Shown: piece after piece, positions 1 to 47,685 of the stretch | Layout: every line of letters starts with the position of its first letter | Numbering within the stretch: position 1 is the first letter of the stretch | Source of the DNA: a virus | IMG/VR virus record: IMGVR_UViG_3300030061_000336 | Location: 1 to 47,685 of that record | Reading direction: 5' to 3' (one strand) | Length of the DNA: 47,685 nucleotides | Position numbers and translations under genes: made by a program | The notes under the pieces: generated by a model | Told to the model about the DNA's origin: nothing | The model's database searches: none | What the model saw: the letters and a program-made list of their open reading frames with translations, nothing else

Positions 1-1
1 T

Positions 2-343
2 AAATTTATTCAAGAAAAAGGAGAATGGTCTAATAGTTCAGGCACATTCAACAAATTCCAAGTTACGTTTGATGATGGTAAAAGCTATCAATTTTTAGGA
101 AAATCTACTAAATTTAAAAAGAATATAGGAGACTTAATAGAATACGAAGTTACTAATGAACAATACGGAACTGCAAAGTTAGTTTATACTCAACCACTAG
201 CAAGTGGAAGTAACAAAGACCAACTTATTATAAGACAATCAATGGTTAAAGCAGCTTGTGATTTTCACGCATCAAGACCACAAAGCGACATAGTAACAGT
301 TATTAAAGATGCAGAAAAACTAATAGAATTTATAAACAAATAA
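2..343 (+). CDS. Small OB-fold-like early protein, 5'-truncated
   Basis: The reading frame is open from the window edge and ends in INK-stop. It matches the complete 116-residue protein at 28953-29303 almost residue for residue; only about the first five residues (MKGKI) are missing. Shared blocks include GEWSN, GTFNK, DDGKSYQFL and a C-terminal IIRQSMVKAACDFHA segment. The beta-rich N-terminal half and its place beside a DUF3127-type protein suggest an ssDNA-binding OB-fold role; that is inference, and no named family is certain. It precedes the next start (346) by 2 nt, so it opens the visible early operon. Confidence 0.7.
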   Translation, partial: KFIQEKGEWSNSSGTFNKFQVTFDDGKSYQFLGKSTKFKKNIGDLIEYEVTNEQYGTAKLVYTQPLASGSNKDQLIIRQSMVKAACDFHASRPQSDIVTVIKDAEKLIEFINK

Positions 344-345
344 AA

Positions 346-687
346 ATGAATAAAATGTCAATAAAAGGAAAAGTAAAAAAAATAACAGAAGTAGAAGAAA
401 AAGGTAATTTTAGAGTAAGAAAGTTAGTATTAGAAACAATGGATAAATACCCACAAGTAGTAGCTCTTGATTTCACTCAAAATAATGTTGGACTTTTGGA
501 CGACCCTATTTGTAAAGTAGGAAACGATGTAGAAGTGTTTTACAACGTAAGAGGTAGAGAGTGGACTAATGCAAACAATCAAGTCCTCTACTTTACTAGC
601 TTACAAGGATGGAGAGTTAGAGAGTATAAAGAGGAGATCTCCACATACGACCAAGCACCAGACAGAGAAGATGATTTACCATTCTAA
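346..687 (+). CDS. DUF3127-like OB-fold, SSB-like protein
   Basis: 113 residues. The N-terminal part (about 4-95) has the strand pattern of DUF3127, a Bacteroidota family with an OB fold: IKGKVKKI, then LVLETMDKYPQVVALDF, then the VEVFYNVRGREW block. The C-terminus is acidic and ends DREDDLPF, like the protein-docking tail of bacterial SSB (DDIPF). The likely role is binding ssDNA and recruiting replication or recombination partners. The arm-B orthologue at 29500-29841 keeps the same tail. A strong terminator follows directly. Confidence 0.75.
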   Translation: MNKMSIKGKVKKITEVEEKGNFRVRKLVLETMDKYPQVVALDFTQNNVGLLDDPICKVGNDVEVFYNVRGREWTNANNQVLYFTSLQGWRVREYKEEISTYDQAPDREDDLPF

Positions 688-704
688 TTAACTTTTAAAA
701 TACA

Positions 705-728
705 GGGGGTATCGTACCCCCTTTTTTT
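705..728 (+). terminator. Intrinsic terminator abutting the helicase start
   Basis: A GGGGGTA / TACCCCC stem with a TCG loop is followed by seven T, and the ATG of the ATPase gene follows at once (729). Arm B has the same arrangement at 29861-29884 with a slightly altered stem. It sits inside an operon, so it probably sets the ratio of the OB-fold protein to downstream products. Confidence 0.85.
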
Positions 729-1637
729 ATGCTTATAAACTACGATTTACATATAGACAAACTAAACGACTTCCGTAATGGCAAAGTCCAAGAAGCTCTT
801 AAGTTAGGACACAAAGAAATAGACACTAGCTTTAGATTTGTTGCAGGTAATATGAATTTTATTCTAGGGCATAATAACGTAGGAAAGACACACTTTACGT
901 TTTATCTTATGTTGTTATACTCACTAAAACACAATATAAGGTGGTTAGTATTTTCTTCAGAAAACGACCCTGTACAACTTATAAAAAAACTTATAGAGTT
1001 TATTGAGGGTAAACCAATAAACAAAATAGAACAATCAGACTATGAAGAATCTAAAGAGTTTGTATATAACCATTTTAAGTTTGTAGATATAAACAGACAG
1101 TACACTTATAAACAACTTTTAAAATTAGCAACAAAAGTCAAGGAGGCTTGGAATTATCAAGGTTTACTTATTGATCCTATTAACTCTCTAAAGAAAGATT
1201 TAAGAAACACAAATGGTTATGAGTACAATTATGTGCAGCTTACTGATATTAGAATCTTTTGTAAAACACATAACATATCTACTTGGATATGCGCACACGC
1301 AGTAACTGAAGCATTAAGAAGAAAACACGGAGCTAATCACGACTATTCTGGACACGTGCCTCCTCCTACAATAGGAGATAGTGAGGGGGGTGCAGTCAAT
1401 GGCAACAGATGTGATGATTTTTTAATTGTGCATAGATATATAGCAAGTCCTGATGCTTGGATGTACACAAGATTATATGTAGCTAAAGTAAAGGAAATGT
1501 CTTTAGGGTATAAACCTACAAGCCACGAAGCTCCTATATTATTTAAGTCAATACTTAATAACGTTGGCTTTCAAGTAGGAGGTAAAAATTTAATAAAGTA
1601 TAGAACTAAAAAACAATTAAAGATTGACAACTCTTGA
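729..1637 (+). CDS. RecA/DnaB-like P-loop ATPase (replicative helicase type)
   Basis: 302 residues. The Walker A motif is GHNNVGKT (47-54). A Walker B-like LLID lies at 146-149. An H-type motif, CAHAVTEALR, follows (around His190), as in KaiC/DnaB/RepA-type hexameric ATPases. The protein is about the size of a single RecA-like domain, with no primase or zinc domain visible. It probably unwinds DNA at the phage fork or acts as a RepA-type helicase; the substrate is inferred. The arm-B orthologue (29885-30793) is closely similar throughout. The ATG lies right after a terminator T-run with no Shine-Dalgarno sequence. Confidence 0.75.
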   Translation: MLINYDLHIDKLNDFRNGKVQEALKLGHKEIDTSFRFVAGNMNFILGHNNVGKTHFTFYLMLLYSLKHNIRWLVFSSENDPVQLIKKLIEFIEGKPINKIEQSDYEESKEFVYNHFKFVDINRQYTYKQLLKLATKVKEAWNYQGLLIDPINSLKKDLRNTNGYEYNYVQLTDIRIFCKTHNISTWICAHAVTEALRRKHGANHDYSGHVPPPTIGDSEGGAVNGNRCDDFLIVHRYIASPDAWMYTRLYVAKVKEMSLGYKPTSHEAPILFKSILNNVGFQVGGKNLIKYRTKKQLKIDNS

Positions 1638-2121
1638 GAAATTAGCTAGTAAACACCATATATGGGTTAGAACAGTCAAGAGCTTTGGCTGTAAAGGTTA
1701 TCTCTGCGAAGATGTAGTGCAAGAGGCTTACTTAAAAATCAACAATCTAATCAATAGTAAAGGTCTCGATATAAGTTATGAGGACGATATAAATTATTTT
1801 TATATGTATCGTACTTTAAAAAGTTTGTTTCTTGACTTATGTCGAAAGGAATCTAAAATACAAAAAGTCAATGTTGAATATTTGGAAAGGTTTGTACAAG
1901 AGGAGGAGATAAAAGAATACAAAGATATAGAGGGCAAGATGCGAAAACTAAACACACTACTAGACAAAATGTATTGGTATGACGCAAAAGTCTTTAACCT
2001 CATCTCTGATGGTATGAGTATAGCAGAATTATCAAAGCAAACAAACATAAGTTATTACTCGTTATATAATACATATAAGAATGTTAAAAATATAATAAAA
2101 GATAATATAGAATGGGATTGA
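1624..2121 (+). CDS. Sigma-70-like (ECF-type) transcription factor
   Basis: 165 residues from a TTG start, overlapping the ATPase gene by 14 nt; arm B uses the same TTG and the same overlap, which supports this start. Residues about 25-85 resemble sigma region 2 (CEDVVQEAYLKINNL, then YMYRTLKSLFLDLCRKE). Residues about 120-160 look like the helix-turn-helix of region 4 (MSIAELSKQTNISYYSLYNTYKNVKNIIK). It likely binds host RNA polymerase core or DNA directly to redirect transcription. A recurrent CGTTATANTAAT motif before late modules is a candidate target (inference). It could instead be a non-sigma HTH regulator. Confidence 0.65.
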   Translation: MTTLEKLASKHHIWVRTVKSFGCKGYLCEDVVQEAYLKINNLINSKGLDISYEDDINYFYMYRTLKSLFLDLCRKESKIQKVNVEYLERFVQEEEIKEYKDIEGKMRKLNTLLDKMYWYDAKVFNLISDGMSIAELSKQTNISYYSLYNTYKNVKNIIKDNIEWD

Positions 2122-2122
2122 T

Positions 2123-2626
2123 ATGAAAATATTTATACCAGAAAATATTAAAAAACAATGTTGGGAATATTTATCTAAAAATAGTTTAGCACACAGAGGT
2201 AAAGCAGATGGAAATAAAAATGAACAGTTTGTAGGTTTAGTAGGAGAGATATTAACTAAAAAAGTATTTGGTATAAAACATAAATTTGAGAAAGGTTATG
2301 ACGGAGGTTTTGATTTTGAATACAAAAATAAAAGAATAGATGTTAAGACTATGAGCAGAACAGTAGATATGAAAGATCATTATGTACATAATTTTATTGC
2401 ATATCAAAAAGATTATAATTGTGATGCTTATATATTTAATTCCATAAACAAAAAAACAAACACACTAACTATATGTGGTTGGGTAAGTAAAGAAGAATTA
2501 AAAGAGAAATCATCTTTTTACAAAAAGGGAACTATAAGAGAAAGAACAGATGGCTCTACCTTTGCTATGAAAACTGACACTTACGAAATAAAAAACAATA
2601 TGTTGAATAATATAAAAGAGTTATGA
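2123..2626 (+). CDS. PD-(D/E)XK nuclease-like protein, arm A only
   Basis: 167 residues. A Glu in a helix (GLVGE, E42) is followed by GYDGGFDF (D60, D64) and IDVKT (D73, K75). This is the order of a PD-(D/E)XK nuclease core, as seen in many phage nucleases annotated as hypothetical. The start lies 1 nt after the sigma-like gene. Arm B lacks this gene: there the sigma-like gene runs directly into the small CGCD protein. Substrate unknown; resolvase, host-DNA degradation or defence-related roles are all possible. Confidence 0.6.
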   Translation: MKIFIPENIKKQCWEYLSKNSLAHRGKADGNKNEQFVGLVGEILTKKVFGIKHKFEKGYDGGFDFEYKNKRIDVKTMSRTVDMKDHYVHNFIAYQKDYNCDAYIFNSINKKTNTLTICGWVSKEELKEKSSFYKKGTIRERTDGSTFAMKTDTYEIKNNMLNNIKEL

Positions 2627-2754
2627 GATTAGGAGATTTAATAGAAAAAATTACAACCTATACAGGAATTAAGTGGTTAGTTAAGAAAATCTGGGGGGAA
2701 GATTGTGGTTGCGACAAGCGAAAAGACAAAGCAAACAAAGTAAAGTTATGGTAA
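2623..2754 (+). CDS. Small conserved protein with CGCD motif
   Basis: 43 residues, ATG overlapping the stop of the nuclease gene. It begins MRLGDLIEKI and ends EDCGCDKRKDKANKVKLW. Arm B has an orthologue (31268-31423) sharing the start, the C-G-C-D pair and the KVKLW end, so it is a real gene. The two cysteines could bind metal or form part of a multimer site. Function unknown. Confidence 0.6.
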   Translation: MRLGDLIEKITTYTGIKWLVKKIWGEDCGCDKRKDKANKVKLW

Positions 2755-2948
2755 AAGAAGATAGAATACTTTGGAAATCTTTTTTAGAGAGAGAGAAACA
2801 ACACGAAATAAACAGAGAAGAAATAGAACTTATAGCTAGGCTACACTCTGAACTATATAGACATAAGTATAATGAACCTTGCACTTGTTCAGGAAAAATT
2901 TGGAATCAATGGATTGCAGAGATAAATAAAGTATATGAATCTAAATAA
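2748..2948 (+). CDS. Conserved early protein (ILW...REKQHEINREE family)
   Basis: 66 residues from ATG 2748, which overlaps the previous stop (ATGGTAA). An upstream TTG at 2703 would also be in frame, but the arm-B orthologue (31417-31632) starts at the equivalent ATG. The two share FLEREKQHEINREEIELIAR and YNEPCTC. A Cys-x-Cys pair near the C-terminus may bind metal. Function unknown. Confidence 0.65.
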   Translation: MVKEDRILWKSFLEREKQHEINREEIELIARLHSELYRHKYNEPCTCSGKIWNQWIAEINKVYESK

Positions 2949-3351
2949 AGTACATCAGTTTGAACAATCAATCGTATCTCTTTTAAATCTTCAAGGTTGG
3001 AATTTAGAATGGTGTGGTGGAGGTTTTGAACATTTTGATTGTATAGGCACTACAGCAAAAGGCAAATCAGTTGTAATGGAAATTAAATGGAGAAAGAAAT
3101 ACTATGAGAAAAAAATGATTGAAAAGTATAAGTTTGATAAACTATTACAAGAAGATGCTGATGCTTTATACTTTGTGTCTGATCCCAAAGGACATTATAT
3201 ATTCTGGCTAAATGATTTAGCTAAACAAGAAACTGTAGAGTTGTATTGTCCTGATACTACTTTATGGACTAAAAAACGAAATAACAAAGAGTGTTATCTT
3301 TTAGACGAAAGAGATGCACATAAAATACATATTAACTATGCCACTTCCTAA
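2935..3351 (+). CDS. PD-(D/E)XK endonuclease-like protein
   Basis: 138 residues. The core FDCIGTTAKGKSVVMEIKWRKKYY gives D35, E49 and K51 (D ... E-x-K) across two strands, the PD-(D/E)XK arrangement of Holliday-resolvase and VRR-NUC-like enzymes. It overlaps the preceding gene by 14 nt. At the same place arm B has a different nuclease of the same fold (31604-31996) with little sequence in common. Probable DNA-processing nuclease; exact substrate unknown. Confidence 0.55.
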   Translation: MNLNKVHQFEQSIVSLLNLQGWNLEWCGGGFEHFDCIGTTAKGKSVVMEIKWRKKYYEKKMIEKYKFDKLLQEDADALYFVSDPKGHYIFWLNDLAKQETVELYCPDTTLWTKKRNNKECYLLDERDAHKIHINYATS

Positions 3352-3478
3352 ACCTAAAGCAAACGAATCAAGAAAAGATTTTATGCAACGCTGTATGAAT
3401 GATAAAGTTATGATTAACGAATACAGAAATGCTAATCAAAGAATTGCAGTTTGTTCTTCCCTTTTTGAAAAAAAGTAA
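3338..3478 (+). CDS. Small conserved phage protein (MPLPKPK...FMQRCM)
   Basis: 46 residues, ATG overlapping the nuclease end by 14 nt. The pattern is a basic MPLPKPKANESRKDF start, then RCM, then EYRNANQRIAVC. This layout recurs in small phage proteins and at the start of some head-protein fusions (from memory of the family). No arm-B equivalent was found. Function unknown. Confidence 0.5.
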   Translation: MPLPKPKANESRKDFMQRCMNDKVMINEYRNANQRIAVCSSLFEKK

Positions 3479-3485
3479 TCAACAT

Positions 3486-3515
3486 TTGTTTGTAACGTTT
3501 TTTTTTGTATATTAG
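3486..3515 (+). promoter_or_regulatory. Bacteroidota-type promoter, TTG-N19-TATATTAG
   Basis: TTG (3486-3488) is followed after 19 nt by TATATTAG (3508-3515), close to the Bacteroidota sigma-ABfr pattern of a -33 TTG and a -7 TAnnTTTG. The gap lies between the stop at 3478 and the ATG at 3546. Arm B has the same spacing at 32015-32044. Confidence 0.55.
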
Positions 3516-3545
3516 CATTATAATTAATAACAAAAACTAAATATT

Positions 3546-3659
3546 ATGAGAACACTTAAAATAAATGAAACAAGAGAATGGTATGAGTTTCTGTGGAAAA
3601 ATAGATATAGAAAATCATACGAAGAATTATTAAAGGAATATAAAACTAAAAACAAATGA
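3546..3659 (+). CDS. Small early protein, unknown
   Basis: 37 residues beginning MRTLKINETREWYEFLW, with a Lys-rich end. It is the first gene after the promoter at 3486-3515. No functional motif. A short peptide beginning MRTLLN at 32259 in arm B may be a decayed relative, but that is uncertain. Confidence 0.4.
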   Translation: MRTLKINETREWYEFLWKNRYRKSYEELLKEYKTKNK

Positions 3660-3814
3660 AAACACGTATAATGACAAATAAAGATAGAAACTCATATAGA
3701 GTTGACATCATAGATAAAGGAGAGCTTACAAGCCACTACTTTACTACAGAGAAAGAAGCTAAAAAGTTTCAATTATTTACAGTAAACGTAGATAAATACA
3801 AACAATTTATATAA
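3656..3814 (+). CDS. Small early protein, unknown
   Basis: 52 residues; the ATG overlaps the previous stop (AAATGA). The sequence MKTRIMTNKDRNSYRVDII continues to a FTTEKEAKKF helix, a composition typical of small phage early proteins. Not recognised. Confidence 0.4.
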   Translation: MKTRIMTNKDRNSYRVDIIDKGELTSHYFTTEKEAKKFQLFTVNVDKYKQFI

Positions 3815-3825
3815 CACTAAACAAA

Positions 3826-3853
3826 GGTTTATGTCGCATGAAGCGACTAAACC
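3826..3853 (+). promoter_or_regulatory. Strong hairpin in an early intergenic gap
   Basis: GGTTTA-T-GTCGC / GCGAC-TAAACC pairs perfectly over 11 bp with one bulged T and an ATGAA loop. It is not followed by a T-run, so it is not an intrinsic terminator. It lies 10 nt upstream of the ATG at 3864 and may protect mRNA or control translation. Confidence 0.5.
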
Positions 3854-3863
3854 GAAACAAATT

Positions 3864-4010
3864 ATGAAAAAACTTATAGACGAATTAGTAATTTTAGATG
3901 ACTGTGTAGTAACAGGTACTTTTGCTTGGAGGTCAGACATTGACCCTAATTGGAAACCTATGGTATGGAATGAAACTTTTGAATGTTGGACTAGAGATTA
4001 CTGTGGATAA
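3864..4010 (+). CDS. Small conserved early protein (LIDELV...ECWT)
   Basis: 48 residues: MKKLIDELVILDDCV, then GTFAWRS, then W-pMVWNETFECWT. Arm B has a clear orthologue at 28681-28839 (52 residues), but there it is the first gene of the early cluster rather than lying after the nuclease genes, so it has moved. Function unknown. Confidence 0.65.
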   Translation: MKKLIDELVILDDCVVTGTFAWRSDIDPNWKPMVWNETFECWTRDYCG

Positions 4011-4299
4011 AAAGATAAACAATCTTAAGGAACTAGAGATTTGGTCTGACCTTAATTTTCTTTCTTCTATAATTAAAAGTAGAATAGATAAAAGAAAAAC
4101 AAAGAATTTAGAGAAGATGTCTGAATCTATCGTGAGGGTTATTTACTACTTTCAAGAATACTCCAACAACATACGACTACATAAAAAAGCTCTGGGAGAA
4201 TACAGACTTGCTAAAAACAGAGCAATAGAAAGAGCAAGAAAATCAGAGAAACAAAACGAAGAACTTAAACTTAAAATAAAAAAATATGCCAATTTATAA
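4003..4299 (+). CDS. Conserved coiled-coil early protein
   Basis: 98 residues from a GTG start (VDKKINNLKELEIWSDLNF), overlapping the previous gene by 8 nt. The frame is also open upstream to an ATG at 3922. The orthologue at 32539-32823 starts at the equivalent of the GTG, which favours it. The C-terminal half (ALGEYRLAKNRAIERARK, then repeated Glu/Lys) predicts a long helix or coiled coil. Function unknown. Confidence 0.6.
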   Translation: MDKKINNLKELEIWSDLNFLSSIIKSRIDKRKTKNLEKMSESIVRVIYYFQEYSNNIRLHKKALGEYRLAKNRAIERARKSEKQNEELKLKIKKYANL

Positions 4300-4543
4300 C
4301 GAAATATTTGACAGCTATAGAGAAGAAGTAAATAAAATTCATAAAGCTATGAGGCTACTTGTTAAACACCGATATAAGATAATTGATTTAGAGAATCACC
4401 TTATACATAGTGGTAATATTGACAAAGCAAGATCAAGAGCAATACAAGGTCAAGATTCTCAAAGAGCAAGATACGATAGAGTACCAAAACACTCAAGAGT
4501 ATATTTAAGCACTAATGAAGAAACTAACATAAAAACAAATTGA
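4286..4543 (+). CDS. Conserved small early protein (IDLENxLIHSG family)
   Basis: 85 residues with 14 nt overlap to the preceding gene. It shares IDLENHLIHSGNIDK and a C-terminal SRVY segment with the 63-residue arm-B protein at 29306-29497, which sits elsewhere in the early region. The arm-A copy has an extra Arg/Gln-rich stretch (about 48-68). Function unknown. Confidence 0.6.
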   Translation: MPIYNEIFDSYREEVNKIHKAMRLLVKHRYKIIDLENHLIHSGNIDKARSRAIQGQDSQRARYDRVPKHSRVYLSTNEETNIKTN

Positions 4544-4560
4544 AAAAATACGAAAACAAA

Positions 4561-4629
4561 ATGAAAGCCTTACTATTTAGTTATTTAGGCTTATTAATTA
4601 CTTTACTATGGATGATATTCAACTCTTAA
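4561..4629 (+). CDS. Possible 22-residue membrane peptide
   Basis: ATG to TAA encodes a short, almost wholly hydrophobic peptide (KALLFSYLGLLITLLWMIF) that overlaps the next gene by 22 nt. It would form one membrane helix. No homologue in arm B. It may be chance. Confidence 0.25.
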   Translation: MKALLFSYLGLLITLLWMIFNS

Positions 4630-5381
4630 ACGGAGAACGATTTAAACACGATGAAATACTAGAGCTGATGAAGTCAGATGATTTCTATTATGGGTATCTA
4701 GGCAAAGCTGCATTAAGCTCCTCATCTATCAAACTACTATTAGATAGTCCAAAGAAATACAAATACGTTACAGAATACGGACAAAAAGAATCAAGTGCTT
4801 TATCGGCAGGTTGGTTATTTCATACAGCAATATTAGAGCCAGAGGTTTTTAACTCACAGATATTTGTAGATGTGCAAAGCAAAAACACAAAGGCATATAA
4901 GTTAGCGAAAGAAGAACACGATAGAGTTTTTACTATAAAAGAAAAAAGAGATGCAGAGAGATTAGCTGATGCCTTTTTAAGAAACGAACACGCATTACAA
5001 CTAATAACAGACTGCGAGTTTGAAGTTCCTGCTATAGGTATAGTGCAGGGTTACCCTTTTAGAGGTAAGGCAGATGTACTTGATAAGTATAGAGTGGTTG
5101 ATCTTAAAACAACAAGCGACTTAAAAGCATTCCCTTATGCTGCAAGAAAATACGGATATGATGTACAAGTATATTTATATTGTGAATTGTTTAATAAACC
5201 TTACGAGGAGTTTAAGTTTGCAGCTATAGACAAAGGCTCATTAGATATAGGTATCTATGATGTTAGTGAGGAATTTTATAATTCAGGAAAGGAGAAAGTT
5301 ACCAGAGCATTAGAAACATTTGAAACATTTTTTATTAACGGAGCAGACTTGGATAGTTACTGCATAAAAGGAACTTTATGA
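4608..5381 (+). CDS. RecE-like PD-(D/E)XK exonuclease
   Basis: 257 residues. The GWLFHTAILEP block (His72), then FRGKADVL (D156), VVDLKTT (D165, K167) and YDVQVYLYCEL (Gln187) match the RecE/exonuclease VIII-Cas4-like nuclease family. It likely resects dsDNA 5' ends for annealing-type recombination with the SSB-like proteins of the operon. No Erf/RecT annealase is recognisable here. Its arm-B orthologue (33504-34280) keeps all these residues. The stop overlaps the next start (4 nt). Confidence 0.8.
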   Translation: MDDIQLLNGERFKHDEILELMKSDDFYYGYLGKAALSSSSIKLLLDSPKKYKYVTEYGQKESSALSAGWLFHTAILEPEVFNSQIFVDVQSKNTKAYKLAKEEHDRVFTIKEKRDAERLADAFLRNEHALQLITDCEFEVPAIGIVQGYPFRGKADVLDKYRVVDLKTTSDLKAFPYAARKYGYDVQVYLYCELFNKPYEEFKFAAIDKGSLDIGIYDVSEEFYNSGKEKVTRALETFETFFINGADLDSYCIKGTL

Positions 5382-5818
5382 AAGAGGCAAATAAAATAGC
5401 AAAAAACATTATAGATATATCTGGTATAGATGTATTTAATAATAGCAGAAAACGAGAATATATAGAGATAAGGTCTTTACTTACATTTATGTTAAGGCAT
5501 CATTGTAATATGACTTTTCACGAAATAAAAGATTTCTACCAATCTAAAGGAAAGAACTACGATCACGCAACAGCTCTACATAGTTTGAAATCTTTTGAAA
5601 CTCACAGACGATACAATAGAAAGCTAGACAAGTATTTTGATATAGTCCTTTTAAGAATAAGAAACAAATCAAAATTAAGAAAAGCATTAATAAACCACAT
5701 AATAGACTACACAAAAGAAAAGGACTTAAAGAAACTTTTGAGAATAGTAGATACATTACCTTTAAAAGATATAGATGGAAAAGAACAAACAAAAGAGAAA
5801 ACAGATACCCTTGTATAG
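5378..5818 (+). CDS. DnaA domain IV-like DNA-binding protein
   Basis: 146 residues. Residues about 5-75 resemble the C-terminal DNA-binding domain of DnaA: a basic SRKREYIEIRS segment, a helix, then NYDHATALHSLKSFE, which fits the DnaA signature DHxTVLHAxxK (DHATALH at 62-68). There is no AAA+ domain, so it may bind DnaA-box-like sites at a phage origin, or compete with or recruit host replication proteins. The arm-B relative (34277-34690) has lost the DH-T-LH residues. Confidence 0.55.
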   Translation: MKEANKIAKNIIDISGIDVFNNSRKREYIEIRSLLTFMLRHHCNMTFHEIKDFYQSKGKNYDHATALHSLKSFETHRRYNRKLDKYFDIVLLRIRNKSKLRKALINHIIDYTKEKDLKKLLRIVDTLPLKDIDGKEQTKEKTDTLV

Positions 5819-6137
5819 TGGACTAATAAAATACTTTCCTGATGCACTATGCGAAGTAGCAAGAGTAAGCTACATAGGAAGTAAACAACATCACCCAGAC
5901 GAAGATATACATTGGGATAGAGAAAAAAGTAAAGATGATCTTGATGCACTTATGCGACACCTAATGGAGAATGGTATGTATGATATTGACGGAGTTCGTC
6001 ATTCTGCTAAAATCGCTTGGCGCAGCCTTGCCCATCTTCAAAAAGAAATCGAGGGAGATAAGTTTGAGGAGGGTTATGATGAGCAATTTGGTGATTACAA
6101 AATACCACACGACCAAATAATATCAGGTACAGAATGA
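5775..6137 (+). CDS. DUF5664 / dGTP_diPhyd_N-like protein
   Basis: 120 residues, all-alpha. The blocks IPLYSGLIKYFPDALCEVA, YIGSKQHHP, DALMRHLMENG and HSAKIAWRSLAHLQKEI match the DUF5664 family (named for a dATP/dGTP diphosphohydrolase N-terminal domain). A role in nucleotide-pool control is plausible but unproven. The ATG overlaps the DnaA-like gene by 44 nt, but homology with 34692-35018 (MEKDKDKRKEMPLY) supports it. Confidence 0.65.
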   Translation: MEKNKQKRKQIPLYSGLIKYFPDALCEVARVSYIGSKQHHPDEDIHWDREKSKDDLDALMRHLMENGMYDIDGVRHSAKIAWRSLAHLQKEIEGDKFEEGYDEQFGDYKIPHDQIISGTE

Positions 6138-6835
6138 TATACAACCAAGACTGTATGGAAGCTATGAAAGAGATGTCAGACAATCAGTTTGACTTGGCTA
6201 TTGTTGATCCTCCTTATGGAATTGGTGCATCAAAAGTTAGTAAAAAAAAACATTTAATAAAACAGAAAAACGGAAAGATAAGCAAGACACCTAACAACAA
6301 TTATAAAATTAAAGATTGGGATAAACGGACACCATCAGCAGAATTTTTTAAACAGATTAAAAGAGTTTCAAAAAATCAAATTATTTGGGGGGTAAATTAT
6401 TATGATTATAATTTAAATGGAGGCAGATTAGTTTGGGATAAATTGAATGATAACTGCGATCAATTTGACTGCGAAATAGCATATAATAGTATTAACAGAA
6501 GAACAGATATTATTAGATATAAATGGATAGGTATGTTTCAAGGTAAATCTATATCAAATAATTATGCTGTAGCTAATGTTCAAAATGGCAACAAAAAGTT
6601 AAATGAAAAAAGAATACACCCTACACAAAAACCTGTAAAGCTATATGAGTGGTTGCTTATGAATTATGCTAAAGAGGGAGATACAATACTTGATACTCAT
6701 TTAGGTAGTGGCTCAATAGCTATAGCTTGTCATAATTTAGGCTTTGAGCTAACAGGATACGAAATAGACAAAGAATACTTTGAAGCAGCAAAGAAACGAA
6801 TAGAACAACATAAACAACAAGGCAGACTATGGTAA
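6134..6835 (+). CDS. DNA methyltransferase with DPPY motif (N6-A or N4-C)
   Basis: 233 residues. The catalytic motif IV DPPY lies at 25-28, HPTQKP at 162-167, and the SAM-binding motif region DTHLGSGS at 187-194, giving the IV-then-I order of beta-class amino-methyltransferases. No restriction enzyme lies beside it, so it looks like a solitary phage enzyme for evading host restriction. It is absent from arm B, where ParB and glycosyltransferase genes fill the slot. Recognition sequence unknown. Confidence 0.85.
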   Translation: MIYNQDCMEAMKEMSDNQFDLAIVDPPYGIGASKVSKKKHLIKQKNGKISKTPNNNYKIKDWDKRTPSAEFFKQIKRVSKNQIIWGVNYYDYNLNGGRLVWDKLNDNCDQFDCEIAYNSINRRTDIIRYKWIGMFQGKSISNNYAVANVQNGNKKLNEKRIHPTQKPVKLYEWLLMNYAKEGDTILDTHLGSGSIAIACHNLGFELTGYEIDKEYFEAAKKRIEQHKQQGRLW

Positions 6836-6954
6836 ACAAAAAATACACCACAATACAAAGAATAAAAAGATTAGAGAATATAGTAAGCCAAATCTATATG
6901 AGTGTTGAGGTAATTAAGCAACAACTTGAGAAAAATGAATCAACAACAGATTAA
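6829..6954 (+). CDS. Small conserved helical protein (IQRIKRLENIVSQ)
   Basis: 41 residues, ATG overlapping the methyltransferase stop. It shares TIQRIKRLENIVSQ and YMSVEVIK with 35015-35137 in arm B, where it follows the DUF5664 gene directly. The methyltransferase was therefore inserted between DUF5664 and this gene in arm A, or lost in B. Predicted helical; function unknown. Confidence 0.6.
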   Translation: MVNKKYTTIQRIKRLENIVSQIYMSVEVIKQQLEKNESTTD

Positions 6955-7360
6955 ATTATTTAGCAGCAAAAAAACAGATAATTGGCAAACTCCAAAATGG
7001 CTATATGATGAATTAAATGCAGAATTTGATTTTGATTTTGATCCTTGTCCATTAAATTCAACGTTTGATGGATTACAATGTGATTGGGGAGAAAGTAACT
7101 TTGTAAACCCGCCTTATAGTAATGTAAAAGGTTTTCTGCAAAAAGCACACGAGCAATTAAATAAAGGTATAGCAAAGAAGATAGTGTTTCTAACATTTGC
7201 TAATACAGATACAAAATGGTTTCACGATTATTGTTATGGACAATGTGAATTAAGATTTATTAAAGGTAGGCTAAAGTTTTTAGATGCATCAGGGCAAGTT
7301 AAAAATTCTGCTATGCGCCCAAGTATGTTAATGATATTCAAACAAAATCCTCAAAAGTAA
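6935..7360 (+). CDS. Phage Dam-like DNA N6-adenine methyltransferase
   Basis: 141 residues from ATG 6935 (an in-frame TTG lies at 6926). The pattern of WQTPKWLYDELNAEF, DPCP (36-39), then NPPY (58-61), TFANTDTKWFHDYC and RIKGRL-like RFIKGRLKFL fits the short Dam family of phage adenine methyltransferases (PF05869-type). It overlaps the small helical gene by 20 nt. It is the second methyltransferase of the arm-A cassette; the stop is immediately followed by a CGTTATA motif. Confidence 0.8.
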   Translation: MNQQQIKLFSSKKTDNWQTPKWLYDELNAEFDFDFDPCPLNSTFDGLQCDWGESNFVNPPYSNVKGFLQKAHEQLNKGIAKKIVFLTFANTDTKWFHDYCYGQCELRFIKGRLKFLDASGQVKNSAMRPSMLMIFKQNPQK

Positions 7361-7372
7361 CGTTATATAATT
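7361..7372 (+). promoter_or_regulatory. CGTTATA-type motif before small terminase gene
   Basis: CGTTATATAATT starts right after the methyltransferase stop. Unlike the other sites, the ATG is not 12 nt downstream but at 7395, although a TTG lies at 7371. A 12-bp palindrome TTGATTAATCAA follows (7371-7382). Confidence 0.4.
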
Positions 7373-7394
7373 GATTAATCAATCTTTTTCAATT

Positions 7395-7637
7395 ATGGAT
7401 AAACGTATAAACAATGGTGGTAAAAGAGAGGGTGCAGGTAGAAAACCCAAGACAGAAGAAGTTAAACTAATAGAGAAACTTACACCATTAGAGCCTTTAG
7501 CATTTGAAGCTCTTAAAAAGGGTTTAGAAAAGGGCGACTTTAAATATGTACAACTATACTACAATTATGTAGCAGGTAAACCAAAAGAAACAAAGGACAT
7601 ACACATAAACGAAGATGTACCTTTATTTATTGATTAA
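7395..7637 (+). CDS. Putative terminase small subunit, KREGAGRK type
   Basis: 80 residues from ATG 7395; an in-frame TTG at 7371 would add eight residues, but it lies within the motif/palindrome. The basic NGGKREGAGRKPK start is common at the N-terminus of phage small terminase and packaging-associated proteins. It lies directly upstream of, and overlaps by 1 nt, the large terminase. Arm B has an unrelated HTH-type small terminase here (36475-36831), so the recognition subunit was swapped. Confidence 0.5.
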   Translation: MDKRINNGGKREGAGRKPKTEEVKLIEKLTPLEPLAFEALKKGLEKGDFKYVQLYYNYVAGKPKETKDIHINEDVPLFID

Positions 7638-8806
7638 TGCAGCTTACCAAAACTTTAGCACTTAACAAACTACGAGAACTACACAAAAGAGTTCGTATAA
7701 TTAGAGGAGGATCATCAGCAGGTAAAACAATCGGCATCATAGCAATCCTTATAGACTATGCAATAAGACACAAAGGTAAAGAAATAAGCATAGTAGCAGA
7801 ATCAATACCTCATCTTCGTAGAGGAGCTTTAAAGGACTTTCTTAATATACTTAAAGGTCTGAATAGGTATGATGATAGAAAGTTTAACAAAAGTACCTTA
7901 AAATACGAATTCAGTAATGGCAGTTATATAGAGTTCTTTAGTACAGACCAACCAGACAAATTAAGAGGAGCTAGACGTACAGACTTATTTATTAATGAGT
8001 GCAATAATGTAGGCTTTGATTCTTACCAACAATTAGCAGTTAGAACTTCAGGCAATATATGGCTTGACTTTAACCCTGCTAACTTATTCTGGGTAGATAA
8101 AGAATTAATAGGTCAGCAAGATACGGACTTTATAACACTAACCTACAAAGACAATAACAGCCTACCAGAAACAATAGTAAAAGAAATAGAGAAAGCAAAG
8201 ACAAAAGCAAAGACCTCAACCTATTGGGCTAATTGGTGGAAAGTGTACGGACTAGGGCAGATAGGTAGTTTAGAGGGTGTATGTATTCCTGATTGGAAAC
8301 CTATAGACCAAATACCTAATGAAGCTAGATTATTATGTGCAGGTCTTGACTTTGGTTATTCTGTTGATCCATCAACTATCATAAGATTATATAAATGGAA
8401 TGATGCTTATATCTTTGATGAGGTACTATATCGTAAAGGAATGTTAAACAGAGATTTAAGCTACTTTATAAAATCAAACGACATACGAGAACACATATAC
8501 GCAGATAGTGCAGAACCTAAATCAATACAAGAATTAAGAAACTACGGACACAAAGTATTCCCTGTAACAAAGGGTAGAGATTCAATAGTCTATGGTATCA
8601 ACCTAATCAACCAAAACGAAATATACATAACAAGCCATTCTAAAAACTTAATAAGAGAATTACAGGGTTATATATGGGATAAAGACAAAGAGGGTAACAA
8701 TCTACAAAAACCTACAGGTACACACCCTGATTGTATAGATGCAGCTCGATACGCTTTAATGATGCAATTAGCAAACCCTAATAGAGGTAAGTACACAATA
8801 CAATAG
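7637..8806 (+). CDS. terL: Terminase large subunit (PBSX/Terminase_3 type)
   Basis: 389 residues. ATPase: Walker A GGSSAGKT (24-31) and Walker B DLFINE (116-121). Nuclease: GLDFGYSVDPS (D238), IYADSAEP (D290) and HPDCIDAARYA (D368), the three acidic sites of the RNase H-like nuclease. It drives DNA into proheads and cuts concatemers. Length fits the family. The arm-B orthologue (36797-37969) is clearly diverged but keeps every motif. Confidence 0.92.
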   Translation: MQLTKTLALNKLRELHKRVRIIRGGSSAGKTIGIIAILIDYAIRHKGKEISIVAESIPHLRRGALKDFLNILKGLNRYDDRKFNKSTLKYEFSNGSYIEFFSTDQPDKLRGARRTDLFINECNNVGFDSYQQLAVRTSGNIWLDFNPANLFWVDKELIGQQDTDFITLTYKDNNSLPETIVKEIEKAKTKAKTSTYWANWWKVYGLGQIGSLEGVCIPDWKPIDQIPNEARLLCAGLDFGYSVDPSTIIRLYKWNDAYIFDEVLYRKGMLNRDLSYFIKSNDIREHIYADSAEPKSIQELRNYGHKVFPVTKGRDSIVYGINLINQNEIYITSHSKNLIRELQGYIWDKDKEGNNLQKPTGTHPDCIDAARYALMMQLANPNRGKYTIQ

Positions 8807-8828
8807 TTTCTAAAACTTTTTATTTCTG

Positions 8829-8840
8829 CGTTATACTAAT
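8829..8840 (+). promoter_or_regulatory. CGTTATANTAAT motif upstream of tail module
   Basis: CGTTATACTAAT lies immediately before the ATG at 8841, in the 34-nt gap after terL. The same 12-nt spacing recurs at 15552, 18137, 20420, 37992, 45066 and 46953. Promoter function is inferred. Confidence 0.6.
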
Positions 8841-9488
8841 ATGAAATTAGAAGTTTATATCCCAGACACATTAAGTGAAATTACTCTAGGACAATATCAA
8901 AAGTATTTAAAGATACAATCTCTAAATGAAGATGAGAACTTTTTAGCTATGAAAATGATAGAGATTTTTTGTGGTTTAAGAGGCGATACTATATTAGCTA
9001 TGAAAGCTAAAAGCATTAGAGATATTACTATAGTATTAACACAAATGTTTGAAGAAAAACCTCAACTTGTAAAAGAGTTTGATATGGGTGGAGTAAGTTA
9101 TGGTTTTATACCTAATTTACAAGATATGTCTTTTGGAGAGTATATAGATCTTGACACTTTCATAGGCGATATGGAAAATATACATAAAGCTATGGCAGTT
9201 CTTTATAGACCTATTAAAGTGAAAGATAAAGACAGGTATCTTATAGAAGATTACAAAGGAGAAGAAACCGATATAATGAAGTCAATGCCAATGGATGCTG
9301 TATTAAGTTCTATACTTTTTTTTTATCATTTAGGGATGGACTTATCGAAAGCTATGCTGAACTCTTTGGAGGAGGAGGAAATGAACATAGTGCAACAGCG
9401 AATTTTGGAAGAAAGTGGGGGTGGTATCAATCACTTTTTGGACTCTCTCAAGGGGATATTACAAAATTCAAAAATATCACTAAACTAA
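8841..9488 (+). CDS. Tail assembly chaperone, zero-frame product
   Basis: 215 residues beginning MKLEVYIPDTLSEITLGQYQKY, closely matched by 38004-38660 in arm B. Position after terminase and before the tail genes, plus the conserved shift site below, identify it as the gpG-like short chaperone that coats the tape measure during tail assembly. The zero frame continues 54 codons past the slippery T-run (YHLGMDLSKAMLNSLEE onward), so both frames code for a conserved protein over the same bases. Start set by the CGTTATA motif and homology. Confidence 0.7.
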   Translation: MKLEVYIPDTLSEITLGQYQKYLKIQSLNEDENFLAMKMIEIFCGLRGDTILAMKAKSIRDITIVLTQMFEEKPQLVKEFDMGGVSYGFIPNLQDMSFGEYIDLDTFIGDMENIHKAMAVLYRPIKVKDKDRYLIEDYKGEETDIMKSMPMDAVLSSILFFYHLGMDLSKAMLNSLEEEEMNIVQQRILEESGGGINHFLDSLKGILQNSKISLN

Positions 9489-9577
9489 ACGTACACGAAT
9501 GTTTGTATGCTTTAAGTTTTATGAAAGAAAAAGCAGATTTAGAATCTAAACAAATAAAAAACAAAATTAACAAATGA
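8841..9577 (+). CDS. Tail assembly chaperone, -1 frameshift fusion (gpGT-like)
   Basis: Translation of 8841-9323 followed by a -1 shift at T TTT TTT (9317-9323, inside a nine-T run) gives a fusion of about 245 residues. After the shift the frame reads LSFRDGLIESYAELFG, then FGRKWGWYQSLFGL, GDITKFKNITKLNVHECLY and a helical KADLESKQIK end, stopping at 9577. The arm-B reading in the same frame (to 38749) conserves most of this, including KWGWYQSLF and ITKLNVHECLYALSYMK. The stop overlaps the next ATG. This is the lambda G/GT arrangement; the slip itself is predicted. Confidence 0.75.
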
Positions 9578-10047
9578 GCAATCAAGGAGTAAGAGGCTAT
9601 TACCAAATTACAGATACTATCAAGACAAATCTGTTAGCAGATGAAAATGTCAATACTGTAACAACAGGCGATATAACAGAAATAGACCTTGCAAAACAAA
9701 CGATATTTCCTTTAGCTCATATTATAGTAAACTCTGTAACAATACAAGAGGCAGTTCTTAACTTTAACATTAGTGTAATGTGTATGGATATAGTTGATGT
9801 AAGTAAAGACGAAACTACAGACATATTCGTAGGCAACAATAACGAGCAAGACATTCTGAACACACAATTAGCAGTAGCTAACAAATTAGTAGGGTTATTA
9901 AGCAAAGGCACTCTATATCAAAACAAATATCAACTAGACGGAGATGCTTCTTGTGAGTTCTTTTATGAAAGGTTTGAAAATCAATTAGCAGGTGTTGCTT
10001 GTACGTTCAATGTATTAATTAGTAATGATATAAACGTATGCAGTTAA
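9574..10047 (+). CDS. Putative tail terminator / tail completion protein
   Basis: 157 residues with an alpha/beta pattern; highly similar to 38746-39219, with conserved blocks NVNTVTTGDI, KQTIFPLAHIIVNS, CMDIVDVSKDETTDIF and FENQLAGVACTF. It lies between the chaperone and an HK97 gp10-like gene, a position often held by the tail terminator or a head-tail joining protein. No decisive motif, so the role is positional inference. Confidence 0.45.
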   Translation: MSNQGVRGYYQITDTIKTNLLADENVNTVTTGDITEIDLAKQTIFPLAHIIVNSVTIQEAVLNFNISVMCMDIVDVSKDETTDIFVGNNNEQDILNTQLAVANKLVGLLSKGTLYQNKYQLDGDASCEFFYERFENQLAGVACTFNVLISNDINVCS

Positions 10048-10574
10048 AAGAAACCAGAGAAGCCTTAAATAAGTTTGCAAAGTTTGTAATACAACAAGCT
10101 AGGACACGACTTACAAAAGGAGTTAAAAAGGGAGGTAAAAGATTTTCCCAAAACGATACAAGAAAACTATACAACAGTTTAGAGTATTTACCTTTTATAG
10201 ATGGAGATAAGATAGGGGTAAAGTTTTATATGGAAGATTATGGTAAGTTCCAAGACAAAGGTGTTAAAGGTACAAAGTCCAATTATGTAGAAAATAAAAA
10301 CTCTCCTTTTTCTTATAGGTCTAGTATGCCAAACCCTGCGATATTTGAGGGTTACATAAAAAGAAAGGGTATTAAGGGTAGAGATAAAAAAACAGGAAGA
10401 TTCATAACAAACAAAACTTTACAATTTTTAATTGCAAGGAGTATATTTCAAAAGGGTATAAAAGCAAGTATGTTTTTTACTAAACCTTTTAATCAAGCAT
10501 ATGAGAAATTACCTCTTGAACTACAAGAGAACTTTGTTAAAGACATAGAAAAAATAATATTCACTAATGGCTAA
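10038..10574 (+). CDS. HK97 gp10-like neck/tail completion protein
   Basis: 178 residues. A basic helical start (KFAKFVIQQARTRLTKG), TRKLYNSLEY, then MEDYGKFQDKGVKGTKS and a C-terminal IARSIFQKGIKASMFFTKPF segment fit the gp10-like tail completion fold. The orthologue at 39210-39794 shares the start, MEDYG-FQD-GVKG and the FFTKPF end but has a different middle. Overlaps both neighbours by about 10 nt. Confidence 0.5.
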   Translation: MQLKETREALNKFAKFVIQQARTRLTKGVKKGGKRFSQNDTRKLYNSLEYLPFIDGDKIGVKFYMEDYGKFQDKGVKGTKSNYVENKNSPFSYRSSMPNPAIFEGYIKRKGIKGRDKKTGRFITNKTLQFLIARSIFQKGIKASMFFTKPFNQAYEKLPLELQENFVKDIEKIIFTNG

Positions 10575-11499
10575 TATATTTTTAAGAAGTCCATACTTTG
10601 TAACAATTACTACAGCAAGTCATTTGTCTGCACAAATAGCATTAACAATAGATGGTACTTTACGTTATACAATACTAAAAAACGCTACAAGCAATAGAAC
10701 AGTATTTGAAATAGCAACACTAGCAAAAGATTATTGGAGTCCAAGCGCAACAGTTTTTGATTCAGTAGCTATATCTTATGTTGTAACAACTTATACAGCA
10801 GTAGATGGTGGAGGTACAGCTACAGCACAGGGAGCAGTAACACATACAGGATTCTATGGTTATGGCTTATTTACAGAATCTACTAACCCTGATATTGATG
10901 CTACTGATTTTGAATTGACAAACACAGCAGATACTAGAGTTCTTTATTTGCCAGACAATACTGCTAGTTTTGCTTGGGATATGAATAGTGGTACAGCTAC
11001 TAAAACTACTATAAGCACATCAGACACTAGTAAAGCAGCAGCTTCAGGTAATTATACTTGGAATATAACTAGAATATGTAGTGCAAAATATACTCCGATA
11101 AAAATGACATTTATAAATAAGAATGGAGTTGCACAAGAGCATTATTTCTTTTTAAAATCAGTAGAAAGTATTAATACAAAATCTGACAATTACAAACAAT
11201 CTTTATTTAGACAATCAACAAGTTTATATAGTAGAACTCAACATCAAAAACAAATATTCAATAAGAACGGAAACATAAAATATACACTTAACACAAACTA
11301 TATGATCGAAGCATATAACGAAGTTATGCAAGATATTTTATTAAGTGAGTATTGTTGGATTGATTTCGGTGGAGTAACATACAGACCTGTTGTTGTAACA
11401 TCAAGCTCACTAACTTACAAAACATCATTAAACGACAGGCTAATACAATATACACTAGAGGTAGAAGAAGCAAATAGTGTAATTAATAATATACTATAA
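10567..11499 (+). CDS. Tail/baseplate structural protein, unknown
   Basis: 310 residues, beta-rich, starting MANIFLRSPYFVTITT. The middle has a Thr/Ser/Gly-rich stretch, and the region from about 140 carries a conserved YLPDNTASFAWDMNSGTAT block and ITRICSAKYTPIKM-FINKNG. The orthologue 39797-40756 aligns throughout. Position between tail completion and the large hub-like protein suggests a distal tail or baseplate part; a Dit-like role is possible but unproven. Confidence 0.5.
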   Translation: MANIFLRSPYFVTITTASHLSAQIALTIDGTLRYTILKNATSNRTVFEIATLAKDYWSPSATVFDSVAISYVVTTYTAVDGGGTATAQGAVTHTGFYGYGLFTESTNPDIDATDFELTNTADTRVLYLPDNTASFAWDMNSGTATKTTISTSDTSKAAASGNYTWNITRICSAKYTPIKMTFINKNGVAQEHYFFLKSVESINTKSDNYKQSLFRQSTSLYSRTQHQKQIFNKNGNIKYTLNTNYMIEAYNEVMQDILLSEYCWIDFGGVTYRPVVVTSSSLTYKTSLNDRLIQYTLEVEEANSVINNIL

Positions 11500-13599
11500 A
11501 TGAAGCGTGAGGTACAATTATTTATATCTGATACAAGGGTTGATTTATTCCAAGACGAAACAATAAGTATCACAGATTCAATTCAGAACATATCTGACAT
11601 TAGCAAAGTATTTACACCTTTTTCTAAATCTTTTAATTTACCTGCATCAGCAACAAATAATAAATTATTTCAACATTATTATAACTTCAACATTCAAGAT
11701 GGGCTAGATGCTAGGTTTCAGATAGATGCTAGAATAGAAATTAATCTAGTGCCATTTAGAACAGGCAAAATAAGATTAGAGGGTGTTACAATGAAAGACA
11801 ACAAACCTAATGCCTATAAGATTGTATTTTTTGGAGAGCCATCTAGTTTGAATGATATATTTGGAGAAGAAGATTTAAGCTCCTTAAACCCTTTAACAAC
11901 TTATGATATAAAAAGTGATACAGTTACAGCAGATGTAGAAAATGGCTTTAAGACAGGTTTGCAAAGCACAGGGGTAAATGCTACAAGCACAGCGAATCGC
12001 AATGTAGTAGTTCCTTTAATTAGTGTAGAAAATTATTACACATATGACACACCATCAACAAATAGATTAGATAATGTATTATGGACTAATTTAAGAAAAG
12101 ATTTAAAACCTGCTATCAAACTAAAAAGAGTTATAGAAGCAATACAAACTCAATACAATGTTACTTTTAATATGACAGATAGTGGGGATATTAAGACTTT
12201 TTTTGGAAGTGATATGTTTGATGAACTTTATCTTTGGTTACATAGAGAAAAAACTTCACATACTGCTTTAAACAGCACTACGGAACAATTTGGTATTAAT
12301 TATACTACTGCTGCAATAAAAAGAACATTAAGTGATTACACTTATATAGGTGGAGGTGGAGATGTAGTGTCAGGAGGTAAACTTACAATTAATGAGGGCG
12401 AATCTTATTCGTTAAGATTTAGATTTATTGCTAATGCTTCTAATGCACCTATTGAAATTATATCAAGAGATAAAACAACAAACGAATTGTTAGGAGTTCA
12501 AAACAGAACATCCTCTACAAGTGCTATGACAGTACCTTTTATTGATCTAACAAGTGGAAATTTATCTTCAAGAGTATTTGACCCAGAAATAAGATTTAAC
12601 AATAACACAAGTCAATTTATAACATTTTCAGCGCAAAGTTCTTATCCATCAGCATTTGGTTTAGAAATAGATAAAACTGTTAATGGTGTTACAACTCAAC
12701 ATTTTTACGGAAATAGTGCCTTTCAATTATCAGGTATGGTTTTTATACAAGATTATTTGCCAAAAATGAAAGTGATTGATTTTTTATCAGGTTTGTTTAA
12801 AATGTTTAATCTAGTAGCTTATAAAAATCTTGGAGATGATACAATCTATGTAGAAACTTTTGACGATTATATGACTAAAGGTACAGTAAGAGATATTTCA
12901 GAATATATTGATATTTCTTCTTCTACAATAGATAGACCTGTTCCTTACAATCAAGTAAATTTTAAATATTCAAAACCTGTTACTCAAACAAGTTTAAGAT
13001 TTATAAATAATTTTAGTCAAGTTTTTGGAGATTTAAATTATTCTGCACCTGAAAAATATGATGGTCAAGCATTTAACTTGGAAGTGCCATTTGAAAAAAC
13101 TGTCTTAATAAATTTAGAAAACAATGCAGGTCAAGAAACAAATAATATAGAAGCGTGGTGGGTAGATTCAGGTGATAAAACAGCTTTAGGAAAACCGTAT
13201 ATATTTTTTAACAGAGTTGTTGATTCTAGCAGTAACACAGTAACATCTTCTAATTTTACAAGTTATAATGCTCCATCTAACGTATCATCAGATGAAAACC
13301 ATAGTTTAAACTTTGGTGCTGAATATGATGAGTTTAATAAAGACATAAATAGAAATAGTTTGTTTGAAAGATTTTACAAAAACTATATAGTACAAACATT
13401 TAATCAAAATGGTAGAATTATCAAAGTGTCTGCACAACTTCCAATTAGTTTTATATTGAATTATGAGCTTTACGACATTATACAAATAAACGGACAAAAA
13501 TATTATATAAATAGTTTAAAAATAAATCTAGCAACAGGCAGGTCAGAATTAGAATTAATAGTAAAAACATCAACATATACAAATAGCGTATTAACATAA
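11500..13599 (+). CDS. Large tail-tip / baseplate hub-like protein
   Basis: 699 residues, starting MKREVQLFISDTRVDLFQD with a conserved N-terminal domain (ITDSIQNISDISKVFTPFSKSFNLPAS, KIVFFGEPSSLNDIFGEEDL). The centre varies between arms, and the C-terminal half is again strongly conserved (DYLPKMKVIDFLSGLFKMFNL, FGDLNYSAPEKYDGQAF). This family is common in flavobacterial siphoviruses next to the tape measure. Probably part of the tail tip; specific function not established. Confidence 0.5.
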   Translation: MKREVQLFISDTRVDLFQDETISITDSIQNISDISKVFTPFSKSFNLPASATNNKLFQHYYNFNIQDGLDARFQIDARIEINLVPFRTGKIRLEGVTMKDNKPNAYKIVFFGEPSSLNDIFGEEDLSSLNPLTTYDIKSDTVTADVENGFKTGLQSTGVNATSTANRNVVVPLISVENYYTYDTPSTNRLDNVLWTNLRKDLKPAIKLKRVIEAIQTQYNVTFNMTDSGDIKTFFGSDMFDELYLWLHREKTSHTALNSTTEQFGINYTTAAIKRTLSDYTYIGGGGDVVSGGKLTINEGESYSLRFRFIANASNAPIEIISRDKTTNELLGVQNRTSSTSAMTVPFIDLTSGNLSSRVFDPEIRFNNNTSQFITFSAQSSYPSAFGLEIDKTVNGVTTQHFYGNSAFQLSGMVFIQDYLPKMKVIDFLSGLFKMFNLVAYKNLGDDTIYVETFDDYMTKGTVRDISEYIDISSSTIDRPVPYNQVNFKYSKPVTQTSLRFINNFSQVFGDLNYSAPEKYDGQAFNLEVPFEKTVLINLENNAGQETNNIEAWWVDSGDKTALGKPYIFFNRVVDSSSNTVTSSNFTSYNAPSNVSSDENHSLNFGAEYDEFNKDINRNSLFERFYKNYIVQTFNQNGRIIKVSAQLPISFILNYELYDIIQINGQKYYINSLKINLATGRSELELIVKTSTYTNSVLT

Positions 13600-13739
13600 T
13601 GATAAAGAATATATTAGAGATGCTCACTTATGTAGAAGGAGGATCAGAACTTATAGACATAGCAAAGGGTAAATACAAATACCCAGAAAGCATAAAAGAA
13701 GTGTATAACAACTTTAAAAAAGACGTATGGCAAAAGTAA
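13599..13739 (+). CDS. Small conserved tail-region protein
   Basis: 46 residues; the ATG overlaps the stop of the hub-like gene (TAATG), and the end overlaps the tape measure start. MIKNILEML, then AKGKYKYPESIKEVY, ending DVWQK. Orthologue at 42930-43079 shares MIKDIL, then GRYKLPETLKEGY and IWQK. Function unknown. Confidence 0.55.
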   Translation: MIKNILEMLTYVEGGSELIDIAKGKYKYPESIKEVYNNFKKDVWQK

Positions 13740-15532
13740 TTGAAGCAGAATTAAAATTAAAATATAAAGAAGCTGTCAAGAACTTGGATGAAATGCAAAA
13801 AGAATACTCCAAGTTAGAAAAGCAGATTGACGACACAAACAAAACAGCAAAAAAATCTGAAAAGGGTTTAACAGGTTTAAGTAAAGGTTTTAAAAGTATT
13901 GGTACTGCATTTAAAGCAGCAGGTATAGGATTAGTAGTTTCTTTATTTGCAGCATTAGCAGCAGCATTAGCTAAAAACCAAAAAGTAATGGATGCAGTTG
14001 CAGTAGTTACAGGCACAATATCACAAGTATTTACAGCAGTAGGCAACGTACTAGTTACTGTGTATGAAAATGTTACACAAGCTACAGAAAACTTTGATGC
14101 TTTAGGTAGAGTAGTTGGTAATGTTTTTAAAATAGCTTTAGCACCATTCAAATTACTTATTGATGGTTTGGCATTAACTTTTTATTCAGCACAATTAGCT
14201 TGGGAACAATCTTTCTTTGGTAGTGGAGATACAGAAAAAATTGCAGCATTAAACGAAAAAATAGGCGAAACAAAACAAAGTTTAGAAGATACTGTAGAGG
14301 GTGTAAAAGAAGCAGGATCAGCTATTGTTAAAGATTTTGGAGAAGCAGTAGATGAGGTTTCTAATATTGGCAAACAAGTAGTTGATGGGTTAAGTGATAT
14401 TAGTGTTAAAGCAATAGCAGAAAATGTTAAGGCAAACGAACAACTTAAAAAAGCAGCAGCCGAAGCAAGAATAGTAAATCAAGGTTTAATAGAGCAGTAC
14501 GACAGACAAGCCGAACAACAAAGGCAAATAAGAGATAATGATTTAAAAAGTATTGATGATAGAATAGCTGCTAATGATAATTTAAAAGCTACACTTGAAG
14601 AACAAGAAAAATCAATGTTAGCAAATGCTGACTTGATGATACAACAGGCAGAGTTACAATTTAAGTTATCAGGTCTTGAAGAAGATAGGTTAGCATTATT
14701 AGAAGCAAGAAACGAGAAGAAAGCAATAGAAGCACAAATAGAGGGCTTTATGTCAGAGCAAGAATCTAACAGAGTTGCATTATTAAAAGAGAAAATGGAA
14801 TTAGAGTTGTCTAATGATGAAGCTACTGCATTAAGGCAATCAGAAGAAAGAAACTTCAATGCAGAGATGGAAGAAAGCGAAGTTCGTAGAATACAAATGA
14901 TGTTAGATAATCTTGAAATAGAAAGAGGCGTTGAAGAAGAAAGATTAAGAATTAAAAGAGATTCATACGAGGAGGGTACACAAGCATTTATAGATGCAAA
15001 CAACGAACTTTTAGATTTTCAACAAGAAAGTGCAAACACGCAAGAAAAACTTGAACAAGATTTAGATAAGGGCAAAAAGAGTAGAATGAAAAAAATGATG
15101 GGTGATATAGTTTCTATTGTTGGTGCTAATAGTAAGTTTGGTAAAGCTGTTGCTATAGCAGGTGCAATTCAAGACACTTATGCAGGTGCTTCTAAAGCAT
15201 TAAAACAGGGGGGTATATTTGGTTTTGTTGGAGCAGCAGCAGTAATAGCAGCAGGTTTAAAGAATGTAAAACAAATTGCAGGAACTAAATCTCCGAAACC
15301 TCCATCAGGATTGGGTGCAAGAGATACAGGCGATAGTCCAACATCTGTACCATCAGCATCAACAGCAGTATCTTTACCTCCACAATTTGACACAGTAGGT
15401 GCTAGTGGTGTAAATCAATTAGCAGATGCTCTAGGTAATCAAGCACCTGTACAAGCATTTGTTGTAAGTGGAGATGTAACAACTGCACAAGAACTTGACA
15501 GAAATATTATTCAAGGAGCAAGTATAGGATAA
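13727..15532 (+). CDS. Tail tape measure protein
   Basis: 601 residues. An N-terminal coiled coil (about 1-50), a hydrophobic Ala/Val/Leu-rich region (about 65-145), a long Glu/Lys/Gln coiled coil (about 230-460), then a Gly/Ala-rich hydrophobic C-terminal part (GIFGFVGAAAVIAAGLKNV). This is the usual tape measure layout and fixes tail length; its modest size implies a short tail. The arm-B orthologue (662 residues) shares the ends but differs in the middle. Confidence 0.8.
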   Translation: MAKVIEAELKLKYKEAVKNLDEMQKEYSKLEKQIDDTNKTAKKSEKGLTGLSKGFKSIGTAFKAAGIGLVVSLFAALAAALAKNQKVMDAVAVVTGTISQVFTAVGNVLVTVYENVTQATENFDALGRVVGNVFKIALAPFKLLIDGLALTFYSAQLAWEQSFFGSGDTEKIAALNEKIGETKQSLEDTVEGVKEAGSAIVKDFGEAVDEVSNIGKQVVDGLSDISVKAIAENVKANEQLKKAAAEARIVNQGLIEQYDRQAEQQRQIRDNDLKSIDDRIAANDNLKATLEEQEKSMLANADLMIQQAELQFKLSGLEEDRLALLEARNEKKAIEAQIEGFMSEQESNRVALLKEKMELELSNDEATALRQSEERNFNAEMEESEVRRIQMMLDNLEIERGVEEERLRIKRDSYEEGTQAFIDANNELLDFQQESANTQEKLEQDLDKGKKSRMKKMMGDIVSIVGANSKFGKAVAIAGAIQDTYAGASKALKQGGIFGFVGAAAVIAAGLKNVKQIAGTKSPKPPSGLGARDTGDSPTSVPSASTAVSLPPQFDTVGASGVNQLADALGNQAPVQAFVVSGDVTTAQELDRNIIQGASIG

Positions 15533-15551
15533 ACAAAAAATTAATTTAATA

Positions 15552-15563
15552 CGTTATAATAAT
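15552..15563 (+). promoter_or_regulatory. CGTTATANTAAT motif before protease gene
   Basis: CGTTATAATAAT abuts the ATG at 15564 in the 31-nt gap after the tape measure gene. The gap is identical in arm B (45047-45077). Confidence 0.65.
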
Positions 15564-16757
15564 ATGAGAATCGTAGAACTTATTTTGGGAGATGATGAAC
15601 TAACAGGAATCGAAGCTATTTCAGTTGTTGAAAACCCAGCAATAGAAGAAGATTTTATAGCACTAAAAAGCGAGGAAATAAAACTTGCAGAGGTAGATAA
15701 AGAAAAGCGTATCTTAATGGGTGCTTTACTTATTCCTAATAAACCTATCTACAGAAAAAAAGGAGAAGAAGAATATTACATATATTTCTCAAAAGATACA
15801 GTAGAAAAAGCATCACAGCTTTATTTAATGAATGGTAATCAATCAAAAGCTACATTAGAACACCAACACACGATCAACGGACTAACATTAGTAGAATCTT
15901 GGTTAGTAGAAGATGAGGTACACGATAAATCACGCAAGTACGGATTAAATGTTCCTGTAGGTACTTGGATGGGTGCTGTTAAGGTAAACAACGAGGAAAT
16001 CTGGAACAACTTTGTTAAAACAGGCAAGGTTAAAGGTTTCTCAATAGAGGGTTACTTTGCAGACAAGATGGAAAGACCTAAAGAGCCTGTAAACGACTTT
16101 GCAGACATAGAAGAAGCTGAAGCAAGTGAAATGCTATCAGTAATAAGGTCTATAATAAAAGAGGACAAGCGTTTAAAGGGTGGTAAGAGGCGAGAACTAG
16201 AATCATATAGCGATTACCCAGATGCCTTAAAAAACAACGCTAAAAGAGGTATAGAATTAAACGGAAAAGTAAACAACAAATGTGCTACACAAGTTGGAAA
16301 AGTCAGAGCAAGTCAATTAGCTCAAGGAAAACCGATTTCAAAAGAAACAATTAAGAGAATGTACTCTTATTTAAGCAGAGCGCAAGAATATTATGATGAG
16401 GGAGATACAAAAGCGTGTGGTACTATTTCTTATTTATTATGGGGTGGTAAAGCAGGGTTAAGATGGTCAGAATCTAAACTAAAAGAATTAGGCGAAATAG
16501 AATTAGCTTCTGTAATAGTAAGCGATGATCTAGCTATTATAGATGATAGATTAGCATACGCAACAAAAGAGTTAGCAATACAAGCAGCAAAAGATATAGG
16601 ATGTGATAAATACCACGAACACGAGTTTGAGGGTAAAACTTGGTATATGCCTTGTGAACAACACAAACTAGAAAAACCTTGTCAAGCAGGTTACAGACAA
16701 TACGGAATGAAAATCAAAAATGGTAGAAAAGTACCTAATTGTGTTCCTATTAAGTAA
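15564..16757 (+). CDS. Prohead serine protease (XkdF-like)
   Basis: 397 residues. Residues about 1-170 carry the protease core: KATLEHQHTINGLTLVESWLVED (His100/His102) and VKGFSIEGYF (Ser160), as in XkdF-type head maturation proteases. A second conserved domain (about 190-310; SDYPDALKNNAKRGIELN, QLAQGKPISKETIKRMYSYLSR, YLLWGGKAGLRW) recurs fused to such proteases. The C-terminus is a short GYRQYGMKIKNGRKVPNCVPIK-type tail, unlike arm B, which has about 136 more residues here. It cleaves scaffold and capsid during maturation. Confidence 0.8.
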   Translation: MRIVELILGDDELTGIEAISVVENPAIEEDFIALKSEEIKLAEVDKEKRILMGALLIPNKPIYRKKGEEEYYIYFSKDTVEKASQLYLMNGNQSKATLEHQHTINGLTLVESWLVEDEVHDKSRKYGLNVPVGTWMGAVKVNNEEIWNNFVKTGKVKGFSIEGYFADKMERPKEPVNDFADIEEAEASEMLSVIRSIIKEDKRLKGGKRRELESYSDYPDALKNNAKRGIELNGKVNNKCATQVGKVRASQLAQGKPISKETIKRMYSYLSRAQEYYDEGDTKACGTISYLLWGGKAGLRWSESKLKELGEIELASVIVSDDLAIIDDRLAYATKELAIQAAKDIGCDKYHEHEFEGKTWYMPCEQHKLEKPCQAGYRQYGMKIKNGRKVPNCVPIK

Positions 16758-16876
16758 TGCCAAGAAAAGTAATAAGTGTTTACGTTAAACCAAAGAAAAA
16801 ATCACATCCACACAGCAAAAATGCGAGTGTAGGACAAAATAAATATAAAAAACCATATAAAGGTCAAGGAAGATGA
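16757..16876 (+). CDS. Small basic conserved head-module protein
   Basis: 39 residues, ATG overlapping the protease stop. Very basic; shares SHPHSKNASVGQ and a YKGQGR-type end with 46679-46798 in arm B. The constant position between protease and scaffold in both arms implies a head role; the biochemical function is unknown. Confidence 0.6.
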   Translation: MPRKVISVYVKPKKKSHPHSKNASVGQNKYKKPYKGQGR

Positions 16877-17211
16877 GTAAAAGAATTAGTAAAATGCTAT
16901 TTAGCAAAGAAAGAGTAGAGTTAGGTTTAGTAGATGATTTTGAATCTGAATTTGAAAAAACTGTAAATAATGATTTAAAAATAGGACAAACTTTAATATC
17001 AGCTTTAGGTAAAGCAGAGACTAAATATAAAGCAATTATAAATGACTATGAATCTGTTATTAAGATAGCTGAACAAGCAGAATCGGCAGCTAAAGATTTA
17101 GGTGTAGATTTACCTAACACTTTTAAAAATAAAATAGCATCGAGTAAAGAGGGAGTAAATGAAGCACAAAATATAATAAATAAAATAAATCAATTATATA
17201 GTTTGTTTTAA
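16873..17211 (+). CDS. Helical paralog 1 of an arm-A-only triplet
   Basis: 112 residues, predicted helical. Has an FSKERVELGLVDDFE start block and an AAKDLGVDLP motif near residue 75. These two blocks recur in the proteins at 17350 and 17732 (KVELGIFND / KVELSLVSD; AKELGVD / TKDLGVDIP). ATG overlaps the basic gene stop. No counterpart in arm B, where the basic gene is followed directly by the Cys-rich gene. Possibly an internal or decoration head protein; inference from location only. Confidence 0.55.
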   Translation: MSKRISKMLFSKERVELGLVDDFESEFEKTVNNDLKIGQTLISALGKAETKYKAIINDYESVIKIAEQAESAAKDLGVDLPNTFKNKIASSKEGVNEAQNIINKINQLYSLF

Positions 17212-17214
17212 GAT

Positions 17215-17346
17215 ATGAAAAAATTTGAAACACCAAGTAAGACAAGTCCAAGAGGAGGGCGTAGAGGTTGTTTATGTAAAGACGAAACCTATTCAGTAAA
17301 ATGCTGTAAGGGTAATATAATAAATCAAGGAATCGGTAAAATATAA
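17215..17346 (+). CDS. Small Cys-rich conserved head-module protein
   Basis: 43 residues: MKKFETPSKTSPRGGRRG, then CLCKDETYSVKCC and INQGIGKI. The four cysteines (CxC and CC) are kept in the arm-B orthologue 46795-46929 and look like a metal-binding or disulfide module. Function unknown. Confidence 0.6.
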   Translation: MKKFETPSKTSPRGGRRGCLCKDETYSVKCCKGNIINQGIGKI

Positions 17347-17349
17347 GTT

Positions 17350-17703
17350 ATGAAAAAACAAGCAATGGCTAAAATAGTCGAAATAAACAAACAAGAACTG
17401 TCTACTCAAAAGGTAGAGTTAGGTATATTTAATGATATAGAAAAACTTAAAGATAAAGTAGTTGCTGCAAGTACAAGAGCAGATAAAAGTATTTTAAATG
17501 CTCTTTCTGATTTGGCTGATACTACAGCAGGTTTAGAACAAGCTATAAAAATAACAGAAGAAGGTAAGCAAAAAGCAAAAGAGCTTGGTGTTGATGAATT
17601 AGTAAAACGAGCTGATAAAATAAGCGCAGAATTCAATAGACTTTTAAAAATACATCAAAAAAACATATCAGATTTACGCAGCATTAGAAATAATATAAAT
17701 TAA
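17350..17703 (+). CDS. Helical paralog 2 of the arm-A triplet
   Basis: 117 residues beginning MKKQAMAKIVEINKQE, then STQKVELGIFNDIEKL and KAKELGVD. Predicted all-helical with heptad-like spacing. The bases before its ATG (GTAAAATATAAGTTATG) nearly repeat those before paralog 3 (17732), as expected after tandem duplication. Absent from arm B. Confidence 0.55.
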   Translation: MKKQAMAKIVEINKQELSTQKVELGIFNDIEKLKDKVVAASTRADKSILNALSDLADTTAGLEQAIKITEEGKQKAKELGVDELVKRADKISAEFNRLLKIHQKNISDLRSIRNNIN

Positions 17704-17731
17704 ATATAGTGAATTAGTAAAATATAAAGTT

Positions 17732-18109
17732 ATGAGAAAAAAAGCGATGAGAAATGTGTCAATAATGACAAAACTATCTACAGAAAAAGTTGAGTTATCT
17801 TTAGTAAGTGATTTAGATAAGTTATACAAAAAAATAAAAAAAGAGGGAGATTATATAGAAAGTTCAATAAGCAAAGTAGTAAACACTTTAGATGGTAGAA
17901 TTGGTGGTTATGTAGAAAGTACATTAGGAGATGTAGAGCAATCAAAAAAAATAGTTAATGAGTTAATAAAAGCTACTAAAGATTTAGGAGTAGATATACC
18001 AAGTAACGCTAAAACTGCAATAAGTCAAATAAATGCTTATGAAAGTTCTCTTAATAATGCTAAAAGTGCAATTACAAAAGCAGCAGACACATTATTAGGA
18101 GCAATATAA
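17732..18109 (+). CDS. Helical paralog 3 of the arm-A triplet
   Basis: 125 residues, MRKKAMRNVSIMTKLSTEK then KVELSLVSDLDKLYKKI and TKDLGVDIPSNAKTAI. It shares the N-terminal M(K/R)K-x-AM and both signature blocks with paralog 2. It ends just before the CGTTATA motif that leads the scaffold gene. Absent from arm B. Function unknown. Confidence 0.55.
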   Translation: MRKKAMRNVSIMTKLSTEKVELSLVSDLDKLYKKIKKEGDYIESSISKVVNTLDGRIGGYVESTLGDVEQSKKIVNELIKATKDLGVDIPSNAKTAISQINAYESSLNNAKSAITKAADTLLGAI

Positions 18110-18136
18110 ACAAAAATGCAAATATAAATTTTAACA

Positions 18137-18148
18137 CGTTATAGTAAT
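18137..18148 (+). promoter_or_regulatory. CGTTATANTAAT motif before scaffold gene
   Basis: CGTTATAGTAAT directly precedes the ATG at 18149; the equivalent arm-B site is 46953-46964. It would drive scaffold and capsid genes. Confidence 0.65.
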
Positions 18149-18778
18149 ATGAAATCAACAGAAATCTTAAACAAAATCAAAACTTTTTTAGGAGATGAAA
18201 AAATTGAGCAGGTTGAGGAAACTCAAGTTGAAGAAACTCAATTAGAAGAAACTTCTGAAGAAGTCAAGTTAGCACAAGCTAAACTTGAAAACGGAACAGT
18301 TTTAGAAGCAGAGGCTTTTGAAGCAGGAAACGAAATCTTTATTGTATCTGATGATGAAAAAGTAGCAGTACCAACAGGGGAATACCTAATGGAAGATGGT
18401 AGAATGCTAGTTATTTCAGAGGAGGGTATTATAGGCGAAATTAAGGAAGCAGGAGAAGCAGAAGAACCTACTGTAGAGGAGGAAGATGCAATCGATGCTT
18501 CTGAAGAATTAGCTGAAGAAGAAGAAAATATGTATGTTTCTAAAGAGGAATTTAAATCTGCCGTTGAGGAAATCAAAGGTATGATTAAAGAGCTAAAGGA
18601 TGAAAAAGAAGAAATGGCACAAGTAGAGGAGCAAGTAAAACAAGAGTTAAGTGAAACTCCTGCTGTAGAGCCAATCTCTCACAACCCTGAAGCTAAAGAA
18701 CAATTTAAAGTAAGATTCGGAAATAACAGAAAAGAAACTGCTTTAGATAGAGTAATGAAAAAATTAACCAATAATTAA
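18149..18778 (+). CDS. Putative capsid scaffold protein
   Basis: 209 residues, strongly acidic. Glu-rich N-terminus, a compact beta-like middle (about 45-95: LENGTVLEAEAFEAGNEIFI, VPTGEYLMEDGRMLVISEEG), then a long coiled coil (about 130-170) and a basic C-terminus (about 185-209: KVRFGNN, RVMKKL). The helical, acidic core with a basic tail just before the capsid gene fits a scaffolding protein that binds the capsid through its tail. Orthologue 46965-47600. Confidence 0.65.
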   Translation: MKSTEILNKIKTFLGDEKIEQVEETQVEETQLEETSEEVKLAQAKLENGTVLEAEAFEAGNEIFIVSDDEKVAVPTGEYLMEDGRMLVISEEGIIGEIKEAGEAEEPTVEEEDAIDASEELAEEEENMYVSKEEFKSAVEEIKGMIKELKDEKEEMAQVEEQVKQELSETPAVEPISHNPEAKEQFKVRFGNNRKETALDRVMKKLTNN

Positions 18779-18786
18779 AATTAAGT

Positions 18787-18863
18787 AAAATGCCAAATCC
18801 AACAATTACAGCAAGTAGTTATGCAGGTGAATTTGCAGGTAAATATATCGCTGCGAGTTTATT
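18787..18863 (+). repeat. 77-nt exact direct repeat, internal copy
   Basis: Identical to the last 77 bases of the window (47609-47685). The base before the repeat differs (T at 18786, A at 47608). It covers four bases upstream of the capsid ATG... plus the start of the capsid gene. See findings for the assembly-graph reading. Confidence 0.95.
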
Positions 18864-19716
18864 AACAGCTAAAACATTAGATGATGCTGCGATAACTATT
18901 TTGCCAAACATTAAGTACAAAGCTGCTATGAAAGTAGGGGCTTTCTCAAATTTAGTAAGAAGTGCTGACTGTGATTTTGATGCAACAACATCAGGTCTTA
19001 CACTTACTGAAAAAGTATTAACACCAACTGAATTACAGGTAAACCTTCAGATTTGTAAAAAAGAATTACACGCTGATTGGGAAGCTGCTCAAATGGGATA
19101 TAGTGCTTTTGATAATTTACCTCCATTATTCTCTGACTTTGTTATTGCAAGAGTAGCAGCAGAGGTTGCAAGTGCAACTGAAACTTCTATCTGGCAAGGT
19201 GCATCAGGAGAGGGTAACTTTGACGGTTTAAGAACTTTAGCAGTAGCAGATTCAACTGTTAGTGATATTTCAGGTACAACTGTAACTTCAGCTAACGTAG
19301 TTTCTGAAATGGGTAAAGTTATTGATGCTATTCCTAGTGGAGTTTATGGTGCAGATGATTTATACCTATATGTATCACAAAACATATTTAAAGCTTATGT
19401 AAGAGCTTTAGGTGGTTTTGCTGCAACTAACTCTGGTGTAGATGCACAATCACATATGTGGTATCAGGGTGGTGCAGTATCATTTGACGGAGTAAATATG
19501 TACCCAACAAGTGGACTGCCTAACAACTGTGCAATCGCAGCAAGGTCAAGCAACCTTTTCTTCGGCACAGGATTACTAGACGACAGAAATGTTGTTAAAG
19601 TAATTGACATGGCTGACCTTGACGGTAGTGACAATGTTAGAGTAGTAATGAGATATACAGCAGGGGTGCAAATCGGTATCGGTGCTGATTGTGTTCTTTA
19701 CGACCCAGCAGTATAA
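18790..19716 (+). CDS. Major capsid protein
   Basis: 308 residues, MPNPTITASSYAGEFAGKYI onward, with a pattern seen in capsid proteins: N-terminal arm, LTAKTLDDAAITILPNIKYK, and a C-terminal VRVVMRYTAGVQIGIGADCV strand region. It follows the scaffold by 11 nt and precedes a terminator. The location after protease and scaffold and the strong translation unit support a major capsid protein of HK97-like type. The fold is not verifiable by eye. Confidence 0.75.
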   Translation: MPNPTITASSYAGEFAGKYIAASLLTAKTLDDAAITILPNIKYKAAMKVGAFSNLVRSADCDFDATTSGLTLTEKVLTPTELQVNLQICKKELHADWEAAQMGYSAFDNLPPLFSDFVIARVAAEVASATETSIWQGASGEGNFDGLRTLAVADSTVSDISGTTVTSANVVSEMGKVIDAIPSGVYGADDLYLYVSQNIFKAYVRALGGFAATNSGVDAQSHMWYQGGAVSFDGVNMYPTSGLPNNCAIAARSSNLFFGTGLLDDRNVVKVIDMADLDGSDNVRVVMRYTAGVQIGIGADCVLYDPAV

Positions 19717-19741
19717 TAAATAAATTAAATTAACATATAAA

Positions 19742-19772
19742 GGGGTGGGTGGTATTCTGCCTACCCTTTTTT
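19742..19772 (+). terminator. Terminator after the capsid gene
   Basis: GGGTGG / CTACCC stem (19747-19752 with 19761-19766, one G-U pair) followed by six T. Likely limits transcription after the abundant capsid message. Confidence 0.7.
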
Positions 19773-19787
19773 AATACCAATAAAATT

Positions 19788-20312
19788 ATGGCTTGTATAT
19801 TAACAAAAGGAAGAGCGTTACCTTGCAAATCAGGAGTAGGTGGCTTAAAAGCGGTTTACTTTGTGGACTTCGGTGGTCTTGGTGCTTTAACTCAATCAGG
19901 TGGAGAAGTATCTGGTTTTGGTGGAAGTCCAACACTTATGAAGTTTGATATTAAAGGGAACTCAACGCTTGATACCACTGTTACCTCGTCAAGAGAAAAC
20001 GGAACTACATTCTATGAATCGAGTTTAGTAATGAACTTGACATTCCAAGAAAAAGCAACATCAGAAGAAATTAAATTATTAGCAGTAGCAAGACCACAAA
20101 TCATTGTAGCTGATTATAATGGTAATTTCTTTTTACTAGGTGAAAATAATGGCTGTGAACTAACCACTGGTACGTTTAGTAACGGTGCAGCAATGGGAGA
20201 TATGTTTGGTTACTCGTTAACTTTTACGACAACTGAACAAAACCCACCATTATTTGTGCAGAAATCTGTAATAGACGGTGCAACAGAGGGTACTCAAATC
20301 ACACCTAATTAA
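19788..20312 (+). CDS. Putative major tail tube protein
   Basis: 174 residues from ATG 19788 (MACILTKGRALPCKSGVGG); an in-frame TTG at 19749 is inside the terminator and rejected. Blocks such as KFDIKGNSTLDTTVTSSREN-GTTFYESSL, KLLAVARPQIIVADYNGNFFLL and a MGDMFGYSLTFTTTEQNPP end match a beta-sandwich protein recurrent in Bacteroidota phages, probably the tail tube subunit. Placement right after the capsid gene and between two terminators fits an abundant virion protein. Confidence 0.5.
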   Translation: MACILTKGRALPCKSGVGGLKAVYFVDFGGLGALTQSGGEVSGFGGSPTLMKFDIKGNSTLDTTVTSSRENGTTFYESSLVMNLTFQEKATSEEIKLLAVARPQIIVADYNGNFFLLGENNGCELTTGTFSNGAAMGDMFGYSLTFTTTEQNPPLFVQKSVIDGATEGTQITPN

Positions 20313-20369
20313 AATTAATTTCTTATATTTACATAAGTTTTCATAAGGATTAGTTTTTAATTCTAAAAA

Positions 20370-20396
20370 GGGGGAGTTTTTAACTCCTCTTTTTTT
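20370..20396 (+). terminator. Terminator after tail tube candidate
   Basis: GGAGTT / AACTCC stem (20373-20378, 20382-20387) with a three-base TTT loop, flanking G-C pair and a T-rich run. A clear intrinsic terminator. Confidence 0.85.
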
Positions 20397-20419
20397 ATAC
20401 ACAAAATTCAAACTTTGTG

Positions 20420-20431
20420 CGTTATATAAGT
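20420..20431 (+). promoter_or_regulatory. CGTTATANTAAT-type motif before portal operon
   Basis: CGTTATATAAGT abuts ATG 20432, downstream of a terminator, so a fresh promoter is needed here. It argues against the in-frame GTG at 20417, which would lie upstream of the motif. Confidence 0.65.
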
Positions 20432-20797
20432 ATGATACACTTAACCACTACTGCTTCAGCACAAACTATGAAAATAATTCCTAGAAGTTATGCTAGTACA
20501 GTTAGTATGATTTTGAAAGATGATTCAACTAATACCTCAACAACATACGGAAGCATAAGCACCTCAACAGACAAGAATTATCTAGTTATAGCACAGGCAT
20601 TAAGTCCTGTATTAGTAGAGGGTAGGTTTTATGATATGACAGTAAAAGAGGGAACAAGTGTAATATATAAAGACAAGATATTTTGTACTAATCAAACTAT
20701 TAATCAAGCTAATAATGATTATTACACCGTTAATAGTGGAGAATATACTACTCCAACAGGAGATGATAAGTACGATAATGATTATATAATAATATGA
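20432..20797 (+). CDS. Conserved head-module protein of unknown function
   Basis: 121 residues from ATG 20432. Beta-rich, with LVEGRFYDMTVKEGTSVIYKDK and a YTVNSGEYTTP...DNDYIII end that is common just upstream of portal genes in flavobacterial phages. Overlaps the portal ATG by 4 nt. Could be an adaptor or minor head protein. Confidence 0.55.
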   Translation: MIHLTTTASAQTMKIIPRSYASTVSMILKDDSTNTSTTYGSISTSTDKNYLVIAQALSPVLVEGRFYDMTVKEGTSVIYKDKIFCTNQTINQANNDYYTVNSGEYTTPTGDDKYDNDYIII

Positions 20798-22596
20798 AAA
20801 ATAAATCTGATTTAAGCATTGTTAATTTAAGCACCTATACTTCACCTGCTGTTAAAGAGGTAGGAAACAAACAATGGGTGTCTTATGGTGACGATAATAA
20901 TTACTTTCAGTATCTAATTGACCGATACAATGGAAGTCCAACTAATTCAGCGGTAATAAATGGAATTAGTGAGATGATATTTGGCAAAGGTTTAGATGCA
21001 ACTAATTCAAATTCAAAACCGAATGAATATGCTCAAATGATGAGTTTATTTAACAAAAGTTGTATTAGAAAACTGTGTTATGATTTAAAATTAATGGGTC
21101 AGTGTGCTATACAAATAATTTATTCTAAAGACAGAACTAAGATTGTACAAATAGAACATATACCGATTGAAACTTTAAGAGCAGAAAAATGTAATGACAA
21201 AGGAGAAATCGAAGCTTATTACTATTCAAGCGATTGGCAAAAATATAATAAAAGTAATCAAATAAAGAGAATACCTGCATTTGGATTCTCGAAAGAGGGT
21301 TTAGAAATAATGTATATTAAACCTTATAGAGCAGGTTTTAAATACTATTCACCAGTAGATTATCAAGGTGGAACTCAATATGCAGAATTAGAGGAGGAGA
21401 TTTCCAACTACCATTTAAATAACATATTAAACGGTCTAGCACCGAGTATGTTAATAAACTTCAACAATGGTACTCCAGACCCAGAGCAAAGAGAAATGAT
21501 AGAAAGACGTATCTACGAGAAATTTTCGGGCAGTTCCAATGCGGGTAAATTTATACTTGCTTTTAATGACAATCCTGAAACTTCTGCTAGTATAGACCCA
21601 ATTCAATTAAGTGATGCACATAATCAATATCAGTTTTTAAGTGATGAGAGCAGTAAGAAAATCATGGTATCGCACAGGGTTGTAAGTCCAATGTTATTTG
21701 GTATAAAAGATAATACAGGGCTTGGTAACAATGCAGATGAATTAAAAACAGCTTCTATATTATTTGATAACCTTGTAATTAAGGGCTTTCAGAATCTTTT
21801 AATAGAGGGCTTTGACCAGATACTAGCATACAATGAGATATCCTTGCATTTGTACTTTAAAACGCTTCAGCCATTAGAATTTACAGAACTTGATAATGTT
21901 GTAGATGCAGAAACAAGGGAAGAAGAAACAGGAGTAAAGCTAAGTAAGGAATCTAATAAACTATTAGAAGAATTTATTGGTAAAGGTCAAGATGAATCAG
22001 AATTATTAGGTGAGTATAATTTAATTGATGAAATGGACGTTGATTATGATTTGGAAGATGAATTAGATAAAAAGATTGAAGAATTAAATAATGAAGTAAA
22101 ATTAGCGTCAGTAGCTAAAGCAACTCCATATCAAGAAAGTGTACAAGACGGTAAAAGTTACAAAGCAGATAAACAAGATATAACATTTCTAGTAAGATAC
22201 ATGTACACAGCCTACTCAAACTCTTATAAAACTGAAAGGGGTAGGTCAAGGGAATTTTGTATTAAGATGATGAGGGCTAATAAGGTTTACAGAAAAGAAG
22301 ATATTATTGCTTTAGATAATATAGCAGTAAACCCTGGCTTTGGGCAAAATGGGAATGATACTTATTCAGTATGGCTCTACAAAGGCGGCGCAAGATGCAG
22401 TCATCGTTGGACTAGAAAAATATATGCAAGAAAAGACGGAGATAAAGGTTTAGGAGATACAATAAGCACAACAAGGGCAAGAAAAGAGGGGTTTAACCCA
22501 GCTTCAAATGAAGCGAGTGTATCAATAGCACCAAGAAACATGACGTATGCAGGTTATACTGCATCATATTGGAACAAAATGGGATTTACTAATTAA
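20794..22596 (+). CDS. Portal protein with C-terminal extension
   Basis: 600 residues. The first ~430 look like a phage portal: YGDDNNYFQYLIDRYNGSPTN, a DLKLMGQCAIQI strand, then HIPIETLRAEK, and a helical stem/clip region with VSHRVVSPMLFGI. The C-terminal ~150 residues form a separate domain (FLVRYMYTAYSNS, SREFCIKMMRANKVYRKEDI, NPGFGQNG, WLYKGGARCSHRWTRKIY) found in head proteins of related phages, with Cys/His residues that could bind metal. Forms the DNA entry ring at one capsid vertex. Confidence 0.75.
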   Translation: MKNKSDLSIVNLSTYTSPAVKEVGNKQWVSYGDDNNYFQYLIDRYNGSPTNSAVINGISEMIFGKGLDATNSNSKPNEYAQMMSLFNKSCIRKLCYDLKLMGQCAIQIIYSKDRTKIVQIEHIPIETLRAEKCNDKGEIEAYYYSSDWQKYNKSNQIKRIPAFGFSKEGLEIMYIKPYRAGFKYYSPVDYQGGTQYAELEEEISNYHLNNILNGLAPSMLINFNNGTPDPEQREMIERRIYEKFSGSSNAGKFILAFNDNPETSASIDPIQLSDAHNQYQFLSDESSKKIMVSHRVVSPMLFGIKDNTGLGNNADELKTASILFDNLVIKGFQNLLIEGFDQILAYNEISLHLYFKTLQPLEFTELDNVVDAETREEETGVKLSKESNKLLEEFIGKGQDESELLGEYNLIDEMDVDYDLEDELDKKIEELNNEVKLASVAKATPYQESVQDGKSYKADKQDITFLVRYMYTAYSNSYKTERGRSREFCIKMMRANKVYRKEDIIALDNIAVNPGFGQNGNDTYSVWLYKGGARCSHRWTRKIYARKDGDKGLGDTISTTRARKEGFNPASNEASVSIAPRNMTYAGYTASYWNKMGFTN

Positions 22597-22598
22597 TT

Positions 22599-23099
22599 AT
22601 GGCAACAGTTTTATTTATATCGAGAACAGATTTAGTTAAGAATAGTATTATTGACGGTAACGTTGATACTGACCGCTTTATACAATTTATAAAGGTGGCG
22701 CAAGAGATAGAAATACGAAATTATCTAGGAACGAAGTTATATGATAAGATAGGTTCTGATATTTCAGGAAGTGGTTTAAGTGGTGATTATGAAACATTAG
22801 TTAAAACATACGTACAGCCCATGCTAATCTGGTACGCACAAGCAGAGTATATCCCGTATGCTGCATACCAAATTAAAAACGGTGGAGTGATGAAACATAT
22901 CAGCGAAAACGCAGAGGGAGTTTCAAAAAATGAGGTAGATTATTTAGTTGGTAAAGCAAGAGATACTGCTGAATATTATACACAGAGGTTTTTAGATTAC
23001 ATAAATAATAACAGTAATTTATTTCCAGAGTATAATCAAAACACAGGTGGTGACGTTTATCCAGACAGTGATGCACTTTTTAATGGTTGGGTGCTGTGA
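22599..23099 (+). CDS. Head-tail adaptor-like protein (DUF6712-like)
   Basis: 166 residues, mainly helical: RFIQFIKVAQEIEIRNYLGTKLYD, LVKTYVQPMLIWYAQAEYIPYAAYQ, ARDTAEYYTQRFLDYI. Helical bundle adaptors of this length directly follow portal genes in Bacteroidota phages. It probably extends the portal ring; partner binding is inferred from order. Confidence 0.55.
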   Translation: MATVLFISRTDLVKNSIIDGNVDTDRFIQFIKVAQEIEIRNYLGTKLYDKIGSDISGSGLSGDYETLVKTYVQPMLIWYAQAEYIPYAAYQIKNGGVMKHISENAEGVSKNEVDYLVGKARDTAEYYTQRFLDYINNNSNLFPEYNQNTGGDVYPDSDALFNGWVL

Positions 23100-23206
23100 T
23101 ATATAAACCTAAAAATAAAAATATAGTAAAATTAAAAAAATATTTAAATATGAATTGGCAACAAAACAACAGTTTAAATTTAGAAATAATATATAAAAAT
23201 AAATAG
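23096..23206 (+). CDS. Possible small protein, GTG start
   Basis: 36 residues from a GTG overlapping the adaptor stop; Lys/Asn-rich, MNWQQNNSLNLEIIYKNK end. An internal ATG (23150) would leave 18 residues. No supporting homologue in the window; weak call. Confidence 0.25.
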   Translation: MIYKPKNKNIVKLKKYLNMNWQQNNSLNLEIIYKNK

Positions 23207-23208
23207 TT

Positions 23209-23364
23209 ATGGCTTTTGGTAAAATTTATGATAGTACATACTTTGGCTCACCTAATGAGAATGGTTGGGGTGGTATATACTTTGATTTAACAGAATTAGA
23301 AGTTTTATCAGAGGGCGGACTATATTTGATAACAGAAGATAATAACAGAATAATTTTAGAATAA
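23209..23364 (+). CDS. Small conserved pre-fibre protein
   Basis: 51 residues, MAFGKIYDSTYFGSPNENGWGGIYF..., a start pattern typical of a small protein ahead of fibre genes in marine flavophages. Acidic C-terminus. Function unknown. Confidence 0.5.
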   Translation: MAFGKIYDSTYFGSPNENGWGGIYFDLTELEVLSEGGLYLITEDNNRIILE

Positions 23365-23365
23365 A

Positions 23366-24604
23366 ATGGCAAACAAAAAATTTAGCGAATTTACATTAAA
23401 AACCTCCACTTCTAATGTAGATTTTTTAGTAGGTTACGACGGTTCGGACAATGTAAGAATTGCACCTAGCAACGTAGGTGGGGGCGCAACATCATTGAAT
23501 GGTTTAAGTGATGTATTAATAGACGGTACATCAAACTATTTTGTAAACATTCCTAGTGGATTAAGTAGCAACCCAGCAGATAACACTGTTATCGGTAATG
23601 GTGCAGGAAACGCATTAACAACAGGTTCAAGTAATACTTTTGTAGGACACGATGCAGGTGCAGGAGTATCAGGAGATGAAGATAACGTGGCGATAGGAGA
23701 GGGTGCTTTTTCTTCTTCAAATGTATTTAAAGGAGTAGCAGTCGGCTATCACGCAGGAAAAAATAATAACGGAAATCGTAATGTATTTATAGGAGAAAAT
23801 ACAGGTTATAATACAAGTTCCAGTAATAACACATCAGTAGGTAATAATGCAGGTAGAAGTGTTACAGCAAGTGACCATACATCAATAGGGTATCAAGCAG
23901 GTTACTCAAATACGTCAGGTAGTGAAAATACAAACGTAGGACACGCTTCAGGTTACTCAAATACAACATCATCACATAGGACATCAATAGGGTATTATGC
24001 TAACCAATATATTACAGGTAATCAAAATACTGCTGTTGGCTCTTATGCTTTAAGGGGGGTTAGTGGTAGTTCAACAGGACAATATAACACAGCAGTAGGA
24101 TATACAGCAGGTGAGGATATGACAACAGGAACAACTAATACTCTAGTAGGTTGGGGTGCAGGTAAAGATATTACAACAGGAAGTAATAATTCTTGTATTG
24201 GTAATGGTTCTGCACCAAGTGCAAATGATGCTACAAATGAAATTACTTTAGGAAATTCATCTATTACTGCAATTAGAGCGCAAGTTCAAACAATCTCTGC
24301 ATTATCAGATGAAAGAGATAAAACAAATATTCAAGATTCTAATTATGGTTTGGATTTTATAAACTCTTTAAAACCTGTAACGTTTGATTGGAATATGAGA
24401 GACGGTGCTAAAGTAGGTGAAAAAGATTTAGGGTTTATTGCACAAGATTTACAAAAAGTTGATGATGAAAACTTACAATTAGTTTATAGCAATAATCCTG
24501 ATAGATTAGAAGCTAGTTACGGAAGATTAATACCTGTACTAGTTAAAGCGATACAAGAGTTAAAATCAGAAATAGAAAATTGTCAAAACTGTAAAAATAA
24601 TTAA
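23366..24604 (+). CDS. Tail fibre with S74 intramolecular chaperone
   Basis: 412 residues. About 70-300 holds repeating N-x-x-x-G-x-x-A-G units (NTFVGHDAG, NVAIGEGAF, NTAVGYTAG), the beta-roll style of YadA-like trimeric head domains. From about 305 there is a peptidase S74 chaperone: ALSDERDK gives the Ser314-Lys319 pair at the expected five-residue spacing, followed by GLDFINSLKPVTFDW and IPVLVKAIQELKSEIE. The chaperone trimerises the fibre, then cuts itself off at Ser314. The only receptor-binding candidate in the window. Confidence 0.8.
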   Translation: MANKKFSEFTLKTSTSNVDFLVGYDGSDNVRIAPSNVGGGATSLNGLSDVLIDGTSNYFVNIPSGLSSNPADNTVIGNGAGNALTTGSSNTFVGHDAGAGVSGDEDNVAIGEGAFSSSNVFKGVAVGYHAGKNNNGNRNVFIGENTGYNTSSSNNTSVGNNAGRSVTASDHTSIGYQAGYSNTSGSENTNVGHASGYSNTTSSHRTSIGYYANQYITGNQNTAVGSYALRGVSGSSTGQYNTAVGYTAGEDMTTGTTNTLVGWGAGKDITTGSNNSCIGNGSAPSANDATNEITLGNSSITAIRAQVQTISALSDERDKTNIQDSNYGLDFINSLKPVTFDWNMRDGAKVGEKDLGFIAQDLQKVDDENLQLVYSNNPDRLEASYGRLIPVLVKAIQELKSEIENCQNCKNN

Positions 24605-24606
24605 AA

Positions 24607-24852
24607 ATGTATAGAAATTCAGTAACATCAGATAATACACCTGATACGCATAAAGAAATAATTAAATCACAAATAGATAGTCAGATTGCACAAGCAGCAG
24701 CAGATGAAAATTTAGAAGCTATAAAAGAACATTTTAAATGGGTTTTAGCTAATGATTTTTATAAGAATGAGTTAAGCGCAGAGCAAATTAGTTCTATGGA
24801 ATCTTATTTACCTGCTGATTATGCGAATGATTATCAAGATTTACCAAGTTAA
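24607..24852 (+). CDS. Hypothetical protein after the fibre
   Basis: 81 residues, helical and acidic: HKEIIKSQIDSQIAQAAADE, FKWVLANDFY, LPADYANDYQDLPS. It is 2 nt after the fibre stop and could assist the fibre. Not recognised. Confidence 0.5.
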   Translation: MYRNSVTSDNTPDTHKEIIKSQIDSQIAQAAADENLEAIKEHFKWVLANDFYKNELSAEQISSMESYLPADYANDYQDLPS

Positions 24853-24885
24853 TTTACTAACTTTATATAAGTAAAATTATATAGA

Positions 24886-25029
24886 ATGAAATTAACAAAA
24901 GAGCAAATTGAAAGAATAAATCAAGTTATTAATAATATGCCTATTGCTGTATTAGCACAAGCACAGGAGATTGTAAAAATCTTAAACGAAAGTGTAAAGG
25001 CAGAAAAAAACGAACAAGATGAAATATAA
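24886..25029 (+). CDS. Small helical hypothetical protein
   Basis: 47 residues, MKLTKEQIERINQVINNMPI, then VLAQAQEIVKILNESVK; predicted helical hairpin. Overlaps the next gene by 11 nt. Function unknown. Confidence 0.45.
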   Translation: MKLTKEQIERINQVINNMPIAVLAQAQEIVKILNESVKAEKNEQDEI

Positions 25030-25192
25030 ATTCAAAACAAGAGAAGATTTAATCGCTATGTATAATAGCATACAAACTCCACATTCTCATGGTATCGTAT
25101 TAGACGGTAATTGCATGATAATAGAATGGGACGGAAAGGCGCCAGAGGGTTGGAGTAAATATGAAGCAACAGAAAAAAAAACTAAGAAATAA
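25019..25192 (+). CDS. Small hypothetical protein
   Basis: 57 residues: MKYKFKTREDLIAMYNSIQT, HGIVLDGNCMIIEWDGKAPEGW, Lys-rich end. Compact mixed fold likely. Overlaps the next ATG by 1 nt. Function unknown. Confidence 0.45.
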   Translation: MKYKFKTREDLIAMYNSIQTPHSHGIVLDGNCMIIEWDGKAPEGWSKYEATEKKTKK

Positions 25193-25506
25193 TGGCTAAA
25201 ATAGGAGAGGACACTAATGTAACTTTAGATTTAAAAACTATTGGTATTATAATTACAGGCGCAGTAGCAATAGCAACAACGTATATTACTTTGTCTGCTA
25301 GTGTGTCAAACAATACAGAAAGTATAGAATCTTTAGAAACTAATAGTGTAAATCCTATTGAATTTGAGTATAAAGATACTTTAGTGCGAGAAACCATAAA
25401 ACGTATTGAAGAAAAACAAGAAACAATGAATGAAGATGTAAGCGAAATTAAAGAGCAATTAGATAAGATTGATGAACGCTTATATCAAATCAGTAAAAAC
25501 AGATAA
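25192..25506 (+). CDS. Single-pass membrane protein, lysis-module
   Basis: 104 residues. One membrane segment (about 15-35: IGIIITGAVAIATTYITL) after a short KIGEDTNVTLDLK lead, then a soluble coiled coil (about 65-104). Recurs next to holin and peptidase genes in Bacteroidota phages. Holin accessory or spanin-like function is possible; no direct proof. Confidence 0.5.
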   Translation: MAKIGEDTNVTLDLKTIGIIITGAVAIATTYITLSASVSNNTESIESLETNSVNPIEFEYKDTLVRETIKRIEEKQETMNEDVSEIKEQLDKIDERLYQISKNR

Positions 25507-25838
25507 TGAGATGTGTAATAGCCCTGTGTGCATTTTTTGTAACGGTTGTTTGTAATTCACAAAATAAAGATGATATAACAGTAATCAATTATACTGCTAA
25601 GTTTGTTGAGGAAATATCATTAAAACAATTCAAAGATTACAACCTACAAACCTATTTCATGGGTGAACATTCTAAAATGTTTGCTAAAGAAAAGGTAAAA
25701 TATTTACCTACAATAATTCTATACAATAACGGAGAGGAAGTTCTAAAAATTGAAAGTGGTATAGATTTAAAGTTGCCTGAAAATTGGCAAGATACTCTCT
25801 CTGAAGAAATCGAAATATTACTCCAAGATAAATTTTAA
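25506..25838 (+). CDS. Exported thioredoxin-fold-like protein lacking CxxC
   Basis: 110 residues. N-terminal signal sequence (about 1-18, ends CNSQ, which could be a lipoprotein or signal-peptidase site). The rest looks like a small thioredoxin fold: strand VINYTAKF, helix, then VKYLPTIILYNNGEEVLKI with the cis-Pro position (P) but no active-site CxxC. Probably periplasmic; a binding rather than redox role. The start overlaps the preceding stop by 1 nt. Confidence 0.45.
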   Translation: MRCVIALCAFFVTVVCNSQNKDDITVINYTAKFVEEISLKQFKDYNLQTYFMGEHSKMFAKEKVKYLPTIILYNNGEEVLKIESGIDLKLPENWQDTLSEEIEILLQDKF

Positions 25839-25840
25839 CT

Positions 25841-26983
25841 ATGAAAAAACTACTAACTATAATCCTGTTATTGTTTGCAACTACATTGTTTTCACAAGTA
25901 ATAGGAGAGCCAAGCAAGAAAGAAGATAAAATTGTAAGAAAATACAAATTCAAAACATTCTTCAAAGATATATTTAAATATTCAACTCCTTATGTAAGTT
26001 ATTCAGAAACTAACAGTTTACAGGGCAGACAGACGTTTTATGTAACTCAATCAAGTGAATTAATTGAAACAACAGTTAAAAACCCTAATAACTTTGCATT
26101 TAACTTTGGTATCAGAAAGATAGCAAGATTTTCTTATGAAGATAGGGTTAATTGGTATGACGGAAATGAATCAAGAAGCGTTACACAAAATTCAAACGTA
26201 GGAAACGTAGACGGACTAGAATATTTATTTAACATATCAAATGGTAGGCAACAAAGTAGAGAGTTTACTAATAAGCAATTCTTTGTGAGATACGTAGGCA
26301 AAAACTATATATTAAAAGCAGAACACTTAAAAAACGATATTGTAGATATTGAATATAGTTCGTTAGACGCACGATTAAAACTTCCGATAGGTAAAAGGCT
26401 TAATTTAAGTTTTGGTGCAATAGCGCGTACTAATCCTGTTGCTTATGGGCATAATCCAATACAAAACTACCTCGAAGATAACGCTTGGTGGACTTTAAGC
26501 TATGATTACGCTAATCACACAGACCAAGTATATGAAATGATTGACCCATTTACTGGCGCATCTTTAGGTTATGATTATTTATGGTATGACCAGAATGGTA
26601 TGTTAATTAGTTCATCAGATGAAGATTATAGAAGATTGCACTTCGGAAATGTAGTAAATAGATATAACAATGAAGAACTGGCAAAGATAGGCGACTTTAC
26701 CTATTTATCTGGTGTCATGGGTTTAGATTATTATTTCTACCGAAAAAATGTTTGGATTCACGCTTTCGCAAATGCTTTAAGTTATCACAAACTTTTAGAG
26801 GGTGATGAAAGATATTCTTATGATAATTTTATAGGAGATGATAAATGGGTAGATATACAAAGTGGGATTATCTTTGGTTTTAGAATCAATAAATGGTTTG
26901 GCTTATTTTCAGAATATAACTATCAATCATATTGGGGAAGAGAGATACAAGAAATTAAAACTGGTATAAACATCAAATTCTAA
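25841..26983 (+). CDS. Phage-encoded outer-membrane beta-barrel-like protein
   Basis: 380 residues. Clear signal peptide (MKKLLTIILLLFATTLFSQ, cut near residue 19). The mature part is aromatic and rich in alternating strands (FNFGIRKIARFSYEDRV, LSFGAIARTNPVAYG, WFGLFSEYNYQSY) and ends in a terminal Phe (INIKF), the C-terminal signature of OmpA/Omp85-inserted barrels. It sits between the exported Trx-like gene and the M15 peptidase. Could alter the cell surface to block superinfection or help lysis; unknown. Confidence 0.55.
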   Translation: MKKLLTIILLLFATTLFSQVIGEPSKKEDKIVRKYKFKTFFKDIFKYSTPYVSYSETNSLQGRQTFYVTQSSELIETTVKNPNNFAFNFGIRKIARFSYEDRVNWYDGNESRSVTQNSNVGNVDGLEYLFNISNGRQQSREFTNKQFFVRYVGKNYILKAEHLKNDIVDIEYSSLDARLKLPIGKRLNLSFGAIARTNPVAYGHNPIQNYLEDNAWWTLSYDYANHTDQVYEMIDPFTGASLGYDYLWYDQNGMLISSSDEDYRRLHFGNVVNRYNNEELAKIGDFTYLSGVMGLDYYFYRKNVWIHAFANALSYHKLLEGDERYSYDNFIGDDKWVDIQSGIIFGFRINKWFGLFSEYNYQSYWGREIQEIKTGINIKF

Positions 26984-26986
26984 TAA

Positions 26987-27472
26987 ATGCGAATTAGCAA
27001 ACATATTTCTTATAAAGAAGCAGTACACAGCGCAACAGCAAAGCGTAGAGGAATAGATAACACACCAAACGAAGAACAGTTATACAATATGGCAAAAGTA
27101 GCCCATAATATATTTGAGCCTCTTAGATTGTATGTAGGTGGTGCTATAAAGATTACCTCTTTTTTTAGAAGTCAAGAGCTTAACGCTGCAATAGGTGGTG
27201 CATATAAATTAGTTGACGGAAAAAAAATTCAGACAAGCCAACATTGTAAAGGACAAGCTATTGATATTGATGATGTTTTTGGTCATAAAACTAACTATGA
27301 GATGTTTGAATACATAAGAGAGAATTTAGATTTTGACCAATTAATATACGAGTTTGGAAATAATGACAATCCTGACTGGGTGCATTGTTCTTATCTTTCG
27401 AAGAAAGAAAATCGCAACAGAGTTTTAAGAGCGATTAGAGAAAATGGTAAAACAAGATACGAATTATACTAA
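26987..27472 (+). CDS. M15 family peptidase, endolysin-like
   Basis: 161 residues. SQHCKGQAIDID (His86, Asp93) and PDWVHCSY (His133) give the zinc-binding H-x6-D ... H pattern of M15 D,D-carboxypeptidase / L-alanyl-D-glutamate peptidases (Peptidase_M15_3). ITSFFRSQELNAAIGG is the usual substrate-side loop. It degrades peptidoglycan cross-links for lysis. No signal peptide, so it depends on the neighbouring holin. Confidence 0.85.
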   Translation: MRISKHISYKEAVHSATAKRRGIDNTPNEEQLYNMAKVAHNIFEPLRLYVGGAIKITSFFRSQELNAAIGGAYKLVDGKKIQTSQHCKGQAIDIDDVFGHKTNYEMFEYIRENLDFDQLIYEFGNNDNPDWVHCSYLSKKENRNRVLRAIRENGKTRYELY

Positions 27473-27615
27473 TGGATTTTTCAATAATATTATTATTACC
27501 CAATGGAGTTAATTTAGGTTTTAATTATTTTCCAGCAAATGAAGAATTTAATTATGAAGAACTAAATATATATTTATTATTAATACAACTTAAATGGAGA
27601 TTTCATTATGAGTAA
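27472..27615 (+). CDS. Small conserved lysis-region protein
   Basis: 47 residues: MDFSIILLLPNGVNLGFNYF...ELNIYLLLIQLKWRF. Alternating hydrophobic beta-like pattern seen in small proteins beside M15 peptidases in related phages. ATG overlaps the peptidase stop by 1 nt; end overlaps the holin start by 8 nt. Confidence 0.5.
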   Translation: MDFSIILLLPNGVNLGFNYFPANEEFNYEELNIYLLLIQLKWRFHYE

Positions 27616-28063
27616 AAAGAAATTTAAAGAAACTACAATTGGCAAACTTTTATTAGGTGCTACAAGTGTAATCAATCCGACATTAGGTAATGTGTTACAA
27701 GGTGTTACAAGTCCGCAAGAAGCGATTGCAGAAATAACTAAGTCAGATGCACCACAAGAAGATAAGATAAAACTTCAACAACTAATATACGACCAACAAA
27801 GTAAAGAGATACAAGCTATAACATCTAGGTGGGAAGCAGATAGTATGTCAGATTCTTGGTTAAGTAAAAATGTAAGACCGTTAGTATTGGTTTGGTGTAT
27901 TTGTATTTTTTCTTTAGCAGGTATTTTAGATAGTATAGAAAGCGTACCTTTTCACATTAACGACACATGGAATGATACTTTTGAAAAAGTTATGATGGCA
28001 GTAGTGTTAGCATACTTTGGTGGTCGCACAACAGAAAAAGCAACAAGTTTATTTAAGAAATAG
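27608..28063 (+). CDS. Holin (3TM/GTA-type)
   Basis: 151 residues. N-terminal soluble/helical part with GKLLLGATSVINPTLGNVLQ; TSRWEADSMSDSWLSKNVRPL then two membrane segments (LVLVWCICIFSLAGIL and KVMMAVVLAYFGGRTTEK). This matches the three-helix holin family found in gene transfer agents and Bacteroidota phages. It times lysis by opening the inner membrane. Confidence 0.75.
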   Translation: MSKKKFKETTIGKLLLGATSVINPTLGNVLQGVTSPQEAIAEITKSDAPQEDKIKLQQLIYDQQSKEIQAITSRWEADSMSDSWLSKNVRPLVLVWCICIFSLAGILDSIESVPFHINDTWNDTFEKVMMAVVLAYFGGRTTEKATSLFKK

Positions 28064-28067
28064 CCCT

Positions 28068-28157
28068 ATATATAATTTATATATATAACTAATATATATA
28101 GTTGTTTACTAATATATACTATATATATATATATAAAATATAAAAAAATTTACTAAA
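28068..28157 (+). other. AT-only palindromic tract
   Basis: About 90 nt almost wholly made of TATA-type repeats (runs such as TATATATATAT) in the 102-nt gap between holin and NinG genes. It could be a DNA unwinding element, a phage attachment-like or replication site, or simply slippage-grown sequence. No coding sense. Confidence 0.5.
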
Positions 28158-28165
28158 TTTAAAAT

Positions 28166-28543
28166 ATGAGAAAAATAACTCGTAAAGGATTAGTAAAAAA
28201 ATTAGATAAAGTTTTTAGTTTATATATAAGACAAAGATATAAGGATAATGAAATTGTGCAGTGCGTAACTTGTGGAACTAGAAAACATTGGAAAGAAGTT
28301 GATGCAGGACACTTTGTATCGAGAAAACATTATGCTACTAGGTGGAGTTCTGAAAACGTACATGTGCAGTGCAAGTATTGTAACGGTTTTAAAGCTGGTC
28401 AAAATTATTTAATGGGTAAATATATTGATAGAACTTATGGTGAGGGTAAAGCTGATGAACTTATACAAGAATCTAGACAAATTAAGAAATTTAGTAATGA
28501 AGATTTAAAAGAAATGATTGAATATTATAAAGAATTAATATAA
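28166..28543 (+). CDS. ninG: NinG-like recombination protein
   Basis: 125 residues. CVTC (33-36) and CKYC (69-72) form a zinc ribbon, around DAGHFVSRKHYATRW (His49, His55). This is the bacteriophage lambda NinG (Rap) pattern. Lambda Rap is a structure-specific endonuclease acting in recombination. Placed at the end of the late segment before the early promoter; may help resolve concatemers. Confidence 0.8.
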   Translation: MRKITRKGLVKKLDKVFSLYIRQRYKDNEIVQCVTCGTRKHWKEVDAGHFVSRKHYATRWSSENVHVQCKYCNGFKAGQNYLMGKYIDRTYGEGKADELIQESRQIKKFSNEDLKEMIEYYKELI

Positions 28544-28595
28544 AATTACTATATTAGTTATATAGTTTTTTTTCCGACATAATCTAGTTTTGTAA

Positions 28596-28627
28596 GGGGG
28601 TAATTAATTTTACCCTCTTTTTTTTTG
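28596..28627 (+). terminator. Terminator between ninG and the early region
   Basis: GGGTAA / TTACCC stem (28598-28603, 28610-28615) with TTAATT loop and a run of T. It separates the late segment from the arm-B early operon. Confidence 0.8.
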
Positions 28628-28654
28628 TTATATTAAAAACTTTTTGTAATTTCA
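28625..28654 (+). promoter_or_regulatory. Early promoter candidate, TTG-N19-TAATTTCA
   Basis: TTG (28625-28627), 19 nt, then TAATTTCA (28647-28654), like the Bacteroidota -33/-7 pair and with the same spacing as at 3486 and 32015. It lies inside/after the terminator T-run, 27 nt before ATG 28681. Confidence 0.5.
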
Positions 28655-28680
28655 ATTAAAATTAATAAAAACAAAACATT

Positions 28681-28839
28681 ATGAAAACACTTATAGACGA
28701 ATTAGTAATATTAAATGACTGTGTAGAAACAGGCACTTTCGCTTGGCGTTCAGAACTAGATAAAAATTTTAAGCCAATGGTTTGGAATAAAACCTTTGAA
28801 TGTTGGACTAAAGATTATACAGGAATTTTAAATAACTAA
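28681..28839 (+). CDS. Small conserved early protein, arm B
   Basis: 52 residues, orthologue of 3864-4010: MKTLIDELVILNDCV, TGTFAWRS, PMVWNKTFECWT. First gene after the early promoter here, but after the nuclease genes in arm A. Confidence 0.65.
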   Translation: MKTLIDELVILNDCVETGTFAWRSELDKNFKPMVWNKTFECWTKDYTGILNN

Positions 28840-28840
28840 A

Positions 28841-28969
28841 ATGAGAACAAATTATTCAAGTCAAACTTACGATACTGTAATAACAGAATTACATTACAAA
28901 ATCGAATCATTATTAAATAAAATAAATCAATTACAAAAACAATTAAATTATTATGAAAGGAAAAATTAA
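28841..28969 (+). CDS. Small coiled-coil protein
   Basis: 42 residues, MRTNYSSQTYDTVITELHYK, then a leucine/asparagine heptad segment (IESLLNKINQLQKQLNYY). Overlaps the next ATG by 17 nt. Arm A is cut off here, so no comparison. Confidence 0.4.
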   Translation: MRTNYSSQTYDTVITELHYKIESLLNKINQLQKQLNYYERKN

Positions 28970-29303
28970 ATACATTCAAGAAAGAGGAGAATGGTCAAAT
29001 AATCAAGGTACATTCAATAAGTATCAAGTTAGTTTTGATGACGGAAAAAGTTATCAATTTTTGGCTAAAGGCTCTTTTAAAAAGGGTATTGGAGACTTTG
29101 TCGAGTACGAGGTGACCAATGAGAAATATGGAACTGCTAAACTTATTTATACTCAACCAGCAGTAGCACCAAATAAAGACCAACTAATTATTAGGCAGTC
29201 AATGGTTAAGGCAGCATGCGATTTTCATGCAAATAGATTGTCAAGCACAATTGATGTTGTTTTGCAAGATGCAGAAAAATTAATTAACTTTATAAACAAA
29301 TAG
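28953..29303 (+). CDS. Small OB-fold-like early protein, arm B
   Basis: 116 residues, complete orthologue of the truncated gene at 2-343. MKGKIKYIQERGEWSN, GKSYQFLAKG, VEYEVTNEKYGTAKLI (OB-like strands), then IIRQSMVKAACDFHANR. Likely ssDNA-related by company (inference). Confidence 0.6.
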   Translation: MKGKIKYIQERGEWSNNQGTFNKYQVSFDDGKSYQFLAKGSFKKGIGDFVEYEVTNEKYGTAKLIYTQPAVAPNKDQLIIRQSMVKAACDFHANRLSSTIDVVLQDAEKLINFINK

Positions 29304-29305
29304 TC

Positions 29306-29497
29306 ATGGTAATAGATAATGAAACATTTTATAGTTATAGACAGAAAGATAAAGAAATAAAAATTGCGATTAGATTATTAATTGATAATAATTATAAAGT
29401 TATTGATTTGGAAAATCAGTTGATACATAGTGGCAATGTTGATAAACGAACTTATAGTAGAGTAGCAAAACAAAATAGAGTATATATAAATAAATAA
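29306..29497 (+). CDS. Conserved small early protein, arm B
   Basis: 63 residues; shares KVIDLENQLIHSGNVDK and YSRVAKQNRVYIN with 4286-4543 in arm A but lacks the Arg/Gln insertion. It sits between the two OB-fold genes here, so its place differs between arms. Function unknown. Confidence 0.6.
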   Translation: MVIDNETFYSYRQKDKEIKIAIRLLIDNNYKVIDLENQLIHSGNVDKRTYSRVAKQNRVYINK

Positions 29498-29499
29498 CA

Positions 29500-29841
29500 A
29501 TGAAAAAAATGAGTTTAACAGGAAAAATAAAAAAAATCACAGAAGTAGAAGAAAGAGGTAATTTCAGATTTAGAAAATTAATTTTAGAAACAACAGACAA
29601 ATACCCACAAGTAGTTGCAGTAGATTTTACACAAAATAATTGCGGATTGCTTGACGATTCAATTTGTAAAGTGGGCAATAGTGTAGAGGTGTTTTATAAT
29701 GTAAGAGGTAGAGAATGGACTAATGCAAAAAACGAAGTTCTATACTTTACTACTTTAAATGGGTGGAGAGTTAGAGAGTATAAAGAAGAGGTCTCCACAT
29801 ACGACCAAGCACCAGACAGAGAAGATGATTTACCATTTTAA
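29500..29841 (+). CDS. DUF3127-like OB-fold, SSB-like protein, arm B
   Basis: 113 residues, near-identical orthologue of 346-687, same DREDDLPF acidic tail. Differences are conservative (e.g. FRFRKLILETTDKYP), so the fold is under selection in both phages. Confidence 0.75.
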   Translation: MKKMSLTGKIKKITEVEERGNFRFRKLILETTDKYPQVVAVDFTQNNCGLLDDSICKVGNSVEVFYNVRGREWTNAKNEVLYFTTLNGWRVREYKEEVSTYDQAPDREDDLPF

Positions 29842-29860
29842 TTAAATTTAAAATTATAGA

Positions 29861-29884
29861 GGGGGTTTCGTACCCCCTTTTTTT
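29861..29884 (+). terminator. Terminator abutting the arm-B helicase start
   Basis: GGGGGT / ACCCCC stem with TTCGT loop, then seven T running into ATG 29885. Conserved in position with 705-728, though stem-end bases changed. Confidence 0.85.
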
Positions 29885-30793
29885 ATGCTAATAAACTATT
29901 CAGAACATATAAACAAACTAAACGACTTCCGAAAGGGTAAAGTTCGTGAAGCTTTAAAGCTAGGACATAAAGAGATTGATACTAGTTTTAGGTTTGTTGC
30001 AGGTAATATGAATTTTATTTTAGGGCATAACAACGTAGGTAAAACACATTTTACATTTTATTTAATGCTGTTGTATAGTTTGAAACATAAAATTAAATGG
30101 CTTGTTTTTTCTTCAGAAAACGACCCAGTACAACTAATAAAAAAATTAATTGAATTTATAGAGGGCAAACCGATAAACAAAATAGAGGAAAAAGATTATG
30201 AACAGTCAAAAGATTTTGTATATAATCATTTTAAGTTTGTTGATATTAATAGACAATATACTTACAAACAGATATTAGATTTAGCAGAAAAAGTCAAAGA
30301 TGCTTGGGATTATGACGGTTTGCTTATTGACCCTATAAACTCTCTAAAAAAAGATTTAAGAAACACAAACGGTTATGAATATAATTATGTACAGCTTACT
30401 GATATTAGAATCTTTTGTAAAACACATAACATATCTACATGGATATGCGCGCATGCAGTGACCGAAGCATTAAGGAGAAAACATGGTGCTAATCACGAAT
30501 ACGGTGGTATGACCCCACCCCCTACAATAGGAGATAGCGAGGGTGGCGCTGTAAACGGAAATCGCTGTGATGATTTCTTAATAGTCCATAGATACATAGC
30601 AAGTCCAGATGCTTGGGTTTATACTAGATTATATGTTGCAAAGGTAAAAGAAATGAGTTTAGGATATAAACCGACAAGTCATGAATCGCCCATATTATTT
30701 AAGTCAATATTAAATAATGTAGGGTTTACTGTTGGTGGTAAAAATTTAATAAAATATAAAACTAAAAAACAATTAAAGATTGACAACGCTTGA
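29885..30793 (+). CDS. RecA/DnaB-like P-loop ATPase, arm B
   Basis: 302 residues, same length as arm A. Walker A GHNNVGKT and Walker B LLID kept, CAHAVTEALRRKHGAN motif identical. Sequence changes are mostly conservative surface positions. Same replicative helicase inference. Confidence 0.75.
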   Translation: MLINYSEHINKLNDFRKGKVREALKLGHKEIDTSFRFVAGNMNFILGHNNVGKTHFTFYLMLLYSLKHKIKWLVFSSENDPVQLIKKLIEFIEGKPINKIEEKDYEQSKDFVYNHFKFVDINRQYTYKQILDLAEKVKDAWDYDGLLIDPINSLKKDLRNTNGYEYNYVQLTDIRIFCKTHNISTWICAHAVTEALRRKHGANHEYGGMTPPPTIGDSEGGAVNGNRCDDFLIVHRYIASPDAWVYTRLYVAKVKEMSLGYKPTSHESPILFKSILNNVGFTVGGKNLIKYKTKKQLKIDNA

Positions 30794-31277
30794 GAAATTA
30801 GCTACAAAGCATAAAGACTGGGTTAGAATTGTGCAGAGTTTTGGGTGCAAAGGTTATTTGTGTGAAGATGTTGTGCAACAAGCGTATTTAAAAATTAATA
30901 CATTACTTAATAAAGGATTAAATATAAATTATGAAGATGATATCAATTATTTTTACATGTATCGTACATTAAAATCTTTATATTTTGATTTGTGTCGCAA
31001 AGAAGCGAAAATAACAAAAGTAAATTTAGAACATTTAGAAAGATATGTACAAGAAGAAGAAGTAAAAGAATATAAAGATATAGAGGGTAAGATGAGGGAA
31101 TTAGATACTTTGTTGGATAAAATGTATTGGTATGATGCTAAAGTTTTCACTATTTTAACAGAGGAGAAAATGTCAATAGCTGAATTATCAAAAAAAACAG
31201 GCATTAGTTATTATTCTTTATATAATACTTATAAGAACGTTAAAAACATAATAAAAGACAATATACAATGGGATTAG
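30780..31277 (+). CDS. Sigma-70-like transcription factor, arm B
   Basis: 165 residues, TTG start overlapping the ATPase by 14 nt exactly as in arm A. Region 2-like CEDVVQQAYLKIN and region 4-like MSIAELSKKTGISYYSLYNTYKNVKNIIK are conserved. The arm-A protein has one more residue early, this one has one more near TEEKMS. Confidence 0.65.
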   Translation: MTTLEKLATKHKDWVRIVQSFGCKGYLCEDVVQQAYLKINTLLNKGLNINYEDDINYFYMYRTLKSLYFDLCRKEAKITKVNLEHLERYVQEEEVKEYKDIEGKMRELDTLLDKMYWYDAKVFTILTEEKMSIAELSKKTGISYYSLYNTYKNVKNIIKDNIQWD

Positions 31278-31423
31278 GAACATTATTAGAAAAAATTATA
31301 AATGTAGTTACATTTGGTTACGGTAAAAGAATAGCGAGTTGGGTGGCAAAGAAATTAGGTTATGATGATTGCGGTTGTGATGATAGAAAGAATGACCTAG
31401 ATAAAAAAGTTAAACTATGGTAG
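31268..31423 (+). CDS. Small conserved CGCD protein, arm B
   Basis: 51 residues, MGLGTLLEKIINVVTFGYG..., ending DDCGCDDRKNDLDKKVKLW. Orthologue of 2623-2754 with a longer middle. Follows the sigma-like gene directly, since arm B lacks the 2123-2626 nuclease. Confidence 0.6.
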   Translation: MGLGTLLEKIINVVTFGYGKRIASWVAKKLGYDDCGCDDRKNDLDKKVKLW

Positions 31424-31632
31424 AGAAAGACAGAAAACTTTGGAAAGCGTTTTTAGAAAGAGAGAAACAACACGAAATAAATAGAGAAGAAATTGAACTT
31501 ATTGCTAGGTTACACGCTGAGCATTATAGACATAAGTACAATGAGCCATGCACTTGTAATGGGAGTATCTATAAAAAATGGATTGCAGAGATAAATAAAA
31601 TATATGAAATCACTAATAAAAAACAGAGATAG
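31417..31632 (+). CDS. Conserved early protein, arm B
   Basis: 71 residues, MVEKDRKLWKAFLEREKQHE; orthologue of 2748-2948, with a slightly longer C-terminus (ITNKKQR). Same YNEPCTC pair. The next nuclease start overlaps by 29 nt. Confidence 0.65.
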   Translation: MVEKDRKLWKAFLEREKQHEINREEIELIARLHAEHYRHKYNEPCTCNGSIYKKWIAEINKIYEITNKKQR

Positions 31633-31996
31633 AGTTAAACAAGTATTAGATTTTACAGGAGTACAGAACAAGAAAATGCACCCCTCTGACATTGATGCTG
31701 TATTAGAATTTAATAATGAAGCATTAATACTTATGGAAGTCAAATATAAATTTAACAAAATACCTGTTGGGCAGAAACTTCTTTTAGAACGCATAGCAGA
31801 TAGGTGGGGTGATAAAGCAATAGTTCTTAAAATTGAGCATAGTTTTTCAAATGATAAAATAAATATACCTTTAGATTTATGCGAGGTAACACAAATCTAT
31901 TATAATAGTAAATGGAGTTTAATTGATAGAACTAATGTTATTGAATATTTAAATAGGTTAGGGGAAAAGTGGAACATCAAAAAATGTAAATTTTAA
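31604..31996 (+). CDS. PD-(D/E)XK nuclease, arm B type
   Basis: 130 residues. PSDIDAVLEFNNEALILMEVKYKF gives D29/D31, E45 and K47, a clear PD-(D/E)XK core of VRR-NUC/resolvase style. It occupies the place of the 2935-3351 nuclease of arm A but is not obviously related, so the same job may have been taken by another family. Confidence 0.6.
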   Translation: MKSLIKNRDRVKQVLDFTGVQNKKMHPSDIDAVLEFNNEALILMEVKYKFNKIPVGQKLLLERIADRWGDKAIVLKIEHSFSNDKINIPLDLCEVTQIYYNSKWSLIDRTNVIEYLNRLGEKWNIKKCKF

Positions 31997-32014
31997 AAAA
32001 AATTAAAAAATTAT

Positions 32015-32044
32015 TTGTTTTATTAAAAAGTTTTAGTATATTTA
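32015..32044 (+). promoter_or_regulatory. Bacteroidota-type promoter, TTG-N19-TATATTTA
   Basis: TTG (32015-32017), 19 nt, TATATTTA (32037-32044), then ATG at 32069. Close to the TAnnTTTG consensus. Equivalent of 3486-3515 in arm A. Confidence 0.6.
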
Positions 32045-32068
32045 TACTATAATTAAAAACAAAACAAA

Positions 32069-32230
32069 ATGGAAACTAAACAAATAATCAACAAACTAGA
32101 GGAAAATATACTAGATAATAAAAATCTTAATGAAATATATTCTTTAGATTTTACTACATATGAATTAGTATTTGACATACAAAAGGTAAACGGAGTTAAC
32201 GAAGTAGTTATACAACAACTAGAAAAATAA
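32069..32230 (+). CDS. Small early protein, arm B
   Basis: 53 residues: METKQIINKLEENILDNKN, ...YELVFDIQKVNGVNEVVIQQLEK. First gene behind the promoter at 32015. Not recognised; no arm-A match. Confidence 0.45.
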   Translation: METKQIINKLEENILDNKNLNEIYSLDFTTYELVFDIQKVNGVNEVVIQQLEK

Positions 32231-32235
32231 ACAAT

Positions 32236-32319
32236 AAAGAGTTAGTGATTAACATTTATGCGGACACTATTAAACTGAAAGACGCGGGGCAGTTGCTAAA
32301 ATAATTCTAAAGGCTCTTT
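32236..32319 (+). promoter_or_regulatory. Possible structured leader in a 103-nt gap
   Basis: Non-coding gap with a GC-richer patch (GACGCGGGGCAGTTGC) unlike its surroundings. AAAGAG (32236-32241) can pair with CTCTTT (32314-32319), and TAGTG (32243-32247) with CACTA (32265-32269). May be a structured 5' leader or small RNA. It corresponds in position to the arm-A hairpin at 3826. Weak. Confidence 0.3.
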
Positions 32320-32333
32320 AAAATTTAAAACTT

Positions 32334-32549
32334 ATGAAAAAAACTTATCAAGATGTTATTGATTTCTACAATAATACTACAAATGAACAAAAATGTTACT
32401 TGTTATTATTAATGAGTAAAGATATAATGGTACCTGTACAAAAGGAAGACGGAGTACATAGTTTAGGGTTAGACCCTGAAGCACCTGTTTGTATGAATGG
32501 TACAGCATTTCAAATTAACACAGAAGATTGGAGATATTATGAAAAATAA
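32334..32549 (+). CDS. Hypothetical early protein, arm B
   Basis: 71 residues: MKKTYQDVIDFYNNTTNEQK, YLLLLMSKDIMVPVQ, GTAFQINTEDWRYYEK. No homologue in arm A. Overlaps the next gene by 11 nt. Function unknown. Confidence 0.5.
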   Translation: MKKTYQDVIDFYNNTTNEQKCYLLLLMSKDIMVPVQKEDGVHSLGLDPEAPVCMNGTAFQINTEDWRYYEK

Positions 32550-32823
32550 AATCGAAAATTTAAAAGACATGGAGATATGGACTGATTTACATTTTTTAAC
32601 ATCTATCGTACATAAACAAATTGAAAAAAAGAAAACAGATAATTTAGAGAAGATGTCAGATTCTTTAATTAGAATTGTATATTATTTTAAAGAATATTCT
32701 AATAACATACGATTATATAAAAAGGCATTATCAGAATATAAGTTGTCTAAAAATAGAGCAATAGAAAGGGCTAGGCGAGTTGAAAAACAATTAAATAAAA
32801 TAAAAAAACATGAAAAACTTTAA
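32539..32823 (+). CDS. Conserved coiled-coil early protein, arm B
   Basis: 94 residues from ATG 32539; a longer frame opens at 32497 but overlaps the gene before. Shares ENLKDMEIWTDLHFL, NLEKMSDSLIRIVYYFKEYSNNIRLYKKAL with 4003-4299 in arm A. Confidence 0.6.
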   Translation: MKNKIENLKDMEIWTDLHFLTSIVHKQIEKKKTDNLEKMSDSLIRIVYYFKEYSNNIRLYKKALSEYKLSKNRAIERARRVEKQLNKIKKHEKL

Positions 32824-33514
32824 AGTAGAAACAACAAAAGATTATAATAAATTTTTACATATTATAGGAAATAGAGAAATAAACAAATCTAATCTTAAAA
32901 GATTAAAAGAATCTATTAGAGAAATAGGGTTGCAAGTTCCTATATTAGTAAATGAAAACAGAGCAGTAGTGGACGGACAACATAGACTACAAGCATTAAG
33001 AGAATTGAATTTACCTGTAACTTATATTCAATCTCAAATAACAAGAGAGGAACATATTCCAAATTTACAAGTTAGTAAATTGTGGACTGCTTTAGATTTT
33101 GCAAAGAGAAATGCTGCACAAGGAGATAAAGAATGTATAAAAGCATTAAAAGTTGTTGATAATTGGCATGAATTAACAAATAAAAAATTTGCCAAAATAG
33201 TTATTTTAGAATTGTTAAATAAAGCCCAAAGTAACACACTAAAGCCGTATTTAAAAAATAAAAGCTATAAAGTTGATATAGACAATGCAATTAGAGTTTT
33301 TAACTGTCAAAATATATTAAATAAAAATAGGTCTGTAAGGTTTAACCCTTATACAGCAAAAAACATGAGAGCATTAAAAAAATTAAACAAAAATATGAAA
33401 GGTTTGAAATATAAAGTAATAGAAAAATTTAACAAACATTATTTAGATTCTTTTGCTTCTGGTCAGGAACAATATAATTATTTAAAAGATTTATATAAAA
33501 AATATGACAGATAG
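32810..33514 (+). CDS. ParB-like protein 1, arm B only
   Basis: 234 residues. N-terminal ParB-type domain (about 15-75): REINKSNLKRLKESIREIG, VPILVNENRAVVDGQHRLQALREL, with DGQHR (55-59) matching the CTP/DNA-contact GERR-like motif of ParB/Srx proteins. The rest is helical and basic. No ParA partner, so not a partition system; could be a DNA-binding or nuclease-type ParB. Absent from arm A. Confidence 0.6.
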   Translation: MKNFKVETTKDYNKFLHIIGNREINKSNLKRLKESIREIGLQVPILVNENRAVVDGQHRLQALRELNLPVTYIQSQITREEHIPNLQVSKLWTALDFAKRNAAQGDKECIKALKVVDNWHELTNKKFAKIVILELLNKAQSNTLKPYLKNKSYKVDIDNAIRVFNCQNILNKNRSVRFNPYTAKNMRALKKLNKNMKGLKYKVIEKFNKHYLDSFASGQEQYNYLKDLYKKYDR

Positions 33515-34280
33515 TATAGAATTATTAAATGGGGAGATTTTTTCAAAAGAAGAAATTTTAGTTCTAATGGAAGATGACGGATTCTATTATGATTATTTGG
33601 GCAAAGCAGCATTAAGCAGTAGTTCGATTAAGTTGTTAAATGATAGTCCAAAAAAATATCAATACGTTACAAAATATGGAAACCCCTCAACGCAAGGTTT
33701 GCGAGACGGTTGGTTGTTCCACACTGCCATATTAGAACCAGAGGTTTTTTCATCACAAATATTTGTAGATGTACAATCTAAAAATACAAAAGCATATAAG
33801 TTAGCTAAGGCTGAACATGGTAGAGTTTTTACTATAAAAGAAAAAAGAGATGCAGAGAGGTTAGCAGATGCCTTTTTAAGAAACGAACATGCCTTACAAA
33901 TGATAACAAATTGTGAGTTTGAAGTACCTGCTATTGGAACAATAGAGGGTTATCCTTTTCGTGGAAAAGCTGACGTATATGACAGGTATAGGATATGTGA
34001 TTTAAAAACAACAAATGACCTGAAAGCATTCCCATATTCAGCAAGGAAGTGGGGTTATGATATACAAGTTTACATTTATTGTCAGTTGTTTAACATGGAT
34101 TGGAAAGATTTTAAATTTGTTGCTGTCGATAAGGGTTCACTTGACATTGGTATTTATGATGTTTCAGAAGAATTTTATAATTTAGGAAAAGATAAAACCA
34201 TGAGGGCAATAGAAACTTACGAAGCATTTTTTATTAACGGTGCAGATTTAGATACATACTGCATAAAAGGTACATTATGA
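33504..34280 (+). CDS. RecE-like PD-(D/E)XK exonuclease, arm B
   Basis: 258 residues, orthologue of 4608-5381. GWLFHTAILEPEVF, FRGKADVYDRYRICDLKTT, YDIQVYIYCQLF and the C-terminal GADLDTYCIKGTL are kept. Overlaps ParB-like protein 1 by 11 nt and the following gene by 4 nt. Confidence 0.8.
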   Translation: MTDSIELLNGEIFSKEEILVLMEDDGFYYDYLGKAALSSSSIKLLNDSPKKYQYVTKYGNPSTQGLRDGWLFHTAILEPEVFSSQIFVDVQSKNTKAYKLAKAEHGRVFTIKEKRDAERLADAFLRNEHALQMITNCEFEVPAIGTIEGYPFRGKADVYDRYRICDLKTTNDLKAFPYSARKWGYDIQVYIYCQLFNMDWKDFKFVAVDKGSLDIGIYDVSEEFYNLGKDKTMRAIETYEAFFINGADLDTYCIKGTL

Positions 34281-34690
34281 AATCAAGAAAAGAATTTTTA
34301 GAATATATAAAACAAATAACAAACGTAGATATATACTCAAAATCAAGAGCAAGAGAGATAATTGAAGCTAGATGCTTGACTATATTTGTTTTAAAAAATC
34401 ATTTTAAGATGAGGTTTGTAGAAATTACAAGTTTATTTAACAAACATAATTTAAGGTATACAAACTCTAACATTTTAAATAGTTATAAAAAATTTATAGT
34501 TTATAAAAAGTTTAATGAACAATTAGCAACAAACTATGAGTTAGTATTAAATAGATTAGAAAACACAACAGAACTCAAAAGAGCAATGCTAATAGAAGAA
34601 ATTAAATATAGTACACCAAAAGAGTTAGATGCGTTTCAAAATATATATGATAGGAAGTTGCTTACAAGTGTAAACAAAATATTAAACTAA
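34277..34690 (+). CDS. Diverged DnaA-like protein, arm B
   Basis: 137 residues. Aligns with 5378-5818 by start overlap and pattern (IKQITNVDIYSKSRAREIIEARCL, then FVLKNHFKMRFVEITSLF). At the DNA-contact signature it reads YTNSNILNSYKKF rather than DHATALHSLKSFE, so specific DnaA-box recognition is probably lost or changed. Confidence 0.45.
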   Translation: MKSRKEFLEYIKQITNVDIYSKSRAREIIEARCLTIFVLKNHFKMRFVEITSLFNKHNLRYTNSNILNSYKKFIVYKKFNEQLATNYELVLNRLENTTELKRAMLIEEIKYSTPKELDAFQNIYDRKLLTSVNKILN

Positions 34691-34691
34691 A

Positions 34692-35018
34692 ATGGAAAAA
34701 GATAAAGATAAAAGAAAAGAAATGCCACTATATAGGGGATTAATAAAATACTTTCCTGATGCACTATGCGAAGTAGCAAGAGTAAGCTACATAGGAAGTA
34801 AACAACACCACCCAGAAGAAGATATACATTGGGATAGAAATAAAAGTCAAGATGATTTAGATGCACTTATGCGACACCTAATGGAAAATGGTATGCACGA
34901 TATAGACGGAGTAAGACACAGTGCAAAAATAGCATGGAGAGCATTAGCACACCTACAAAAAGAAATAGAGGGTGATAAATACCACCCCACAGACCACATA
35001 ATAGCAGGTACAGAATGA
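34692..35018 (+). CDS. DUF5664-like protein, arm B
   Basis: 108 residues, MEKDKDKRKEMPLYRGLIKY; nearly identical to 5775-6137 through RHLMENG and HSAKIAWRALAHLQKE, shorter at the C-terminus. Start is 1 nt after the previous stop, whereas arm A overlaps by 44 nt. Confidence 0.65.
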   Translation: MEKDKDKRKEMPLYRGLIKYFPDALCEVARVSYIGSKQHHPEEDIHWDRNKSQDDLDALMRHLMENGMHDIDGVRHSAKIAWRALAHLQKEIEGDKYHPTDHIIAGTE

Positions 35019-35137
35019 AGCCAAAGAAATATACAATAATACAAAGAATAAAAAGATTAGAGAATATAGTAAGTCAAATGTATATGAGTGTTGAGGTAAT
35101 CAAGAAACAAATAGAGAAAGAAAATAAAAAAGATTAA
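35015..35137 (+). CDS. Small conserved helical protein, arm B
   Basis: 40 residues, orthologue of 6829-6954: MKPKKYTIIQRIKRLENIV, YMSVEVIKK. ATG overlaps the DUF5664 stop. Confidence 0.6.
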   Translation: MKPKKYTIIQRIKRLENIVSQMYMSVEVIKKQIEKENKKD

Positions 35138-35151
35138 CGTTATATAAATAT
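35138..35151 (+). promoter_or_regulatory. CGTTATA-type motif before ParB-glycosyltransferase cassette
   Basis: CGTTATATAAATAT fills the entire 14-nt gap before ATG 35152. Two bases longer than the usual spacing. It begins right after a stop, as at 7361. Confidence 0.5.
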
Positions 35152-35778
35152 ATGAAAGCTAACAAAATAAAAGTAAGTAAGTTAAAACCTAATGAAAATA
35201 ATCCTAGAGTTATTAAAGGATATAAATTTGAAAAGTTAGTTAAGAGCATACAAGAGTTTCCTGAAATGTTAAAGTTGAGACCAATAGTTGTAGATGAAAA
35301 CAATATTATTCTAGGTGGCAACATGAGGTACAAAGCAGCAGTACAGGCAGGGTTAAAAGAAGTTTACGCAATACAAGCAGATGATTTAACAGAAAAACAA
35401 AAACAAGAATTTATAATAAAAGATAATGTTGGTTTTGGTGAGTGGGATTGGGATAGTTTAGCGAATTCATGGGAAGTGGAAAGGTTAGAAGATTGGGGGG
35501 TTGATGTTCCGATATTTGATAAAATAGATTCTATGGAAGAAGAAGAAGAATTGGAAATACCACAATCTGTACAATTAGAGCCACCGAAAGAATATGTTTT
35601 GATAATGGCTGAGCCGAATAGTGTAGAATGGGAACAATTAAAAGAAATGTTAAAATTAAAAATGGTCAGAAGAGGTGGATATAAAAAAGGAAGTGCTTTT
35701 GATTCAGTAAGTTTAGAAAGGGTTTTATGGTTTGATGATTTTAAAAAAAGAATAGATGTTAATAGCAGTACCAAGTAA
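35152..35778 (+). CDS. ParB-like protein 2, modification-cassette type
   Basis: 208 residues. ParB N-terminal domain (about 5-95): KLKPNENNPRVI, KLRPIVVDENNIILGGNMRYKAAVQAG (GGNMR 55-59), VYAIQADDLTEKQKQEFII, then WDWDSLANSWEVERLEDWGV. ParB proteins of this DNA-modification type have been noted next to base-hypermodification enzymes. The last 23 nt overlap a glycosyltransferase-like gene. Absent from arm A. Confidence 0.65.
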   Translation: MKANKIKVSKLKPNENNPRVIKGYKFEKLVKSIQEFPEMLKLRPIVVDENNIILGGNMRYKAAVQAGLKEVYAIQADDLTEKQKQEFIIKDNVGFGEWDWDSLANSWEVERLEDWGVDVPIFDKIDSMEEEEELEIPQSVQLEPPKEYVLIMAEPNSVEWEQLKEMLKLKMVRRGGYKKGSAFDSVSLERVLWFDDFKKRIDVNSSTK

Positions 35779-36475
35779 AGGCAGAGCGGGTTTAACATCT
35801 ACAAACAAGATATTGCCTAACATGTGTACTTTCTTTATACCAGAAAGCGAATATCATCAATATAAAGGTTTGGTTAAAAATATAGTTTGTGTACCAAAAG
35901 AAGTCAGAGGAATAACGCCAACAAGAAATTGGATATTAAAAAATACTGATGAAAAATGGGTTGTAATGTTAGATGATGATGCAAAACATGTTGGATATAA
36001 TTTTTTGGATAAAAGAAAAACTAAAAAAATTGAAATAAGAGATGAGGGGTTTTGGGTTGAAGAATTTTTGAAATATTTTGACTTAACAGAGCAACTAGGC
36101 TATAAAATATGGGGAACAAGAACAGAAAGCAGCCCAAGAGGTACATACCCATATAAACCAATACTCACTAGAACTTATGTAACAGCTTCGTTAATGGGTA
36201 TTATAAATGACGGAGAATATTATTTTGATGAAAACTTTATTGTAAAAGAAGATTATGAAATATGTTTAAGACATATAAAAGATAAAGGGGGTATATTAGG
36301 TATAAGATATTTACACTGGGAAAATGACCATTGGATTAAAAGTGGTGGTTGTAAAGATTATAGAACAATTGGTATTGAAAAGAAAGCAATAAAAGATTTA
36401 ATAAAATTATACCCTAATATGATTTCCCAAGTAAAGAGAAAAGCTAATGAATTTACAATTAAATTAAATTTATAA
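35756..36475 (+). CDS. TET-associated-type glycosyltransferase (TAGT-like)
   Basis: 239 residues. MLIAVPSKGRAG start, RGITPTRNWIL, then VVMLDDDAKHVGY with the DDD nucleotide-sugar site (73-75), and KEDYEICLRHI, fit a GT-A fold of the TET/JBP-associated glycosyltransferase type that adds sugars to modified bases. No TET/JBP or dUTP/dCTP-modifying enzyme is seen in the window, so the acceptor base, if DNA, would come from elsewhere. Surface glycan transfer is an alternative. Arm B only. Confidence 0.55.
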   Translation: MLIAVPSKGRAGLTSTNKILPNMCTFFIPESEYHQYKGLVKNIVCVPKEVRGITPTRNWILKNTDEKWVVMLDDDAKHVGYNFLDKRKTKKIEIRDEGFWVEEFLKYFDLTEQLGYKIWGTRTESSPRGTYPYKPILTRTYVTASLMGIINDGEYYFDENFIVKEDYEICLRHIKDKGGILGIRYLHWENDHWIKSGGCKDYRTIGIEKKAIKDLIKLYPNMISQVKRKANEFTIKLNL

Positions 36476-36831
36476 TGAACAAAACTGAACACCATAAAAA
36501 AGCATTATTAGAAGCGTTAGAAAAATCATTAGGAGTTGTTACAACAGCTTGTAAAAGAGCAGAGGTTGGAAGAACAACTTATTATGATTGGTATAATAAT
36601 GATGAGGATTTTAGGAAAAAGGTAGATGATTTACAGAATGTTGCTTTAGATTTTGCAGAAAGTCAATTACATAAACAAATATCAGAAAATTCAACGCCTG
36701 CAACTATATTCTATTTAAAAACTAAAGGTAAGAAAAGAGGTTATGTAGAAAGACAAGAAATAACAGGGGCAGAGGGAGTGCCAAACGCTTTTCAAATTGA
36801 AATCATTGACAAAACCGAAGATACAGACTAA
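36475..36831 (+). CDS. Terminase small subunit, HTH type
   Basis: 118 residues: KALLEALEKSLGVVTTACK, AEVGRTTYYDWYNNDEDFRK (helix-turn-helix), ALDFAESQLHKQISENSTPATIFYLKTKGKKRGYVER. The phBC6A51-like small terminase pattern. Different from the KREGAGRK protein in arm A. Start overlaps the glycosyltransferase-like stop by 1 nt. Confidence 0.65.
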   Translation: MNKTEHHKKALLEALEKSLGVVTTACKRAEVGRTTYYDWYNNDEDFRKKVDDLQNVALDFAESQLHKQISENSTPATIFYLKTKGKKRGYVERQEITGAEGVPNAFQIEIIDKTEDTD

Positions 36832-37969
36832 CAAGGTATATAAACACCTTTTAAAAAGCGATAAGAAAATAATTATTGAACAGGGTGGTACTCGTTCTGG
36901 TAAAACGTATAATATATTGTTATGGATAATCTTTCATTATTGTACGCAAAATAAAAACAAAACAGTTACTATTTGTCGGAAAACATTTCCTAGTTTAAGG
37001 GCTTCAGTGATGAGGGATTTTTTAACTATCCTAAAACAATACAAAATATATAGTGAAGAACTGCATAATAAATCAAATTCAGAATATCGTTTATTTAATA
37101 ATTTGGTTGAGTTTATTAGTTTAGACCAACCACAAAAAGTAAGAGGACGTAAAAGAGATATATTGTTTATAAATGAAGCTAATGAATTATATTTTGAAGA
37201 TTGGCAGCAATTAATATTTAGAACGAATGGGAGAATAATAATAGATTATAACCCAAGTGATGAGTACCATTGGATATATGATAAAGTTATAACTCGTGAT
37301 GATTCTGATTTCTATATAACAACATACATGGATAATCCCTTTTTAGAAGAAACTATAAGGGAAGAAATTGAAATGTTAAAAGAAACAGACGACCAGTATT
37401 GGCAAATATATGGTTTGGGTTTAAAGGGAATCAGTAGAGCAACAATATTTAAGTATCATGAATGTAGTCAAATACCAGATGATGCAAAGTTTATAGCGTA
37501 TGGTGCAGATGCAGGATATACAAATGACCCAAGCACATTAGTAAGCGTTTATCAAAAAGAACATAATCTATATATTAAAGAACATTTATATCAAACAATG
37601 ATGACAACATTAGATATACATAATAAGTTTAGAGAAACAGGTATAACTAAACAACAAATATATTTTGATAGTGCAGAACCAAGATTGATTGATGAATTAA
37701 GAAGAATGGGTTGGAATATAAGACCAAGTTTAAAAGGTAAAGACAGTGTAAATGCTGGAATAGACTTATTAAAAAGGTATAAAATAAATATAACTAGTTC
37801 TAGCAATAATGCGATTCAAGAATTTAGAAACTATAAATGGAGGGAAGATAAGACAGGTAAACTTACCAATATACCAGAAGATAAGAACAACCATATTATA
37901 GATGCAGTAAGATATGCAACATACAGTATATTAAGCAGACCTAATTTTGGTAGATACACAATACGTTAG
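36797..37969 (+). CDS. terL: Terminase large subunit, arm B
   Basis: 390 residues, TTG start overlapping the small terminase by 35 nt (a second TTG lies nine bases later). GGTRSGKT Walker A (30-37), DILFINE Walker B, GADAGYTNDPS and IYFDSAEP nuclease sites. Same length as arm A but diverged more than neighbouring tail genes. Confidence 0.92.
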   Translation: MKSLTKPKIQTNKVYKHLLKSDKKIIIEQGGTRSGKTYNILLWIIFHYCTQNKNKTVTICRKTFPSLRASVMRDFLTILKQYKIYSEELHNKSNSEYRLFNNLVEFISLDQPQKVRGRKRDILFINEANELYFEDWQQLIFRTNGRIIIDYNPSDEYHWIYDKVITRDDSDFYITTYMDNPFLEETIREEIEMLKETDDQYWQIYGLGLKGISRATIFKYHECSQIPDDAKFIAYGADAGYTNDPSTLVSVYQKEHNLYIKEHLYQTMMTTLDIHNKFRETGITKQQIYFDSAEPRLIDELRRMGWNIRPSLKGKDSVNAGIDLLKRYKINITSSSNNAIQEFRNYKWREDKTGKLTNIPEDKNNHIIDAVRYATYSILSRPNFGRYTIR

Positions 37970-37991
37970 TTTCTAAAACTTTTATTTTTTA

Positions 37992-38003
37992 CGTTATATA
38001 AGT
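37992..38003 (+). promoter_or_regulatory. CGTTATANTAAT-type motif before tail module, arm B
   Basis: CGTTATATAAGT, abutting ATG 38004 in a 34-nt gap. Matches 8829-8840 in arm A. Confidence 0.6.
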
Positions 38004-38660
38004 ATGAGAAAAGAAGTAATCGTACCTGATTCCTTAGGGGAAATAACTTTAGGACAATATCAGAAATATTTAAAAATCCAAGCGGATAACGAAGATGAAA
38101 AGTTTTTAGCTGTTAAAATGGTTGAAATCTTTTGCGGTATTAGGGGTGATTTGGTTATGAAAATGAAGGCTACTAGCATTGGAGATATCACAAGTATATT
38201 AGCTAGTATGTTTGAACAGAAACCTGATTTACTTAAAGAGTTTGAAATGAATGGTATAACTTATGGATTTATTCCGCATTTAGATGATATGTCTTTTGGT
38301 GAATATGTTGATTTGGATACTTATATAGGCGATACACAAAATTTACATAAAGCTATGGGGGTTTTATATAGACCCATTATACAAAGATATTCCAATAAAT
38401 ATCTAATTGAAGAATATAAAGGTGAAGAATCCGATAAAATGAAGAATATGCCAATGGACGCTGTTTTAGGTTCCATGCTTTTTTTTTATCATTTAGGAAT
38501 GGACTTGTCGAAAATTATGCTGAATTATTTGGAGAACAATCAGGAGGAGAATCAGAATTTAGTTCAACATCTGTCTTTGGGAAAAAATGGGGGTGGTATC
38601 AATCGCTTTTCTCACTCGCTAAATCAGATATTACAAGAATTAAAAATATCACTAAACTAA
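38004..38660 (+). CDS. Tail assembly chaperone, arm B zero frame
   Basis: 218 residues, orthologue of 8841-9488. MRKEVIVPDSLGEITLGQYQ; YHLGMDLSKIMLNYLE after the T-run. Start set by the motif and homology. Confidence 0.7.
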   Translation: MRKEVIVPDSLGEITLGQYQKYLKIQADNEDEKFLAVKMVEIFCGIRGDLVMKMKATSIGDITSILASMFEQKPDLLKEFEMNGITYGFIPHLDDMSFGEYVDLDTYIGDTQNLHKAMGVLYRPIIQRYSNKYLIEEYKGEESDKMKNMPMDAVLGSMLFFYHLGMDLSKIMLNYLENNQEENQNLVQHLSLGKNGGGINRFSHSLNQILQELKISLN

Positions 38661-38749
38661 ATGTACACGAATGTTTATATGCGTTGAGTTATATGAAAGA
38701 CAAAGCAGAGTTAGAAGCTAATCAATTAAAAAGTAAAATGAAAAAATGA
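38004..38749 (+). CDS. Tail assembly chaperone, arm B -1 frameshift fusion
   Basis: Shift at T TTT TTT (38480-38486, within nine T) gives about 248 residues: LSFRNGLVENYAELFG, VFGKKWGWYQSLFSL, then SDITRIKNITKLNVHECLYALSYMKDKAELE. The stop overlaps ATG 38746. Amino-acid similarity with the arm-A shifted frame is strong although the bases differ. Confidence 0.75.
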
Positions 38750-39219
38750 GCAATCAGGGAGTAAGGGGTTATTATCAAGTTACAGATATTTTAAAAACTA
38801 ATCTGTTAAATGATGAAAATGTAAACACTGTAACAACAGGAGATATAACAGACATTGATTTATCAAAACAAACTATATTTCCGTTGAGTCATATAATAAT
38901 AAATTCAGTGGAAATACAAGAACAGGTTTTAAACTTTAATCTTACTGTAATGTGCATGGATATAGTAGATGTAAGCAAAGATGAAACAACTGATATATTT
39001 AGAGGTAATAATAATGAACAAGATATATTAAACACACAATTAGCAGTAGCAAATAAGTTAGTAGGTTTAATAAGTAAAGGCACTTTATACCAAGACAAAT
39101 ATCAAATAGAGGGAACAGCGACATGTGAGTTTTTTTATGAAAGGTTTGAGAATCAGTTAGCAGGAGTAGCTTGTACGTTTAGTTTATTAATTGCAAATGA
39201 TATAAATGTATGCAGTTAG
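38746..39219 (+). CDS. Putative tail terminator, arm B
   Basis: 157 residues, same length as 9574-10047; MSNQGVRGYYQVTD, KQTIFPLSHIIIN, CMDIVDVSKDETTDIFRG, ENQLAGVACTF. Role by position only. Confidence 0.45.
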   Translation: MSNQGVRGYYQVTDILKTNLLNDENVNTVTTGDITDIDLSKQTIFPLSHIIINSVEIQEQVLNFNLTVMCMDIVDVSKDETTDIFRGNNNEQDILNTQLAVANKLVGLISKGTLYQDKYQIEGTATCEFFYERFENQLAGVACTFSLLIANDINVCS

Positions 39220-39794
39220 ATGAGGTAAATAAAATATTACATAAGTTTGGAAAGTATGTTGTACAACAAGCTAGAACAAATCTAAGTAAATCAGGTAAAA
39301 CTAAGAAGTCGAGAAACCTATATGATAGTATAGATTATAAGGTTAATCAATTTTCAGATAGTATTGACTTGTTATTTAGCATGGAAGATTACGGTGCATT
39401 TCAAGATTTAGGAGTTAAAGGAAAAGACCCAAGTAAAGTATCTCCAAATGCAAAGATAACAGGACAACAGGCTCCAAACTCTCCATATAAATTCGGCAGT
39501 GGTAGTAGAAAAGGAACGTTTAAACAATTTGCTGCAAGAATGTCGGTATTTGCTAAAAAAAGAAACATTAGGTTTAGACAAGGTAAAACAGGAAGATTTG
39601 CTAAAGGTGGATATGATTCAATGGGTTATGTGATTGCAAAAAATATTTTTAACAGAGGTATAAAACCTAGCTTCTTTTTTACTAAACCATTTCAGGCGGC
39701 ATTTAAATATATACCTGATGAAGTAGTAGAAGCGTTTGTTTTTGACATTGAACAAGATGAAAGGTTTTTTCCTGAAAACATGAATAAAGATTAA
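39210..39794 (+). CDS. HK97 gp10-like neck/tail completion protein, arm B
   Basis: 194 residues: KFGKYVVQQARTNLSKSGK, SRNLYDSIDYKV, MEDYGAFQDLGVKGKDPSK, RGIKPSFFFTKPF. Orthologue of 10038-10574, with a different middle. Confidence 0.5.
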   Translation: MQLDEVNKILHKFGKYVVQQARTNLSKSGKTKKSRNLYDSIDYKVNQFSDSIDLLFSMEDYGAFQDLGVKGKDPSKVSPNAKITGQQAPNSPYKFGSGSRKGTFKQFAARMSVFAKKRNIRFRQGKTGRFAKGGYDSMGYVIAKNIFNRGIKPSFFFTKPFQAAFKYIPDEVVEAFVFDIEQDERFFPENMNKD

Positions 39795-39796
39795 TT

Positions 39797-40756
39797 ATGG
39801 CACATATATTTTTAAGAAGTCCAAAATATTTAACAATAACAACTGGCTCGCATTTGTCGGCTAAATTAGAACTGACGATTGACGGTGCGTTAAGATATAC
39901 AATAATTAAAAATGCAACTTCTAACAGAACAGTGTTTGAATTGTCTAGTTTAGCAAAAGATTATTACGACCCTGATTATGGTGGGTCAACAGGAAGTACG
40001 TTTGATACAGTTGCAATATCTGCTACTTGGTATGCTTATGATGCTGTTGATGCAGGGGGAAGTCAATTAGCAACTGCTACTGTAACTCATACAGGGTATT
40101 ATGGTTATTCTTTTTTTACACAGGGTGTTAATGGTAATGATATAGATGCTAGCGATTTTGAGTTTACTAATACAGGAGATACGAGAGTTATTTATTTACC
40201 AGATAATACTGCTAGTTTTGCTTGGGATATGAATAGTGGTACAGCAACAAGAACAGCAATTAGTACCTCTGCAACAAGTGCTTCTGCTGCATCAGGTAAT
40301 TATACTTGGAATATAACAAGAATATGCAGTGCAAAATACTCACCTATTCAAATGAGGTTTATCAATAAGAATGGCGCACCACAAGATTTTTATTTCTTTT
40401 TAAAGTCAGTAGAAAGCATGAACGCTATGAAAGATACGTTTAAGAGAAATATATTTAATTACTCTACTTCTGCTTATGATGAAGAGGACCACCAAACAAC
40501 AGTATTTAATAAAAATGGGAAAAGAGTATTTACCTTAAACACAGATTATTTGATTGAAGCTTATAATCGTGTAATGGAAGATATTATGTTGAGTGAGTAT
40601 TGTTGGATTTATTATAATTCAGGAGAGGGTCTACAATGGCACCCTGTAATAGTAAACACCCAATCATTAGTTAAAAAAACTTCAGTAAATGACAGGTTAA
40701 TACAATACACATTAGAAGTGGAAGATGCTAACGACATTATCAATAATATAGTTTAA
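39797..40756 (+). CDS. Tail/baseplate structural protein, arm B
   Basis: 319 residues; MAHIFLRSPKYLTITTGS, YLPDNTASFAWDMNSGTAT, ITRICSAKYSPIQMRFINKN, then DRLIQYTLEVEDAND. Orthologue of 10567-11499 with a small insertion (YDPDYGGSTGS). Confidence 0.5.
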   Translation: MAHIFLRSPKYLTITTGSHLSAKLELTIDGALRYTIIKNATSNRTVFELSSLAKDYYDPDYGGSTGSTFDTVAISATWYAYDAVDAGGSQLATATVTHTGYYGYSFFTQGVNGNDIDASDFEFTNTGDTRVIYLPDNTASFAWDMNSGTATRTAISTSATSASAASGNYTWNITRICSAKYSPIQMRFINKNGAPQDFYFFLKSVESMNAMKDTFKRNIFNYSTSAYDEEDHQTTVFNKNGKRVFTLNTDYLIEAYNRVMEDIMLSEYCWIYYNSGEGLQWHPVIVNTQSLVKKTSVNDRLIQYTLEVEDANDIINNIV

Positions 40757-42930
40757 TGAAGCGTGAAGTACAATTATATATATCAGATACTAGGGTTGAT
40801 TTATTCAAAGATGAAACAATAAGTATCACAGATTCAATTCAGAATATATCTGATATTAGCAAAGTATTTACTCCATTTTCTCAACGATTCTCTTTACCTG
40901 CTTCAGCAACAAATAATAAGTTATTTAAACATTATTATAATTTCAATATCTCTGGGGGTTTTGATGCAAGATTTAGAGTAACAGCGAGAATTGAAATAAA
41001 CCATGTACCGTTTAAAACAGGTCAGATAAGATTAGACGGAGTAAGCATGAAAAATAATCAGCCCCATACTTATAAGGTTGTATTTTTTGGAGAGCCAAAT
41101 AGTTTAGTTGATATTTTTGGAGATGAGGACTTAAACTCTTTAAATTCATTATCAACTTATGACATGGATTTAGCAGGTGGTACTGATTTTCTTGCTGCTT
41201 TTAAAACAGGTTTACAAAGTACAGGGGTTAATGCTACAAGCACAGCAAATAGGAATGTAGTTGTACCTTTAATACTGTTAAAAACATTTTATACTTATGG
41301 CAGTGGTAGTAACGATTTAAATACGGTTAACTTCCCTGATTTACAAGTAGATTTAAAACCTGCTATAAAATTAAAAAGAGTTATTGAAGCAATACAAACG
41401 CAGTATGATATTTCATTTAATATGGTTGATGAACATATTGATGAGTTTGTAATTGCAGAGGACGGAAGTATTGTAACAGATGAGAGCGGTAATCCAGTTG
41501 TTCAAGAGGGTGCGACAAGCGATATCAAAACATTCTTTGGAAGTGATATGTTTGATGAACTGTATTTATGGTTACATAGAGAATCAACGCCTATTAGTGA
41601 GCCAGATGCAGCAACAGCTAATTTTGGAGTAGATACTGTAACAAAAAGTAAAAAACTTACCTTTTCAGATTTTACCTACGCTTCAGGGGGTGGAGATGTT
41701 TTATCTTCCAACAAACTAACTGTAAATAAAGGCGAATCTTTTGGTTTAAGGTTAGTATTAGACCCAAGCGTAACAAACAATACAGGGGAGATAATAATAA
41801 AAGATAAAACAACAAACGAACTATTATTTTATAGAGAGAATGTGCCTTTCAATAGTGGGTCAAACTTATCTGCACCATTAAAAACTTTAACAAGTGGAAC
41901 ATTAGATTCAAGAACCTATGATATAGAGTTCAGAATAAATTGTCAGGTGACTGTTAATTTTGGTGCGTTGAATCCTGCGTTAGTTATTGATAAAACAGTA
42001 GGCTCAGCAAGTCCAACAGCGCATAATTATAGTGCAGGTGCTTTTGCTTTAGCAGGAGATTTATTTATACAGGATTACATACCAAAGATGAAAGTTATAG
42101 ATTTTCTATCTGGTTTGTTTAAGATGTTTAATTTAGTTGCTTATAAAAAACTTGGTAACGATACAATCTATGTAGAAACCTTTGATGATTTTATGACAAA
42201 GGGAGTAACTAGAGATATAACAAAATACATAGATATTAAACAGGGTACGATTGATAGACCTGTACCATATAATCAAGTAAATTTCAAATATTCATCACCT
42301 GTTACTCAAACTAGTTTAAGATTTGTAAACCAATTCAGTCAAATATTTGGAGATTTAAATTATTCTGCACCTGAAAAATATGACGGACAAGCGTTTAATT
42401 TAGAAGTACCATTTGAAAGAACTGTATTAATAAATTTACTAGACAACTCTGGTAACATAACAAATAATGTAGTTGGTTGGTGGGTAAAAGATGACGGTTC
42501 AACTGCGTTAGGTAAACCATTTATATTTTTTAACAGAGTAGCCGACCAAAGCGGTGGAAGTGGAAAAACAGTTACAAGTTTAAGTATAACAGCATACAAT
42601 GCAGCGTCGAGTGTATCTAGTGATGAAAACCATTCTTTAAACTTCGGTGCTGAATATGATGAGTTTAATGGTGGAGTAAACACTAACAGTTTATTTAAAA
42701 GGTTTTATGAAAACTATATAATTCAAACATTTAATCAAAATAGTAGAATCATAAAAGTATCAGCACAGTTGCCAATTAGTTTTATGTTAAACTATTCAGT
42801 CAATGATATTATATTAATTAATGGTCAAGAGTATTATATAAATAGTATTAAGATGAATTTAGCGACAGGCAAGTCAGAATTAGAATTAATAGTAAAAACG
42901 GTAACTTATACACATAGCGTATTAACATAA
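40756..42930 (+). CDS. Large tail-tip / baseplate hub-like protein, arm B
   Basis: 724 residues. N-terminal and C-terminal regions match 11500-13599; extra bases occur around VDEHIDEFVIAEDGSIVTDE (about 225-245) and in the middle beta-rich domain. Its stop overlaps the next ATG. Confidence 0.5.
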   Translation: MKREVQLYISDTRVDLFKDETISITDSIQNISDISKVFTPFSQRFSLPASATNNKLFKHYYNFNISGGFDARFRVTARIEINHVPFKTGQIRLDGVSMKNNQPHTYKVVFFGEPNSLVDIFGDEDLNSLNSLSTYDMDLAGGTDFLAAFKTGLQSTGVNATSTANRNVVVPLILLKTFYTYGSGSNDLNTVNFPDLQVDLKPAIKLKRVIEAIQTQYDISFNMVDEHIDEFVIAEDGSIVTDESGNPVVQEGATSDIKTFFGSDMFDELYLWLHRESTPISEPDAATANFGVDTVTKSKKLTFSDFTYASGGGDVLSSNKLTVNKGESFGLRLVLDPSVTNNTGEIIIKDKTTNELLFYRENVPFNSGSNLSAPLKTLTSGTLDSRTYDIEFRINCQVTVNFGALNPALVIDKTVGSASPTAHNYSAGAFALAGDLFIQDYIPKMKVIDFLSGLFKMFNLVAYKKLGNDTIYVETFDDFMTKGVTRDITKYIDIKQGTIDRPVPYNQVNFKYSSPVTQTSLRFVNQFSQIFGDLNYSAPEKYDGQAFNLEVPFERTVLINLLDNSGNITNNVVGWWVKDDGSTALGKPFIFFNRVADQSGGSGKTVTSLSITAYNAASSVSSDENHSLNFGAEYDEFNGGVNTNSLFKRFYENYIIQTFNQNSRIIKVSAQLPISFMLNYSVNDIILINGQEYYINSIKMNLATGKSELELIVKTVTYTHSVLT

Positions 42931-43079
42931 TGATAAAAGATATATTACAATTATTGCCTTTTGCGAAAGGTGAAACAGAAAACATAAGAATCGCACAGGG
43001 AAGATATAAACTCCCTGAAACTCTTAAAGAGGGTTATAAACAATTAAAACAAGAGATATGGCAAAAAAGGTCTATATAG
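42930..43079 (+). CDS. Small conserved tail-region protein, arm B
   Basis: 49 residues, MIKDILQLLPFAKGETENIR, GRYKLPETLKEGYKQ, IWQKRSI. Orthologue of 13599-13739. Overlaps the tape measure start by 22 nt. Confidence 0.55.
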   Translation: MIKDILQLLPFAKGETENIRIAQGRYKLPETLKEGYKQLKQEIWQKRSI

Positions 43080-45046
43080 ATTTTGAGTTACGCTACAAAG
43101 AAGCAGTAGCTAACTTAAATGAAATGCAAAAGGAATATACTAAACTTGAAACAAAGGTTGAAAAGTTTGATGATGCTGTTCAGGAAAGTTCTGAAAGCAC
43201 TAAAGAAATGGGCGGAGTTTTAGATTCTGTTACAGGTGGTGCAGTAACTAAATTTAAAGGACTTACAAGTACAGTTGGTAATGTTGTTAAAGGTTTTAAA
43301 AGTTTAAGGATTGCAATTATAGCAACTGGGATTGGTGCTTTGGCTCTTGCTATTGGTGCTGTTATAGCTGCCTTTACAAGAAGTGAAGAGGGGCAAGATA
43401 GGTTTACTAAAATTTTAAATGTTATTGGTGCAGTGATTGGGGTTGTCATGGATAGATTAGCAGATTTTGGAATGATGCTTATTGATGTATTTTCTCAGCC
43501 GGGCAAGATATGGCAGGGGTTTGTCGATACATTGAAAAAAGGTTATGAAATGATTAAACTTCAAGTCATTGATAGATTTAGAGCAAACTTTACTTTATTA
43601 GTTGGTAGCATACAAAAAGGGATTCTAAAAATGCGTATTGCTTGGAATAAATTTACAGGCGATTCTAAAGAAGCAAAAAAACTTACAAACGAGTTGGATA
43701 AAGTAAATGCTAAAATGGACGAGGCTCGTAAAACTATTTCAAGAGCTAATGAGAGTTTGTCTAGTGAATTTGACAGAATAAGTAGATTGGTTGCACAAGG
43801 AAGAGATGATTTGAAAGATTATTTAGCAGATTTAAACCGAGAAATTGAAGAAGAAGGCAGAATAATGGCAAGGGCTTCTGATATTGCTGCTGCTGCTAGA
43901 AAACAAGAAAGAAAATTACAAATTGAAAGAGCAAAAGCAGATAGGGAAATTGCAGCATTTAGAGAACTAGCAGCAGATAAAGAAAATAAAAGTGTAGAAG
44001 AAAGAATTGAAGCTATAAAACGAGCAGGTGCTATTGAAGAAGAAATGACTAATAAAGAAGTTTCATTAGCAGCTAAAAGACTGGAAGTCCAAAGGATTAA
44101 GAATAGAATGGGTCATTCAACCAGAGAAGATAAAGACGAGGAAGCAAGATTAGAGGCACAGTTAATAGAACTAGAAACTAGAAGATTAAAATTACAAAAA
44201 GCATTAACAGCAGAGATAACAACAGCGTTAAGAGAAGCTAAAGCAGAAAGAAATGCAGAAGCAGCAGAGTTAGCAGCAGAATTTATATACCTGCCTGGAG
44301 TTGGTTTCGTCAGTAGAGAAGCGTTTAACAAGATGAAAGCTGACGGAGAATCAATTGAGAAAATACAAGAAGAATTTAAAAAGAAAAAAGAAGATGAAGC
44401 TGCTGAAACTGAGGTACAAAAAGTAGAATTAGAAAGAAATAGAAAATTACAGGAACTAGACGATTTAAATGCAACAGAAGAACAAAAGGCAAAAATAAGG
44501 GAATTTTATAGTGATAAATTAAAAAAAGCTGAATTCGCAGATGCTGAAGCGAGAAAACAACAAAAAGAATTAGAAGCAAAGGAAGAAGAAGAAAGAACGC
44601 AAGAATTGTTTGGTAACCTAATAAGTATTGTTGGTGCGAATAGTAGATTTGGAAAAGGATTAGCAGCAGCTAATGCTATAAGAAGTACTTATGCAGGTGC
44701 TTCAAAAGCGTTAGAACAAGGGGGTATGTTTGGTTTTGTTTCGGCAGCAGCGATTATTGCTTCTGGTTTGAGAAATGTAAAAACAATATTAGCTACTAAA
44801 GACCCTAAAACTCCGAGTATTGCTGGTGCTAGTGGTGGTGGAAGTGAGCCTGCAATATCTATACCTGCAACTCCAGCAGCATCTCAACCTCCACAATTTA
44901 ATACAGTTGGTGCAAGTGGGATAAATCAGTTGGCTGATGTTCTTGGTGGTGGGCAACAACCTGTAAGGGCTTTTGTTGTAAGTGGAGATGTAACGACAGC
45001 ACAACAGTTAGATAGAAACATTGTGAGTAGTGCTTCGATAGGATAA
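43058..45046 (+). CDS. Tail tape measure protein, arm B
   Basis: 662 residues, 61 longer than in arm A, so the predicted tail is slightly longer. Hydrophobic region (about 90-125: LRIAIIATGIGALALAIGAV), long Glu/Lys coiled coil (about 215-520), Gly-rich C-terminus matching arm A (FGFVSAAAIIASGLRNVKTI; QPPQFNTVGASGINQLAD). The middle of the protein is different from arm A. Confidence 0.8.
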   Translation: MAKKVYIDFELRYKEAVANLNEMQKEYTKLETKVEKFDDAVQESSESTKEMGGVLDSVTGGAVTKFKGLTSTVGNVVKGFKSLRIAIIATGIGALALAIGAVIAAFTRSEEGQDRFTKILNVIGAVIGVVMDRLADFGMMLIDVFSQPGKIWQGFVDTLKKGYEMIKLQVIDRFRANFTLLVGSIQKGILKMRIAWNKFTGDSKEAKKLTNELDKVNAKMDEARKTISRANESLSSEFDRISRLVAQGRDDLKDYLADLNREIEEEGRIMARASDIAAAARKQERKLQIERAKADREIAAFRELAADKENKSVEERIEAIKRAGAIEEEMTNKEVSLAAKRLEVQRIKNRMGHSTREDKDEEARLEAQLIELETRRLKLQKALTAEITTALREAKAERNAEAAELAAEFIYLPGVGFVSREAFNKMKADGESIEKIQEEFKKKKEDEAAETEVQKVELERNRKLQELDDLNATEEQKAKIREFYSDKLKKAEFADAEARKQQKELEAKEEEERTQELFGNLISIVGANSRFGKGLAAANAIRSTYAGASKALEQGGMFGFVSAAAIIASGLRNVKTILATKDPKTPSIAGASGGGSEPAISIPATPAASQPPQFNTVGASGINQLADVLGGGQQPVRAFVVSGDVTTAQQLDRNIVSSASIG

Positions 45047-45065
45047 ACAAAAAATTAATTTAATA

Positions 45066-45077
45066 CGTTATAATAAT
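45066..45077 (+). promoter_or_regulatory. CGTTATANTAAT motif before protease gene, arm B
   Basis: CGTTATAATAAT before ATG 45078; the entire 31-nt gap equals that at 15533-15563. Confidence 0.65.
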
Positions 45078-46679
45078 ATGAGAATAGTTGAATTAATATT
45101 AGGTGATGATGAGTTAACAGGTATTGAAGCAATTTCAGTAGTTGAAAACCCAGCAATAGAAGAAGATTTTATAGCATTAAAAAGCGAGGAGATAAAACTT
45201 GCAGAGGTAGATAAAGAAAAAAAAATCTTAATGGGTGCTTTACTTGTTCCTAATAAACCTATTTACAGAAAAAAAGGAGATGAAGAATATTACATATATT
45301 TCTCAAAGGAAACAGTAGAAAAAGCATCACAACTTTATTTAATGAATGGCAATCAATCAAAAGCCACATTAGAACATCAACACACGATTAACGGACTAAC
45401 ACTAGTAGAATCTTGGATTGTAGAAGATGAGGTACATGATAAATCAAGAAAATATGGTTTAAATGTACCTGTGGGTACTTGGGTAGGTTCAGTAAAAGTG
45501 AATAATGATGAAATATGGAACAAGTTTGTTAAAACAGGTAAGATTAAAGGTTTTAGTATAGAGGGTTACTTCGCAGACAGAATGGAACGACCTAAAGAAC
45601 CTGTAAACGACTTTGCAGACATAGAAGAAGCTGAAGCAAGTGAAATGCTATCTTATATAAGGTCTATAATCAAAGAGGACAAGCGTTTAAAGGGCGGTAA
45701 GAGACGAGAACTAGAATCATATAGTGATTACCCTGATGCCTTAAAAAACAACGCTAAAAAAGGTATAGAGTTAAACAAAAAAGTAAACAACAAATGTGCA
45801 ACACAGGTTGGAAAAGTCAGAGCAAGTCAATTAGCACAAGGCAAGCCTATCTCAAAAGAAACAATTAAAAGAATGTACTCGTATTTAAGCAGAGCGCAAG
45901 AATATTATGATGAGGGAGATACAAAAGCTTGCGGCACTATATCTTATTTATTATGGGGTGGTAAAGCAGGTTTAAGGTGGTCAGAATCTAAACTAAAAGA
46001 ATTAGGCGAAATAGAATTAGCGTCTATGGTTATTAATGATGACTTTGCAATTATAGATGATAGATTAGCATACTCAACACAAGAGAAAGCTGAAGAAATG
46101 GCAAAGAACATAGGGTGCAAAGGTTTTCACACTCACGACTTTGAGGGTGCAACATGGTATATGCCTTGTGAGTTCCATGTTAAAGATGATTTTAAAAAAT
46201 ATAAATGCCCAGAGGGTTATGTGAAAGACTATCAAAAACACAAGTGCGTCAAAAAAGAAAAATACGCTGAAGTAGGCAAAAGAGGTGGTATAAAAAAATC
46301 TCCTAAAGCACCAAAGTCAGATACGCCTAACCCAAAGCCTAAAGGCAAGGGTACAGCAAAAGGAGATGCCTCAACAACAAGAGGTGCTAAAGTATCTAAA
46401 AAAGATGAAGCGACTTTAAAAAAAAAGTCAGATGAGTTTAACGAGAGATACAAAAAGAAATTAGGGTATGGTGTAAATGTAGGAATGTTAAAGGCAGTAT
46501 TCCAAAGAGGTTTAGGTGCATTTAATGTTTCACATAGTCCAAGAGTAAAAAGTGCTTCACAATGGAGTTTTGCTAGGGTAAATGCTTTTTTATATTTAGT
46601 AAAAAATGGCAGACCTCAAAACAAGAAGTACACAGGGGATTTTGACTTGTTACCAAAAGGACACCCTAAAAAACCATAA
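45078..46679 (+). CDS. Prohead protease with extra C-terminal domain, arm B
   Basis: 533 residues. Same protease (EHQH, GFSIEGYF) and SDYPDALKNNAKKGIELN domains as arm A. From about 380 it differs: a CPEGYVKDYQKHKCVKK segment, a basic Lys/Pro/Gly linker, then a compact domain (KKKLGYGVNVGMLKAVFQRGLGAF, SQWSFARVNAFLYLVKNGRP, DFDLLPKGHPKKP) of DUF5824 type. The extension could bind DNA or packaging proteins before cleavage. Confidence 0.8.
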   Translation: MRIVELILGDDELTGIEAISVVENPAIEEDFIALKSEEIKLAEVDKEKKILMGALLVPNKPIYRKKGDEEYYIYFSKETVEKASQLYLMNGNQSKATLEHQHTINGLTLVESWIVEDEVHDKSRKYGLNVPVGTWVGSVKVNNDEIWNKFVKTGKIKGFSIEGYFADRMERPKEPVNDFADIEEAEASEMLSYIRSIIKEDKRLKGGKRRELESYSDYPDALKNNAKKGIELNKKVNNKCATQVGKVRASQLAQGKPISKETIKRMYSYLSRAQEYYDEGDTKACGTISYLLWGGKAGLRWSESKLKELGEIELASMVINDDFAIIDDRLAYSTQEKAEEMAKNIGCKGFHTHDFEGATWYMPCEFHVKDDFKKYKCPEGYVKDYQKHKCVKKEKYAEVGKRGGIKKSPKAPKSDTPNPKPKGKGTAKGDASTTRGAKVSKKDEATLKKKSDEFNERYKKKLGYGVNVGMLKAVFQRGLGAFNVSHSPRVKSASQWSFARVNAFLYLVKNGRPQNKKYTGDFDLLPKGHPKKP

Positions 46680-46798
46680 TGGCTAGAAAGGTTGTCAGAA
46701 CATATATAAAACCAAAACGCAAATCACACCCTCATAGCAAAAATGCTAGTGTAGGACAAACAGGTTATAAAAAAAAATATAGAGGTCAAGGAAGATGA
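46679..46798 (+). CDS. Small basic conserved head-module protein, arm B
   Basis: 39 residues; MARKVVRTYIKPKRKSHPHS, KNASVGQTGYKKKYRGQGR. Orthologue of 16757-16876; next ATG overlaps its stop. Confidence 0.6.
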   Translation: MARKVVRTYIKPKRKSHPHSKNASVGQTGYKKKYRGQGR

Positions 46799-46929
46799 AA
46801 AAATTTGAAACACCAAGCAGAACTAGTCCAAGAGGTGGTCGAAGAGGTTGTTTGTGTAAAGACAAAGATACTTATTCGGTTAAATGTTGTGAGGGGAAAA
46901 TTATAAATCAAGGAATCGGCAAGATATAA
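46795..46929 (+). CDS. Small Cys-rich conserved head-module protein, arm B
   Basis: 44 residues; FETPSRTSPRGGRRG, CLCKDKDTYSVKCC, INQGIGKI. Orthologue of 17215-17346; follows the basic gene directly, since the three-paralog family is missing. Confidence 0.6.
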   Translation: MKKFETPSRTSPRGGRRGCLCKDKDTYSVKCCEGKIINQGIGKI

Positions 46930-46952
46930 AAATGCAAATATAAATTTAAACA

Positions 46953-46964
46953 CGTTATAGTAAT
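46953..46964 (+). promoter_or_regulatory. CGTTATANTAAT motif before scaffold gene, arm B
   Basis: CGTTATAGTAAT before ATG 46965, same as 18137-18148. Confidence 0.65.
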
Positions 46965-47600
46965 ATGAAATCAACAGAAATTTTAGACAAAATCAAAACT
47001 TTCTTGGGAGAAGAAAAAATTGAGAATCAAGTTGAAGAACAAGTTGAAAAAACTCAATTAGAAGAAACTACCGAGCAAGTCCAAGTAGAGTTAGCACAAG
47101 CTAAACTTGAAAATGGAACAGTTTTAGAAGCAGAAGCTTTTGAAGCAGGAAACGAAATCTTTATTGTATCTGATGATGAAAGAGTAGCAGTACCAGTCGG
47201 CGAATATCAAATGGAAGACGGTAAAATGCTAATTATTTCAGAAGAAGGTATAATCGGTGAAATCAAAGCAGAGAAAACTGAAGAACCAACAGTTGAAGAA
47301 GAAGATAAAACTGATGCTTCAGAAGAATTAGCTGAAGAAGAGGAAGAAGACATGTATGTTTCTAAAGAAGAATTTGAATCTGCCGTTGAGGAAATCAAAG
47401 GTATGATTAAAGAGTTAAAGGACAAAAAAGAAGAAATGGCACAAGTTGAAGAGCAAGTAAAACAAGAGTTAAGCGAAACTCCTGCGACAGAGCCAATCTC
47501 TCACAATCCTGAAGCTAAACAAGAATTTAAAGTGCGTTTTGGAAAAAATAAAAAGGAAAGTGCTTTAGATAGAGTAATGAAAAAATTAACCAATAATTAA
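46965..47600 (+). CDS. Putative capsid scaffold protein, arm B
   Basis: 211 residues, orthologue of 18149-18778: same LENGTVLEAEAFEAGNEIFI and VPVGEYQMEDGKMLIISEEG, acidic linker, coiled coil and basic RVMKKLTNN end. Diverged chiefly in the Glu-rich parts. Confidence 0.65.
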   Translation: MKSTEILDKIKTFLGEEKIENQVEEQVEKTQLEETTEQVQVELAQAKLENGTVLEAEAFEAGNEIFIVSDDERVAVPVGEYQMEDGKMLIISEEGIIGEIKAEKTEEPTVEEEDKTDASEELAEEEEEDMYVSKEEFESAVEEIKGMIKELKDKKEEMAQVEEQVKQELSETPATEPISHNPEAKQEFKVRFGKNKKESALDRVMKKLTNN

Positions 47601-47608
47601 AATTAAGA

Positions 47609-47685
47609 AAAATGCCAAATCCAACAATTACAGCAAGTAGTTATGCAGGTGAATTTGCAGGTAAATATATCGCTGCGAGTTTATT
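47609..47685 (+). repeat. 77-nt exact terminal repeat
   Basis: Identical to 18787-18863 base for base, ending exactly at the window end. Upstream sequence at once diverges. See findings. Confidence 0.95.
47612..47685 (+). CDS. Major capsid protein, 3'-truncated by window end
   Basis: First 24 complete codons (MPNPTITASSYAGEFAGKYI and four more) identical to 18790 onward at nucleotide level. If the lasso reading is right this is not a second gene but the same capsid gene reached a second time. Confidence 0.75.
   Translation, partial: MPNPTITASSYAGEFAGKYIAASL

Follow-up and report, generated by a model that had tools for sequence, protein, structure and literature searches.

The window, that is, the whole stretch of DNA analysed here, is the IMG/VR virus record IMGVR_UViG_3300030061_000336 (47,685 bases). 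It contains two related phage units, which start at approximately positions 40 (left) and 29,006 (right) and are 74-89% identical in blockwise DNA comparison; the right unit is incomplete. In the right unit, a gene for a ParB-type protein is followed by one for a glycosyltransferase of the TET-associated glycosyltransferase (TAGT) family. The two genes overlap by 23 nt, and the TAGT gene also overlaps the gene for the terminase small subunit. This is the arrangement described in the original prediction, which had placed overlapping ParB-type and glycosyltransferase genes ahead of terminase. The relevant features are as follows.

34692..35018, + strand: conserved dGTP_diPhyd_N-like gene, 108 aa (Pfam PF18909, 42.7 bits, cut-off 27); left boundary of the pre-terminase slot and slot marker
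35138..35144, + strand: CGTTATA motif, 7 nt ahead of the ATG of ParB; a probable promoter element of the phage, a function inferred from its copy number and spacing
35152..35778, + strand: ParB/Srx-fold protein, 208 aa, with a ParB_N head (residues ~4-91) and a C-terminal domain (~134-200), assigned by Pfam, fold match and C-domain profile
35756..36475, + strand: TAGT family enzyme, 239 aa, with RN57-58, DDD73-75, KEDY164-167 and GG197-198, assigned by Pfam PF20691, phrog_842 and invariant motif columns
36475..36831, + strand: terminase small subunit-like gene (phrog_4044, 33.6 bits); right slot boundary, overlapping the TAGT stop codon
36797..37969, + strand: terminase large subunit, a listed ORF with uncertain start codon, assigned by sequence and position; the order is kept in relatives
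6134..6835, + strand: N6/N4 DNA methyltransferase in the corresponding slot of the left unit (Pfam N6_N4_Mtase, 80.5 bits; homologous flanks)
6926..7360, + strand: Dam-type DNA methyltransferase, also in the slot of the left unit (Pfam Dam, 76.2 bits)

The CGTTATA motif occurs 13 times in the window, compared with 4.9 copies expected. At seven sites (8829, 15552, 18137, 20420, 37992, 45066 and 46953) an ATG follows it at a distance of exactly 5 nt, as would be expected of a promoter box that drives leaderless late transcripts. The cassette had been described as led by a motif of its own; the copy is indeed present at 35138, but with so many others in the window it is not exclusive to the cassette. 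A second, distinct ParB-like protein (phrog_12305) is encoded at 32810-33514, 1.6 kb upstream of the pair. The window joins its left unit, of about 29 kb, to the second one at a homologous position, and another IMG/VR contig of 53 kb (L343/L351) carries the slot marker twice, about 26 kb apart. Such double-unit records may be chimeric assemblies or genuine tandem phages.

The glycosyltransferase matched the Pfam TAGT family (PF20691) with 49.1 bits, well above the curated cut-off of 27.5, and its best PHROG was phrog_842, annotated 'beta-glucosyl-HMC-alpha-glucosyltransferase' (71.8 bits). The predicted resemblance to TAGTs is thus borne out by the profile searches. The DDD motif that had been pointed out corresponds to D73-D75, which is among the residues invariant in 36 of 36 aligned TAGT sequences, together with S7, R10, R57-N58, K164, D166-Y167 and G197-G198. 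A wider alignment of 17 TAGTs retained the R-N, D-D, D and G columns, with SDD in a second type of the enzyme (type B, see below). For TAGTs of the window type, dN/dS was 0.04-0.11 (three of seven comparisons had unsaturated dS), indicating strong purifying selection and hence that the TAGT match is not due to chance. The AlphaFold model was of low confidence (pLDDT 64), and a Foldseek search with this weak model yielded nothing significant in the PDB (E ≤ 0.001); the GT2 enzyme TarP, which has the GT-A fold, came up only at E 0.5. An identity as a surface-glycan transferase, which would have spoken against the original prediction, was also considered: no such Pfam family matched the protein at E ≤ 1, and the best matches were phage TAGTs.

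The ParB-type assignment is likewise supported, as the protein reached 28.7 bits against Pfam ParB_N (curated cut-off 26.3). The best PHROG of the head was phrog_498, 'DNA methyltransferase' (105.7 bits), at the N-terminal part of that profile. Annotations of phrog_498 include 'DNA modification methylase', and its heads are fused to phage DNA methyltransferases. The structural model matched ParB structures bound to CTP analogues (best match 7bnr, E 9e-6), and on the basis of this model the head is assigned the ParB/Srx fold, while the predicted structure of the C-terminal domain was of poor quality. Within the 208 aa of the protein, Pfam detected no helix-turn-helix (HTH) family at E ≤ 1. As no HTH domain is recognisable, it is unproven that the head recognises DNA.

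The conservation of the pair was assessed in 324 TAGT loci, which were collected from IMG/VR scans with four TAGT seeds, from named phages and from two MAG contigs. A ParB gene was found upstream of TAGT on the same strand in 304 of them, 291 times within 30 nt. Eight loci lacked a ParB just upstream, and another 12 were cut off within 600 nt upstream; ParB therefore adjoins TAGT in 304 of the 312 loci that are not cut off, often overlapping it. Among the eight ParB-less loci is that of a T4-like Vibrio phage (L092) whose genome also encodes a member of the thymidylate-synthase family. The pair spans phages of Bacteroidota, Firmicutes, Actinobacteria, Proteobacteria and Archaea. The order ParB, TAGT, terminase was observed in Streptococcus phage Javan291, Lactobacillus phages JNU_P11 and c5, E. 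coli 613R10, Nocardia phage NTR1 and Porphyromonas 005b, and also in Haloarcula phage HHTV-2, where several genes separate TAGT from terminase. In Microbacterium phages of the genus Quhwahvirus, the gene after the pair contains a UDP-glucose dehydrogenase central domain (61.1 bits), consistent with a nucleotide-sugar donor. For Jayden, the glycosyltransferase itself had no Pfam match at E ≤ 0.1, and its assignment rests on tblastn (E 2e-5).

A search for the host among cellular genomes yielded only the two MAG contigs. Among complete E. coli genomes, it was present in 885 of 5426 (at least 80% query coverage) and, in the genomes looked at, was located next to trkG in prophages of the Rac type. 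Many genomes have its ParB annotated as ynaK. In K-12, ynaK continues straight into ydaY, TAGT and terminase being deleted, whereas E. coli strain 7/2 retains the ynaK-type ParB, TAGT and terminase. The ynaK gene of K-12 is thus the stump of a ParB from a ParB-TAGT pair.

We then compared the two parts of ParB with TAGT across 31 window-type loci. Mean distances were 0.29 (TAGT), 0.27 (ParB C-domain) and 0.46 (N-terminal head), and the distances of the C-domain correlated with those of TAGT far better (0.71) than did those of the head (0.32). Three loci (L036, L056 and L073) have heads only 26-36% identical to that of the window, but C-domains that are 62-77% and TAGTs that are 66-85% identical. 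Faster evolution of the head could account for part of its lower correlation, but hardly for these three heads. Type-B ParBs, conversely, have a head in common with the window type (up to 69% identity), and the alignment reached the end of the tail in only 4 of 60. A profile of the C-domain matched 80 of 80 window-type loci and both MAG contigs, but 0 of 63 type-B loci and 0 of 60 loci found with the JNU seed. Javan-type loci gave weak matches (E 0.05-0.2) in 6 of 74, and the one stray match among Rac-seed loci lay in an unrelated frame. As judged from these comparisons, ParB is modular: its C-domain follows the type of TAGT, while its head is exchanged. Most simply, the tail would be the docking part for the enzyme.

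The position of the pair gives a further indication of its role. Where the right unit has ParB and TAGT, the left unit has the N6/N4 and Dam methyltransferases. Sister loci were fetched with the left slot-marker gene, and among the best 80 of 126 matched, 71 held the slot marker and a recognised terminase small subunit. In these 71 loci, the slot contained an ORF labelled as DNA modification in 50 cases, was empty (<300 nt) in 13, had only unlabelled ORFs in seven and no called ORF in one. Counted per locus, the labels were N6/N4 methyltransferase (31), C5 methyltransferase (15), Dam (6), Mom (5), ParB (4), TET (3), TAGT (3) and ADDT (1); labels were assigned per cluster on the basis of one or a few representatives. 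The slots of L363 and L381 hold ParB, a distant TAGT (in L363 20.2 bits in Pfam, under the cut-off of 27.5, and 33.5 bits for phrog_842) and a Tet_JBP protein (41.0 bits, cut-off 34.9). Between the slot marker and terminase, L349 (3638-7470) encodes ParB, Tet_JBP (100.5 bits), a glutamine amidotransferase, a GNAT protein, the amino acid:DNA transferase ADDT (67.1 bits, cut-off 26.2) and a P-loop kinase-like protein, and this slot looks like a complete base-hypermodification operon headed by ParB. Mom-family proteins (PF25680; 113.5 bits in L348) occupy the slot in L327, L348, L355, L371 and L386.

Since the pair sits where related phages keep DNA-modifying enzymes, it probably glycosylates phage DNA. 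Three features point to phage DNA as the acceptor, namely the family of the enzyme, a slot with exchangeable contents and a ParB head of the methyltransferase type, and the proposal that the cassette serves DNA modification gains support from the methyltransferases, the Mom and TET proteins and the amino acid:DNA transferase found in the slot of sister phages. This acceptor is inferred from family and context only, as there are no nucleoside or sequencing-signal data. We regard ParB-TAGT as a phage DNA glycosylation module without an oxidase of its own, in which ParB acts as the recruiting head, and assign this reading a probability of about 0.7. According to this model, TAGT would act just before packaging and move a sugar from a nucleotide-sugar donor to a base in the double-stranded DNA of the phage itself. 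ParB would be the companion subunit, its C-terminal domain docking TAGT and its exchangeable N-terminal ParB/Srx head carrying the complex to DNA, and the sugar might shield phage DNA from host nucleases; transfer, docking, recruitment and protection are all inferences. The late position beside terminase fits a modification before packaging, which, by inference, would spare the host in a lysogen.

The acceptor base would probably not be oxidised by the phage beforehand, because no oxidase or hydroxymethylating enzyme was found in the phage and many phages have the pair without one. The absence of a base oxidase nearby, already stated in the original prediction, holds: a TET profile had no match in the window and PF12851 (Tet_JBP) none in its record. 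Three proteins of type-B loci were the basis of the TET profile. Of the 69 loci obtained in the scan with the type-B (L363-type) TAGT plus L381, 57 had ParB and TET, four were cut off upstream and had TET, four had TET elsewhere in the fetched stretch and four had none. TET is thus nearby in 65 of 69 type-B loci, compared with 0 of 80 window-type loci and 0 of 229 loci from the three other TAGT seeds. PF12851 was absent from all 51 longer records searched (the pair is confirmed in 44, one is cut off where TAGT begins and six have no ParB) and from 10 additional window-type records; counting window-type records alone, none of 17 had it. Among 12 type-B and related records, which served as positive control, eight had it. 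The thymidylate-synthase family (PF00303), to which dCMP hydroxymethylases belong, was present in one of the 51 records, that of the ParB-less Vibrio phage, and a C5-methyltransferase (PF00145) also in one, the window-type record G004. The 35.8-kb window-type record G002 (L061) has 420-nt ends that are 97.9% identical, so this genome is in effect complete, and it contains no Tet_JBP, thymidylate-synthase or C5-methyltransferase family. Taken together, the absence of a recognised base-preparing enzyme in the window type is well supported.

A Pfam survey of G002 gave 21 families over 46 ORFs, including a GT7-type glycosyltransferase and DUF1599 ('nucleotide modification associated domain 1'). 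In L061 and L063 (G002 and G003), both genes sit away from the pair. They were rejected as a third enzyme of the module, as they occur in only two and three of 21 records, respectively, and are absent from the window.

The pair could be a self-sufficient two-protein system, in which ParB-docked TAGT glycosylates an unoxidised base of double-stranded DNA directly, for example at an exocyclic amine, and the N-terminal heads are swappable targeting modules. We put this forward only tentatively, and we know of no phage DNA glycosyltransferase for which direct sugar transfer to an unoxidised base has been reported. If true, such a system would extend across bacterial and archaeal phages and, in Rac-type prophages, about one-sixth of complete E. 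coli genomes. A serious possibility, though short of even odds, is that the pair depends on a base with a hydroxyl group, supplied by an unrecognised phage enzyme, the host or a co-infecting phage; it would then be an ordinary second-step TAGT system whose first step was lost or distributed. The near-constant company of TET at type-B loci and the many unlabelled genes in phage genomes are in line with such a base, and the characterised T6 TAGT extends a pre-existing sugar (PMC13216743). However, Tet_JBP was absent from the 51 longer records searched, thymidylate-synthase-like enzymes were confined there to the ParB-less Vibrio phage, and C5-methyltransferase to a single record. The case of E. 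coli is telling, because its genomes frequently carry the pair but, to our knowledge, the host has no hydroxymethylated base. The data are compatible with both direct action and a handle provided by an unrecognised enzyme, and do not decide between them.

It is unlikely that TAGT instead glycosylates a protein, such as a virion or packaging protein, with ParB as a mere neighbour. TAGT does adjoin terminase in many phages, glycosyltransferases have many acceptors, and activity on DNA has not been demonstrated for the window type. On the other hand, the pair swaps within its slot with DNA methyltransferases, Mom, TET and ADDT, it is linked to a ParB with a co-varying C-domain, and those TAGT family members that were tested act on DNA, according to two reports (PMC13390438, PMC13216743). 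That ParB is a plasmid-like partition protein or a nuclease unrelated to the glycosyltransferase, as database names ('ParB-like partition protein', 'nuclease') and the interpretation of phage ParB as partition in PMC7326821 and PMC3918226 would have it, is very improbable in view of the missing HTH family, the close pairing with TAGT and a C-domain that follows the enzyme type.

A DNA glycosylation module consisting of ParB and TAGT without an oxidase would be a variant of already known modification systems. The T-even enzymes belong to the same Pfam/PHROG family, and the RN, DDD, ED and G motifs are in common with the TAGT of the T4-like Vibrio phage. As described in PMC13216743, the T6 beta-glucosyl-HMC-alpha-glucosyltransferase is a TAGT member (PF20691) and a DNA glucosyltransferase; T-even TAGTs attach a second sugar to hydroxymethylcytosine that is already glucosylated, and they travel with an alpha- or beta-glucosyltransferase. 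In contrast, no thymidylate-synthase-family enzyme was found in the window type, and a ParB partner is present. Sister phages with ParB, TAGT and Tet_JBP in the same slot resemble the TET/JBP-TAGT systems, from which the window type differs in lacking the oxidase and in having another type of TAGT and ParB C-domain. Related ParB heads accompany DNA-modifying enzymes both in the methyltransferase fusions of phrog_498 and next to CmoX carboxymethyltransferases, where the function of ParBc is unknown (PMC12783734). Here, however, the partner is a separate glycosyltransferase, apparently joined via a dedicated C-domain. Chromosomal and plasmid ParBs (Spo0J, Noc, KorB) share the fold of the N-domain, but the window ParB has no detected HTH domain and has an enzyme gene alongside.

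Iyer et al. (NAR, 2013) reportedly predicted a role of ParB and TAGT-type pairs in phage DNA modification. Our literature search found no paper tying ParB and a TAGT-type glycosyltransferase to phage DNA (hyper)modification. Solitary TAGTs without a known acceptor were described in 288 of 753 phage genomes (PMC13216743), and TAGT is present in T6-like Durham phages (PMC13390438); ParB is not mentioned in the available sections of either source. A ParB-bearing temperate phage, with or without a TAGT, was reported to be without modified bases (PMC3918226). Two open points meet at this locus, namely the solitary TAGTs without a known acceptor (PMC13216743) and the role of ParB beside DNA-modifying enzymes (PMC12783734). 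A large set of TAGTs for which no partner had been recognised proves to be paired with ParB, whose tail is specific for the enzyme type and whose head is exchanged. As the pair is frequent in E. coli, deleted in K-12 and modular, both points can be tested by expression of the two genes. Possible natural deletions of pair members exist as well (L094:90-938 and records H126/H127): Lactobacillus phage LL-Ku kept TAGT with no annotated ParB ahead of it, and phage Ld25A kept ParB with a TAGT match of only 45 residues.

Follow-up and report, generated by a model that had tools for sequence, protein, structure and literature searches.

The question raised by this viral record is why its last 77 bases repeat, without a single mismatch, a stretch of its own interior. 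The window, i.e., the whole stretch of DNA that was analysed, is the entire IMG/VR record of 47,685 bp, classed as linear; thus, the window end is the contig end, and the possibility named in the initial annotation, that the window might be an internal slice of a longer contig, was ruled out. Self-comparison confirmed what that annotation had noticed, namely that positions 47609–47685 equal 18787–18863 exactly over 77 bp (both copies on the plus strand) and that the preceding bases differ (A47608 versus T18786). This pair is the longest exact repeat within the window, the runner-up being one of 67 bp at 5824/34741, and no further exact end repeats of at least 30 bp were found at either terminus of the window. 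The explanation that we favor, with a probability of roughly 0.88, is that the record is a chimeric “lasso” contig, in which an 18.8-kb fragment of one phage (X) has been mis-joined to the complete circular genome of a related phage (Y) of 28,822 bp.

The record consists of two homologous arms and one late region. Positions 1–18786 are collinear with 28967–47608; the blocks on the main diagonal of the self-BLAST show 72–91% nucleotide identity at an offset of about 28.8 kb, and along most of both arms each gene has one counterpart in the other arm. Arm X (1–18786, plus strand), a partial genome of phage X that is near-identical to the independent contig G001, carries replication, terminase, tail-type, and protease-type genes. 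Arm Y (28967–47608, start approximate, plus strand) is its homologue, and 34854–47685 also occurs in contig G037 at about 99% identity. Between the arms, the terminase large subunits are 39% identical, the protease-type genes 91% across their aligned part, and the replication-type helicases 91%. The late region, extending from 18787 to about 28600 with portal and holin genes, is single; the portal protein gene is located at 20794–22596 (plus strand; PHROG 33693, E 2e-114). A gene at the capsid position occurs once in each of the 36 related contigs, none of which has two full protease-type genes, and near-complete relatives are about 28–33 kb long. One capsid-position gene per relative, taken together with this size, means that the record holds about 1.65 genomes.

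Some genes distinguish the arms. A DNA methyltransferase-like gene is present in arm X (6134–6835; PHROG 23224, E 1e-58), and a glucosyltransferase-like gene lies at a roughly corresponding place in arm Y (35756–36475; PHROG 842, E 1.5e-19), so DNA modification may differ between these relatives. Arm X also contains three small adjacent genes at 16873–18109 (16873, 17350, and 17732), mutually about 34% identical, which are without counterparts at the corresponding place in arm Y. The protease-type gene encodes 397 amino acids in X (15564–16757) and 533 in Y (45078–46679), and its open frames are short or long among relatives.

Since the arms are homologous throughout and the 47 bp located 5' of the A47608/T18786 mismatch match between them as well, the 77-bp match is not due to chance. 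The point needing explanation is that the match opens at a mismatch and the record stops exactly 77 bases on. The genes flanking the two copies (18149–18778 and 46965–47600) share 84% protein identity, in line with the earlier description of them as visibly diverged. An overlap that opens at a mismatch and has the length of a standard k is the pattern of a de Bruijn branch. The standing of 77 as such a value, asserted in the initial annotation, is borne out by the CheckV paper, in which terminal repeats of, for example, 55, 77, or 99 bp are numerous and are ascribed to assembler k (PMC8116208).

How phage X continues past the repeat can be read from G001 (IMGVR_UViG_3300030109_000558, 29,441 bp), an independent IMG/VR contig from another metagenome, which stands in for X. 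In a base-level alignment, G001 differs from the window up to position 18938 by 16 substitutions (14 of them before position 8800) and one N-filled gap; from 18939 onward it leaves the window sequence for a late region of its own. What X and the window have exactly in common is therefore a 152-bp segment (18787–18938, plus strand), which spans the start of the capsid-position gene. A coarse BLAST had placed the X-to-Y switch at 20396, a position replaced by 18938 after this alignment. Over 1–18938 the window is thus near-identical to one genome, and the remainder is clearly diverged from it: the capsid-position gene shows 92% nucleotide identity between G001 and the window, and the alignable remainder of the late region about 80–86%, with finer blocks ranging more widely. 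Further exact X/Y islands are short (113, 95, and 124 bp at 19111, 19854, and 20592), and X, taken as G001, is about 82% identical to Y over about 68% of their length. The 152-bp segment is a conserved gene start, matched at 149 of 152 bases in the relative G002 and at 146–147 in several others, which is why its identity between relatives is not very remarkable; a recent exchange between X and Y at this segment is possible.

Both genomes, X (arm X continued as G001) and circular Y, were combined in a toy de Bruijn graph with k=77, a model with a stand-in for X rather than the real graph. It reproduced a branch vertex at 18787, entered by two paths and left by one, and a repeat edge of 152 bp; the X edge and the Y edge both terminate in the exact 77-mer of the window end. 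The internal copy of the repeat (18787–18863) corresponds to this k=77 vertex, and the terminal copy (47609–47685) to the k-length end overlap of an assembler. The earlier claim that contigs ending at a graph branch keep k bases of overlap agrees with these edges and with COBRA simulations, in which metaSPAdes and MEGAHIT breaks caused by repeats retain maxK end sequences (PMC10914622). The three shared islands give bubbles of near-equal length in the toy graph; a bubble-collapsing assembler would get past them and then follow Y. That a G001-like X would add to the graph three bubbles of 95–124 bp, which the assembler must have passed, is counted against the chimera.

The record would then have arisen as follows. 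The source community would have contained two related tailed phages, X and Y, identical for 152 bp across the point where the capsid-position gene begins. A de Bruijn assembler, presumably working at k=77 as judged from the repeat length, would have run arm X (1–18786) into the common segment, gone once round circular Y (18787–47608), and halted on re-entry into the common segment, leaving exactly 77 bases. The end of arm Y would accordingly continue into 18787 onward, and the X-to-Y join would be present in no genome. With about two-thirds of one phage joined to a circular relative at a short common stretch, the 77-base repeat would be a footprint of the assembler and not a biological feature; a mis-join of such kind is a known metagenome artefact.

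The putative complete circular genome of phage Y (18787–47608, plus strand) has ends that overlap by k, the 77-bp self-overlap, and its 28,822 bp fits the size of near-complete relatives. G037 (IMGVR_UViG_3300030110_001381, 12,752 bp), which comes from another metagenome, matches 34854–47685 in two pieces, at 99.98% and 98.9%. It ends in the same segment (L190, end at base 1), which indicates that a second assembly halted at the same place. It stops 79 bases into the 152-bp segment, not 77, and this is counted against the chimera; a competing strain with a mismatch two bases later would account for the difference.

Relatives of these phages show end repeats of their own. The two ends of G030 (32,282 bp) are identical over 99 bp, so that this contig looks closed. 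In G014 the lasso is mirrored: the 77 bases at its start (L093, 1–77) recur exactly at 27325–27401 (L094), followed by 651 more bases, and the two continuations after the repeat differ by an insertion. It is the only such case among the 14 other fully read relatives. At the start of the window (1–57), the first 51–57 bases are exactly conserved in three other relatives; with only this much exact sequence in common, the window start is no more than a possible second k=77 branch.

The initial annotation had two phage arms meeting in one shared late segment, with a lasso at a graph branch. The exact repeat and the toy graph uphold the k=77 branch, the lasso, and the two related phages, but the shared segment of about 10 kb does not stand, as G001 is identical only to 18938; for G001, a whole late segment common to both phages was rejected. 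It is unlikely that the late module from 18787 to about 28600 is common in full to two phages in the sample, or to a true population of X/Y recombinants, so that both arms would enter the same 10 kb. The contig as written does run arm X into the present late region, and the group is mosaic, with identity between relatives varying strongly along the genome; nevertheless, the sole independent X contig has its own diverged late region, and the Y-specific sequence directly after the 152-bp segment was found in no other viral contig. Furthermore, the end repeat needs a common node of only at least 77 bp, which the 152-bp segment supplies. Judged on G001 from another sample, the late region is not near-identical in both phages. 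Because of this different origin, the phage X of the sample behind the window may have another sequence after 18938, and we see a small chance that it is a genuine recombinant carrying Y's late module from the capsid-position gene start onward, with a real X-to-Y join. In that event, phages that occur together would naturally exchange sequence at this gene start.

That the record represents one real genome, or a tandem prophage, of at least 47.7 kb with a duplicated, diverged 19-kb arm is very improbable. The contig does contain two complete, homologous arms that point the same way, but two capsid-position genes or two full protease-type genes were seen in 0 of 36 related contigs, arms X and Y are each found alone in other assemblies (G001 and G037), and the exact 77-bp length of the end match would have to be coincidental. 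A tandem prophage was also rejected on the ground that no relative of the capsid-position protein was found in bacterial or archaeal genome contigs. Least credible, and only marginally worth considering, is natural terminal redundancy or a packaging-related phage repeat. Direct terminal repeats are possible in phages, and the exact repeat sits at the contig end; however, one copy lies 18.8 kb inside the contig and spans a gene start, the length equals a standard k, and the end repeats of relatives (99 bp in G030, 77 bp elsewhere in the genome in G014) are conserved neither in position nor in length.

The gene at which X and Y meet (18790–19716, plus strand, 308 amino acids) belongs to PHROG 11320 (function unknown) and lies between the protease-type gene and the portal gene. 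Its product is probably the major capsid protein, by position only: structure prediction without an alignment was uninformative (pLDDT 31.6), and a PDB sequence search returned no credible match. Phages X and Y are tailed phages of a group present in many IMG/VR contigs; a megablast search of GenBank with the late region returned no near-identical phage. The only GenBank phage records with a related portal (37% identity over 97%) are those of the Nonlabens (Persicivirga) phages P12024L and P12024S (Inhavirus) from seawater, which are only distant relatives; the late region gave no DNA-level match to them. This portal kinship, a sequence resemblance, suggests Bacteroidota hosts.

If the record is the chimeric lasso proposed here, it makes a phage of about 29 kb appear 47.7 kb long and about 19 kb of gene content appear twice, and a genome that is probably complete escapes notice, since end-repeat tests detect no terminal repeat. 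Such lassos can be found simply by asking whether the first or last k bases of a contig recur inside the same contig; among records now listed as linear fragments, this could bring complete genomes to light, and it could expose false duplications of genes.

Several known artefact types are related to this one. Like the k-mer-length direct terminal repeats of circular contigs described with CheckV (PMC8116208), it shows an exact repeat of a k value (77) closing a circular genome; unlike them, it has one copy internal, since the other phage's arm precedes the circle, and the record therefore passes as linear in end-repeat tests. Concatenated-genome contigs in IMG/VR (CheckV, PMC8116208) likewise exceed one genome unit through repeated genome content, whereas here the repeated part is a diverged relative and not the same genome, so that the k-mer frequency stays near 1. 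As in the maxK end overlaps exploited by COBRA (PMC10914622), the break lies at a branch point and maxK bases of overlap are retained, but in this record the contig end overlaps with a stretch inside the same contig; according to its paper, COBRA can neither fix nor detect chimeras made during assembly (PMC10914622). Finally, chimeric contigs that arise in viromes when similar viruses co-exist (PMC5610896) also merge two genomes through a highly similar region, while the chimera described here includes an apparent whole closed genome.
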